Shown here: piece by piece, positions 1-40,185 of the stretch
Layout of the letters: the number at the start of each line of letters is the position of its first letter
Position numbering within the stretch: position 1 is the stretch's first letter
Assembly: GCA_903893745.1 (NCBI GenBank)
Contig: CAITNF010000012.1
Span: forward strand, 1-40,185
Length of the DNA: 40,185 nucleotides
Source of the DNA: an uncultured Actinomycetes bacterium
GTDB lineage: Bacteria > Actinomycetota > Acidimicrobiia > Acidimicrobiales > RAAP-2
Reading direction: 5' to 3'
Made by a program: the position numbers and the translations under genes
The notes under the pieces: generated by a model
Told to the model about the DNA's origin: nothing
The model's input: the letters and a program-made list of their open reading frames with translations, nothing else
The model's database searches: none

Positions 1-45
1 CTACGGAACCGAGGGTCGGGGGTTCGAATCCCTCCAGCCGCACCA
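1..45 (+). tRNA. tRNA-Arg(ACG), 3' part
   Basis: The window opens inside the anticodon loop. Bases 1-7 are the loop CTACGGA with anticodon ACG at 3-5, followed by the 3' half of the anticodon stem, the T arm with GGTTCGAATCC, acceptor strand CAGCCGC, discriminator A and an encoded CCA at 43-45. From the loop to the discriminator it differs from the complete tRNA-Arg at 2682 only at the wobble base. A34 in this tRNA is the known substrate of TadA, whose gene lies at 19385. Confidence 0.9.
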
Positions 46-51
46 TTTGCG

Positions 52-1197
52 CTACACGGGGAAATGAAATGCTGCTAATACACCGAGCAGTCCGGCCCCG
101 ACCAGCGGATAGACGGTTGAGCCCTTGCGCCACAACAGCCAAAGCAGGCCGACCGCCAGAAGTGGGAGTTGCCACAGATGGGCGAGCAGCAGACCCAACG
201 GTACCGACGAGCCAGCAATGGCGCCGATCACGCACGGGGCGGCGCCCGCCAGAAATGCCTGCGCGACATGGTTATTTCGCAACTGCTCGAACTTAGAGGC
301 GCCCAGGATGATAAAGAGAAATGACGGACCGAACGCGACGAGGGCGGCGAGCAGCCCGCCATAGATTCCGTGAGCGGCGTAACCTACGGCCGCCACGGTA
401 AGGACGACGGGTCCGGGCGTGATTTGTCCCAGAGCGACAACGTTAAGAAACTGTGCCCCCGTCATCCAGTGATAGACCGAGACCACGTCGTGCTGCATGA
501 GTGGAATGATGACAAATCCACCACCGTAGGAGAGGGCCCCAACCTTGAACGCCACCCAGGCCAGCGTTGCGAAACCCCCAAGTACCACGGCGTGGGTTGT
601 CCCTAGGGACACCGCCGCTAGGTGCTGGCGACCTCGCGCCGTGCGCACCAGGACCTCGATGACGCCACTTCCAATCAGGGTCAGGACCACGAATTCCGGT
701 GAGAAAATTGATGTCACGATGCCCAAGAGAACGTAGATACTCCAACGCACTCGACGCGCCGAGTCGGCGTGAACCGATTGGTAACTTGGCCCCAGCAAGC
801 TGAGCGCGGTCGAAAACGCAATGGCGGGTACGACCGCACCGGCTCCCAGTGCCGCACCGAGTAGATACTTCGAAGGATGGTGGGCAAAGAACAGTGCGGT
901 GAGTGCGAGGATCAGGATTAGTCCCGGCACGATGAAGCAGAGACCTCCGATAATCGCGCCGAGCCATCCACGAAGTCGCCACGCGCAGTAGATCGCGAGT
1001 TGAGTGGAAGCAGGCCCCGGGAGTAGTCCGGTAGTGGCGACGGCGTGTTCGAACTCTTGCGCGGGTAGCCACTCGTGCTCGTTGACGCAGAGCGTTCGCA
1101 ACATCGCGATGTGGGCCGGGGGTCCGCCAAAACCCAACGCGCCCAGGCGACTCCAGTGCCGAATGAGCGTGAGGAGGGAGACACGATTGGTCGGCAC
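52..1197 (-). CDS. chrA: Chromate transporter family (CHR) membrane protein
   Basis: This is a 381-residue polytopic membrane protein of the two-domain CHR family, whose characterised members export chromate. The N-terminal half holds the LGFGGPPAHI motif near residue 20 and LLPGPAS near 58. The C-terminal half repeats the pattern with SYGGGFVIIPLM near residue 222 and ITPGPVV near 258. The length fits a full-length bidomain ChrA. The start is GTG at 1197: an in-frame TAA lies five codons upstream, and a TAAATT hexamer sits 6 nt before the GTG, suggesting a leaderless message. The gene ends 6 bp from the convergent tRNA-Arg. The family is clear, but chromate as the natural substrate is inferred from family knowledge only. 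Confidence 0.88.
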   Translation of the reverse strand: MPTNRVSLLTLIRHWSRLGALGFGGPPAHIAMLRTLCVNEHEWLPAQEFEHAVATTGLLPGPASTQLAIYCAWRLRGWLGAIIGGLCFIVPGLILILALTALFFAHHPSKYLLGAALGAGAVVPAIAFSTALSLLGPSYQSVHADSARRVRWSIYVLLGIVTSIFSPEFVVLTLIGSGVIEVLVRTARGRQHLAAVSLGTTHAVVLGGFATLAWVAFKVGALSYGGGFVIIPLMQHDVVSVYHWMTGAQFLNVVALGQITPGPVVLTVAAVGYAAHGIYGGLLAALVAFGPSFLFIILGASKFEQLRNNHVAQAFLAGAAPCVIGAIAGSSVPLGLLLAHLWQLPLLAVGLLWLLWRKGSTVYPLVGAGLLGVLAAFHFPV

Positions 1198-1203
1198 GCC
1201 GAG

Positions 1204-1209
1204 AATTTA
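1204..1209 (-). promoter_or_regulatory. -10-like hexamer for chrA
   Basis: TAAATT on the minus strand, separated by 6 nt from the GTG start at 1197. This is one of a series of identically spaced hexamers in the window, consistent with leaderless transcription. Confidence 0.5.
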
Positions 1210-1334
1210 GACGGCGCAGGTGTCGTGTTGGTGACAGCGAAGTGACCAGTGATGCGGCATTTGGCGACTCCGTGCTAGTCGCTACTTTCAAAATTTCAAT
1301 GGTCGAGCCAGGTGAAGGCCGACCAGTTCTACCT

Positions 1335-2477
1335 TCAACTTACGCCGGGCGAGGTCCAAAGTGTTGCGAGGCACATCTCATCACTCGAGCCATCACCCCA
1401 GGTGATGTAGCGCGGGGGAAGTTTCTTCGTCTGGGGGTTGAAGCGCCGAAGTGATGGGTTGTACGTGCAGGTCACTCGCACGAAATCACCCGGTGACAAA
1501 GTTACGGGGTTGATGCGGTAGCCAATTTGATTATCGAAGCTGTAGTTAGGGACCGTCAGCAAGTTCGTCGGGGTCGTGCACTTTGCGTCGTGCGAACAGA
1601 TGTCAACTGAAAATGACACTCCGAGCATGTGCATGTGCGGCGTGACGCCGTGGACCGTTACTGGCGTCGATGACAATAAGGGAAGGGTGCACGTTGCGGA
1701 GGTGGCTCCGGGCGCGCTGGCGTCAGCCGGATACTGATTGTGGTTGCACACCGTTTCCAAGAAATGAGTGAACTGGGCTGCGGAGGCACCAAATCGGGTA
1801 GCCAGATCGGCCACGGAGGCGTCGTGGTTGCACAGTGGTCCGGTTACGCCACTGGGACACGGTAGGTCTGGGGCGGCGACGTATTCCATGGAGGTGAGCG
1901 GCGTCAAGTTGGAACCTGCGGCCGCGACAGTGGTGAGATTGAGATAGGAGTTGTCGCGTTTCGTTCCGGCGAGTGCGTTGTAGTGAATCTGCATAATGAT
2001 CCCGGATCCGGCTGGGATGGCGACCCCGTAGCCGGCGGGAACCGTGTCACGACCGTGGCCGGGCGACCAACCGGCGAGCCACGGAAGTGCTGAAAGATTG
2101 CCCATTGACGTTGCGCCCAGCGGCGACGCAAAACAGGCCCAGCCCTTATTCTTCGGATCGAGCGCACGAACTTGAGCCACGGTGTTTGGTTCAACCAGGT
2201 AGGCAATCATGTGGTGTACTTCGCGAGTGCCGTTATGAAACTGACTCGCCACTGCCATCCGGTCACTAGTGAAGTGCGGATTAAAGAATGTGCATCGGTA
2301 CTGGTCAGTGGAGCCGGCGGGAGGGTGGGGCACGTACCCCTTCTTTTCGGGGATGGTGACGTGGGTAATGGCGGCACTCTGGGCGGACGCGGAGAGATTC
2401 GGTATGAGGGTGAGTGTCAACGAAACTGTACTTATTAGCACTACGGCGATACGTGCGCGGGCACTATTTCTCAGCAT
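1335..2477 (-). CDS. Secreted copper type II monooxygenase-like protein (PHM/DBH-like)
   Basis: The 380-residue product carries an N-terminal signal sequence: basic LRNSARAR, then a hydrophobic stretch ending in AxA. It has the landmark copper ligands of the ascorbate-dependent monooxygenase fold: HHMIAYLV (His 88/89), MQIHYN (His 165), HMHMLG (His 281/283) and SDEMCLA (Met 368). Cysteines are numerous, as usual for exported members. An ATG at 2531 in the same frame is possible, but the ATG at 2477 begins directly with the signal peptide and has TACACT 6 nt before it. Animal relatives hydroxylate peptidylglycine or dopamine. The bacterial substrate is unknown, and ligand assignment is by motif only. 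It is transcribed toward chrA with a 137-bp gap. Confidence 0.78.
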   Translation of the reverse strand: MLRNSARARIAVVLISTVSLTLTLIPNLSASAQSAAITHVTIPEKKGYVPHPPAGSTDQYRCTFFNPHFTSDRMAVASQFHNGTREVHHMIAYLVEPNTVAQVRALDPKNKGWACFASPLGATSMGNLSALPWLAGWSPGHGRDTVPAGYGVAIPAGSGIIMQIHYNALAGTKRDNSYLNLTTVAAAGSNLTPLTSMEYVAAPDLPCPSGVTGPLCNHDASVADLATRFGASAAQFTHFLETVCNHNQYPADASAPGATSATCTLPLLSSTPVTVHGVTPHMHMLGVSFSVDICSHDAKCTTPTNLLTVPNYSFDNQIGYRINPVTLSPGDFVRVTCTYNPSLRRFNPQTKKLPPRYITWGDGSSDEMCLATLWTSPGVS

Positions 2478-2483
2478 GCTAAA

Positions 2484-2489
2484 AGTGTA
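2484..2489 (-). promoter_or_regulatory. -10-like hexamer for the copper monooxygenase-like gene
   Basis: TACACT on the minus strand, 6 nt upstream of the ATG at 2477. It supports that start over the one 18 codons further upstream. Confidence 0.5.
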
Positions 2490-2681
2490 GTTACTCGTGC
2501 GGCGCACAGCACCGCGGCTGTGGCGGTCCAATTACGGGTGGTTTGAATAACCCAGTTAACAACATCTCTCCCGATTAATCGCGAAAATTAAGGGCATGAC
2601 GAAGGCCCCATCGCTCGAAGAAGCGTTACCGACCAAGCAATAGCGAGCACCGCAGCGGGTCGGTAGGCTGGTGAGGCGAGA

Positions 2682-2754
2682 GCGGCTGTAGCTCAGCGGA
2701 TAGAGCATCGGTCTTCGGAACCGAGGGTCGGGGGTTCGAATCCCTCCAGCCGCA
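2682..2754 (+). tRNA. tRNA-Arg(TCG)
   Basis: A complete cloverleaf. The acceptor GCGGCTG pairs with CAGCCGC, the D arm is GCTC..GAGC, the anticodon stem TCGGT/ACCGA holds the loop CTTCGGA with anticodon TCG, and the T arm contains GGTTCGAATCC. The discriminator is A at 2754 and no CCA is encoded. It would read CGA and related Arg codons. Its 3' half matches the partial tRNA at the start of the window except for the wobble base. Confidence 0.95.
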
Positions 2755-2884
2755 CTTTGGCCCACTCGACTGTGGACGCTGTGGGGGTTGACGTGAGACC
2801 CTGATCGACAGCGATTTGGCTCACCGGCGCCCGAATATGTAAACAATGGAGTAATTCGCGGCCAAGAGCGGACATTGTTGAGGT

Positions 2885-3388
2885 ATGGACCAAACCAGAG
2901 AACGCCGCCTCCGCGAACTTTCGAGTGCTCATGTTGGTGCAGTAGGTGACTACGTGCGACGTCGCCTCGCCCCGCTGGATTCGGCGGCTCTTGATGACGT
3001 GATTGAAGAGACCCTGCTGGTGGTCTGGCGCCGGCTGGACGAAGTGCCGGTGGGGTCCGAACGAGCGTGGATTATTGGAGTAGCTCGCCACATTCTGCAA
3101 AACACCAAGCGATCGTGGTTCCGACGGCACGCCGCCGAGAGTCGGGTTCAAGCTCCGCTCCTTCTGGCGTCGGCCGAGGACCAGATGGTGGCCACGTTGA
3201 GTCTTCGAGAGGCTCTCGCGCAACTAACCGACGAAGATCGAGACGTGCTCCTTATGAAGGTGTGGGACGGACTCTCCAACGAGGAGATTGCGGTGACGAT
3301 TTCACTGAGCGTGGGGGCCGTGGCCGTGAAACTTTCACGCGCGCAGGCCAAGCTTCGAGAATTGCTCGCTGAAGTGGAAGTTCGTTGA
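2885..3388 (+). CDS. ECF-type RNA polymerase sigma-70 factor
   Basis: At 167 residues this fits the length of a minimal ECF sigma factor. Region 2 is visible as DDVIEETLLVVWRRLD (about residues 38-53), followed by the helix containing AWIIGVARH. Region 4 starts with LREALAQLTDEDRDVLLM, then the helix-turn-helix GLSNEEIAVTISLSVGAV (about 128-145) and LSRAQAKLRELL at the end. It directs RNA polymerase to a regulon that cannot be read from here. The upstream hexamer CATTGT lies 6 nt before the ATG. The gene is followed after 48 bp by a membrane protein with its own Shine-Dalgarno site, probably its regulator or output. Confidence 0.9.
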   Translation: MDQTRERRLRELSSAHVGAVGDYVRRRLAPLDSAALDDVIEETLLVVWRRLDEVPVGSERAWIIGVARHILQNTKRSWFRRHAAESRVQAPLLLASAEDQMVATLSLREALAQLTDEDRDVLLMKVWDGLSNEEIAVTISLSVGAVAVKLSRAQAKLRELLAEVEVR

Positions 3389-3436
3389 AAGTAGTTCGTT
3401 CGACCGGACAGTAGTTAAGTGAAGAAGGAGAACACT

Positions 3437-4900
3437 ATGAACGACCTAGAAGCCCAACTGCGAGCGCTCGATCCCGTTGGGGACCAGCACTACGAACCAT
3501 CCGACTTTGCGGCGATGGTGTCGCGCGTCGTCGCCACACCACCGCCGAGCTCGGCGCGCCTACCACGATCGTTCAAGCTTCGCTTCGCCGGAGCGGTCAC
3601 GATGTCGGGGGCACTGACCGCGGGAGCGATTGCTCTGTTGCTGTCAGTCGGATCCACCCTGCCCGTACTCGAGCTCGGCGCGGCCCAGCCCGCCGGCAAG
3701 GTATCGGCCATGGGCGCGATGGCGATCTTTGCCCGTTTTGAGTTCACCGCCGGAGCTGGAATATCGGGCGACCTCTCGAGCGCCCCGGCCTATCAGCTCT
3801 CCAGCCCTTCGCCCAGCGCTCGCGAAGTGACCGCGATTGCTTCAGCTTTTTCGGTCACCGGCACCGCCAGTGACGTCAACGGTGATGGGACGAATTGGCA
3901 ACTGAGCTCACCTGCTGGTGACACGGTTGGCTACTGGAATTCGGGCTCGCTGAACTTTTGGACTTTTAGTTCCGCAACGCTCGCCAATGCTTCAACGGTT
4001 ACTCCGTCGCCGACCCCCGGATCCGTTGGTGGCGTGGTGCCACCGGTAACAATCCCGCCGACAACACCTCTCGGTACGTCGAGTGGTACCCCCACCACGA
4101 CTACTCCTCCGGCTCTTCCCGTCACTCCCGCACCCCCGGCGGGTGGTGACCTGGGCGGTGGCGTCATGCCATCAGGTTCGGGTGGTGGCATCGCTCCACC
4201 GGCTGCGCTGAATGGCGCACCGGGCAATGCGGTGTTGATGTCCTCGCACGCAGCATCGGTGCCCAGTGTGACACTGGCGAGTGACGCAGTGCCGAGTTCC
4301 GCCACGGTGCAGACCGTCGCCGATAGCTTGATCAACCGATTGGGCTTTGACTACACGTTGGTTGACGGATCATTCTCCACGACCACGATGACTGACGGCA
4401 CCGCGATGTCGTGGGTCGACGGCCAGTTCACGGTCGCGGTTGATGGTATTCGAACTGACCAGTTCGTTTCAGTCTCGGTTACGAGTTCGGGTCAAATTTT
4501 GCAAGCGAACGGTCCCGCCTTTTCGGTGACGTCGAAAGTGAGCTACCCACTACAAAGTCCACGTGACGGTGTTGCCGCACTGAATAAGCAAGAGGCTGCC
4601 AAGTTCGCGTCATCGCCTGGACCAGCAGTTGATCCGGTTCCCACCACCGGTGGCTCAACGGGTACCGCACCGGCGCCGCTCGCTCCACCAGTTGTTACGG
4701 TCACGTTAGATTCGTCGAGCATCACGCTGGCGACGTATCAACTGGCCGACGGTTCCACGTGGCTTATCCCCGAGTTCCGCTACACCGGGGCCGTGAATGG
4801 ACAGGCCGGCAACACCCAGACGTGGACAACCCTGGCCGTTGATCCGGCGTACGTGCAACTGACGGACGCCAACAAGTCTGGCGGCATGATCGCCTACTAA
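3437..4900 (+). CDS. Membrane-anchored Pro/Thr-rich protein, putative sigma-factor partner
   Basis: A 487-residue protein of no recognised family. The first 48 residues are cytoplasmic in character (MNDLEAQLRALDPV..), followed by one hydrophobic segment at about 50-72. The long exported part has a Pro/Thr/Gly-rich linker at roughly 195-255, then a more globular end rich in Ser, Thr and Val. The start is ATG 3437, preceded by AAGGAG with 6-nt spacing; a GTG at 3419 would place that Shine-Dalgarno site inside the gene. Position directly after the ECF sigma gene and the topology suggest an anti-sigma-like role, but no HxxxCxxC zinc motif is present. The role is inference. Confidence 0.6.
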   Translation: MNDLEAQLRALDPVGDQHYEPSDFAAMVSRVVATPPPSSARLPRSFKLRFAGAVTMSGALTAGAIALLLSVGSTLPVLELGAAQPAGKVSAMGAMAIFARFEFTAGAGISGDLSSAPAYQLSSPSPSAREVTAIASAFSVTGTASDVNGDGTNWQLSSPAGDTVGYWNSGSLNFWTFSSATLANASTVTPSPTPGSVGGVVPPVTIPPTTPLGTSSGTPTTTTPPALPVTPAPPAGGDLGGGVMPSGSGGGIAPPAALNGAPGNAVLMSSHAASVPSVTLASDAVPSSATVQTVADSLINRLGFDYTLVDGSFSTTTMTDGTAMSWVDGQFTVAVDGIRTDQFVSVSVTSSGQILQANGPAFSVTSKVSYPLQSPRDGVAALNKQEAAKFASSPGPAVDPVPTTGGSTGTAPAPLAPPVVTVTLDSSSITLATYQLADGSTWLIPEFRYTGAVNGQAGNTQTWTTLAVDPAYVQLTDANKSGGMIAY

Positions 4901-4928
4901 TTGGACTTCGTCACCGTGACGAATGCAT

Positions 4929-4964
4929 TAAAGAAGCCCGCCGAATATTCGGCGGGCTTCTTTA
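4929..4964. terminator. Bidirectional palindromic terminator
   Basis: A perfect 36-base palindrome centred at 4946/4947. Its arms carry AAGAAGCCCGCC / GGCGGGCTTCTT, and A/T tracts flank the stem on both sides. It lies between convergent genes ending at 4900 (plus) and 4983 (minus), so it can serve both. Confidence 0.88.
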
Positions 4965-4982
4965 GTTTGGAAGTCGAGTTGG

Positions 4983-6359
4983 TTACGACAGCCAACCCGG
5001 GATGGGTGAGACGATTGGCGCAGCGGTGATCACCGGCGTCGTCGAGGTGTCACCGGTGGTGTACTCCGCGTTACCCAGCAACTTTATGTACTGGGGGTTG
5101 CTCGCGGGGTTGGTGTTGGCAATGATCTGAGCCAACGAACCACCGAGCAGTCCCTGGTGCTTCGTCGCGCTGTAGCGAAGTGGCGTCTGCGACGGGGTTG
5201 CAAACCTCACCGTGGTCATGGCCTTCAAGAGTCCGGCCCGGGTCACGTTCTTGCCGAGTGACTTCAGCGCTTCACAGAAAGCGACGGCGTAGCTGGCGCC
5301 GTAGAGCATGTTCGCGTCGAGCACGCCAGCGTTGGCCCCGGTGAAGTAGTTCGGAAAGTCCGCTCGCGCGGCCGGGAATCGCTTAATCACCTTCGTGACC
5401 CACTGGTTCCAGGAATTCGCGGTGTCGGCAGTTGATGGGAAGTAGTCGAGTGTGATGGCCCCTACCTCGAGTGGAGTCGCCACCGAAATTGGGTCCGCAC
5501 CCACCGACGAGATCAACCACTGGGGGCTGTAGCCGAGGTTGTACGCAATCTTGAGTATCGCTTGGGTCACGGGTGGAATCGAGTCGAGCACGACCGCGTT
5601 GACCTTGTTGGCCTTCAGCGTCGAAATGTCTTGAATGAGACCAGCCGCCAGCGTGGGGCTCGTGACGTTCGCGTCGTAGGTCAACTGATTCGCCTTAGCG
5701 ATGGGCAGATGCGCAGCCAACAGTCCCGCCAGGCCGTTAGCGCCAAAGTCGTCACCCTGACCAATTTGGCCGACCACGGCGAGTGGTTCGTTTTTCTTGA
5801 TCCAGTAGGCGAAGACCTTCGACTCAGCTTGGTAGCTCGGCTGGAAGCCAAAGAGCCCCTTGTACTTCTTTGGTTGGTTCCACAGCGACGAGCCCGAATT
5901 CACGAAAAGGTTGGGTACGCCGTTCTGGTTCAAGTAGTTGAGGACGGTACCCTGGGCCGCGGTGCCCAGCGAGCCGACGTCAGCGAACACGTGACTCTGG
6001 GTCACGAGAGCTTGGGTCTGGGAGAGCGTCGTGACGCCAGTTCCCGCAGTGCAGCCAAGAGCGTTGATGTTGTAGCAGTCGTCTTTTCGCAAGTAGTTAA
6101 TTTTGCGGCCATTGATGCCACCCTTACTATTGACGTAGCTAAAGACGGCCGCGGCGGCGGCTGAGACTTCGCCGTAACCAGCGGCAATGCCACTGAGGGG
6201 CACGGTGGCGCCGATGGTGACGCTCTTAGCGGTTACGCCCGGTGTGGCGGTGGTGGCGCTGGCGCTCGAAGCCAGCCCGACACCCCAACTCAGCATTCCG
6301 AGCATGAGTGTGCTCGCGGACACTAGTTTGACGGCGCGGTGAATTCGTTGGTGATTCAT
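4983..6359 (-). CDS. livK: Liv-type ABC transporter substrate-binding protein
   Basis: A 458-residue type I periplasmic-binding-fold protein. It has a signal peptide ending near SASA, then VTIGATVPLSGIAAGYGE typical of LivJ/LivK/amide-binding proteins, and NSKGGINGRKI further on. It would capture a ligand (branched-chain amino acid, amide or similar) outside the membrane for LivHMGF. I chose the ATG at 6359 because AAGGGG lies 8 nt upstream. An in-frame ATG at 6389 overlaps the expected transcription start of a TATAGT hexamer. It is the last gene of the liv cluster and has its own apparent promoter in the 68-bp gap, which would allow higher expression than the permease genes. The exact ligand is unknown. 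Confidence 0.88.
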   Translation of the reverse strand: MNHQRIHRAVKLVSASTLMLGMLSWGVGLASSASATTATPGVTAKSVTIGATVPLSGIAAGYGEVSAAAAAVFSYVNSKGGINGRKINYLRKDDCYNINALGCTAGTGVTTLSQTQALVTQSHVFADVGSLGTAAQGTVLNYLNQNGVPNLFVNSGSSLWNQPKKYKGLFGFQPSYQAESKVFAYWIKKNEPLAVVGQIGQGDDFGANGLAGLLAAHLPIAKANQLTYDANVTSPTLAAGLIQDISTLKANKVNAVVLDSIPPVTQAILKIAYNLGYSPQWLISSVGADPISVATPLEVGAITLDYFPSTADTANSWNQWVTKVIKRFPAARADFPNYFTGANAGVLDANMLYGASYAVAFCEALKSLGKNVTRAGLLKAMTTVRFATPSQTPLRYSATKHQGLLGGSLAQIIANTNPASNPQYIKLLGNAEYTTGDTSTTPVITAAPIVSPIPGWLS

Positions 6360-6391
6360 GGAAGATTCCCCTTGGTAGATGTACTGCATTC

Positions 6392-6397
6392 ACTATA
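6392..6397 (-). promoter_or_regulatory. -10-like hexamer for livK
   Basis: TATAGT on the minus strand, about 33 nt before the chosen livK ATG at 6359. A strong Shine-Dalgarno AAGGGG lies between them, so this is a leadered promoter, unlike many others in the window. Confidence 0.45.
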
Positions 6398-6427
6398 AGT
6401 CCCGGAAAACCTTTTTGTCTGGTCGGG

Positions 6428-7483
6428 TTACGTGCGGTTACGGAGCTGAGCGAAAAGTCTGACTAGTTGACTACCCAGTCCAACGAGTCCGCGCGGGGCG
6501 AGCAGCATCGTGAGAATAAGCAGGGCTCCAAAGACAATGCCCTTGAGATTGGCCCCAAAGGTCGAGGCCGGGTTGACGCCGGTCACCTTATTCACCAGTG
6601 AGACCAAATTGTCCGAATACGAGTAAATGAGCCCGCCCAGAACGGCACCACTCAAAGTGCCAATTCCGCCCAGAACCATCAAGGTCAGCAGCAAGATGGA
6701 GAGCGCAATGGAGTAGGTCTGGGGCGTCACGCTGCCATTTAAGAGAGTGAGCAGTGACCCTCCGAGACCGGCGTACGCCGCCGAGATGACAAAGGCGAGG
6801 GTTCGTGTACGTGGCAGGTTGACGCCCGTGAGTTCGGCCGCGACGTCGTTGTCACGGATCAGACGCATCGCTCGTCCCGTCCGTGAATGGAAGAGATTGG
6901 CCATGAAGAAGAAGGCCACCGCCGCTACGACAATGGCGACGTCGGCCGACCACTGCGCATTCGCGTTGACGGTCGCTTGGGGTCCAGTAAAGAGACCGGC
7001 AAACCAAGAAGGGGCATTCAAGAAGTTGAGGGTGAGCCCACTTGACGCCCCGGTGACCGAGGGAAAATTAAGGGCGAGGGGCACCACGGCGAATGAGAAG
7101 GCCAGGGTCATGCCCGCCAAGTACGGTCCGCGCAGTCGGGTCGAGGGCAGCGCCAACACGAGACCACTGAGTGCGCCACAACCGGTGGCGAGCAGTAGCG
7201 TCACAAAAATTGGAGTCGTCGCGTGGTGGTTCGCCCAGATAGCGGTGACGTAGGCGCCGACGGCCATAAAGCCCGAGTTACCGAGCGAGACCTGACCACT
7301 CCAACCAATAAGCCAACTCAGTCCGACCACCACAATGGCGATTGCGGCGCCGCTCGCGAGTTTGGCGTCGTCGAGCGCGGAGAGTCGAAACGTAATGAGT
7401 AGAGCCAGCAGCGTGAGCAACGTAATGCCTAAGGCTCGACTCGTCGTGGGCCGCGCGTCGCGCAACGTGGTCAGCCACTTCAT
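6428..7483 (-). CDS. livM: Liv-type ABC transporter permease LivM
   Basis: A 351-residue inner-membrane permease with about ten hydrophobic segments. Family landmarks include WLIGWSGQVSLGNSGFMAVGAY (split here as SGQVSLG and GFMAVGAY, about residues 62-78), ALPSTRLRGPYLAGMTLAF in the middle and GGIGTLSGAVLGG near the end. It pairs with LivH to form the transmembrane pore. The start ATG at 7483 overlaps the livH stop codon as TAATG, indicating translational coupling. It is read between livH and livK in the minus-strand liv cluster. Confidence 0.92.
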   Translation of the reverse strand: MKWLTTLRDARPTTSRALGITLLTLLALLITFRLSALDDAKLASGAAIAIVVVGLSWLIGWSGQVSLGNSGFMAVGAYVTAIWANHHATTPIFVTLLLATGCGALSGLVLALPSTRLRGPYLAGMTLAFSFAVVPLALNFPSVTGASSGLTLNFLNAPSWFAGLFTGPQATVNANAQWSADVAIVVAAVAFFFMANLFHSRTGRAMRLIRDNDVAAELTGVNLPRTRTLAFVISAAYAGLGGSLLTLLNGSVTPQTYSIALSILLLTLMVLGGIGTLSGAVLGGLIYSYSDNLVSLVNKVTGVNPASTFGANLKGIVFGALLILTMLLAPRGLVGLGSQLVRLFAQLRNRT

Positions 7484-8376
7484 TAGACGCGCCTCGTCAC
7501 GGTTCGCGTAAAGATCCCCTGCGGCTTAATCGCGAGGCTGATGAGTAACACAATGACGCCCGCCAATGGAGCCAAGTTTGCCGACCAGTAGTTGAGGATG
7601 AACTGTTGGGCGAGCCCGATTAACAGTCCACCAATGACGGCGCCGAGTGGGGACTCGAGACCGCCCACCGCCGCCGCGATGAAGGCACTGACGAAAATAC
7701 CGTCAAGATTCGTCGCGTCCAGGGTGTGGCCAGTCGAGACGATCACGCCGGCCAACGCACCGATGCCGCTCGAGAGCATCCAGCCCAGGGTTAAGAGTCG
7801 GTTTACGCGTACGCCCAGCAGTCGCGAAACTTCGGGGGCGAGAGCGGCGGCGCGCATTTTTAGTCCGAGGGTCGTGTACTGAAAGAGCAAAGCGACGACC
7901 AACATGACGCCGAGGGCGAGGGCTATTTGATAGAGGACAAACGGCGAGAGAAGGACGGTGTTGCCGTGCGATTGAAAGTAGACCTGGCTGAACGGTGAGG
8001 GCACCGTGTTAAAACTGCTCGCCCAGATCGCGGGTACGAGAGCCTCGAGCAGTCCCAAGAACCCCACCATCACGACAATGGGATTTATCTCGGGTTTGCC
8101 GTACAGGGGACGGATGAGCACGCGTTCGGTGAGCCCGCCCACGACCAGTCCCGTCGCAACCGATAGCACTAGGCAGAGCCAGTAGTTCGTATCGTGAAAG
8201 ACCAGATTCATACCCACGAACGTGGCGAACATGCCCATCGCTCCTTGAGCAAAGTTCAATACGTTGGTTGACTTCCAGACAATGACGAGACACAGGGCGA
8301 CGAGCGCAATGACCGCGCCACTGGTGATCCCACCAAAGACGTCAGTCATAATTCGTGAAGTCAGCAGAGTGCTCAC
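7483..8376 (-). CDS. livH: Liv-type ABC transporter permease LivH
   Basis: A 297-residue inner-membrane permease. Motifs include TNVLNFAQGAMGMFATFV near residues 37-54, ERVLIRPLYGKPEINPIVV near 84-102, and GVIVSTGHTLDATN / AAVGGLESPLGAVIGGLLIG near 210-253, all typical of LivH. It starts with GTG at 8376, overlapping the livF stop as GTGA. With LivM it forms the channel energised by LivF and LivG. Spacing and overlaps show one transcription unit from livG to livM. Confidence 0.92.
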   Translation of the reverse strand: MSTLLTSRIMTDVFGGITSGAVIALVALCLVIVWKSTNVLNFAQGAMGMFATFVGMNLVFHDTNYWLCLVLSVATGLVVGGLTERVLIRPLYGKPEINPIVVMVGFLGLLEALVPAIWASSFNTVPSPFSQVYFQSHGNTVLLSPFVLYQIALALGVMLVVALLFQYTTLGLKMRAAALAPEVSRLLGVRVNRLLTLGWMLSSGIGALAGVIVSTGHTLDATNLDGIFVSAFIAAAVGGLESPLGAVIGGLLIGLAQQFILNYWSANLAPLAGVIVLLISLAIKPQGIFTRTVTRRV

Positions 8377-9083
8377 GGCGTGACCAGACCTAAGTAGTAG
8401 CGACGCAGGTCACTGTTGTCCGCAACTTCACTGGCACTGCCACTGGCGATGACCGTGCCCAGATGCAGTACCACGGCGTCGTGAGCAATGCGAAGGGCGC
8501 TCTTGGCGTTTTGTTCCACGAGTACGACGGTCAGGTTTTCTGACGCGCAGAGTTCGCTGATGGTCCGCATCATCTCGGCGGTGACTTGGGGTGCGAGCCC
8601 GAGTGATGGTTCATCGAGCAAGAGCACCGAGGGTTTCGCGATAAGTGCCCGAGCCATGGCGAGCATTTGACGCTCACCACCCGACAGCGTTGACGCGTAC
8701 TGCTTGCGTCGTTCGCCGAGCACGGGAAAGAGCGCGAACTGTCGCGCGAGTCCTTCGCTCACGTTGGCGCGACTTGCGAGTATGCCGAGTCGGAGATTTT
8801 CTTCAACGGTGAACTCCGCAATGACGCCACGTCCTTCGGGGACGTGACCAATACCGAGTCGAGCAATGTTTTCGGTGGCCAGGCCGAGTAGCGACGTCTC
8901 GTCGCAGAAGATCGCCCCGCTAGTTGGTTTCACGAGCCCCGAAATTGTGCGAAGCAACGTGGTTTTACCAGCACCGTTAGCGCCGAGCACTGCGGTAATA
9001 CGGCCCGCGGGTGCGCCAAAGGATACGTCGGTGAGTGCTCGCACCGCTCCGTAGACCACGCTCAAGCGTTCGACTCGAATCAC
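8373..9083 (-). CDS. livF: Liv-type ABC transporter ATPase LivF
   Basis: A 236-residue cytoplasmic ATPase with Walker A GANGAGKTT (about residues 34-42), signature LSGGERQMLAMARAL (about 134-148), Walker B VLLLDEPSLGLAP (about 153-165) and a switch histidine region LVEQNAKSAL. It starts with GTG at 9083, overlapping the livG stop as GTGA. It hydrolyses ATP to power ligand import through LivHM. All catalytic motifs are intact. Confidence 0.93.
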   Translation of the reverse strand: MIRVERLSVVYGAVRALTDVSFGAPAGRITAVLGANGAGKTTLLRTISGLVKPTSGAIFCDETSLLGLATENIARLGIGHVPEGRGVIAEFTVEENLRLGILASRANVSEGLARQFALFPVLGERRKQYASTLSGGERQMLAMARALIAKPSVLLLDEPSLGLAPQVTAEMMRTISELCASENLTVVLVEQNAKSALRIAHDAVVLHLGTVIASGSASEVADNSDLRRYYLGLVTP

Positions 9084-9859
9084 TGGTCAACTCCGAGGTA
9101 GGCGGCCAGGACTGCTTCGTCGTGACTGATCGAAGCGGGCGAGCCCGATGCGATGACTTGACCAAAATTAAGTACGACCAGCCGATCAACCAGTGGCATC
9201 ACGAAGTCCATGTTGTGCTCCACGAGCAAGACGCTCATCGTGGAGCGAAGTTCACCAATCAACTTAGAAAACTCCTCGAGCTCCTGCTCATCGAGCCCCG
9301 AAGCCGGTTCGTCGAGCAGCAAGAGCTTCGGCGCCATCATCAAGGCTCGAGCCATGGAGACTTTCTTCGCGATTCCGTAGGGGATGGCTCCGGGAAAGGC
9401 ATTGGCGTAGCGCGCAATTCCGAGTCGCTCCAGCATCGCCATTGCTTCGTGTCGCAGCCCTCGTTCGTGGCGAGCCGATGAGGCTAAACCTAAGAGACCC
9501 CTGGTGACCCCACCACCAGGTCGGCTCTGAGCGCCGGCCATGACGTTTTCAATTACTCGCACGTGATCAAAGAGACCAACGCCCTGCAGGGTGCGCGCGA
9601 CGCCGGCCCGAGCGAGTTGGTCGGGTCGGAGATTACTTTTTTCGAGCGCCGGGAAGTGCACCGACCCCGACGTGGGGGGAGTGAAGCCGCAGATGACGTT
9701 GAAGGCGGTGGTCTTGCCGGCCCCATTGGGCCCAATGAGACCGACAATCTCGTTCGCCGCCACTTGGAAGGAGATGTTGTGCAGTGCCAGTAGTCCACCA
9801 AAGCGAACCGAAACCTGGTCGACGTCGAGCGTCGCGAGGAGTTCGGGTGAAACAGTCAT
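9080..9859 (-). CDS. livG: Liv-type ABC transporter ATPase LivG
   Basis: A 259-residue ATPase with Walker A GPNGAGKTT, Walker B LLLLDEPASGLDEQE and the LVEHNMDFVM switch region. The ABC signature is unusual: it reads PYGIAKKVSMARAL where LivG proteins normally have LSYGQQRRLEIARAL. The ATG at 9859 matches the family N-terminus (TVSPELLATLDVDQVSVRF). Longer in-frame extensions run into the divergent DUF3048 gene region. A TAGTTT hexamer lies 7 nt before this ATG. It is the first gene of the livGFHM unit, which is an uncommon gene order. Confidence 0.9.
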   Translation of the reverse strand: MTVSPELLATLDVDQVSVRFGGLLALHNISFQVAANEIVGLIGPNGAGKTTAFNVICGFTPPTSGSVHFPALEKSNLRPDQLARAGVARTLQGVGLFDHVRVIENVMAGAQSRPGGGVTRGLLGLASSARHERGLRHEAMAMLERLGIARYANAFPGAIPYGIAKKVSMARALMMAPKLLLLDEPASGLDEQELEEFSKLIGELRSTMSVLLVEHNMDFVMPLVDRLVVLNFGQVIASGSPASISHDEAVLAAYLGVDQ

Positions 9860-9912
9860 AGTGGCAAAACTACTCCCCAACTTTAGGAAGCTTGGTCGCG
9901 GTCGGATTCGCC

Positions 9913-9918
9913 TAAGTT
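9913..9918 (+). promoter_or_regulatory. -10-like hexamer for the DUF3048 gene
   Basis: TAAGTT exactly 6 nt before the ATG at 9925. The 65-bp gap to livG on the other strand would hold two divergent leaderless promoters. Confidence 0.5.
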
Positions 9919-9924
9919 GCCAAG

Positions 9925-10956
9925 ATGCGAATACTCCAGACCTCAACCCTACTGGCGACACTTGGACTGTTCACGGTTGGCGTCGCTCCCGCGCTGGGAG
10001 ATTCGAGCACCACCACGACCGTTTCCACCACCACGAGCGCCCCGACGACCACGACGACCACGAAGCCGGTGCACGTGGCACCTCTGACCGGGCTGCCTGA
10101 TCCGAGCGGACTCACCAAACATCGACCGGCGTTGACCGTCAAGATTGATAACACGTTCGATGCTCGACCCCAGTACGGGATCAACAAGGCGGACATTGTC
10201 TACGAAGAGATCTGCGAAGGCGGGATTACGCGTCTCGCCGCAATTTTTAATTCTCGATTAAGTCTGCGAGTGGGTCCCGTGCGATCAGTTCGACGAACTG
10301 ATCGAGAAATTGTCTATCCCATCGGGGGCATCTTCGCGTTTTCTGGTGGAGCGCTCTACGCGTTGAAGAGCATTCGATCGGCTCCGGTGAAGTTGTTCGA
10401 TCAGTCTTCAGCCGGGGCCGCCATGTTTCGTGATCCGAAGCGCTACCCACCGCACAACCTGTACGCGAACGTCGCGGCGCTTATCAAGCGAGGGGGTCGG
10501 CCAACCCCACCACCGGCACTATTCACGTACACCCCCGTGACGGCGCCGCCGATTGGTGGTCGAGTGCATTCGTTCGTCGTTGGATTCGTGGCCGGTTACG
10601 CCACCACGTGGACGTGGAATGCGCGATCCCTGTCGTGGGATCGTTCAATCTTTGGGCGACCAGACGTGACCGCCGATGGCGCGCGCCTGTCCCCGAAAAA
10701 CGTTGTGGTGCTCTCGGTGCACTACCGCGGCGGAGTAGGCGTGGAGGGTGCTCAAGCGGTCTTGACCGGTTCTGGACCGGTTCGAGTCTTTACAAAAGGT
10801 CGAATGATTAACGGCAGTTGGTCGCGTGGAGCCAATCTGCGCAAACCAATTGTCGTGCGCAGCGCCGACGGTAAGGTCATCGCACTCACGCCGGGTTCTA
10901 CGTGGGTCGAGCTGCTCGACGTGAGTGAACACGTGACACTGACTTCCCTGCGCTGA
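9925..10956 (+). CDS. Secreted DUF3048 (YerB-like) protein
   Basis: A 343-residue exported protein. A signal peptide (about 1-25, ending near APALG) is followed by a Thr-rich spacer at 27-46 and then the DUF3048 domain: PLTGLPDP, RPALTVKIDN, GINKADIVYEE, ITRLAAIF, VGPVRSVRRTD. The C-terminal part carries LSPKNVVVL and a closing GSTWVELL, typical of YerB-like proteins. The domain is widespread in Gram-positive bacteria, but its biochemical role is not established; a cell-surface role is inferred. It is divergent from livG and followed by a 117-bp gap with a GACCCC..GGGGTC hairpin that lacks a T tract. Confidence 0.85.
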   Translation: MRILQTSTLLATLGLFTVGVAPALGDSSTTTTVSTTTSAPTTTTTTKPVHVAPLTGLPDPSGLTKHRPALTVKIDNTFDARPQYGINKADIVYEEICEGGITRLAAIFNSRLSLRVGPVRSVRRTDREIVYPIGGIFAFSGGALYALKSIRSAPVKLFDQSSAGAAMFRDPKRYPPHNLYANVAALIKRGGRPTPPPALFTYTPVTAPPIGGRVHSFVVGFVAGYATTWTWNARSLSWDRSIFGRPDVTADGARLSPKNVVVLSVHYRGGVGVEGAQAVLTGSGPVRVFTKGRMINGSWSRGANLRKPIVVRSADGKVIALTPGSTWVELLDVSEHVTLTSLR

Positions 10957-11073
10957 GCGCAAAAAACCGTTGGAATAATGGCCTGCTGGTAGGGTTACTC
11001 GGGCGACATCGACCAAATACACGACCCCACTCTGGGGCGGGGTCGAGAAGTGGTCAGAGCGAAGGAGCGTTAG

Positions 11074-12270
11074 GTGAAGGTTCTCGTACTCGGTGGTGAC
11101 GGTTTTTGCGGTTGGCCAACCTCGCTGCACCTTTCCGATATTGGCCACGACGTCACGATTGTCGACAATTTGAGCCGTCGCGAAATTGACCTGGAGCTCG
11201 AGGTTGATTCCTTAACCCCTATTCGCCCGATTGGTGAGCGTATTCGCGTGTGGAAAGAGTTGACCGGCAAGGAAATCTCCTTCGTCCACCTGGACTTAGC
11301 GCAAGAGTACGACCGCTTTGAACAGTTACTTCGCGAAAGTCGGCCCGACGCCATTGTGCACTTTGGTGAACAGCGCGCCGCGCCGTATTCCATGCGCAGC
11401 ACTATTGCCAAGCGCTACACCGTTGACAACAACGTGCGCGGCACCCATAACGTTCTGGCCGCCATTGTGTCGACCGGACTTGACATTGCACTCGTGCACT
11501 TGGGCACGATGGGCGTCTACGGCTACGGCTGGTCCGGCTCAGCCCCAATCCCCGAGGGCTACCTCACGGTCAAAGTTCCGACGCCTGACGGTGACCTCGA
11601 GCGCGAGATTCTGCACCCCGCCAATCCCGGTTCGGTCTACCACCTCACCAAGACGCTCGACCAGTTGCTCTTCGCTTTCTACTGCGCGAACGACCAGTTG
11701 CGTATCACCGACCTGCACCAAGGAATTGTCTGGGGTACGCAGACTCCCCAGACGGCACTCGACGAGCGACTGATCAACCGCTTTGACTACGACGGTGACT
11801 ACGGCACCGTGTTGAACCGTTTCTTGATGCAAGCAGCGATCGGCCATCCGTTGACCGTGCACGGGACCGGTGGCCAGACTCGCGCCTTCATTCACATTCG
11901 CGACACGGTGCGCTGCATCCAGATTGCCCTAGAGAATCCACCGCAGCGCGGTGAAAAGCCGATGGTCTTTAACCAGGTAACCGAGACCTATCGGGTGCGC
12001 GACCTCGCGGAGCTCATCGCCAAATTGACCGGCGTGGAAGTGGCCAATCTGCCGAACCCTCGTCGGGAGGCCGCTGAGAACGAACTCAACGTAAGTCGTG
12101 ACCGCTTTTTGGCCCTGGGGCTTAATCCCACATTCCTCTCAGAGGGTCTGCTCGAAGAGATTCGCGATATTGCCGAAAAGTACCGCAGCCGTGCCGACAC
12201 GACCAAGATCATCGCTCGTTCGGTCTGGCGACAGGGCATGGAGACGTCACCGGACCTCGTCACCAAATAA
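11074..12270 (+). CDS. sqdB: UDP-sulfoquinovose synthase
   Basis: A 398-residue SDR-type nucleotide-sugar enzyme that matches SQD1/SqdB along its length. It has the NAD site LGGDGFCGWPTSLHL (residues 6-20), DNLSRREID, SLTPIRPIGERI, HFGEQRAAPYSM (96-107), LGTMGVYG, the catalytic pair Tyr189/Lys193 in YHLTK, TDLHQGIVWG, FDYDGDYGTVLNRF, and GQTRAFIHIRDTV. The enzyme makes UDP-sulfoquinovose from UDP-glucose and sulfite for sulfolipid or sulfated glycans. A Shine-Dalgarno GAAGGAG precedes the GTG start. Val148 sits where I recall a glutamate in the plant enzyme. No sulfoquinovosyltransferase gene is visible nearby. Confidence 0.88.
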   Translation: MKVLVLGGDGFCGWPTSLHLSDIGHDVTIVDNLSRREIDLELEVDSLTPIRPIGERIRVWKELTGKEISFVHLDLAQEYDRFEQLLRESRPDAIVHFGEQRAAPYSMRSTIAKRYTVDNNVRGTHNVLAAIVSTGLDIALVHLGTMGVYGYGWSGSAPIPEGYLTVKVPTPDGDLEREILHPANPGSVYHLTKTLDQLLFAFYCANDQLRITDLHQGIVWGTQTPQTALDERLINRFDYDGDYGTVLNRFLMQAAIGHPLTVHGTGGQTRAFIHIRDTVRCIQIALENPPQRGEKPMVFNQVTETYRVRDLAELIAKLTGVEVANLPNPRREAAENELNVSRDRFLALGLNPTFLSEGLLEEIRDIAEKYRSRADTTKIIARSVWRQGMETSPDLVTK

Positions 12271-12314
12271 CGGTTGTTCCCGGCGCGCGACGTCGCGGCG
12301 TGTGAGAATCAGAC

Positions 12315-12797
12315 ATGGCCTCTATCTACGAATACGTTCGTCACCCGCGTAGCGAAGAACTGCGCCAGGGTCGGCCGGTCAAGACGGTCGACGTACGACG
12401 AATTAATCATCAGAACTTCATCGTCCGCTTCAACGCGCGGTTTGGTCTCAAGATCACCTTGGTAGTGGGCACGATGTGGTGCGCCTACCTCTTTTCCGCC
12501 CTCGCCCTGTTCGCCCTACCGTCGGCTATTAAGCAGGGCACGTACTTCATCGTGGTGTGGATGTCGAGCAGCTTTTTGCAGTTAGTCCTCTTGCCCATCA
12601 TCATCGTGGGTCAAAATATTCAAGCGGCCGCCGCCGACAAGCGAGCCGAAGATACGTACAAAGATGCCGAGGCCGTTTTGAAAGAGGCCTCCGAAATTCA
12701 ACAGCACCTACTCGCGCAAGACCAGGCCATCTCGCAGATCATCGACCACCTGCGCGCAACGTTACCTAAGGGCGACGGCCTGTCGTCGCGCTCGTAG
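12315..12797 (+). CDS. DUF1003-like small membrane protein
   Basis: A 160-residue protein with a soluble N-terminus, two hydrophobic segments (about 48-70 and 77-100) and a charged helical tail. The end of the second segment and following helix, LLPIIIVGQNIQAAAADKRAE, then a region of Asp/Glu/Lys heptads, match the DUF1003 pattern of two membrane helices followed by Asn-Arg/Gln and a coiled region. The function is not established for the family. It lies 44 bp after sqdB and 5 bp before a small membrane ORF, so it is probably in the same transcript. Confidence 0.7.
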   Translation: MASIYEYVRHPRSEELRQGRPVKTVDVRRINHQNFIVRFNARFGLKITLVVGTMWCAYLFSALALFALPSAIKQGTYFIVVWMSSSFLQLVLLPIIIVGQNIQAAAADKRAEDTYKDAEAVLKEASEIQQHLLAQDQAISQIIDHLRATLPKGDGLSSRS

Positions 12798-12802
12798 TTC
12801 TC

Positions 12803-12964
12803 GTGCACGTTTCATTACTGTGGGCGGCTACTACGACCACGACGGTGCTGAACGTGCATCGAGGGGCGGTGTTGCCCGTAGCGCGCGTCGTGGTGCTGGC
12901 CGTTCCCACGACGGCGCTCCTCGTTTTTCTATTTCTCTCCAACCGTAAGCGGCGCCGTCAGTGA
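12803..12964 (+). CDS. Small membrane protein (53 aa), coupled to the HNH-like gene
   Basis: A GTG-initiated frame encoding 53 residues: a short hydrophobic start with a Thr run, then RVVVLAVPTTALLVFLFL as one strong membrane segment and a basic end NRKRRRQ that predicts a cytoplasmic C-terminus. It fills most of the 163-bp gap between its neighbours, and its TGA overlaps the GTG of the next gene as GTGA, the same coupling seen at other real junctions here. No family is recognised. The coding status rests on fit, overlap and composition. Confidence 0.5.
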   Translation: MHVSLLWAATTTTTVLNVHRGAVLPVARVVVLAVPTTALLVFLFLSNRKRRRQ

Positions 12965-13515
12965 GTAGTTCGCGAAATCACCGGCGCACGACTGCCACGC
13001 GAAGAAGCTGGTTGAACAGCGCAGCGCCCGTGGTCATTGTGGCGTTGGGACTGGTCGCGTCGTTCGGGGTCGTGCCGGCGTCGTCGATGACCAAACTGCT
13101 GGGCCTACCGAACGCGCACCTCACCCCGGGCGCGCGAAACCCGGCCGTGACGCAGGCGACAATTCATTCAACGATTTGTGTTTCGGGTTACAGCTCGAGC
13201 GTTCGCCCGCCCGAGTCCTATACCCAACGACTGAAGTACGCGGCGCTCGACAGCGGCTACAACCTCCGCGGCGACACCTCCGCGCACGACTACGAAGAAG
13301 ATCACTTGATCCCCCTCGAAGTGGGTGGAAGTCCTACGTCACCAAAGAATCTTTGGCCCGAGCCGTGGAACATTGTGTGGAACGCCGGAAAGAAAGACCG
13401 ACTGGAAAATGCAATGCATCGGCTGGTCTGCTCGGGGGCCGTGTCGCTCGCTGTCGCCCAGCGGGTGTTCACGGCGAACTGGATCGCTGGCTATAAGCGC
13501 TACGTGGGCGGCTAG
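12961..13515 (+). CDS. Secreted HNH-like protein
   Basis: A 184-residue protein with a basic N-terminus and one hydrophobic segment (about 22-41) acting as signal peptide or anchor. The exported part contains TICVSGYSSSVRPP and the conserved block DYEEDHLIPLEVGG (110-123) with Asp114-His115, followed by PKNLWPEP including Asn130. This layout resembles the beta-beta-alpha metal (HNH) core with H and N positions kept. Cys73 and Cys157 could form a disulfide. Nuclease activity is an inference from the motif. Its stop codon overlaps that of the convergent acyl-CoA dehydrogenase in the four bases CTAG. Confidence 0.65.
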   Translation: MSSSRNHRRTTATRRSWLNSAAPVVIVALGLVASFGVVPASSMTKLLGLPNAHLTPGARNPAVTQATIHSTICVSGYSSSVRPPESYTQRLKYAALDSGYNLRGDTSAHDYEEDHLIPLEVGGSPTSPKNLWPEPWNIVWNAGKKDRLENAMHRLVCSGAVSLAVAQRVFTANWIAGYKRYVGG

Positions 13516-14726
13516 GCGCGCAGGAGGTCCTTGGCAATAGCCACGACCTGCATCTCATCGGTGCCGGCGTAGATCCGCAGCACGCGCGCGTCGCGACTAA
13601 GTTGCTCCACTCGGTACTCCGCGATGTAGCCGTTTCCCCCAAAGATTTGAATAGCGTCGTCGGCGACCTGACAGGCCGCCTGCGCGGCGTAGAGCTTCAT
13701 CGCCGAAGCTTCCGCAAGCGTGGGCGTGGCGGCGGCGTTGGACCGTTCAATATGTGCAAAGACCATGTTGCGTACGTTGATGCGGGCCACTTCCATTTGG
13801 GCGAGCTTGAGTTGAATCAACTGGAAGTCACCAATGGGCTTGCCCCACAGCGTTCGGTGCTTGGCGTAGTCCACGGACAGTTTGACGCACTCTTCAATAA
13901 TGCCGAGCGACATTGCGGCGACGCCGGCGCGCTCACTCACGAAGTTATCCTTGGCGCTCTGACGGCCGCCCCCTCGTGGTTCCTCGGTCTCGCCCAGCAG
14001 GTGATCGCGACCAACACGAACGTCCGAAAGAAAGACCTCACCGGTCGGTGAGCCGTGCTGACCCATCTTGCGCATGGGCTTGGCTTGTTCGAGTCCGGGC
14101 ATTCCGCGCTCGAGCACGAAGGTGAGCACCTTTCGTTCTCGCACGTCGACGCCGCTACCGTCGTCAAGTTTCGCGTACAACACAATGGTGTCGGCGTAGG
14201 GTCCGTTGGTAATCCACGTCTTTTGGCCGTTGATGATGTACTCGTCACCGTCGCGACGGGCGGTGGTGCGCATTCCCCCCAAGGCGTCGGAGCCCGAGTC
14301 GGGTTCGGTGATTGCCCACGCGCCGATTTTGTCGAGCGTCATCAGGTCGAGACCCCAACGTTCCATTTGGGCGGGAGTGCCGAGTTTGTTAATGGTGCCA
14401 CCAGCGAGCCCCGTTGACACGCCGAGCGACGTCACCAACCCGGGACTGACGCGACAGAGTTCAATCGTGGAAATGATCTGCGCCGCGGGGTCGGAGCCGC
14501 GCGTTGGTCGCTCGTCGTCGCCCCCGTCTCGTTTGCGCGCGAGTTGTCGTGCAAAGCTTTCGCGCGCGGCATCCTTGAGGCCAAAGACCTCGTACATCGT
14601 GCGCAAAATCTCGAACGGCGGCACGCCGTTATGTTCGAGATCGTCTAGGTGTGGGCGAATCTGTTCGTCAACGAATCGACGAACCACCGCGGTAATGGCC
14701 TGGTGTTCGTCGGTCCAGTCGTACAT
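13512..14726 (-). CDS. Acyl-CoA dehydrogenase family protein
   Basis: A 404-residue FAD-dependent acyl-CoA dehydrogenase. Motifs: AWAITEPDSGSDALG (136-150), the FAD/substrate loop WITNGPYADT (171-180), GKPIGDFQLIQLKLAQM (295-311) and FGGNGYIAEY (362-371). The usual catalytic Glu in YEGT is Ala387 here (YAGT). Glu265 in VSERAGVA occupies the position used as base by isovaleryl- and long-chain-type enzymes, so activity is probably retained. The substrate is not identifiable. The ATG at 14726 is 5 nt after the preceding stop codon at 14732, making a two-gene operon. Confidence 0.9.
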   Translation of the reverse strand: MYDWTDEHQAITAVVRRFVDEQIRPHLDDLEHNGVPPFEILRTMYEVFGLKDAARESFARQLARKRDGGDDERPTRGSDPAAQIISTIELCRVSPGLVTSLGVSTGLAGGTINKLGTPAQMERWGLDLMTLDKIGAWAITEPDSGSDALGGMRTTARRDGDEYIINGQKTWITNGPYADTIVLYAKLDDGSGVDVRERKVLTFVLERGMPGLEQAKPMRKMGQHGSPTGEVFLSDVRVGRDHLLGETEEPRGGGRQSAKDNFVSERAGVAAMSLGIIEECVKLSVDYAKHRTLWGKPIGDFQLIQLKLAQMEVARINVRNMVFAHIERSNAAATPTLAEASAMKLYAAQAACQVADDAIQIFGGNGYIAEYRVEQLSRDARVLRIYAGTDEMQVVAIAKDLLRA

Positions 14727-14731
14727 GGGGC

Positions 14732-15298
14732 TTAGGCTTCGCGGCTGACCAGTTTGAGTGTATTGCGGTCAGTGTGAAGAATCACCGTGGGGTGCTTCTT
14801 GTGCTCGACCACCGTGGTCTCGTCGTAGCTGAACGTGTCCGCCGTGAAACTGATGTTGACGTCGAAGCGAGTGGTGTGCGCTACTTCGTCGAGGTAGAGG
14901 TTGGAGAGGATGCCGTAGGTGTTTGATCCCAGCACCGCTTCGAGTTTGTAACTCGTGGCGTTTGGTTCAACGGTCGCTCCCGCGAGGGCGGCCTGCGCGC
15001 GCGGAATGATGAAGCAGCGAATCACCTGCTTAGCTTTGGCGTCCCACATCCAGTAACCGACTTCGGTGTGAAAGGGGTTGTCCTCACCTTCGCGCCACGC
15101 GGCGGTGCGGTAGTCCAGTCCGTAAAGAACTTGCTCACCGTTGTCTACTGGCCCGAAGGGCTTGAAGGTGGTCTTCTCACGATAAGGCGTCTCGGCGATT
15201 TTGCCCTTGTCGTTGTGGTACGAGACATCGAGTCCGTCCATGCCCGACTCCCAGGTGCCAATGAGCCCCGCTAATGGGCCCCACTCTTCATTCGCCAT
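14732..15298 (-). CDS. Heme-binding beta-barrel / FABP-like protein
   Basis: A 188-residue protein resembling the nitrobindin/THAP4-like (DUF1794, FABP-like) barrels. It begins with PLAGLIGTWES, then a beta-rich body with KPFGPVDNGEQVLYGLDY, HTEVGYWMWD and VIRCFIIPRA, and no signal peptide. Relatives bind heme or small hydrophobic ligands. The ligand here is not known, and the assignment rests on the overall pattern rather than a catalytic motif. A strong Shine-Dalgarno AAGAGGAG precedes the ATG. It sits directly upstream of the acyl-CoA dehydrogenase, which suggests a link to lipid or acyl metabolism. Confidence 0.6.
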   Translation of the reverse strand: MANEEWGPLAGLIGTWESGMDGLDVSYHNDKGKIAETPYREKTTFKPFGPVDNGEQVLYGLDYRTAAWREGEDNPFHTEVGYWMWDAKAKQVIRCFIIPRAQAALAGATVEPNATSYKLEAVLGSNTYGILSNLYLDEVAHTTRFDVNISFTADTFSYDETTVVEHKKHPTVILHTDRNTLKLVSREA

Positions 15299-15343
15299 GA
15301 TTTTCTCCTCTTGGAATGGGGCGTCCGCCCTCGACGTCTTATC

Positions 15344-15967
15344 TTACGAGGAAGGTGCGGTACTCGATGTCGGCGTACCGGTGATCTCGCTCAGCAGAGC
15401 CTGGTCCCAGCGAGTGTGACCCCAGGCCACCATCATCGGGGCGACGCCCAACCACGGCTGCACTCGAGCTTGGGTAATAAAGAGAATAAGTAGCAGTGTT
15501 TCGGCCGCGACCCGGCGCAGTGGGGACCGACCACCGAGGCGGCGCACCACCAGCGCGCTGAAGTTGAGCACGTTCAGTCCGGGGATAAGTGCCAGTACGG
15601 TCCAGCGCCCTTCGAGTTCGCGCACGCCGAAGCTAAAGCAGGCCGAGCCAATGACCAGTAGCGAGAGGCCGGCGTCCAAGGCGGTGGCAGCGAACCACGC
15701 CGGCAAGGGTTGGGGGGTGCCGGGCCAGTGGGCCAACATTGAGACGACCAGACCGAGGCCGGCGAAGGCGGCGACGTTGCCGTAACGCACGAGGCGATGG
15801 AGCGCCCGAATGAGGTCGAGCGACGCGCCAACTGACGAGGGAGAGGTGTCGCCAAAGGGCCGGGTTAGTTGGGTCCAGGTCTCGCCATTCCAGACGCGCC
15901 ACTGGCGCAGGCCCTCGGGATCGGGATACCAGCCGGGCGGTACGGGGCTGGTCGGCGTACTCGTCAT
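15344..15967 (-). CDS. DUF2510-containing membrane protein
   Basis: A 207-residue protein. The N-terminus has the DUF2510 signature PPGWYPDPEG..RVWNGETWT (about residues 10-31), a short actinobacterial domain. After a linker come about four hydrophobic segments, for example NVAAFAGLGLVVSMLAHW, LLVIGSACFSFGV and LLLILFITQA. The function is unknown. I chose the ATG at 15967, which places the DUF2510 motif at the usual distance; an upstream in-frame start would overlap the divergent aldehyde dehydrogenase gene. Confidence 0.7.
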   Translation of the reverse strand: MTSTPTSPVPPGWYPDPEGLRQWRVWNGETWTQLTRPFGDTSPSSVGASLDLIRALHRLVRYGNVAAFAGLGLVVSMLAHWPGTPQPLPAWFAATALDAGLSLLVIGSACFSFGVRELEGRWTVLALIPGLNVLNFSALVVRRLGGRSPLRRVAAETLLLILFITQARVQPWLGVAPMMVAWGHTRWDQALLSEITGTPTSSTAPSS

Positions 15968-16007
15968 CGCACTAGTCTCCCATACAGCAGGGGGGAAGGA
16001 ACTAGTC

Positions 16008-17750
16008 ATGTCACAGTCACGAGGAGCTACGGCTCCCACTTCAGGGGCCCAAGATCACGTCACGCTTGATCGCGTCGCACTCGAGCAGATCGTCGCCGAG
16101 GTCGAGGCGAACGCACTTCGCTGGGCCGCGGTCTCGGCCCAAGAGCGCGCCGCGCTACTCGCTCGCATCGTGCACGATACGTACGCAATTGCCGAAGAGT
16201 GGAATAGCGCGGCCTGTGCCGCGAAGGGACTCGATGCGAACGGTCCCGAAGGTGGCGAGGAACTCTTTAGCGGCATCGGAACGTTCGTTCGGATGGCGCA
16301 AGCGTTTCGTCAGTCAATGCTGGATATTGCGTCGAGTGGACGCCCGCAGTACCCCGGACCGGTCCACCACAAGTCGGGCCAGCGCATTGCCATCCAAGTG
16401 ATGCCCGCCAACACTTTCGACAAGATTCTCTACGGCGGCATTACGGGTGAAGTATGGATGGAACCCGGCGTCAGCGAAGCGGACGTGCGCGCGACGCAGG
16501 CCGGCGCCTACACGTCACCCGAAAGTCACGCGGGCGTGTCGCTCGTGTTGGGAGCGGGCAACGTCGCCTCACTCGGACCTCGCGACGTCTTGACCAAACT
16601 GTTCGCCGAAGGGCGCGTCGTGGTCTTAAAGGCCAACCCGGTAAATGACTACCTCGTGCCCTATTGGCGCCAGGCCTTTGCGGTGTTGATCGACGCGGGC
16701 TTTTTGCGCATCGTAAGTGGTGGCGCGCAGGTTGGAGCCTTTCTCACGACTCTGCCCGCGGTGCACGACATCCACGTCACTGGTTCGGACAAGACGCACG
16801 ACGCGATTGTCTTTGGCGTGGGCCCCGACGGCGAGCGCCGCAAGGCCGCCAACGATCCGTTGATCACCAAGCCAGTGACCTGTGAACTCGGGAACGTCTC
16901 GCCAGTTGTAATCGTGCCGGGGAACTGGACCAAGAAGGAACTGATCTATCAGGCCAAGCACGTTGCCACGATGCTCGCCAACAATGCGGGCTTTAACTGC
17001 CTGTCGCCGCGCGTGCTGATCACGCACCGTGGCTGGGCGCAGCGTGAAGAGTTCTTGAACGAGCTCGAAGCGGTGTTTGCGAGCATCCCTACGCGCAAGG
17101 CCTACTACCCGGGGGCCCTGTCTCGTCGCGACTCTTTTCTCGCGGTGCACCCCGATGCCCATCAGATTGGTTCCGGTGACGGTGAGCGAATGCCCTGGAC
17201 CATCATTCGCGACGTGGACCCAGACGCGACTGACGACATCTGTTTAAACGTGGAAGCCTTTTGCGCCCTCACCAGTGAGACGGCGCTCGAGGCGACCTCA
17301 ACGGCGGACTTCGTGCGCAAGGCCGTCGACTTTTGTAATGACGTTGTGTGGGGCACGCTCTCGATGACGCTATTAGCCGATCCGCGCACGATGAAGGACG
17401 CGACGGTGGGCCCCGTTATCGAGCAGGCCATTGCCGACCTGCGCTACGGCTCGATTGGGGTCAACCTGTGGCACGCGATGAGCTTCGCCTTCTCGACCAC
17501 GGTGTGGGGAGCGTACCCTGGTCACCTCGTGACCGACATCCAGTCGGGCTCGGGTTTCGTCGGTAACGCGTTCCTTTTTGCTCGTCCGCAGAAATCCGTG
17601 GTGCGTGGACCGTTCGTGGCGTCACCGGCTCCGGCGTGGTTCTCAACAAATCAGAACGCTGGCGTCGTGATGCGCAAACTGCTCGCCTTTGAGGTCAAGC
17701 CGTCATGGGCCAAACTGCCCGCGCTGTTGGCCGCCGCGTTAAAGAGCTAA
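16008..17750 (+). CDS. Aldehyde dehydrogenase family protein
   Basis: A 580-residue NAD(P)-dependent ALDH-superfamily enzyme, longer than the usual 480-500 because of extra N-terminal and internal segments. Key residues are visible: VVLKANP (cofactor Lys208), HVTGSDKT (256-263), Glu293 in CELGNVSP and nucleophile Cys331 in NNAGFNCLSP. The ATG at 16008 follows GGGGGAAGGA, a strong Shine-Dalgarno site. It is convergent with gabT with only a 4-nt gap, so aldehyde oxidation following GABA transamination (succinate semialdehyde) is one possible role. However, the sequence is not a standard GabD, so the substrate is left open. Confidence 0.85.
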   Translation: MSQSRGATAPTSGAQDHVTLDRVALEQIVAEVEANALRWAAVSAQERAALLARIVHDTYAIAEEWNSAACAAKGLDANGPEGGEELFSGIGTFVRMAQAFRQSMLDIASSGRPQYPGPVHHKSGQRIAIQVMPANTFDKILYGGITGEVWMEPGVSEADVRATQAGAYTSPESHAGVSLVLGAGNVASLGPRDVLTKLFAEGRVVVLKANPVNDYLVPYWRQAFAVLIDAGFLRIVSGGAQVGAFLTTLPAVHDIHVTGSDKTHDAIVFGVGPDGERRKAANDPLITKPVTCELGNVSPVVIVPGNWTKKELIYQAKHVATMLANNAGFNCLSPRVLITHRGWAQREEFLNELEAVFASIPTRKAYYPGALSRRDSFLAVHPDAHQIGSGDGERMPWTIIRDVDPDATDDICLNVEAFCALTSETALEATSTADFVRKAVDFCNDVVWGTLSMTLLADPRTMKDATVGPVIEQAIADLRYGSIGVNLWHAMSFAFSTTVWGAYPGHLVTDIQSGSGFVGNAFLFARPQKSVVRGPFVASPAPAWFSTNQNAGVVMRKLLAFEVKPSWAKLPALLAAALKS

Positions 17751-17754
17751 CGAC

Positions 17755-19092
17755 TTAGTGAACTGATCGAACGGCGTCGGCGAGCACGCTGAGTCCGTCG
17801 GCCAACTGCTCGTTGGTGATGACCAGTGGCGGTAGTAGTCGAATCACGTTGCCGCTGGTGCCACAGGCCAGCGCGATCACGCCGTGCTGGTTGCAGTAGT
17901 TCACGATGGCCTTGGCCGCCGCCGCGTTGGGCGTCGTGGTGCCGGGCTCAACCAGCTCCATGGCGATCATTGCGCCTCGGCCTCGAATGTCGCCAATCAT
18001 GGCCGTGTCACGTTGCAGATCGCGCAGTGCGGTCGTCACAATCTGACCAATTTCACGAGCCCGACCGAGGAGATCACGGTCGCGCATGGTCTTGATCGTG
18101 GCCAGTGCCGCGACGGCCGCGACGGGGTTGCCACCGTAGGTACCCCCGAGTCCGCCTTCGTGCACCGCGTTCATCAACTCCGCGCGTCCCGTTACTGCGG
18201 CTAAGGGCATTCCGCCGGCCAAACCCTTGGCGGTCGTCACCATGTCGGGGATGACCCCTTCGTGATCGACGGCGAACCAGTCACCAGTTCGACAGAAACC
18301 ACTTTGGATCTCGTCGGCAATAAAGACCACGCCGTTGTCGCTCGTCCACTTCGAGAGCGCGGGCAAGAATCCTTCGGCGGGCACGACGAAGCCACCCTCG
18401 CCCTGGATTGGCTCAATCAAGAGGGCGGCCACGTTGTGCGCGCCCACCGTGGTCTCAATTTCGCTAATGGCGCGTGCGGCGGCTTCGGCACCACTCAGTC
18501 CATCGCGGAAGGGGTAGCTCATAGCCACGCGGTAGATCTCCGGCGCAAAGGGGCCGAAGCGATCCTTGTAGGGCATGTTCTTCGCGGTCAGGGCCATGGT
18601 GAGGTTGGTACGACCGTGGTACGCGTGATCAAACACGATGACGGCCTGGCGACCAGTGGCGAGACGCGCCACCTTGACGGCGTTCTCTACGGCTTCGGCA
18701 CCGGAGTTAAAGAGCGCCGATGTCTTGGCGTGGGTGCCGGGGGTGAGTTTGGCGAGCTCTTCACAGACTTCGATGTAGCTCTCGTAGGGCGTCACCATGA
18801 AACAGGTGTGAGTGAAGGCCGCGACTTGGGCGCTGACGGCATTGATGACTTCGGGCACGGCGTGACCAATGGAGGTCACCGCGATGCCCGAGCCCAGGTC
18901 GAGGATCTGGTTGCCGTCGACGTCGAGCAAGATTGCCCCGTCGGCGCGCTCGATGTAAATCGGAAAGCCGTTGGTGAGACCCGCGCTCACGACGGCCTTG
19001 CGGCGTTCGTGCAGGGCACGAGACTTGGGTCCGGGTAGTTCCGTAACGACCTTGCGCTCAGTTCCGACAACCGGTTCGAGTGATGTAACCAT
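17755..19092 (-). CDS. gabT: 4-aminobutyrate--2-oxoglutarate transaminase
   Basis: A 445-residue class III PLP aminotransferase of the actinobacterial GabT type. Motifs: DLGSGIAVTSIGHAVP, FNSGAEAVENAVK (128-140), FDHAYHGRTNLTMALT, IEPIQGEGGF (226-235), IADEIQSGFCRTG with Asp260/Gln263, and the PLP lysine Lys289 in TTAKGLAGGMP. It converts GABA and 2-oxoglutarate to succinate semialdehyde and glutamate. A Shine-Dalgarno AGAGGAG precedes the ATG. Related aminotransferases with other omega-amino substrates cannot be fully excluded. Confidence 0.9.
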   Translation of the reverse strand: MVTSLEPVVGTERKVVTELPGPKSRALHERRKAVVSAGLTNGFPIYIERADGAILLDVDGNQILDLGSGIAVTSIGHAVPEVINAVSAQVAAFTHTCFMVTPYESYIEVCEELAKLTPGTHAKTSALFNSGAEAVENAVKVARLATGRQAVIVFDHAYHGRTNLTMALTAKNMPYKDRFGPFAPEIYRVAMSYPFRDGLSGAEAAARAISEIETTVGAHNVAALLIEPIQGEGGFVVPAEGFLPALSKWTSDNGVVFIADEIQSGFCRTGDWFAVDHEGVIPDMVTTAKGLAGGMPLAAVTGRAELMNAVHEGGLGGTYGGNPVAAVAALATIKTMRDRDLLGRAREIGQIVTTALRDLQRDTAMIGDIRGRGAMIAMELVEPGTTTPNAAAAKAIVNYCNQHGVIALACGTSGNVIRLLPPLVITNEQLADGLSVLADAVRSVH

Positions 19093-19170
19093 GAGGGCTC
19101 CTCTGCCAGATCCGACCTTCGTCAGACTGTTTCATCGTAGTTCCACCGCCCGCCCGCGCCCTTAACGCGA

Positions 19171-19200
19171 AGAAACGGGTGACCGAAGTCACCCGTTTCT
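19171..19200 (-). terminator. Terminator of tRNA-Ser(CGA)
   Basis: A 13-bp perfect stem AGAAACGGGTGAC / GTCACCCGTTTCT closed by a 4-base loop (TTCG on the minus strand). It begins 3 nt downstream of the tRNA CCA end, with T-rich sequence following on the minus strand. Confidence 0.85.
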
Positions 19201-19203
19201 CAC

Positions 19204-19291
19204 TGGCGGAGGAGGTGGGATTTGAACCCACGGTGCCCGTAGACACAGCAGTTTTCGAGACTGCCCGATTCGGCCGCTCTCGCACCCCTCC
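19204..19291 (-). tRNA. tRNA-Ser(CGA)
   Basis: A class II tRNA on the minus strand. The acceptor GGAGGGG pairs with CTCCTCC (one G-T), the anticodon stem GCAGT/ACTGC holds the loop CTCGAAA with anticodon CGA, and there is a long variable arm and a T arm with GGTTCAAATCC. The discriminator is G and CCA is encoded. It reads UCG codons. Confidence 0.95.
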
Positions 19292-19384
19292 GTGGACGAG
19301 TCTACAACGGTCGAGCGATGGTCTCGAAGTCGCCGTCGCGTCGCGTCGCGTCGTACAGTTCGAAGGGGTAAAGGTGGGTCGAAC

Positions 19385-19846
19385 GTGACGAACACAACGA
19401 GTGATGAACACTTCATGGCGCTCGCGCTCGACGCGGCCCGCGTGGCGAGTTCGCACGATGACGTTCCCGTCGGCTGCGTACTCGTCGAGAATGGTGAGCT
19501 CCTCGCGGTAGGCGAGAATCGTCGCGAGATTGATGGTGACGCCACGGCCCACGCCGAAGTAGTCGCGTTGCGCAACGCGTCGGCGGCGCGCTCGGGGTGG
19601 CGACTCGATGGTGTCACGGCCTACGTCACGCTTGAACCTTGCGTCATGTGCGCGGGAGCTCTCTTGAATGCTCGCGTGGCTCGCGTGGTTATTGCGGCGA
19701 TGGACGAAAAGGCCGGGGCGGTGGGTTCGCGTTACAACCTGCTCCAGGACCCTCGTCTCTTACACGAAGCGACAATTACCTACGACGTGCTCGCGACGGA
19801 CTCGCAGCAACTTCTGCGCGAGTTCTTTCAACAACGTCGCGCGTAA
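19385..19846 (+). CDS. tadA: tRNA-specific adenosine deaminase
   Basis: A 153-residue zinc deaminase. The active-site HAE (His56-Glu58) and PCVMC (Cys86, Cys89) motifs are intact, with the TadA-type ending LLREFF. It deaminates A34 to inosine in tRNA-Arg(ACG), and such a tRNA lies at the left edge of this window. The GTG start at 19385 follows an AGGTGG-like site; a longer frame from 19292 would overlap tRNA-Ser. The stop codon is 1 nt from the stop of the convergent PhnZ-like gene. Confidence 0.92.
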   Translation: MTNTTSDEHFMALALDAARVASSHDDVPVGCVLVENGELLAVGENRREIDGDATAHAEVVALRNASAARSGWRLDGVTAYVTLEPCVMCAGALLNARVARVVIAAMDEKAGAVGSRYNLLQDPRLLHEATITYDVLATDSQQLLREFFQQRRA

Positions 19847-19847
19847 C

Positions 19848-20411
19848 TCAGCGCGGGGGCCGAGCGAGGTTGCGGACAAGTTGTTCGTAGTCACGAAGTG
19901 ATCCAAGGACGAACTCGGTCTGCTTTGCGGTGTCGTCCCACCCACGTAATGCCAACGCCGTAGCGAAACCGGGGTGCGCCTCAAAGCGTTCGCACTCGTC
20001 GTTTGTCAGTAGGCCCCCTTGGGCCCGCAACGTCGCGCGTGACGTGGGCGACAGTTGGTCAACGTACGCGGGTTCACGAGTACAGCGCCAGCGTTTCGCG
20101 GTGACGTGCAGCGCTACTGGCTGGGCGACGAGTGGCCCAAAGATTGGTGCCAGCACTCGGGCTCCGACCGCTTGGTGGTCGTCATCATCACGTTCGAAGT
20201 TAAAGTCCTCAGCGCCCTGAAGGTCCACGACGAAGTGTCCGACGTCGTGAAAGAGCGCTGCCGTAATCAGCTCGTCACTGGCGTGGTGGTGTCGCGCGAG
20301 CGCGGCGCACTGCAGAGCGTGCTCGAGTTGGCTGACGTCCTCGCCGTAACGTTCGTGGCCGCGTAATTCGTAGAGCTCAAAGAGTTCGTCAACTGAAGCT
20401 GGCGCACTCAC
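19848..20411 (-). CDS. phnZ: PhnZ-like HD-domain di-iron phosphonate oxygenase
   Basis: A 187-residue HD-domain protein matching PhnZ/TmpB rather than generic HD hydrolases. Probable iron ligands are His31, His55-Asp56 (FHDVGHF), His79, His102 and Asp160 (GWDD). GEDVSQLEHALQCA, HVTAKR, LSPTSRATLRAQGG and AKQTEF are further family blocks. Tyr22-Gly-Glu24 may correspond to the mobile Tyr/Glu pair of PhnZ, though spaced one residue closer as I recall it. PhnZ cleaves the C-P bond of 1-hydroxy-aminoethylphosphonates with O2, releasing phosphate. The GTG start overlaps the preceding dioxygenase stop as GTGA. The exact phosphonate is unknown. Confidence 0.82.
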   Translation of the reverse strand: MSAPASVDELFELYELRGHERYGEDVSQLEHALQCAALARHHHASDELITAALFHDVGHFVVDLQGAEDFNFERDDDDHQAVGARVLAPIFGPLVAQPVALHVTAKRWRCTREPAYVDQLSPTSRATLRAQGGLLTNDECERFEAHPGFATALALRGWDDTAKQTEFVLGSLRDYEQLVRNLARPPR

Positions 20412-21160
20412 GCCGGCCGTCCCTCGAAGTCACCAATCAGTGAGAGCCGAACCCGGTCGCTTGCCGCCGGGGCGTCAAAGGCCAGCCGTTTGGCCTCGTA
20501 GTAGGCGTCACGCAAGTCACCCTCGGACTGACCGTTGTAGGTCGGGTAGAGCGCTCGACGATCGCGCGTGGAATGGTTCGCACTGCTGCGATGGGGAGTG
20601 AGCGCGTGAAAGAAGAGTGTCTGGCCGGCGCGAAGTTCCGTTGGTTGCCAGTCCAGTGACGCGACGACGTCGGGGTGCAGACAGCCTCGTTCGTCTTGGG
20701 CCAACAACTCGTGGTGCCAGCCCGAAACGATGTCGAGACACCCGTTCTCCACGGTGGCGTCGTCAACGGCGACCATCACACTGAGGACCGAGTCGACGAA
20801 GGGGTACGCGGGTTTGTCCTGGTGAGGAGCGAACCCAGCTCCACCGACCAGTTTGTAGTTGATCTTTTCTTTATAGAGCAGCGCTGGTTCGCCGAGCAGT
20901 TCACTCGCTATGGCACTGATAGCCCCGTCGCAAAGCAGCGCGCGCAGCGCGTGAGAAAACGGCGTGAAGTTCTCCGTGCGTGCGAGCTTTCGCCCGAAGT
21001 CAGTCATTTCGTAGTGGTGAAGCCACTCGCCGTCATCACGCCACGACGCCACTGCGTCAACTTCGTGTTGCAGTTCGTCTACCTCGAGTTCGAGCAGATT
21101 ATCGAGCAAGAGCCAGCCGTGCTGGTCGTAGTGCGCCCGTTGATCAGTAGTGATCATCAC
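20408..21160 (-). CDS. phnY: PhnY/TmpA-like 2-oxoglutarate dioxygenase
   Basis: A 250-residue PhyH-superfamily Fe(II)/2-oxoglutarate oxygenase. The iron triad is His113, Asp115 (GFAPHQDKPAY) and His190 (LTPHRSSAN), with Arg201 following. LLYKEKINYKL, ENGCLDIVSGWHHE and PTYNGQSEGDLRDAYY resemble PhnY and TmpA. These enzymes hydroxylate the alpha carbon of 2-aminoethylphosphonate or its trimethyl form, giving the PhnZ substrate, and the PhnZ-like gene follows directly. The start is GTG 21160 (TAACAT lies 6 nt before it) or the adjacent ATG 21157. It lies 32 bp after heliorhodopsin on the same strand. Confidence 0.82.
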   Translation of the reverse strand: MMITTDQRAHYDQHGWLLLDNLLELEVDELQHEVDAVASWRDDGEWLHHYEMTDFGRKLARTENFTPFSHALRALLCDGAISAIASELLGEPALLYKEKINYKLVGGAGFAPHQDKPAYPFVDSVLSVMVAVDDATVENGCLDIVSGWHHELLAQDERGCLHPDVVASLDWQPTELRAGQTLFFHALTPHRSSANHSTRDRRALYPTYNGQSEGDLRDAYYEAKRLAFDAPAASDRVRLSLIGDFEGRPA

Positions 21161-21166
21161 GTCCCC

Positions 21167-21172
21167 ATGTTA
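21167..21172 (-). promoter_or_regulatory. -10-like hexamer for phnY
   Basis: TAACAT on the minus strand, 6 nt before the GTG at 21160 and inside the 32-bp heliorhodopsin-phnY gap. It could give phnYZ a separate leaderless start. Confidence 0.35.
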
Positions 21173-21192
21173 GGTGGGTCGTAGGTAGAACC

Positions 21193-21963
21193 TCAGTGGC
21201 CCGCGGCCTGCGTGGACGCGAGCGTGGAGGCAAAGATCTGCCAGGCCAGCAGTGACTTGGCCGCTATTGATAACACCAAATAAGTCTTCTCACCAACGAG
21301 GTAGTTGCGGAAGCGACCGACCTGGCGATACTGCAGGTACTGGACTAACGCAAAACAGTTAAAGAAGATAAACAGTGAGACGTAGATACCGTAGACAAAG
21401 CCCGGCGCGTGGTCGCGGGCCCCCGGGCCGACGAGGTAGACACCAATGGCCAGCCAGGGCAGCACGCCCGCCACGCATCCGAGCCAGAACGGCATGAGGC
21501 TGGCACCCGGCTCTTCGTAGCGTTCTTGCATCCAACCAAAACCAATCATTGACGCGTTGACGCCAATCAGCGCAATCAACGCCGCCACGTCCTCAATGCC
21601 GGTTAATTGGGCAATGGCCAGAATCATGAGCGATGACGAGAGTGAGTACTCCAGCCAGCGAAAGGGGTTCTGATTTTTTGCGAGTCCCGCTTCGTAGGTC
21701 GTCCGCATGGGTAGCGCCACGATGAAGTGGGCCAGAGCCGAGAGGATGAAGAAGGCGACAATGATCCCCGCCATCGGAATATTGAAGAAGTGCACCATTT
21801 GATGTTTGGTTGATGCTCCCGGCGGTCCGGCCATGAAGTTGGCGCTCACGGGCAGAGCAAATGAGTTGGCCAAGACGAGAATGACCAGAGCCGAAACTGC
21901 GTGCAGGGTGCCCGCGATCAAGTTGTAGCGGCGCAATGTAGTAAAGCCAGAAGAGTTGTCCAT
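21193..21963 (-). CDS. Heliorhodopsin
   Basis: A 256-residue seven-helix retinal protein of the heliorhodopsin family, which inserts with inverted orientation relative to type 1 rhodopsins. Blocks nearly the same as those I recall from the actinobacterial reference protein 48C12 are present: NFMAGPPGA, NPFRWLEYSLSSS with counter-ion Glu105, GVNASMIGFGW, PFWLGCVAGVLPW, PGFVYGIYVSLFIFFN, ALVQYLQY and AAKSLLAWQIF with Schiff-base Lys236. His21 and His79 are also kept. The role is probably light sensing rather than pumping. TACAGT lies 8 nt before the ATG. The gene is followed by phnY after 32 bp. No retinal synthesis gene is in the window. Confidence 0.96.
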   Translation of the reverse strand: MDNSSGFTTLRRYNLIAGTLHAVSALVILVLANSFALPVSANFMAGPPGASTKHQMVHFFNIPMAGIIVAFFILSALAHFIVALPMRTTYEAGLAKNQNPFRWLEYSLSSSLMILAIAQLTGIEDVAALIALIGVNASMIGFGWMQERYEEPGASLMPFWLGCVAGVLPWLAIGVYLVGPGARDHAPGFVYGIYVSLFIFFNCFALVQYLQYRQVGRFRNYLVGEKTYLVLSIAAKSLLAWQIFASTLASTQAAGH

Positions 21964-22051
21964 AGTCCTTTACTGTACTGTCGACCGCTCGGTTAATGAT
22001 GGTGGGTGCGCCAGTTGAATAACGTGACGAACCATCGCCAGACTGGTCCGG

Positions 22052-22693
22052 CTATTCAACAATCGGGGCGAGTACGCCCCTCAACGCGCGTCCGCGCAGG
22101 CGATGGCGACTGACCTGGATCAAGATGACCAGAGCGGAAGGGACCATCACCACCGACGGCAACGCCACGGGCGGTTGGTGAATTAACACGCCGTAGAGGG
22201 CCCACGCGAGTCCCGTAAGTGTGGCGAGAGCCCAGCTCACTACCGAGACACCCTCGAGATTGCTACTGCGAAGGGCCACCACCATCTGGGGAAGATACAT
22301 CGTGACCGCACTGACGTCCGAGAGCGTGGCGAGAATCCAGCGCCAGTGAGGCGAAAGGCCAGCCAGCGAGACGAGCAAGGTGATGATGGTGATGATCAGT
22401 GCGCCGACTACCGCGCGGCGCACGGCGTGTTGGCGACGAGCGGCGACGGCGACGACGATGCCCGCCACGATAAGAAAGGGAATGTTCGCGTAGATCTCCG
22501 CGGGAACGTGATAGATCAAACCGTAGCCAGTCCACAGCTCAGTGACGAAGGCCGAGAGAATCCAGGTATCAAGCGACACACCCTGCGCGCCGCTGGTGCG
22601 AAAACGCAGAGCCTGCGCCACGCACTGCAGAACCGAGAGGGTTGGTGCGATGAAACTAAGGGTGAGGACAAAGCCGGAAGTTGCGAGCAGCAC
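22052..22693 (-). CDS. PQ-loop / SWEET-like membrane protein
   Basis: A 213-residue protein with about seven hydrophobic segments arranged as two PQ-loop-like repeats. The second is clear: MYLPQMVVALRSSNLEGVS (about 132-150) followed by WALATLTGLAWALYGVL. The first, AQALRFRTSGAQGVSLDTWI, lacks the PQ dipeptide. Families with this fold include SWEET sugar transporters and other small-solute carriers; the substrate is unknown. The GTG start at 22693 has GAGGG before it and a TAGAAC hexamer 6 nt upstream. It lies 88 bp upstream of heliorhodopsin on the same strand and may be co-transcribed with it. Confidence 0.72.
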   Translation of the reverse strand: MLLATSGFVLTLSFIAPTLSVLQCVAQALRFRTSGAQGVSLDTWILSAFVTELWTGYGLIYHVPAEIYANIPFLIVAGIVVAVAARRQHAVRRAVVGALIITIITLLVSLAGLSPHWRWILATLSDVSAVTMYLPQMVVALRSSNLEGVSVVSWALATLTGLAWALYGVLIHQPPVALPSVVMVPSALVILIQVSRHRLRGRALRGVLAPIVE

Positions 22694-22787
22694 CCCTCAG
22701 TTCTAGTCGTGTGGCCAATAAAGAATGTGAGTACCCACAAATGTCGGTCGAGCACCGTCGTGTACGCCCGACCACGCGCAGCGTTCG

Positions 22788-22847
22788 CGAAGTCACGAAG
22801 AACCCCGCTGGACCTTTCACGGCCCAGGGGGGTTCTTCGTGACTTCG
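22788..22847. terminator. Long hairpin between tRNA-Ser(GGA) and the PQ-loop gene
   Basis: A perfect 19-bp inverted repeat (CGAAGTCACGAAGAACCCC with its complement) around a 22-nt loop that can itself pair CTGG with CCAG. No T tract follows on either strand. It may terminate tRNA-Ser transcription about 130 bp downstream of the tRNA, or act as a 5' element of the PQ-loop gene. The rest of the 282-bp gap shows nothing recognisable. Confidence 0.55.
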
Positions 22848-22975
22848 ACACCTACAACGGCACCACTGCACCGCGCTCACTCGACGAAGTTGGAGATCCA
22901 ACCCATCGAACTCGCAGAAATTGATCCGATTCGGACTTTTGTATCTCCGAACCGCCTATTTCTATATTGACCTGC

Positions 22976-23063
22976 TGGCGGAGGAGGTGGGATTTGAACC
23001 CACGGTAGGTTGCCCTACACACGATTTCCAATCGTGCCGATTCGGCCGCTCTCGCACTCCTCC
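22976..23063 (-). tRNA. tRNA-Ser(GGA)
   Basis: A class II tRNA on the minus strand. The acceptor is GGAGGAG, the anticodon stem CACGA/TCGTG holds the loop TTGGAAA with anticodon GGA, there is a long variable arm, and the T arm contains GGTTCAAATCC. The discriminator is G and CCA is encoded. It shares its T arm and acceptor 3' strand with tRNA-Ser(CGA) at 19204. Confidence 0.95.
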
Positions 23064-23123
23064 TAGATTCCGACCTTTCTTTTTAAAAAGTGTCGGCTCG
23101 CAAGGCTACCGGAGACACCGAAT

Positions 23124-23146
23124 GGGTGGCGAAAAAGCCATCACCC
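23124..23146 (-). terminator. Weak hairpin downstream of the secreted-protein gene
   Basis: An imperfect stem (GGGTGATGGC with GCCACCC on the minus strand) around TTTTTC, about 110 bp after the stop codon at 23255 and before tRNA-Ser. It is a possible but weak terminator. Confidence 0.3.
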
Positions 23147-23254
23147 GCCGTCACGCGTCAAGGTTCGGTCCCACTTGATGAACAATGAATTAACCGAGTT
23201 GCGAGAGCAGGTTTGCCGAGGCGGCCCTGTTCAAACTCGTACGCGCGGTAGCAA

Positions 23255-23899
23255 CTACGAGATCGTGGTGGACGTTGCGGGAACAGTAGTGGTGGTTGGG
23301 GAGTCCTGGTGGAGACGCAAGGTAAAGGTGCCACTGATTGGTGAACCTACCGGACCGGTTCGAGTTCCCGTATACAAGCCAAAGCCGTGGGTGTTCGCGT
23401 ACGTTCCGGTTCCTCCGATGACGCGCAGCGGTGCCTTGAAGTTGTAGGCGCCACCGGATGAACGAGTGAGACCATTCATACTGACGCCCAAGGTGGAACT
23501 ATCCGAGAAGGTGAAGGTGACGAATCCATTGAAGTGGCCAACGCCATTGACGTAGACCAACCCACCGAGTAACTCGATGGCGGTCGGGGTCGCGAGACTG
23601 GTCGACGTGCCGGTCAGTTCGTTAAAACCGTACGTGGTCGCCGTACCAACACTGTGCAACGCGTTCCAGGGCGAGGTCAACGTCGCATTGAGCGTCATGG
23701 TAGGAGTCCACGACGAATGGTGGTGACTCGATTTACCGTCGTGTGAGGACTTTGCGTGTTTGGCGGTATCGGCCGCCGCGATGGTGGACCCTCCCACGAC
23801 TAACCCGAGGGCAATGGTCGTCGCCGCAATTCGTCGCACCGTCGAACTCAGTGCACGACCGTCTCGCGCGGTAGTTCGGTTCTCTCGTCCTAGCAACAT
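23255..23899 (-). CDS. Secreted beta-rich protein
   Basis: A 214-residue exported protein. A basic N-terminus and hydrophobic core (IAATTIALGLVVGGS) end near AAADTA. This is followed by a His/Ser/Lys-rich stretch, a beta-rich domain with LRVIGGTGTYANTHGFGLY near residues 158-176, and a Thr-rich tail. The GGTGxYAxxxG pattern recalls the barrel of allene oxide cyclase/dirigent-like proteins, but this is a loose match and no function is assigned. A near-ideal Shine-Dalgarno AAGGAG lies 6 nt before the ATG. It is divergent from the structured RNA and photolyase unit. Confidence 0.7.
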   Translation of the reverse strand: MLLGRENRTTARDGRALSSTVRRIAATTIALGLVVGGSTIAAADTAKHAKSSHDGKSSHHHSSWTPTMTLNATLTSPWNALHSVGTATTYGFNELTGTSTSLATPTAIELLGGLVYVNGVGHFNGFVTFTFSDSSTLGVSMNGLTRSSGGAYNFKAPLRVIGGTGTYANTHGFGLYTGTRTGPVGSPISGTFTLRLHQDSPTTTTVPATSTTIS

Positions 23900-23989
23900 G
23901 GAATTCTCCTTAAGGGTGAATTTTTCTCACCCCAAAGTAGCGGAGTTGGGGCTTGTTGGGTATTCAACCTTGTAATTGCTGGTAACTAC

Positions 23990-24119
23990 CGTTACCCGGT
24001 ATGAATAGGCAGGGCTCGATTCCGTACGTCGCAGTGCGCACGAGATCTCCTGGCGTGGGCAAATCCAAAGGGCCCCGGCGAAAGTCCGGGTGATGCACGA
24101 CACGCCCTTAGGGGTAACG
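23990..24119 (+). ncRNA. Putative structured leader RNA, possibly FMN-riboswitch-like
   Basis: The 317-bp gap between 23899 and 24217 holds a compact foldable element. An 8-bp closing stem pairs CGTTACCC (23990-23997) with GGGTAACG (24112-24119). Inside are CGTCGC-AGT-GCGCACG (one bulge), TGG-GCAAAT-CCA, and CCGGC-GAAA-GTCCGG with a GNRA loop. Several blocks resemble conserved parts of the FMN (RFN) riboswitch as I remember it: GGCAGGG..ATTCC, GGGCAAATCC, and GGCGAAAGTCCGGGTG for CGGUNAAAGUCCGGAUG. Several RFN-conserved bases differ, so the class is uncertain. It lies about 100 nt before the DUF2256-photolyase genes on the same strand. Confidence 0.38.
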
Positions 24120-24216
24120 AGTCGTTGCGGGGACTTCGAGATTTTGAGAAATCAACTTGATCAGGTAAAACGCTGCACTTGCATCACTTGGTGGTGGGGA
24201 CCGGTAGAAGGCAGGG

Positions 24217-24393
24217 GTGGGCAAACCGGCTCGAGTGGCCAAGATCAAGAACGGGCTCGGCCCAAAAAACTGCGAGGTCTGCGGTCTGGCCTTTGAGTGG
24301 CGAGCGAAGTGGCGCAACAACTTCGACGAAGTTCGCTACTGCTCGACCAGGTGCTCACGTGCTGCTCGGGTCAATCGTCGATCGACGTCATGA
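24217..24393 (+). CDS. DUF2256 zinc-knuckle protein (58 aa)
   Basis: A 58-residue GTG-initiated frame. It carries the DUF2256 pattern: KNCEVCGLAFEWRAKW (18-32), then DEVRYCSTRCSRAAR, giving a CxxC..CxxxC zinc knuckle at Cys19/Cys22 and Cys42/Cys46. This small domain is commonly found next to photolyase/cryptochrome genes, and here its TGA overlaps the photolyase ATG as ATGA. The role is unknown; a nucleic-acid-binding or chaperone-like partner is plausible. The start could be a few codons different, as only a weak AAGG lies upstream. Confidence 0.85.
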   Translation: MGKPARVAKIKNGLGPKNCEVCGLAFEWRAKWRNNFDEVRYCSTRCSRAARVNRRSTS

Positions 24394-25895
24394 CAACTTC
24401 GTTCTTCGTCCTTGGCGACCAACTTTCAGTCGACGTTGAACCCTGGCCGACGTTAGGGCTTGACACGGTCATTGTGATGATTGAGAGCGAATCGCTCATC
24501 TCCCAACCTCGCCATCTCACTCGAGTGGCGCTGTATCTGTCGGCCATGCGTAATTTTGCCGAAGCTCTCCGCGAAAAGAATTTCGTCGTTGACTACCGAC
24601 GCGCAGCCAACTTCACGCAAGGTTTAGCCGAGCATCAGGCGCAGTTCAGACCAACGCAGATCTTCATGAACGCGCCGAGAGGTCGCCACGCACGATCCTT
24701 GTTCTCGCGGCTGGGGGTGGAGTTGTTGCCCGACCCGTTCTTTTTGACCGATGTTGAATCAATCCGCTCACGAAGTAAGCAGCCGCGCACGATGGAGCAC
24801 TTTTACCGCCAACAACGCCAGCGGCTCAACGTGTTGATGGATGGAACTGAGCCGGTGGGGGGCCAGTGGAACTATGACGCAGAGAATAGAGAGCCCCTTC
24901 CTCGAGATGGTGGCGAATGGCCCGAGCCGTGGTCGGCGGCCCTCACCGCCGACGAAGTTGATCTCGTTGCGACATTGGAGCCAAGCCATCCGGGCGCCAA
25001 TGCGCTCTACTTTTGGCCGCGAACCAGAGTGCAGGCGATTGACCAGTTACGCGATGCGGTTACGCGGATTATTCCTCACTTCGGTCCCCATGAAGACGCA
25101 GCCAGCCTCGAAAACTGGCATCTCGCCCACTCTCGACTCAGCGCTGCGCTCAACCTGGGTCTGCTGCACCCGGCTGAAGTGATTGAAGCGGTATCCAGGC
25201 AATTCGCCCTAGGGGAGATTCCGTTAGCGAGCGCCGAGGGATTTCTTCGCCAGATCATCGGTTGGCGTGAATGGGTCTATGTGCTGCACCACTTACGGAC
25301 TCGCGAGTATTCGCAACTCAATCACCTTGGTGCGAACAATGAACTGCCCACTTCTTGGCAGCAGATGGGACACCATGAGATGCGCTGTCTCGATGGTGTA
25401 GTGCGCCACCTCAACGACTACTCCTGGACCCATCACATTGAGCGCCTTATGGTGCTGGCTAATGCGGCAACCCTCGCTGGCGTAAGTCCGCAGGCATTCA
25501 CGAAGTGGATGATTGGCGCATTCGTTGACGGTGCTGAGTGGGTAATGGAGGCCAACGTGATTGGCATGGGAACCTTTGCCGATGGCGGCGCGACCGGCAC
25601 CAAGCCCTATATCGCGGGTGGTAACTATCTCAACAAGATGACGAACTTCTGTAAAGGTTGCGCCTTTTCGCCAACAATTCGCACCGGAGAGACCGCCTGC
25701 CCGCTCACCACTTTGTATTGGGACTTTCTCATCCGCAATGAGGCACCACTGAGCCGAATCAATCGTATTGCCCCGCAACGAAAAGCGGCTCTCGCTCGAC
25801 CCGATCGAATGGAAATCAGTGCCCACGCGCCACACGCCACACGAATCATTCTGGGTGCCACGCGTGTGACGGTAGAAAGTTCGTCGCCAAGCTGA
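24390..25895 (+). CDS. FeS-type (6-4) photolyase / cryptochrome-like protein
   Basis: A 501-residue member of the bacterial FeS-BCP branch (PhrB-like, once called deoxyribodipyrimidine photolyase-related). Four cysteines at 333, 421, 424 and 437 (MRCLDG, NFCKGC, TACPL) match the 4Fe-4S ligands. HHIERLMVLANAATLAG and GAFVDGAEWVMEANVIGMG..FADGG form the FAD site. The N-terminal Rossmann part starts SFFVLGDQLS. It repairs (6-4) photoproducts using light, with FAD and probably a lumazine antenna. The start at 24390 overlaps the DUF2256 stop. The last codons run into a VapB-like relic that supplies the stop codon. Confidence 0.92.
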   Translation: MTTSFFVLGDQLSVDVEPWPTLGLDTVIVMIESESLISQPRHLTRVALYLSAMRNFAEALREKNFVVDYRRAANFTQGLAEHQAQFRPTQIFMNAPRGRHARSLFSRLGVELLPDPFFLTDVESIRSRSKQPRTMEHFYRQQRQRLNVLMDGTEPVGGQWNYDAENREPLPRDGGEWPEPWSAALTADEVDLVATLEPSHPGANALYFWPRTRVQAIDQLRDAVTRIIPHFGPHEDAASLENWHLAHSRLSAALNLGLLHPAEVIEAVSRQFALGEIPLASAEGFLRQIIGWREWVYVLHHLRTREYSQLNHLGANNELPTSWQQMGHHEMRCLDGVVRHLNDYSWTHHIERLMVLANAATLAGVSPQAFTKWMIGAFVDGAEWVMEANVIGMGTFADGGATGTKPYIAGGNYLNKMTNFCKGCAFSPTIRTGETACPLTTLYWDFLIRNEAPLSRINRIAPQRKAALARPDRMEISAHAPHATRIILGATRVTVESSSPS

Positions 25896-25962
25896 CCCAG
25901 GACTGCGAGCGCAATTGCATGTTTTGAGTGTCGGAATCTCTTCCGATTTGCTTGCGAAATAG
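25891..25962 (+). pseudogene. Relic of a VapB-type antitoxin C-terminus
   Basis: In frame from 25891 this encodes ADPGLRAQLHVLS..SDLLAK and a stop. The intact antitoxin at 26082 ends ADPGLRAELHVLSPDTTDDLPL. The first 21 bases (GCTGACCCAGG..GCGAGCG) are identical in both, followed by partial identity. No start or N-terminal part remains, so this is a leftover of a second antitoxin copy fused to the photolyase 3' end. Confidence 0.7.
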
Positions 25963-26069
25963 ATCTACAAGAGCCCCCAGACAGATAGATGGGGGACTGA
26001 CTTCGGTTCGCCAGGCTTAGGGCCCTTCTTCGATTGCGCTCGGGAGTTACTTTATTGTCGCATATGTGC

Positions 26070-26075
26070 TACAGT
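26070..26075 (+). promoter_or_regulatory. -10-like hexamer for vapBC
   Basis: TACAGT exactly 6 nt before the GTG at 26082. It supports GTG 26082 over the in-frame ATG at 26064, which would lie upstream of the predicted transcript. Confidence 0.5.
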
Positions 26076-26081
26076 TGTGCT

Positions 26082-26333
26082 GTGTCTGAAATTGCCTCTC
26101 GTGAACTGCGAAATAACACTCGGGGACTGCTGGCGAGGGTTGCTGGTGGCGAGGACGTCGTCATTACCGTGGACGGTCAGCCCGTCGCAGCATTGCGACC
26201 TTTGAACCTTCGCCCTCGCTGGATGAATGGAGCCGACTTTGCGCGACGGTTGGTTCATCACCAGGCTGACCCAGGACTGCGAGCGGAGTTGCACGTCTTG
26301 TCGCCGGACACGACCGACGACTTACCACTGTGA
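26082..26333 (+). CDS. Phd/YefM-like antitoxin
   Basis: An 83-residue antitoxin. The N-terminus SEIASRELRNNTRGLLARVAGGEDVVITVDGQPVAALRP is the Phd/YefM DNA-binding fold, and the C-terminal tail with RRLVHHQADPGLRAEL is the probable toxin-binding part. It would neutralise the adjacent PIN toxin and repress its own promoter. The toxin GTG overlaps this gene's TGA. I chose GTG 26082 because of the -10-like hexamer 6 nt upstream and the family N-terminus. Confidence 0.85.
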   Translation: MSEIASRELRNNTRGLLARVAGGEDVVITVDGQPVAALRPLNLRPRWMNGADFARRLVHHQADPGLRAELHVLSPDTTDDLPL

Positions 26334-26716
26334 CGCGAGGGCTGGCCGACACCTCGGTGTTCATCGCGCGCAAGTCTGATCGAGCGCTTCACACGTCACT
26401 CTTGCCAGATGAACTGGCGGTCTCGATTATCACCATCGGCGAGCTGCGCGCGGGCGTGCTGGCCGCTAACGACGTCACGACTCGTGACCAACGTTTAGCA
26501 ACACTGACGGCGGCTATGACACTCGATCCCATTGCAATTGATGACGACGTCGCAGCCCAGTGGGCGCGCTTACGAGTATTGCTGCGCGACTCCGGACAAC
26601 GAATGCCGGTCAATGACTCGTGGATTGCTGCGACCGCAATGGCACTTCATGTGCCAATCGTCACTCAAGACGACGACTACATCAAACTGGCGGAGCTGAC
26701 CGTAGTTCGCGTGTAA
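26330..26716 (+). CDS. vapC: PIN-domain toxin (VapC-like)
   Basis: A 128-residue PIN-domain ribonuclease. The acidic site is complete: Asp7 (LADTSVFIA), Glu38 (TIGELRAGV), Asp96 (VNDSWIAATA) and Asp114/115 (VTQDDDY). It probably cleaves RNA (often tRNA in this family) when free of antitoxin. The GTG start overlaps the antitoxin stop as GTGA. No mobile-element gene is seen nearby, but a relic of a second antitoxin precedes the pair. Confidence 0.9.
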   Translation: MTRGLADTSVFIARKSDRALHTSLLPDELAVSIITIGELRAGVLAANDVTTRDQRLATLTAAMTLDPIAIDDDVAAQWARLRVLLRDSGQRMPVNDSWIAATAMALHVPIVTQDDDYIKLAELTVVRV

Positions 26717-26795
26717 CCCTGAAGAGGCAAGGCGTCAAACCTTGGCATCGATACCGCTGCACTTCTGACAACATTTGCGTGGAGGTAGTGGGATC

Positions 26796-26996
26796 ATGTT
26801 CGAACCTCACGGGGACAAAAATGACTTTGATCGCATTCAATTGTCATGGTTCGTAAAACTGTGTGGGTACCAACACCGTGTTGCTTGGGCAGTGCGCGGA
26901 AAATCATTTCAGTACTCTTCGATTGTTGAGGATTTCGCGACTATGGCCCAGCACAAGATTTCCAATTGGCCCGATTCGCCGGTTCGCTCCTTCTAG
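26796..26996 (+). CDS. Hypothetical short ORF (66 aa)
   Basis: A 66-residue frame starting MFEPHGDKNDFDRIQL, with GGAGG about 11 nt before the ATG. It has no signal peptide, membrane segment or recognised motif. It lies in the 361-bp gap between vapC and the SRP RNA, which is more AT-rich than its surroundings. It may be a gene remnant or not coding. The rest of the gap shows only a short dispersed repeat at 27020-27038. Confidence 0.25.
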   Translation: MFEPHGDKNDFDRIQLSWFVKLCGYQHRVAWAVRGKSFQYSSIVEDFATMAQHKISNWPDSPVRSF

Positions 26997-27071
26997 GGCC
27001 CAATTCTTTTGAACAACGAAGTGTCGGCTCGCCAGGCTGCTTGCGGCCCCGGGCCCTCGTCACGGTAGCCT

Positions 27072-27077
27072 TACAAT
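27072..27077 (+). promoter_or_regulatory. -10-like hexamer for SRP RNA
   Basis: TACAAT, placed about 6 nt before the predicted 5' end of the SRP RNA stem. No convincing -35 box was identified. Confidence 0.5.
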
Positions 27078-27209
27078 GCCGAGGTTGAAAGCGGTGGTCG
27101 GGTCCCGTGCGACGACCGTTCGTGAATCGAGTCAGGGGTGGAAGCCAGCAGCTCTCAGCGAATCGTGTTGGGTGCCACGGATCGCCTGACCACTGCTTTG
27201 GACCCCGGC
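27078..27209 (+). ncRNA. ffs: Signal recognition particle RNA (4.5S-type)
   Basis: The conserved domain IV core is at about 27130-27158: GTCAGG, a GGAA tetraloop at 27140-27143 and AGCAGC. The terminal parts pair over about 20 bases (GGTTGAAAGCGGTGG.. with ..CCACTGCTTTGGACC) and GCCG/CGGC outside them, forming one long hairpin. It binds Ffh for co-translational membrane targeting. The ends are approximate. Location immediately before dnaX is a known actinobacterial arrangement. Confidence 0.88.
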
Positions 27210-27226
27210 ACCTCACAGTCCACCGG

Positions 27227-27232
27227 TAGCAT
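27227..27232 (+). promoter_or_regulatory. -10-like hexamer for dnaX
   Basis: TAGCAT exactly 6 nt before the dnaX ATG at 27239, consistent with a leaderless message. Confidence 0.5.
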
Positions 27233-27238
27233 CCGTGC

Positions 27239-28936
27239 ATGGCTCCTGTGAATTCGACCCCCACGTCACTCGATGGGGTGACGTCGCTCTACCGACGTTT
27301 TCGACCCGGTCGCTTCTGCGAACTCCGTGGTCAAGATCACATCGTGCGAGCCCTACAGGGGGCCGTGCGAAACGACCGCATCTCGCACGCCTATCTCTTC
27401 TCGGGGCCGCGCGGTACTGGCAAGACTACGACGGCGCGCATTCTCGCTAAGGCACTGAACTGCGAACAGCCCGTGGACGGTGACGCCTGTAACACCTGTG
27501 CGAGTTGCGTAGCGATCACCCGCGGTAGTTCGCTCGACGTCATTGAACTTGACGCCGCGTCGAACAACGGGGTCGACGATATTCGTGAGATAACGGCCGG
27601 GGCCTGGCACGGTACGCCCGGTCGCTGGAAGGTCTACATCTTTGACGAAGTGCACCAGCTCTCGAAGTCCGCGTCGGCGGCACTACTTAAGACCCTAGAA
27701 GAGCCACCCCAGCACGTCATCTTCGTTCTGGCCACCACTGATCCGCACAAAGTGCTGCCCACAATCCGATCTCGAACGCAGCACCTGGAGTTTCGACTAC
27801 TGGCGGGAGAGACGCTGAGCACGTTGTTGCACGACGTGCAAGGCGCGGCGGGACTCACCGCTGACGACGCCACGATTGACGCGGCCGTGCGACTCGGTCG
27901 TGGGTCCGCCCGCGACGCGCTCAGCGCGCTCGATCAGTTAATCGCGACCGGGGCGCTGAGTGAGACGCAACCTTCGTTTGACGGACTGTTTGGCGCGCTC
28001 AGCGACAACGACGCCGTCGCGGCCCTGCGCGCGCTCGCCGTGCTGAGTGGTGAAGGATGGGACCCCGAACAACTGTCGGAGAGTTTTGCAGCCGAACTTC
28101 GCCAAGCATTTCTTCTGCAAGTCGCCCCCGACGTGGCCGACGCCGTTGACGCCGATCGGGCCCGTCTGACGGACTGGGGTTCGCGCCTAGGTTTGGCGCG
28201 AACTGTGCGGGCCCTCGAGACCATTGGGCGAACAATGCGAGAGATGAAGAGTGCCCCCGAGAAGATTGTGTTGCTCGAAGTTGCCCTCGTGCGCCTGGTG
28301 ACGCCCGATCTGGACTCGACCTATCAAGCGCTCGACGAGCGACTCACTCGATTAGAACATTCGTCCCAGTCGGCGCCACCCCCACCACCCCCGCCACCAA
28401 AACTGCAGCCAGTGGGCGCTAGTGCGAAGCAGTCGCCACCAGCCAGCGATCCACTCCCGACGCCGGAAGTGACCGAAGCCACGCCCGTTTCGGACCATGC
28501 CCCCTCAACCCCGGTGGGCAGTATCACCATTGACGACCTGCGCACTCGTTTCAACGAACACGTCGTCGGGCGCACGCCACGTTCGGCTCAAATGGTGTTA
28601 AAGCACTCGCGCGTGTTGCAGTTGGACCGAAATCGGCTCACGATTGCGGTGCCGAGTGAAGCGATGCGCCAATCGGCGAGTAGCGCGACACCGAGTCTGA
28701 TTGCGGCCCTGGAACACGAGTTCAAGGTGAAAATGCAAGTGGAGTGGACGGTGGACGGTTCACTCGACGTAGTCACCGAGCCACCGGCCGCTCGACCGGT
28801 CCGGGCCCCACGAACGACCACCGTCGGGAGCGACGTTGAACCGGCGGCGGCGAGTGACGACACCGTGCTCGTCGTCGACTCGGTGGCGAATCATTTGATC
28901 AATGAGATGTTCCCCGGGGCCGAAGAGGTCTCGTGA
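27239..28936 (+). CDS. dnaX: DNA polymerase III subunit gamma/tau
   Basis: A 565-residue clamp-loader ATPase. Walker A GPRGTGKTT is at residues 56-64, the zinc module uses Cys75, Cys84, Cys87 and Cys90, Walker B contains FDEVHQLS, the sensor/SRC region is TIRSRTQHLEF, and RGSARDALSALDQ follows. A Pro-rich linker (about residues 380-390) joins a C-terminal region of lower conservation ending NHLINEMFPGAEE. It loads the sliding clamp at replication forks. No A-rich slippery heptamer suggesting a frameshifted gamma form was noticed. The stop overlaps the recR GTG as GTGA. Confidence 0.96.
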   Translation: MAPVNSTPTSLDGVTSLYRRFRPGRFCELRGQDHIVRALQGAVRNDRISHAYLFSGPRGTGKTTTARILAKALNCEQPVDGDACNTCASCVAITRGSSLDVIELDAASNNGVDDIREITAGAWHGTPGRWKVYIFDEVHQLSKSASAALLKTLEEPPQHVIFVLATTDPHKVLPTIRSRTQHLEFRLLAGETLSTLLHDVQGAAGLTADDATIDAAVRLGRGSARDALSALDQLIATGALSETQPSFDGLFGALSDNDAVAALRALAVLSGEGWDPEQLSESFAAELRQAFLLQVAPDVADAVDADRARLTDWGSRLGLARTVRALETIGRTMREMKSAPEKIVLLEVALVRLVTPDLDSTYQALDERLTRLEHSSQSAPPPPPPPPKLQPVGASAKQSPPASDPLPTPEVTEATPVSDHAPSTPVGSITIDDLRTRFNEHVVGRTPRSAQMVLKHSRVLQLDRNRLTIAVPSEAMRQSASSATPSLIAALEHEFKVKMQVEWTVDGSLDVVTEPPAARPVRAPRTTTVGSDVEPAAASDDTVLVVDSVANHLINEMFPGAEEVS

Positions 28937-29535
28937 ACTATCCCGTGCCGTTGCAGACCGTGGTCGACGAACTCGGCCGATTTCCCGGAGTGGGTCCCAA
29001 GTCCGCTCAACGCATTGCCTTTTGGCTAATGCGTCAACCCGCGGAGGACGTCAGTCGACTGGCCGTGGCGCTCGACGAGATGAAGACGAAGCTTTCGTTT
29101 TGCGAACAGTGCTGCAACATCGCCGAGACGGGTGGTTACTGTTCAATCTGCGCGGACTCGCGACGCGATCAGACGACCATTTGCGTGGTTGAGAATCCTC
29201 CCGACGTGGCCGCGGTGGAACGTTCCGGTGTCTTTCACGGCACGTATCACGTGCTGCACGGAGTGTTGAACCCGCTCGAAGGGATTACGCCCGATCGACT
29301 GCGAATTCAAGAACTCGTACAGCGACTGCGCGGTCCCGTGAAGGAGATCATCCTCTGCTTCAACTCCAACATTGAGGGCGACGCCACCGCCATGTATCTC
29401 GGCCGTTTGCTGCAGGTGCCCGGGCTAGTGGTCAGTCAACCGGCCAGCGGTCTTCCGGTCGGTGGCGACTTGGAATTTGCCGACGACCTGACGCTGGGCC
29501 GCGCGATTGACGGCCGTCGCGTTCTGGCCGACTAG
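28933..29535 (+). CDS. recR: Recombination mediator RecR
   Basis: A 200-residue protein. The helix-hairpin-helix LGRFPGVGPKSAQRIAFWL is at 14-32, the zinc finger at Cys57, Cys60, Cys70 and Cys73 (CEQCC..GGYCSIC), and the Toprim domain begins ICVVENPPDVAAVE (83-96) with HVLHGVLNPLEGI. It acts with RecF/RecO to load RecA at gaps. It is coupled to dnaX by a GTGA overlap. The ybaB/ebfC gene that usually sits between the two is absent. The stop shares CTAG with the convergent uppP. Confidence 0.96.
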   Translation: MNYPVPLQTVVDELGRFPGVGPKSAQRIAFWLMRQPAEDVSRLAVALDEMKTKLSFCEQCCNIAETGGYCSICADSRRDQTTICVVENPPDVAAVERSGVFHGTYHVLHGVLNPLEGITPDRLRIQELVQRLRGPVKEIILCFNSNIEGDATAMYLGRLLQVPGLVVSQPASGLPVGGDLEFADDLTLGRAIDGRRVLAD

Positions 29536-30434
29536 GCGAAGCGCACGACGCAGGCGAGCCCGACTACCAGACTGTAAATTCCAAAGGGAATCAGTGTCTT
29601 AGTGGTGAACCATTTGGTTAAGAACCGGACGGAAATGAACGCGGCCCCCATGGCGAAGAGTGCGCCGACCAGCGTCTGCATTCGCACCCCACTACCGAGC
29701 GTGCCGAACAGGTCGGGAATCTTGTAGAGGCCGGCGAGCAAAATAACTGGGGTGGCGAGGAGGAATGAGAAGTTCGCCGCGTCCTCGTGATCGAGTCCGT
29801 CGAGTAGCCCCGCGACCATTGCGGCCCCGCTGCGCGAGATGCCCGCGAAGAGCGCCAAGATTTGGGCGGAGCCAACAAAGAGGGCGTTGGTGGCGCTCAT
29901 CGTTTCGAGCTGGCGATGCGCGATGTGGCGGCCCTTGGACCGACGACGCAGTTGCTCACCGACCAGCAGAATCACCCCATTGATGGTGAGAAAAATGGCG
30001 GCCGCGAGCGGCTTGGCGAAGAGCACGCGCAGCTTGTGTTCGAGGGCGAGACCGATGATCCCGACTGGGATGGTGCCGACGACGAGCAAAAAGAGCAGCC
30101 GGTAGTTGGGGTCCATCCGCTCACTGCGCAGCGCCCAGAGTGACCCAATGCCTTCGTCACGCGTGCGACCGAGTTGAGTGAAGAGACCGCGAAACAAAAT
30201 CGCCCACGTTTTTCGGTAGTAGACGATAAGTCCGACGGCCGTACCAACGTGTAGCCCAACGATGAAGGCGAGAAAGAACGACTCACTTTGCGACTGGCCG
30301 TTCACCAGATTGTGCCAACCAAAGAGGGCCGGAATCAAGACACTATGACCGAGACTCGACACCGGAAAGAGTTCAGTGACCCCCTGGAGTAGCCCCATGA
30401 GAATTGCTTGAAGGTAGGTCAGCGACGCGAGCAC
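29532..30434 (-). CDS. uppP: Undecaprenyl-diphosphatase
   Basis: A 300-residue polytopic membrane enzyme of the BacA/UppP family. Motif 1 is QGVTELFPVSSLGH (18-31) and motif 2 is FAGISRSGAAMVAGLL, both with their catalytic Glu, Ser, His and Arg in place. It recycles the lipid carrier of cell-wall synthesis and is linked to bacitracin tolerance. The GTG start at 30434 has GAAGGG adjacent and a TAGCGT hexamer 6 nt upstream. Confidence 0.93.
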   Translation of the reverse strand: MLASLTYLQAILMGLLQGVTELFPVSSLGHSVLIPALFGWHNLVNGQSQSESFFLAFIVGLHVGTAVGLIVYYRKTWAILFRGLFTQLGRTRDEGIGSLWALRSERMDPNYRLLFLLVVGTIPVGIIGLALEHKLRVLFAKPLAAAIFLTINGVILLVGEQLRRRSKGRHIAHRQLETMSATNALFVGSAQILALFAGISRSGAAMVAGLLDGLDHEDAANFSFLLATPVILLAGLYKIPDLFGTLGSGVRMQTLVGALFAMGAAFISVRFLTKWFTTKTLIPFGIYSLVVGLACVVRFA

Positions 30435-30440
30435 CCCTTC

Positions 30441-30446
30441 ACGCTA
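30441..30446 (-). promoter_or_regulatory. -10-like hexamer for uppP
   Basis: TAGCGT on the minus strand, 6 nt before the GTG at 30434. The spacer GAAGGG itself resembles a Shine-Dalgarno site. Confidence 0.4.
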
Positions 30447-30491
30447 AACCACCGAGACACACTCGGGGGCACCATCGGGCAGAATGGCGTG

Positions 30492-31007
30492 ATGCGTACC
30501 CTGACCATCGTTCGCCACTGTGAATCGAGTCCCGCTGAGGGCGCCCAACCTGACTTTGATCGAACCCTCAGCGAACGCGGTCGACGTCAGTGCGAGCAAC
30601 TACGTGGGTGGGCCAGTGACCCCAACGAATTGGGCCGCTTTGGCCCCACCACGGCGTTGGTGAGTGCGGCGGCGCGCACCCGCGAGACCTTCGTGCGATC
30701 CTTCGAGGGGACTGCGTTGGTGGGTCACCACGAGTACAGCGAACTCATCTACAACGGGCATCGCGAGGTGACGGGCGAAGACCTGCTGAGCGAACTCGCC
30801 GCGCTCGATCCCGTGACGACGTCGCTCTTGATCGTCGCCCACAATCCGTCGGTACTCGAGCTCGCGCTCGATCTCTGCGCGAAGCCCCCCCGACGACTCG
30901 TCGAAGGTCACTTTAAGGTCGGCGCCGCCTACGTGCTCGCGCTGCGTGATGATGAGCCAATTGGCCGAGGACCGTACGAACTGGTTGCGAAGTACCGCCC
31001 CGATTAG
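30492..31007 (+). CDS. sixA: SixA-like histidine phosphatase
   Basis: A 171-residue histidine phosphatase. The catalytic RHC motif is at 8-10 (TIVRHCESS), with ALVSAAARTRET in the middle and the second histidine in LIVAHNPSVLELAL. The short length fits SixA-type phosphohistidine phosphatases rather than phosphoglycerate mutases. The target is unknown. I chose the ATG at 30492 as the family start; CAGAAT lies 6 nt before it. The stop overlaps that of the convergent thiolase in TTAG. Confidence 0.8.
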   Translation: MRTLTIVRHCESSPAEGAQPDFDRTLSERGRRQCEQLRGWASDPNELGRFGPTTALVSAAARTRETFVRSFEGTALVGHHEYSELIYNGHREVTGEDLLSELAALDPVTTSLLIVAHNPSVLELALDLCAKPPRRLVEGHFKVGAAYVLALRDDEPIGRGPYELVAKYRPD

Positions 31008-32182
31008 AGCGCGCGCAACAGCGCCGCGTCGCCCTGACCGCCACCGCCACAGAGGGCTACGGCGGCCACGCCACCACCACGACGACGCAGCTCGTGTAGT
31101 GCCGTGATCACGAGACGAGTGCCCGACATACCAATGGGGTGACCGAGCGCGATGGCGCCGCCGTTGACGTTGAGGAGATCCTCGTTGATGGCGAGGTCGT
31201 CGGCCGCGGCGAGTCCCACGGCCGCAAAGGCCTCGTTGATTTCGAAGAGATTAACGTCAGCGAGTGAGAGGCTCGCTTTCGCCAGCGCCTTTTGGATGGC
31301 GCGTGAGGGCTGAGTGAGCAGCGAGGTGTCGGGTCCGGCGACTTGGCCGTAACTGACCAGTTCACCCAGTGGTGCGAGCTGGAGCTGGGCAGCCCGCTCG
31401 GCCGACATCACCAGTACCGCGCCACCACCGTCGGAGATCTGCGACGCGTTGCCCGCGGTGATGGTGCCGTCTTTTTCAAAGGCGCCACGTAACGCGCCGA
31501 GTGATTCGCTCGTCGTTTCGCCGCGCACGCCTTCGTCAGTCGTGACCAAAATCGGGTCACCCTTGCGCTGAGCGACGGGTACCGCGACGATTTCTTGAGC
31601 AAATTTTCCCGCCGCGATGGCGGCCGCGGCGAGTTTGTGACTGCGCGCCGAGAACTCGTCTTGACGAGCGCGGCTAATGGTGCCCGCGTTGTAGCGCTCG
31701 GTCGCCAGCCCCATCGCGCAGTGATCGAAGGCGCAGGTGAGCCCGTCGAACATCATGGAGTCAATAACTTTCTGATCGCCAATTCGATAGCCGGCGCGCG
31801 CATTGGGCAAGAGGTAAGGCGCGTTCGTCATTGACTCCATGCCACCCGCGATCACGATGTCGGCTTCACCCGCTCGAATCATGAGGTCGGCGAGGTAGAT
31901 GCTCTGCAGTCCCGACAGGCACACCTTGTTAATGGTCGTGGCGTGCACGCTCATGGGGATGCCGGCGGCCGCGGCCGCCTGGCGCGCCGTGATCTGACCC
32001 TGGCCGGCCTGGAGCACCTGGCCCATCAGCACGGCGTCGACCGTGGCCGGGTCAATGCCCGTGGCGTCGAGCACGCCCTTGATAGCGGCGCCGCCGAGCT
32101 CTTGGGCGCTGAGCGAGCTAAAGGCTCCCGATAACTTTCCGATGGCCGTTCGATTTCCGGCGACGATGACACTGCGCGACAT
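31004..32182 (-). CDS. Acetyl-CoA C-acetyltransferase
   Basis: A 392-residue biosynthetic-type thiolase. Active-site Cys88 is in INKVCLSG, with GGMESMTNAPYLL, NASQISDGGGA, FEINEAFA, the catalytic His in GGAIALGHPIG and the second Cys in ALCGGGGQGDA. It condenses two acetyl-CoA to acetoacetyl-CoA, the first step toward crotonyl-CoA. A full Shine-Dalgarno AGGAGG precedes the ATG. It is divergent from the crotonyl-CoA carboxylase/reductase gene across 87 bp, so coordinated expression is likely. Confidence 0.93.
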   Translation of the reverse strand: MSRSVIVAGNRTAIGKLSGAFSSLSAQELGGAAIKGVLDATGIDPATVDAVLMGQVLQAGQGQITARQAAAAAGIPMSVHATTINKVCLSGLQSIYLADLMIRAGEADIVIAGGMESMTNAPYLLPNARAGYRIGDQKVIDSMMFDGLTCAFDHCAMGLATERYNAGTISRARQDEFSARSHKLAAAAIAAGKFAQEIVAVPVAQRKGDPILVTTDEGVRGETTSESLGALRGAFEKDGTITAGNASQISDGGGAVLVMSAERAAQLQLAPLGELVSYGQVAGPDTSLLTQPSRAIQKALAKASLSLADVNLFEINEAFAAVGLAAADDLAINEDLLNVNGGAIALGHPIGMSGTRLVITALHELRRRGGGVAAVALCGGGGQGDAALLRAL

Positions 32183-32269
32183 GGGGTCCTCCTACGTGTA
32201 TTTGTAACCAATCTTTACGATACTCGCGCGATGTGCGAAACCCTTTGACGTCCAACTATCCTCGGTCAG

Positions 32270-33613
32270 ATGAGTGAAATTATTGACGCCGTCAGAGCTG
32301 GAGCCTCGGGCGAGACGCTGGCCGCGACGCCAATGCCCGCGACCACGCGGGCGGCTTTTGTGCGCCGCGATGAGCAGTCGATGTTCGAGGGCGTCGCGAG
32401 TCGTGACAAGGATCCTCGACGCAGCCTGCATGTTGACGAGGTCGCCATTCCCGAGCTGGCCCCCGATGAGGTCTACGTGGTGGTGATGGCGTCGTCGATC
32501 AACTTCAATACGGTGTGGACCAGTATTTTTGAACCAGTCTCGACGTTCGGTTTTCTCGACCGACTCGCGAAGGAGGGTTACTGGGGTCGTCGTCACGCAC
32601 TCGACTATCACGTCGTGGGTTCGGACGCCTCCGGCGTCGTCGTGCGCACCGGTTCGGCGGTGCGCAACTGGAAAGTGGGCGACGAAGTCACCGTGCATTG
32701 CAATCACGTGGACGATCAAGATCCGTCGAGTCACGACGACTCAATGCTGGCGAGCAACCAGCGCATTTGGGGATTTGAGACGAACTTTGGGGGACTCGCC
32801 GACATTGCGGTGGTGAAGGCCAATCAACTGATGCCCAAGCCCACGCACCTGACGTGGGAAGAGGCGGCGATTAACGCCCTGTGCAACTCCACCTCGTATC
32901 GAATGCTGGTTTCGCGCAACGGTGCACCGGTCACCCAAGGTGACCGCGTCTTAATCTGGGGCGCCTCGGGCGGTATTGGTTCGTTCGCGGTCCAACACGT
33001 ACTGAACTCCGGAGGAATTCCGATTGGCGTGGTGTCGAGTGCCAGCAAGGCGGCGACGTTGCGAGAATTGGGTTGTGAGTTCGTGATCGATCGTCAAGAG
33101 AAGGACTACCGATTCTGGAAGGACGAACACACCCAAGACGAGTCCGAGTGGCGACGTCTCGGCAAGGACATTCGCGCCCTGGTTGGCGACGACCCCGAGA
33201 TTGTCTTTGAGCACCCTGGTCGTTCGACCATGGGCGCGAGTGTGTTTGTGGCCAAGCGGGCCGGCACCATCGTGACCTGTGCGGCGACGAGTGGCTACAT
33301 GATTGAGTACGACAACCGCCACTTGTGGATGAAGCTCAAGACCATTAAGGGATCGCACTTCTCGAACTACCGCGAATCATGGGCCGCGAACCAAACACTG
33401 ATTGACGGCAAAGTCGTGCCGCCCCTGTCGGCAGTCTTTAGTCTCGACCAGGTGGGCGACGCTACGTACGAGGTCCATCACAATCGCCACGAGGGCAAGA
33501 TTGGTATCTTGTGCGCCGCGCCCCGCGAGGGTCTCGGCGTCAGTGACCCCGCTCGCCGGGCCGCAGTGGGCGAAGAGCGACTGACCATCTTTCGCCGACA
33601 CAATGAGGAGTAA
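32270..33613 (+). CDS. ccr: Crotonyl-CoA carboxylase/reductase
   Basis: A 447-residue member of the MDR-type reductive carboxylases. Residues that bind CO2 in characterised enzymes are present: Asn80 (SSINFNTVWTSIFEP), Phe169-Glu170 (IWGFETNFGG) and His363 (KGSHFSNY). The NADPH site is IWGASGGIGSFAVQ (229-242). It converts crotonyl-CoA, CO2 and NADPH to ethylmalonyl-CoA, the hallmark step of the ethylmalonyl-CoA pathway. TATCCT lies 7 nt before the ATG. The epimerase gene begins 3 nt after its stop. Confidence 0.95.
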   Translation: MSEIIDAVRAGASGETLAATPMPATTRAAFVRRDEQSMFEGVASRDKDPRRSLHVDEVAIPELAPDEVYVVVMASSINFNTVWTSIFEPVSTFGFLDRLAKEGYWGRRHALDYHVVGSDASGVVVRTGSAVRNWKVGDEVTVHCNHVDDQDPSSHDDSMLASNQRIWGFETNFGGLADIAVVKANQLMPKPTHLTWEEAAINALCNSTSYRMLVSRNGAPVTQGDRVLIWGASGGIGSFAVQHVLNSGGIPIGVVSSASKAATLRELGCEFVIDRQEKDYRFWKDEHTQDESEWRRLGKDIRALVGDDPEIVFEHPGRSTMGASVFVAKRAGTIVTCAATSGYMIEYDNRHLWMKLKTIKGSHFSNYRESWAANQTLIDGKVVPPLSAVFSLDQVGDATYEVHHNRHEGKIGILCAAPREGLGVSDPARRAAVGEERLTIFRRHNEE

Positions 33614-33615
33614 CC

Positions 33616-34029
33616 ATGGAATCACTCTTTAGCGAAATTGATCACGTGGCTATTGCGGTTCATGATCTCGAAGCCGCGATCGCGTGGTACGAGGAGGTCT
33701 TCGGCGCCACGGTCGAGCATCGAGAAGTCGTCGAGTCTGATGGCGTCGCCGAGGCGCTGCTGCGCGTTGCCGACTCGTACATCCAGTTACTCACTCCCAC
33801 GCGTGACGATTCGCCGGTTGCGAAGTATCTCGCGAAGCGCGGTGAGGGACTGCACCACGTGGGTTACCGCGTGCGCGACTGTGCGGTGGCGCTCGAATCA
33901 GTAAAGGCGTCGGGTGGACGAGTTATTGATCAAGCACCACGACCAGGTTCGCGCGGCACCACGGTGGCATTTATCCATCCGGCCACGTCATTTGGCACAC
34001 TGATTGAGCTGGTCGAAGATTCACACTGA
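33616..34029 (+). CDS. mce: Ethylmalonyl-/methylmalonyl-CoA epimerase
   Basis: A 137-residue glyoxalase-fold (VOC) protein with the epimerase metal ligands: His10 (IDHVAIAV), Gln in SYIQLLTP, His in GLHHVGYRV and Glu in GTLIELVED. It interconverts the 2R and 2S forms of methylmalonyl-CoA and, in this pathway, ethylmalonyl-CoA. GAGGAG precedes the ATG with good spacing. It is co-transcribed with ccr. Confidence 0.92.
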   Translation: MESLFSEIDHVAIAVHDLEAAIAWYEEVFGATVEHREVVESDGVAEALLRVADSYIQLLTPTRDDSPVAKYLAKRGEGLHHVGYRVRDCAVALESVKASGGRVIDQAPRPGSRGTTVAFIHPATSFGTLIELVEDSH

Positions 34030-34169
34030 GTGAGTGCGCCCGGCGGCGCTGCGCGTGAAATTCCTACTTCGCGGTAACGCTTGCGATACTCGGATGACGC
34101 GCTATTTCGTTGTTTTTTCGACAAATAAGTGAGAACACCCGGGCGCCACCTTCGGTAGCCTGGACTCTC

Positions 34170-35726
34170 ATGGAGCATTCAATGGCCGACCGACTCGCGC
34201 AACTCGAAGCACACAAAGTCCAAGCTCGCGCCGCGGGTGGCGAAGCCGCGCTGGAGCGACACCGCAACAAGGGAAAGATGACCGCGCGCGAGCGCATTGA
34301 GTACCTGCTCGATGAGGACACCTTCCAAGAGCTTGACATGTTGAACCGTCACGGGGCCTCGGGAATGGGGCTCGAGGACACTCGCCCCTACACCGACGGT
34401 GTGATTACCGGCTACGGCAAGATTGACGGTCGTAAAGTCTGCGTCTACTCCCAGGACTTCACCGTCTTTGGTGGCGCGCTCGGCGAGACGCACGGCGAGA
34501 AGATTCAAAAGATCATGGACCTGGCGACCACGATGGGGCTACCTATTATTGGCCTCAACGACGGGGCCGGGGCTCGTATTCAAGAGGGGGTGGCTGGCCT
34601 CAACGCCTACGGGGGCATCTTTCGACGAAACGCTCGCGCCTCGGGCGTGGTGCCCCAGATCTCGGTCATCCTTGGGCCGTGCGCCGGGGGGGCGGTCTAC
34701 TCACCCGCGCTCACCGACTTCATTTTCATGGTTAAAGACACGAGCCACATGTTCATCACCGGTCCCGACGTCGTCAAGACCGTCACCGGTGAGGACGTCA
34801 CGCTCGAAGAGCTCGGTGGGGCGCTCACGCACGCGACGAAGTCGGGGGTTGCGAACTTTGTGCTGCCCGACGAGAAGAGTGTGCTCGATGAAGTTCGTTA
34901 CCTCTTGTCGTTCTTGCCGTCGAACAACATGGAAGAGCCACCGCGCATCTTGACGGGTGACGAGCCCGACCGGCTCTGTGAAAACCTCCGTGACTTGCTG
35001 CCCTCCTCCTCGAATCAGCCCTACGACATGAAGAAGGTCATTACCTCGGTGGTCGACGGTGGCGACTACATGGAAGTGCACGCGACTTACGCTCAGCAGA
35101 TCACGTGTGGCTTTGCGCGCATCGATGGCCACACGATTGGCATTGTGTCCAATCAGCCGCAGATTCTCGCCGGGGTACTCGACATTGACTCGAGTGAAAA
35201 GGCCGCACGTTTCGTGCGAACCTGCGACGCCTTTAACGTGCCGATTGTGTCGTTCGTCGACGTGCCCGGATTCATGCCCGGCACCGATCAAGAGTACGGC
35301 GGTATTATTCGACACGGCGCCAAGTTGCTCTACGCGTTCTGCGAAGCCACGGTGCCGCGCATCTCGGTAATTACTCGCAAGGCCTACGGCGGTGCGTACG
35401 TCGTGATGAACTCCAAGTCCATCGGGGCCGACCTCGCGTACGCCTGGCCCACGGCCGAACTAGCGGTGATGGGGGCGTCGGGAGCTGTGGAAATTGTGCA
35501 TCGCCGCGACCTCGCGAATTCGAAGGACCCCGACGCGCTGCGCGCTACTTTGGTCGAGGAGTACGAAGAGCGCTACGCGACGCCCTACATTGCGGCCGAG
35601 CGCGGCTTCATCGATGACGTGATTGACCCCGCCGAGACGCGAAAAATCTTGAGCCGATCGCTCGACCTGCTGCGCGGTAAGCGCGAGGACCTACCCAAGC
35701 GCAAGCACGGGAACGTGCCCCTGTGA
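34170..35726 (+). CDS. pccB: Acyl-CoA (propionyl-CoA) carboxylase beta subunit
   Basis: A 518-residue biotin-dependent carboxyltransferase. It has the N-terminal NKGKMTARERIEYLLDE block, LNDGAGARIQEGV, a GPCAGGAVYSPALTDF oxyanion region, GPDVVKTVTGEDV, the second lobe VDVPGFMPGTDQEYGGIIRHGAKLL (here cited as VPGFMPG and GIIRHGAKLL) and RKAYGGAYVVM. It carboxylates propionyl-CoA to methylmalonyl-CoA with a separate alpha subunit not in the window. ATG 34182, preceded by GGAG at 6 nt, is an alternative start. A small ORF overlaps its stop as GTGA. Confidence 0.93.
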   Translation: MEHSMADRLAQLEAHKVQARAAGGEAALERHRNKGKMTARERIEYLLDEDTFQELDMLNRHGASGMGLEDTRPYTDGVITGYGKIDGRKVCVYSQDFTVFGGALGETHGEKIQKIMDLATTMGLPIIGLNDGAGARIQEGVAGLNAYGGIFRRNARASGVVPQISVILGPCAGGAVYSPALTDFIFMVKDTSHMFITGPDVVKTVTGEDVTLEELGGALTHATKSGVANFVLPDEKSVLDEVRYLLSFLPSNNMEEPPRILTGDEPDRLCENLRDLLPSSSNQPYDMKKVITSVVDGGDYMEVHATYAQQITCGFARIDGHTIGIVSNQPQILAGVLDIDSSEKAARFVRTCDAFNVPIVSFVDVPGFMPGTDQEYGGIIRHGAKLLYAFCEATVPRISVITRKAYGGAYVVMNSKSIGADLAYAWPTAELAVMGASGAVEIVHRRDLANSKDPDALRATLVEEYEERYATPYIAAERGFIDDVIDPAETRKILSRSLDLLRGKREDLPKRKHGNVPL

Positions 35727-35908
35727 CCCACGGGCTGTCGCCACGACCGGAGTTGGCGCCCGACGACTTGGCGGCGCTGCTCACGGCTGCTGAAGAGGTG
35801 CTCAAAGATGTCACCCGTCGCCAGATTGATCGACCCCCGGCGTGGCGCTTCTCGGGGCGTTGGTTCAACCTGGGGCCCTACACCATGCGTCGGCCGTATC
35901 TCAGCTAG
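35723..35908 (+). CDS. Small acyl-CoA carboxylase epsilon-like protein (61 aa)
   Basis: A 61-residue protein whose GTG start overlaps the pccB stop as GTGA. It shows ELAPDDLAALLTAAEEVL, a predicted amphipathic helix, then PPAWRFSGRWFNLGPY with an Arg-rich end. Actinobacterial carboxylase epsilon subunits are small, encoded right after the beta subunit, and share an EELAAL..W-R pattern, so this is a candidate. The similarity is loose. It overlaps the convergent mutase gene end by 8 bases. Confidence 0.5.
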   Translation: MTHGLSPRPELAPDDLAALLTAAEEVLKDVTRRQIDRPPAWRFSGRWFNLGPYTMRRPYLS

Positions 35909-37868
35909 ACGACTCGATCATCCCTAAGAGGTCGTCCATGATGGCGGTCATCGAAAAGTCCTTCGGGGTGTAGATGGCGGCAACGCCTTGGGCGCGCAGT
36001 CGCGCGGCGTCTTCGTCGGGAATGATGCCTCCGACTACCACCTTGGCGTCGACCCCGGATGCTCGAAGTCCTTCGACAATCGAGGGGACCAAGATCAAGT
36101 GCGAACCGGACAGGATGGAAATACCCACGACGTCGACGTCCTCGTCGCGCGCGGCCGCAACAATCTCGTCGGGTGAGAGTCGAATGCCCTGATAGATGAC
36201 TTCGAAACCGGCGTCGCGCGCGGCGACCGCGATCTGCTCGGCGCCGTTGGAGTGACCGTCGAGTCCGGGTTTGGCGACGAGAAGTTTGGGTGGCGTACCG
36301 CGACGAGCCTGCAGGGCCCGCGAGCGCACCACTAACTCATCAAAGCGCTCGCCACGGGCGCGAACGCCCGTGCGCACGCCGGTGGGCGCGCGGTACTCGC
36401 CCCAGATTTCGCGTAGGGCGCCGGCCCACTCACCCGTCGTGCCACCGGCCTGGGCGAGGGCGATGGAGGGAACCATGATGTTGTCGCCGGGCGCGCTCGA
36501 TTGAGCCACCCGTTGCAGCTCGTCAATCGCCGCGCGCACCGCGGACTCGTCACGATTGCTGCGCCACGACTGCACGTCGTCAATCAGTTCACGTTCCACC
36601 GCTGGATCGACGGTCATAATGGCGTCGAGCGAGGCGCCACTCGTCAGCGGTGAGGGAGTGGTTTCGGTAAAGCGATTAACACCCACCACGATCTGTTCAC
36701 CCGACTCAATACGCGCGACGCGATCGGCCTGGCTGAGCACGAGACGACTCTTCAATTCGTCAATCGCGGCGAAGGCGCCGCCGAGGGCCATGACGTCGTC
36801 GAGTTCAATCTGGGCCGCGACGGTGAGCTCGTGCACCTTGGCGTCCATGACCTGCGAGCCCGCGAAGATATCGGGATACTCGAGCAGGTCGCTCTCGTAG
36901 GCGAGTACTTGCTGCAGACGCAAGCTCCACTGCTGGTCCCACGGTCGCGGCAGTCCGAGGGCCTCATTCCAGGCGGGCAGTTGGATAGCTCGAGCTCGTG
37001 CGTCGGCCGAAAGCGTCACCCCGAGCATCTCGAGCACGATGCGCTGGACGTTGTTCTCGGGCTGCTGTTCGGTTAGGCCCAGTGAGTTGACCTGCACCCC
37101 GTAGCGAAAGCGCCGTAGCGAGGGGTCCTCGACGCCGTAGCGAGTGCGACAGATTTCGTCCCACATCGAGGTGAAGGTGCGCATCTTGGCGACCTCTTCA
37201 ATGAAACGCACGCCGGCGTTCACGAAGAATGAGACACGCCCGACTACGTGGGGCAGGTGAGCGGGGTCGATCTTGCCCGAGTCGCGTACCGCGTCCAGCA
37301 CGTCAATGGCCGTGGCGAGGGCGTAGGCAATCTCTTGGACGGGCGTCGCGCCGGCCTCTTGGAGGTGGTAGCTGCAGACGTTGATGGGGTTCCACTTGGG
37401 CGTGTGGACAATGCCGTAGGCAACCATGTCAACGATGAGCCGCCGCGAGGGCTCGGGCGCAAAGATGTACGTCCCACGGCTCAAGTACTCCTTCACGATG
37501 TCGTTTTGCGTGGTGCCCTGCAGCACGGCCGGGTCAACGCCCTGTTCGACGGCGAGGGCGAGGTAGAGCGCCCAGAGCCACGCGGCCGTGGCATTAATGG
37601 TCATCGAGGTGTTCATCTCGTTGAGGGGGAGTTCGGCGAGAAGTTGGCGTAGATGACCGAGGTGGGCTACGGGGACGCCGACCTTACCGACTTCGCCGAC
37701 GGCCTCGGGCGCGTCGGGGTCGTAACCCGTCTGAGTTGGTAGGTCGAAGGCTATGGAGAGACCGGTCTGACCTCGAGCCATGTTGGCGAGGTAGAGCGCG
37801 TTCGAGGTCGTTGCCGTGGAGTGGCCCGAGTACGTGCGCATGACCCAGGGCTTGTCCCGTGCAACCAT
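35901..37868 (-). CDS. ecm: Ethylmalonyl-CoA mutase
   Basis: A 655-residue adenosylcobalamin-dependent mutase of the MeaA/Ecm type. The substrate domain has YSGHSTATTSNALY, FDLPTQTGYD, GEVGKVGVPVAHLG and WNPINVCSYHLQEAGATP, which follow Ecm rather than methylmalonyl-CoA mutase. The B12 domain has LDGHSNGAEQIA with axial His539. It converts (2R)-ethylmalonyl-CoA to methylsuccinyl-CoA. I chose ATG 37868 because the protein then begins VARDKPWVMRTYSGHS as in relatives. It lies 13 bp after hbd in the same operon, with GAGATCGGA as Shine-Dalgarno. Confidence 0.9.
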   Translation of the reverse strand: MVARDKPWVMRTYSGHSTATTSNALYLANMARGQTGLSIAFDLPTQTGYDPDAPEAVGEVGKVGVPVAHLGHLRQLLAELPLNEMNTSMTINATAAWLWALYLALAVEQGVDPAVLQGTTQNDIVKEYLSRGTYIFAPEPSRRLIVDMVAYGIVHTPKWNPINVCSYHLQEAGATPVQEIAYALATAIDVLDAVRDSGKIDPAHLPHVVGRVSFFVNAGVRFIEEVAKMRTFTSMWDEICRTRYGVEDPSLRRFRYGVQVNSLGLTEQQPENNVQRIVLEMLGVTLSADARARAIQLPAWNEALGLPRPWDQQWSLRLQQVLAYESDLLEYPDIFAGSQVMDAKVHELTVAAQIELDDVMALGGAFAAIDELKSRLVLSQADRVARIESGEQIVVGVNRFTETTPSPLTSGASLDAIMTVDPAVERELIDDVQSWRSNRDESAVRAAIDELQRVAQSSAPGDNIMVPSIALAQAGGTTGEWAGALREIWGEYRAPTGVRTGVRARGERFDELVVRSRALQARRGTPPKLLVAKPGLDGHSNGAEQIAVAARDAGFEVIYQGIRLSPDEIVAAARDEDVDVVGISILSGSHLILVPSIVEGLRASGVDAKVVVGGIIPDEDAARLRAQGVAAIYTPKDFSMTAIMDDLLGMIESSS

Positions 37869-37881
37869 GATGTCCGATCTC

Positions 37882-38736
37882 TTAGCGGCGATAGTTATAA
37901 AAACCGAGACCGGACTTTCTCCCGAGGTTTCCGGCACTCACCATGTGGCGTAGCAACGGGCGCGGGGCCAAGTTCGGTTCAGCAAATTCAGCGTGCAATG
38001 CGTCAAGAATAGCCACTGACGTGTCGAGGCCGACGAGGTCCAAGAGTTCGAAGGGCCCCATGGGAAAACCGCAGCCCCCCTTCATCGCGAGGTCGATACC
38101 CTCGAGCGACGCGACCTCTTGTTCGAGTAGGCGCACCGCGTTGTTTAAGTAGGGAAAGAGCAGGGCGTTGACGATGAAGCCGGCCTGATCTTTTACTTCC
38201 ACGACTTCTTTGCCACACCGTGTGATGAACTCGCTGACTGAGGCAATGGTTTGATCACTCGCGCACAGTGGCCGCACCACTTCAACGACGCTCATTACCG
38301 GTGCGGGATTAAAGAAGTGCACGCCACAGACCTGTTCAGGCCGCGACGTCGCCATGGCGAGCTCCAGTACCGAGAGGGTGCTGGTGTTGGTGGCGAGGAT
38401 GGCGCCGGGTGCGACCACGCGGTCGAGCTCGCCAAAGAGCGCAAGCTTCACGGACTGGTCCTCAACCACGGACTCGATCACGAGGTCACAGTCGGCGAGG
38501 TCGCTCAGATGAGTGGTGACACTGACCCGCTCGCGAATGGTTGCCGCGTCATCGGCGCTGCGCTTGGCGCGCTCGACTTGGCGCGACAGTGAGGCCGTCA
38601 GCGCGTCCAGCAGGGCGTCGGCACTGGCTTGGGAGCGGCTGCGCACAATGACCTGCACGCCAGCCGCGGCCACCACCTCGGCGATACCGCTGCCCATGAT
38701 GCCCGAACCGAGCACGCCCACTTTTTTGAAGTTCAT
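37882..38736 (-). CDS. hbd: 3-hydroxybutyryl-CoA dehydrogenase
   Basis: A 284-residue NAD(P)-dependent dehydrogenase. The Rossmann motif GVLGSGIMGSGIAEV is at 7-21, with DLVIESVVED, NTSTLSV, CGVHFFNPAPVM (catalytic His) and VKDQAGFIVNALLFPYLNN, then KGGCGFPMGPFELLDLVGLD. It reduces acetoacetyl-CoA to 3-hydroxybutyryl-CoA or works in reverse. It precedes ecm in a two-gene operon and so fits the acetyl-CoA to ethylmalonyl-CoA route. TAAGAT lies 6 nt before the ATG. Confidence 0.93.
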   Translation of the reverse strand: MNFKKVGVLGSGIMGSGIAEVVAAAGVQVIVRSRSQASADALLDALTASLSRQVERAKRSADDAATIRERVSVTTHLSDLADCDLVIESVVEDQSVKLALFGELDRVVAPGAILATNTSTLSVLELAMATSRPEQVCGVHFFNPAPVMSVVEVVRPLCASDQTIASVSEFITRCGKEVVEVKDQAGFIVNALLFPYLNNAVRLLEQEVASLEGIDLAMKGGCGFPMGPFELLDLVGLDTSVAILDALHAEFAEPNLAPRPLLRHMVSAGNLGRKSGLGFYNYRR

Positions 38737-38742
38737 CTCCGC

Positions 38743-38748
38743 ATCTTA
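38743..38748 (-). promoter_or_regulatory. -10-like hexamer for hbd-ecm
   Basis: TAAGAT on the minus strand, 6 nt before the hbd ATG at 38736, in the 50-bp divergent gap to the S51-like gene. Confidence 0.5.
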
Positions 38749-38786
38749 CTGGTCAGTAGCCCCTACGTACGTGGAAGACTGAGCCC

Positions 38787-39413
38787 ATGGCGACGTGCAC
38801 CTTAGCGCTGGGGTCCCTGGCCCAACTAGCCCCATTACTGACCGAGCGGGCCTGCGGTGAACTTCCCACCAACGCGGACGTGGTGGTGGTGCCCACGGCC
38901 GCTGCCTTTACCGGCGGCGCCGAAGCGGCGGTGGCGGTCGCGCGGGCGCTCGAGGGGATGGACCTTCACGTTGAGGCGTTACTGGTGATGGACCGCACTT
39001 CGGCGAGTGATCCCTACTTCGTGCAACGGATTGCCGAAGCCGACCTAGTTGTACTGAGTGACGGATCAGCCCTGCACGCGCGTACGGTGTGGCGTGGTTC
39101 GCCCGTCGGCGACGCGATCAACGCATCTGACCGGGTGGTCGCGGTGGGTGGTGTCGCCACCGTGCTGGGTGACGTGATGATTGACCCGCGCGGGGGTGCC
39201 CCCACGATTGGACTGGGTTACCGGTCGGGAGTGATCTTGTGCACGTTGGCCAGTAGTGACCAGCTCGCCCGCACGCGAGCACTGCTCTCGAGTGACGACC
39301 TGCTCGTGACGCTCGGGCCACGAGGTGCGGTCAGTTGTCTCGAAGGTGTGTGGCGTCTGGTGCGCAGTGACGACGCGGTGGTGACCAGGGGAAGCGAACT
39401 CGCCATCCTGTAA
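38787..39413 (+). CDS. S51-peptidase-like protein, nucleophile missing
   Basis: A 208-residue protein with the layout of cyanophycinase/peptidase E (S51): VVVVPTAAAFTGG (32-44), ADLVVLSDGSALHARTV (85-101) and MIDPRGGAPTIGLG (131-144). Where active enzymes have a GSSAGA-type nucleophile elbow, this one reads VAVGGVATVLGD with Ala124, so it is probably not a serine peptidase. No signal peptide. AAGACT lies 6 nt before the ATG. It is divergent from hbd with a 50-bp gap. The function is unknown. Confidence 0.65.
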   Translation: MATCTLALGSLAQLAPLLTERACGELPTNADVVVVPTAAAFTGGAEAAVAVARALEGMDLHVEALLVMDRTSASDPYFVQRIAEADLVVLSDGSALHARTVWRGSPVGDAINASDRVVAVGGVATVLGDVMIDPRGGAPTIGLGYRSGVILCTLASSDQLARTRALLSSDDLLVTLGPRGAVSCLEGVWRLVRSDDAVVTRGSELAIL

Positions 39414-39444
39414 GTAGTAACGCGCCGTGGGCCCTCGGCAAAAG

Positions 39445-39495
39445 AAGAAACGCCCACCTCGCTTGCGGGCTTAGGGCAGGAGGTGGGCGTTTCTT
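39445..39495. terminator. Bidirectional terminator
   Basis: A 16-bp perfect stem (AAGAAACGCCCACCTC with its complement) around a 19-nt loop, flanked by A-rich sequence on the left and TTTC on the right. It lies between convergent genes ending at 39413 and 39540. Confidence 0.85.
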
Positions 39496-39539
39496 TCAAT
39501 CATGGCTCTCGTTATCACGAGTGGCCGAGGTAAGAGTGT

Positions 39540-40185
39540 CTACGAGATGGCGAAGGCGCTCGACGTGGCCTTGGTGAGCGAGGTGTTGGTGTTGGCATCC
39601 AGGGTGTAGCCCGTGCCCACTAGGTTGATTGAGCATCCCTTACCCGAGAAGTTCGCAACTCCACTCACTACCGTCATGGAACAAGTTCCATTAAGTACCG
39701 CCCCATTGGCCCCGGTCCCAGAAGTAATGCTCAGGGTGACGACCGTGGTGCTGTCGGTGGTCACGACGTTGCCCGCGGCGTCTTCGACCTTCACGATCGG
39801 CGCAATGGCTACTCCGTGAACGTAGGAGGCACCTGGTTGAGTCGTGAAGATGACCTTCGCCGCAGCTCCAGGGGTAATGGCGAAGGCGCTCGACGTGGCC
39901 TTGGTGAGTGATCCGTCCGTGGCGTCAAGTTTGTAGCCCGTGCCCACCAGGTTGATCGAGCATCCCTTACCCGAGAAGTTCGCGACCCCACTCACTACCG
40001 TCATGGAACACGTGGTGAGGGCCGCCCCCGTGGTTCCCGTGGAGACGGTAATGGCCAAAGTCACGACCGTCGAAGTGTCGGTGGTCACGACGTTGCCCGC
40101 GGCGTCTTCGACCTTCACGATCGGCGCGATAGCCGCACCGCTGGCGTAGGTCGAGCTCGGTTGGGTGGTGAAGACCTCTTGGGAA
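39540..40185 (-). CDS. Repeat-rich surface protein, C-terminal part
   Basis: The frame is open to the right edge, so only the last 215 or so residues are seen. They consist of about two copies of a 108-109-residue beta-sandwich (bacterial Ig-like) repeat: PIVKVEDAAGNVVTTD..VVTL, CSMTVVSGVANFSGKGC, SINLVGTGYxLDA, SLTKATSSAFAI, GAAAKVIFTTQPG. Each copy has a cysteine pair that could form a disulfide. The protein ends right after a repeat with no anchor motif. It is probably a large secreted or surface adhesin-like protein; exact binding is unknown. Any Met in this stretch is internal, not a start. Confidence 0.8.
   Translation of the reverse strand, partial: SQEVFTTQPSSTYASGAAIAPIVKVEDAAGNVVTTDTSTVVTLAITVSTGTTGAALTTCSMTVVSGVANFSGKGCSINLVGTGYKLDATDGSLTKATSSAFAITPGAAAKVIFTTQPGASYVHGVAIAPIVKVEDAAGNVVTTDSTTVVTLSITSGTGANGAVLNGTCSMTVVSGVANFSGKGCSINLVGTGYTLDANTNTSLTKATSSAFAIS
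39556..40185 (-). repeat. Tandem ~325-bp coding repeats
   Basis: Two near-identical DNA segments about 327 bp apart, for example the block reading GTGCCCAC(T/C)AGGTTGAT at 39613 and 39940, followed by almost the same 70 bases, and the GACGTTGCCCGCGGCGTC block. The array continues past the window edge. High DNA identity implies recent duplication or gene conversion. Confidence 0.8.

Follow-up and report, generated by a model that had tools for sequence, protein, structure and literature searches.

The locus considered here raises the question of whether a heliorhodopsin gene (HeR) located 32 bp upstream of a PhnY/PhnZ-like gene pair, in the same direction, is functionally linked to phosphonate degradation or adjoins it by happenstance. 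The window, a stretch of 40,185 nucleotides, comes from a 1.66 Mb assembly that belongs to a genus with 99 genomes. Heliorhodopsin functions are often inferred from gene neighbors, and the locus in the window illustrates how such inference can mislead. With a probability of roughly 80%, the comparisons described below are best compatible with phnYZ being a self-contained unit with its own leaderless promoter, and HeR being separately initiated cargo of a variable chromosomal slot upstream of it. This suggests that the arrangement is mostly ordinary. The three genes and the gap between the first two are as follows.

21193–21963, minus strand: HeR, heliorhodopsin gene, 256 aa (PF18761, NF038020, structure 6su3)
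21161–21192, minus strand: HeR–phnY intergenic gap, 32 bp
20408–21160, minus strand: phnY, PhyH-type Fe(II)/2-oxoglutarate phosphonate hydroxylase-like, 250 aa (PF05721; NF052437 below cut-off)
19848–20411, minus strand: phnZ, HD-domain di-iron oxygenase-like, 187 aa (TIGR03276 and NF052439 below cut-off; PhnZ and TmpB structures)

The coordinates, the strand, the 32-bp gap and the 4-base overlap of phnY and phnZ, as given in the preliminary description of this DNA, were all confirmed in the sequence.

Identity of the three genes

The HeR protein passes the family models PF18761 (314 bits, cut-off 26.7) and NF038020 (299.9 bits, cut-off 100), and is matched by the 48C12 structure (6su3) with an E-value of 1.7e-80. 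Its residues K236, E105, H21 and H79 align with the key residues of 48C12, which we take to be the Schiff-base lysine, the counter-ion glutamate and two pocket histidines, respectively, so that both the retinal lysine and the glutamate counter-ion are present. Like the bacterial heliorhodopsins of the 48C12 group, the protein is full-length with the key residues kept; unlike them, it adjoins phnYZ, a context outside the ten published neighbor groups (PMC11109279). Against HeRs of its own genus and of Acidimicrobiaceae records, identity reaches 77%, and, among the best 80 of 146 relatives, many records that have a related HeR bear the label Acidimicrobiaceae or uncultured actinobacterium.

The window genome (G000) also encodes a type-1 rhodopsin (L189:7859-8623 on G000:C1, minus strand; PF01036, 145 bits), the only PF01036 match over the cut-off among the 99 genomes of the genus. 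At a distance of about 1.4 kb from the rhodopsin gene, there is a gene of the integrase/transposase type (PF00665). The retinal-making BCD family PF15461 had no match in the 99 genomes, in a search in which the control likewise matched nowhere.

The phnY product belongs to the PhyH family (PF05721), and its residues H113, D115 and H190 align with the HxD motif and the distal histidine of PHYHD1, which makes the HxD...H pattern complete. The best NCBIfam model is that of the Gimesia-type methylphosphonate hydroxylase, NF052437, with 241.7 bits (below the cut-off of 500). The phnZ product contains an HD domain (PF01966) and scores below the cut-offs of both TIGR03276, "phosphonate degradation HD-domain oxygenase" (197.3 bits, cut-off 214.6), a model passed in none of the 99 genomes of the genus, and NF052439 (172.9 bits, cut-off 300). 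Its solved relatives are PhnZ (4mlm) and TmpB (6npa), with E-values of about 1e-25, and its residues H31, H55, D56, H79, H102 and D159 align with what we take to be the iron ligands of PhnZ.

At the family level, therefore, the models and the aligned residues bear out the identification as a heliorhodopsin and a PhnY/PhnZ-like pair; given that the curated equivalog cut-offs are missed, the genes are called PhnY/PhnZ-like here and no substrate is assigned. The original designation of the hydroxylase as "PhnY/TmpA-like" holds in its first half, the protein being PhnY-like (PhyH), but is too loose in its second, because TmpA belongs to PF02668, the TauD/gamma-butyrobetaine-hydroxylase family; the phnY product belongs to PF05721, and NF049936 is not among its matches up to an E-value of 0.01. 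In relation to the TmpA/TmpB pathway of trimethylaminoethylphosphonate degradation, the pair is thus similar with respect to the TmpB-like oxygenase but different in having a PhyH hydroxylase and not a TauD/BBOX-type TmpA. In relation to the PhnY/PhnZ pathway, which acts on 2-aminoethylphosphonate (2-AEP) or, in Gimesia maris, on methylphosphonate, the pair shares the adjacent and overlapping genes for PhyH and HD di-iron proteins with the metal-binding residues present, but scores below the TIGR03276, NF052437 and NF052439 cut-offs.

A PhnZ match adjoins PhnY at 85 of the 86 loci with a PhnY match (the exception is L306). This count takes in redundant copies as well as the three from the window itself, and in L130 and L134 the PhnY match is a fragment. 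PhnY–PhnZ is a conserved unit. By extrapolation from the chemistry of the known PhnY/PhnZ pair (PMC10574752), PhnY would use Fe(II) and 2-oxoglutarate to hydroxylate the carbon adjoining the phosphorus of a small phosphonate, with methylphosphonate or an aminoethylphosphonate as candidate substrates, and the mixed-valent di-iron enzyme PhnZ would then split the C–P bond with O2, yielding phosphate and a carboxylate.

With regard to uptake, the family PF12974 had no match in the window genome (the control matched in 12 of 14), and neither did the PhnS-like binding protein of the relative G018, in a search run without a positive control. The ABC transporter genes at 4983-9961 were considered as a phosphonate uptake system beside the pair and rejected, being of the branched-chain amino acid type. 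In one genome bin (G032, 65% complete), phnYZ is present twice, on different contigs (L167 and L168).

Conservation of the gene neighborhood

Conservation of the HeR–phnYZ neighborhood in related genomes had been set beforehand as a test of the proposed operon. It was sought in the 99 genomes of the genus, in an order sample of 397 genomes and among the best 80 of 146 relatives found on genome contigs; phnY was additionally searched in the 172 genomes of the family. Within the genus, HeR is present in 25 of the 99 genomes, and a close phnY in 15, at 16 places. None of the 106 other loci searched, with the relatives limited to the best 80 of 146, has HeR beside phnY or phnZ, and the wider searches detected neither gene on the fetched DNA of any of the 120 other unique HeR genes, 109 of which have at least 800 bp of DNA downstream and 97 have that much on both sides. 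In the order sample, HeR is over the cut-off in 116 genomes, phnY in 56 and both in 33, and the window genome is the only one of these 33 in which the two are adjacent. Among the other 32, HeR and phnY lie on different contigs in 28, where the distance is undefined, and on one contig in four (G173, G271, G295 and G302), the closest being 38 kb apart (G271).

Conversely, phnYZ stands without a neighboring HeR in every other genome in which it was found. In G035, the genes gabT, tRNA-Ser, tadA, phnZ and phnY follow one another in the window order, with no HeR. In G034, where HeR is directly beside dnaX, its 1.2 kb of upstream DNA contains no phnY. The position immediately before phnY is taken in G018 not by HeR but by a gene (L155:7302-8948) in which a PhnZ-like HD domain is fused ahead of a TmpA domain, the latter with 419.5 bits, over the curated cut-off of 400. 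Open frames of 551–601 aa surround PhnZ matches in G005, G022 and G025, suggesting that a fusion may recur in the genus.

Putative promoters of phnY and HeR

Two candidate −10 boxes precede the starts of phnY and HeR.

21167–21172, minus strand: TAACAT, candidate −10 box exactly 6 nt ahead of the phnY GTG at 21160, in leaderless arrangement
21972–21977, minus strand: TACAGT, candidate −10 box 8 nt ahead of the HeR ATG

The motif TANNNT precedes the phnY start at all 16 loci of the genus, including the window, with a spacing of 6 (7 in one case), and the genes upstream of these loci differ. Up to the level of the order, the motif is found at 6–7 nt in 36 of 52 unique phnY loci (spacing 6 in 31, spacing 7 in five) and at any other single spacing in at most five of the 52, a count in which every in-frame start close to the expected position qualifies, so that chance hits are raised. 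The 16 loci without the motif comprise 15 genes with at most 60% identity and one fragment; all 22 assessable phnY genes with at least 61% identity, the window included, have it at 6–7 nt. Of the HeR genes of the genus, 13 of 24 (again with the window among them) have TANNNT 5–9 nt before a start.

As a yardstick, about 407 kb of the window genome, the window included, was scanned, with genes called by a simple longest-ORF rule, as in the other scripted scans, and spacing counted from the first possible start. TANNNT at spacing 6 occurs in 24 of 98 genes whose upstream neighbor is on the opposite strand, such that the gene needs a promoter of its own, versus none of 85 genes overlapping or abutting a same-strand neighbor. 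According to PMC3160421, this signal, some 12 bp ahead of the start, characterizes leaderless genes, which are frequent in Actinobacteria and can only stand first in a message. Taken together, the phnY box and the similar HeR box speak for two separate starts, suggesting that phnY begins its own message and that HeR and phnY are initiated independently. The preliminary description had noted that the hexamer left room for separate transcription of phnYZ; it turns out to be the key feature of the gap. Thus, a 32-bp same-strand gap resembles an operon, but in a lineage rich in leaderless genes the hexamer and the comparison with relatives suggest a separate start.

No terminator-like site was found in the 32-bp gap, so that some read-through from HeR is possible and may add to the phnYZ message. 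In addition, GGGG is present 5 nt before an alternative phnY ATG at 21157, which makes possible a Shine–Dalgarno-led phnY start on a longer message.

Ahead of the −10 box, several phnY promoters contain GTTC..CC-like stretches that are reminiscent of a phosphate-control box. A loose pattern of this kind is present in 7 of 21 phnY promoters versus none of 35 other leaderless-type promoters of the window genome; the pattern was chosen after the sequences had been seen, and a phosphate-control box, being too post hoc, is not claimed.

Variable cargo between two tRNA-Ser genes

The three genes lie between two tRNA-Ser genes, in the following surroundings.

17755–19092, minus strand: gabT (4-aminobutyrate transaminase), a flank that recurs; over the cut-offs of NF004714 and TIGR00700
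19204–19291, minus strand: tRNA-Ser(CGA), left slot border; 39 genomes have both border tRNAs in the fetched DNA
19292–19846, plus strand: tadA (NF008113, 148.1 bits, just under the cut-off of 150)
22052–22693, minus strand: SemiSWEET/PQ-loop-like membrane protein (all scores below cut-off)
22976–23063, minus strand: tRNA-Ser(GGA), right slot border; precedes dnaX at 82 of 94 loci, the window among them
24297–25895: DPRP, photolyase-related gene
27239–28936, plus strand: dnaX, conserved flank, followed by recR

In relatives, the stretch upstream of dnaX–recR usually reads tRNA-Ser(GGA), then, after a variable interval, tadA, tRNA-Ser(CGA) and gabT. In the 39 genomes with both tRNAs on the fetched stretch, the slot between them measures 503–15,234 bp and contains a TadA match in 35, PhnZ-type genes in nine, phnY in two and HeR in one, namely the window. 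Eight of the nine slots with PhnZ also match two G018 proteins, its ABC ATPase and its binding protein; the former is similar to PhnT2 (392.8 bits, cut-off 457.7), the latter weakly to PhnS (51.7 of 395.3). Relatives of the SemiSWEET/PQ-loop-like protein are also found upstream of dnaX in G023 and G027. The slot is similar to flexible genomic islands in that its borders, the two tRNA-Ser genes, recur and its cargo varies, but differs from them in its small size (0.5–15 kb) and in the presence of tadA inside. The comparison thereby maps a place in the chromosome that recurs among relatives and, in several of them, contains genes for phosphonate use.

Given the variability of the slot and the layouts of G018, G035 and G034, HeR looks like recent cargo in a place where phosphonate genes recur: it would have entered the slot between tRNA-Ser(CGA)–tadA and tRNA-Ser(GGA)–dnaX–recR and would lie upstream of phnYZ, in the same direction, by happenstance, although this order of arrival is deduced from present-day layouts. 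In the HeR tree, the window protein falls beside that of G034 with an SH-aLRT of 71, whereas in the DnaX tree, in which several long branches including that of the window are flagged, the two species are far apart; because the SH-aLRT value is just 71, a transfer of HeR between the window genome and G034 at this slot is put forward only as a suggestion. A phosphonate role was considered for gabT and rejected, given that its product passes the GABA-transaminase cut-offs and reaches just 235.5 of 525 bits with the PbfA model NF049939.

Alternative explanations

An alternative that extends the apparent operon and the light-linked control of the preliminary description is that HeR, phnY and phnZ constitute a working operon in which light, via HeR, controls phosphonate use, be it by co-expression or by binding of HeR to the enzymes. 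The common strand, the 32-bp gap and the missing terminator fit this proposal, as do published cases of HeRs that bind the products of operon neighbors, with glutamine synthetase, photolyase and an ABC transporter as partners (PMC9529153, PMC9769723 and PMC11109279). Against it, the adjacency is confined to the window genome among the genomes searched, phnYZ does without an adjoining HeR everywhere else it was found, phnY has a promoter motif of its own, and the ten published neighbor groups (PMC11109279) include no dioxygenase or phosphonate gene. The comparisons run gave no indication that HeR regulates or binds PhnYZ. In Actinomarinales, according to PMC7771536, HeR is located between two nuo clusters and phosphonate-degrading genes were not found. 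The operon finds no counterpart in any relative searched, light-linked control is left unsupported, and the proposal as a whole is very improbable. Hardly to be expected, too, is a coupling of HeR with phosphonate use across the order that light-dependent read-through on top of the phnY promoter makes physical at this locus.

Two further explanations are compatible with phnYZ as a self-contained unit and HeR as slot cargo. In one, HeR and the photolyase-related DPRP gene arrived together around tRNA-Ser(GGA), and phnYZ is a bystander. Between this tRNA and dnaX (23064-27238), the window contains genes for a 214-aa protein without a Pfam match, for DPRP and for a PIN protein (over cut-off), the last standing behind a Phd/YefM-like gene (below cut-off). 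The resulting gap of 4,176 bp is out of line with the relatives that have the tRNA, 78 of 81 of which stay at or below 400 bp, so that the DPRP region looks inserted; moreover, HeR lies no more than 270 bp from the end of a DPRP match in L084 and L095, and HeR–photolyase operons have been published, albeit with a class 2 CPD photolyase (PMC9769723). However, HeR and DPRP differ in strand and are separated by two genes and the tRNA, and DPRP matches occur on only two of 106 other HeR loci, which makes a joint arrival rather unlikely. In the other explanation, which is tentative but deserves more weight, HeR and oxidative phosphonate use are unlinked marks of the same sunlit, phosphorus-poor lifestyle. 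In the genus, HeR is present in 10 of 15 genomes with phnY versus 15 of 84 others (Fisher test, 2.7e-4), or in 6 of 10 versus 8 of 49 when only high-quality genomes are counted (0.008), and in the order sample, which overlaps the genus set, in 33 of 56 versus 83 of 341 (5e-7). The Fisher test ignores relatedness, however, and among independent pairs from the DnaX tree that differ in phnY (n=7), HeR differs in the same direction in about 2.7 pairs and in the opposite one in 0.4, and among those that differ in HeR (n=9), phnY does so in about 2.5 and 0.0, with a median p of 0.5 in both cases; the pairs lean toward co-occurrence but are too few. A shared habitat is the simplest reading of the co-occurrence and a candidate account of it, and the notion that HeR and phosphonate use go together per whole genome is a testable, if modest, lead.

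A different neighbor of HeR was observed in four other genomes, G097, G032, G098 and G091 (L172, L173, L174 and L180, respectively), where a gene of one and the same cluster closely follows HeR on the same strand. The member in L174 is an SDR/NmrA-DUF2867 protein, and fits the "SDR" group that is among the published HeR neighbor groups (PMC11109279).
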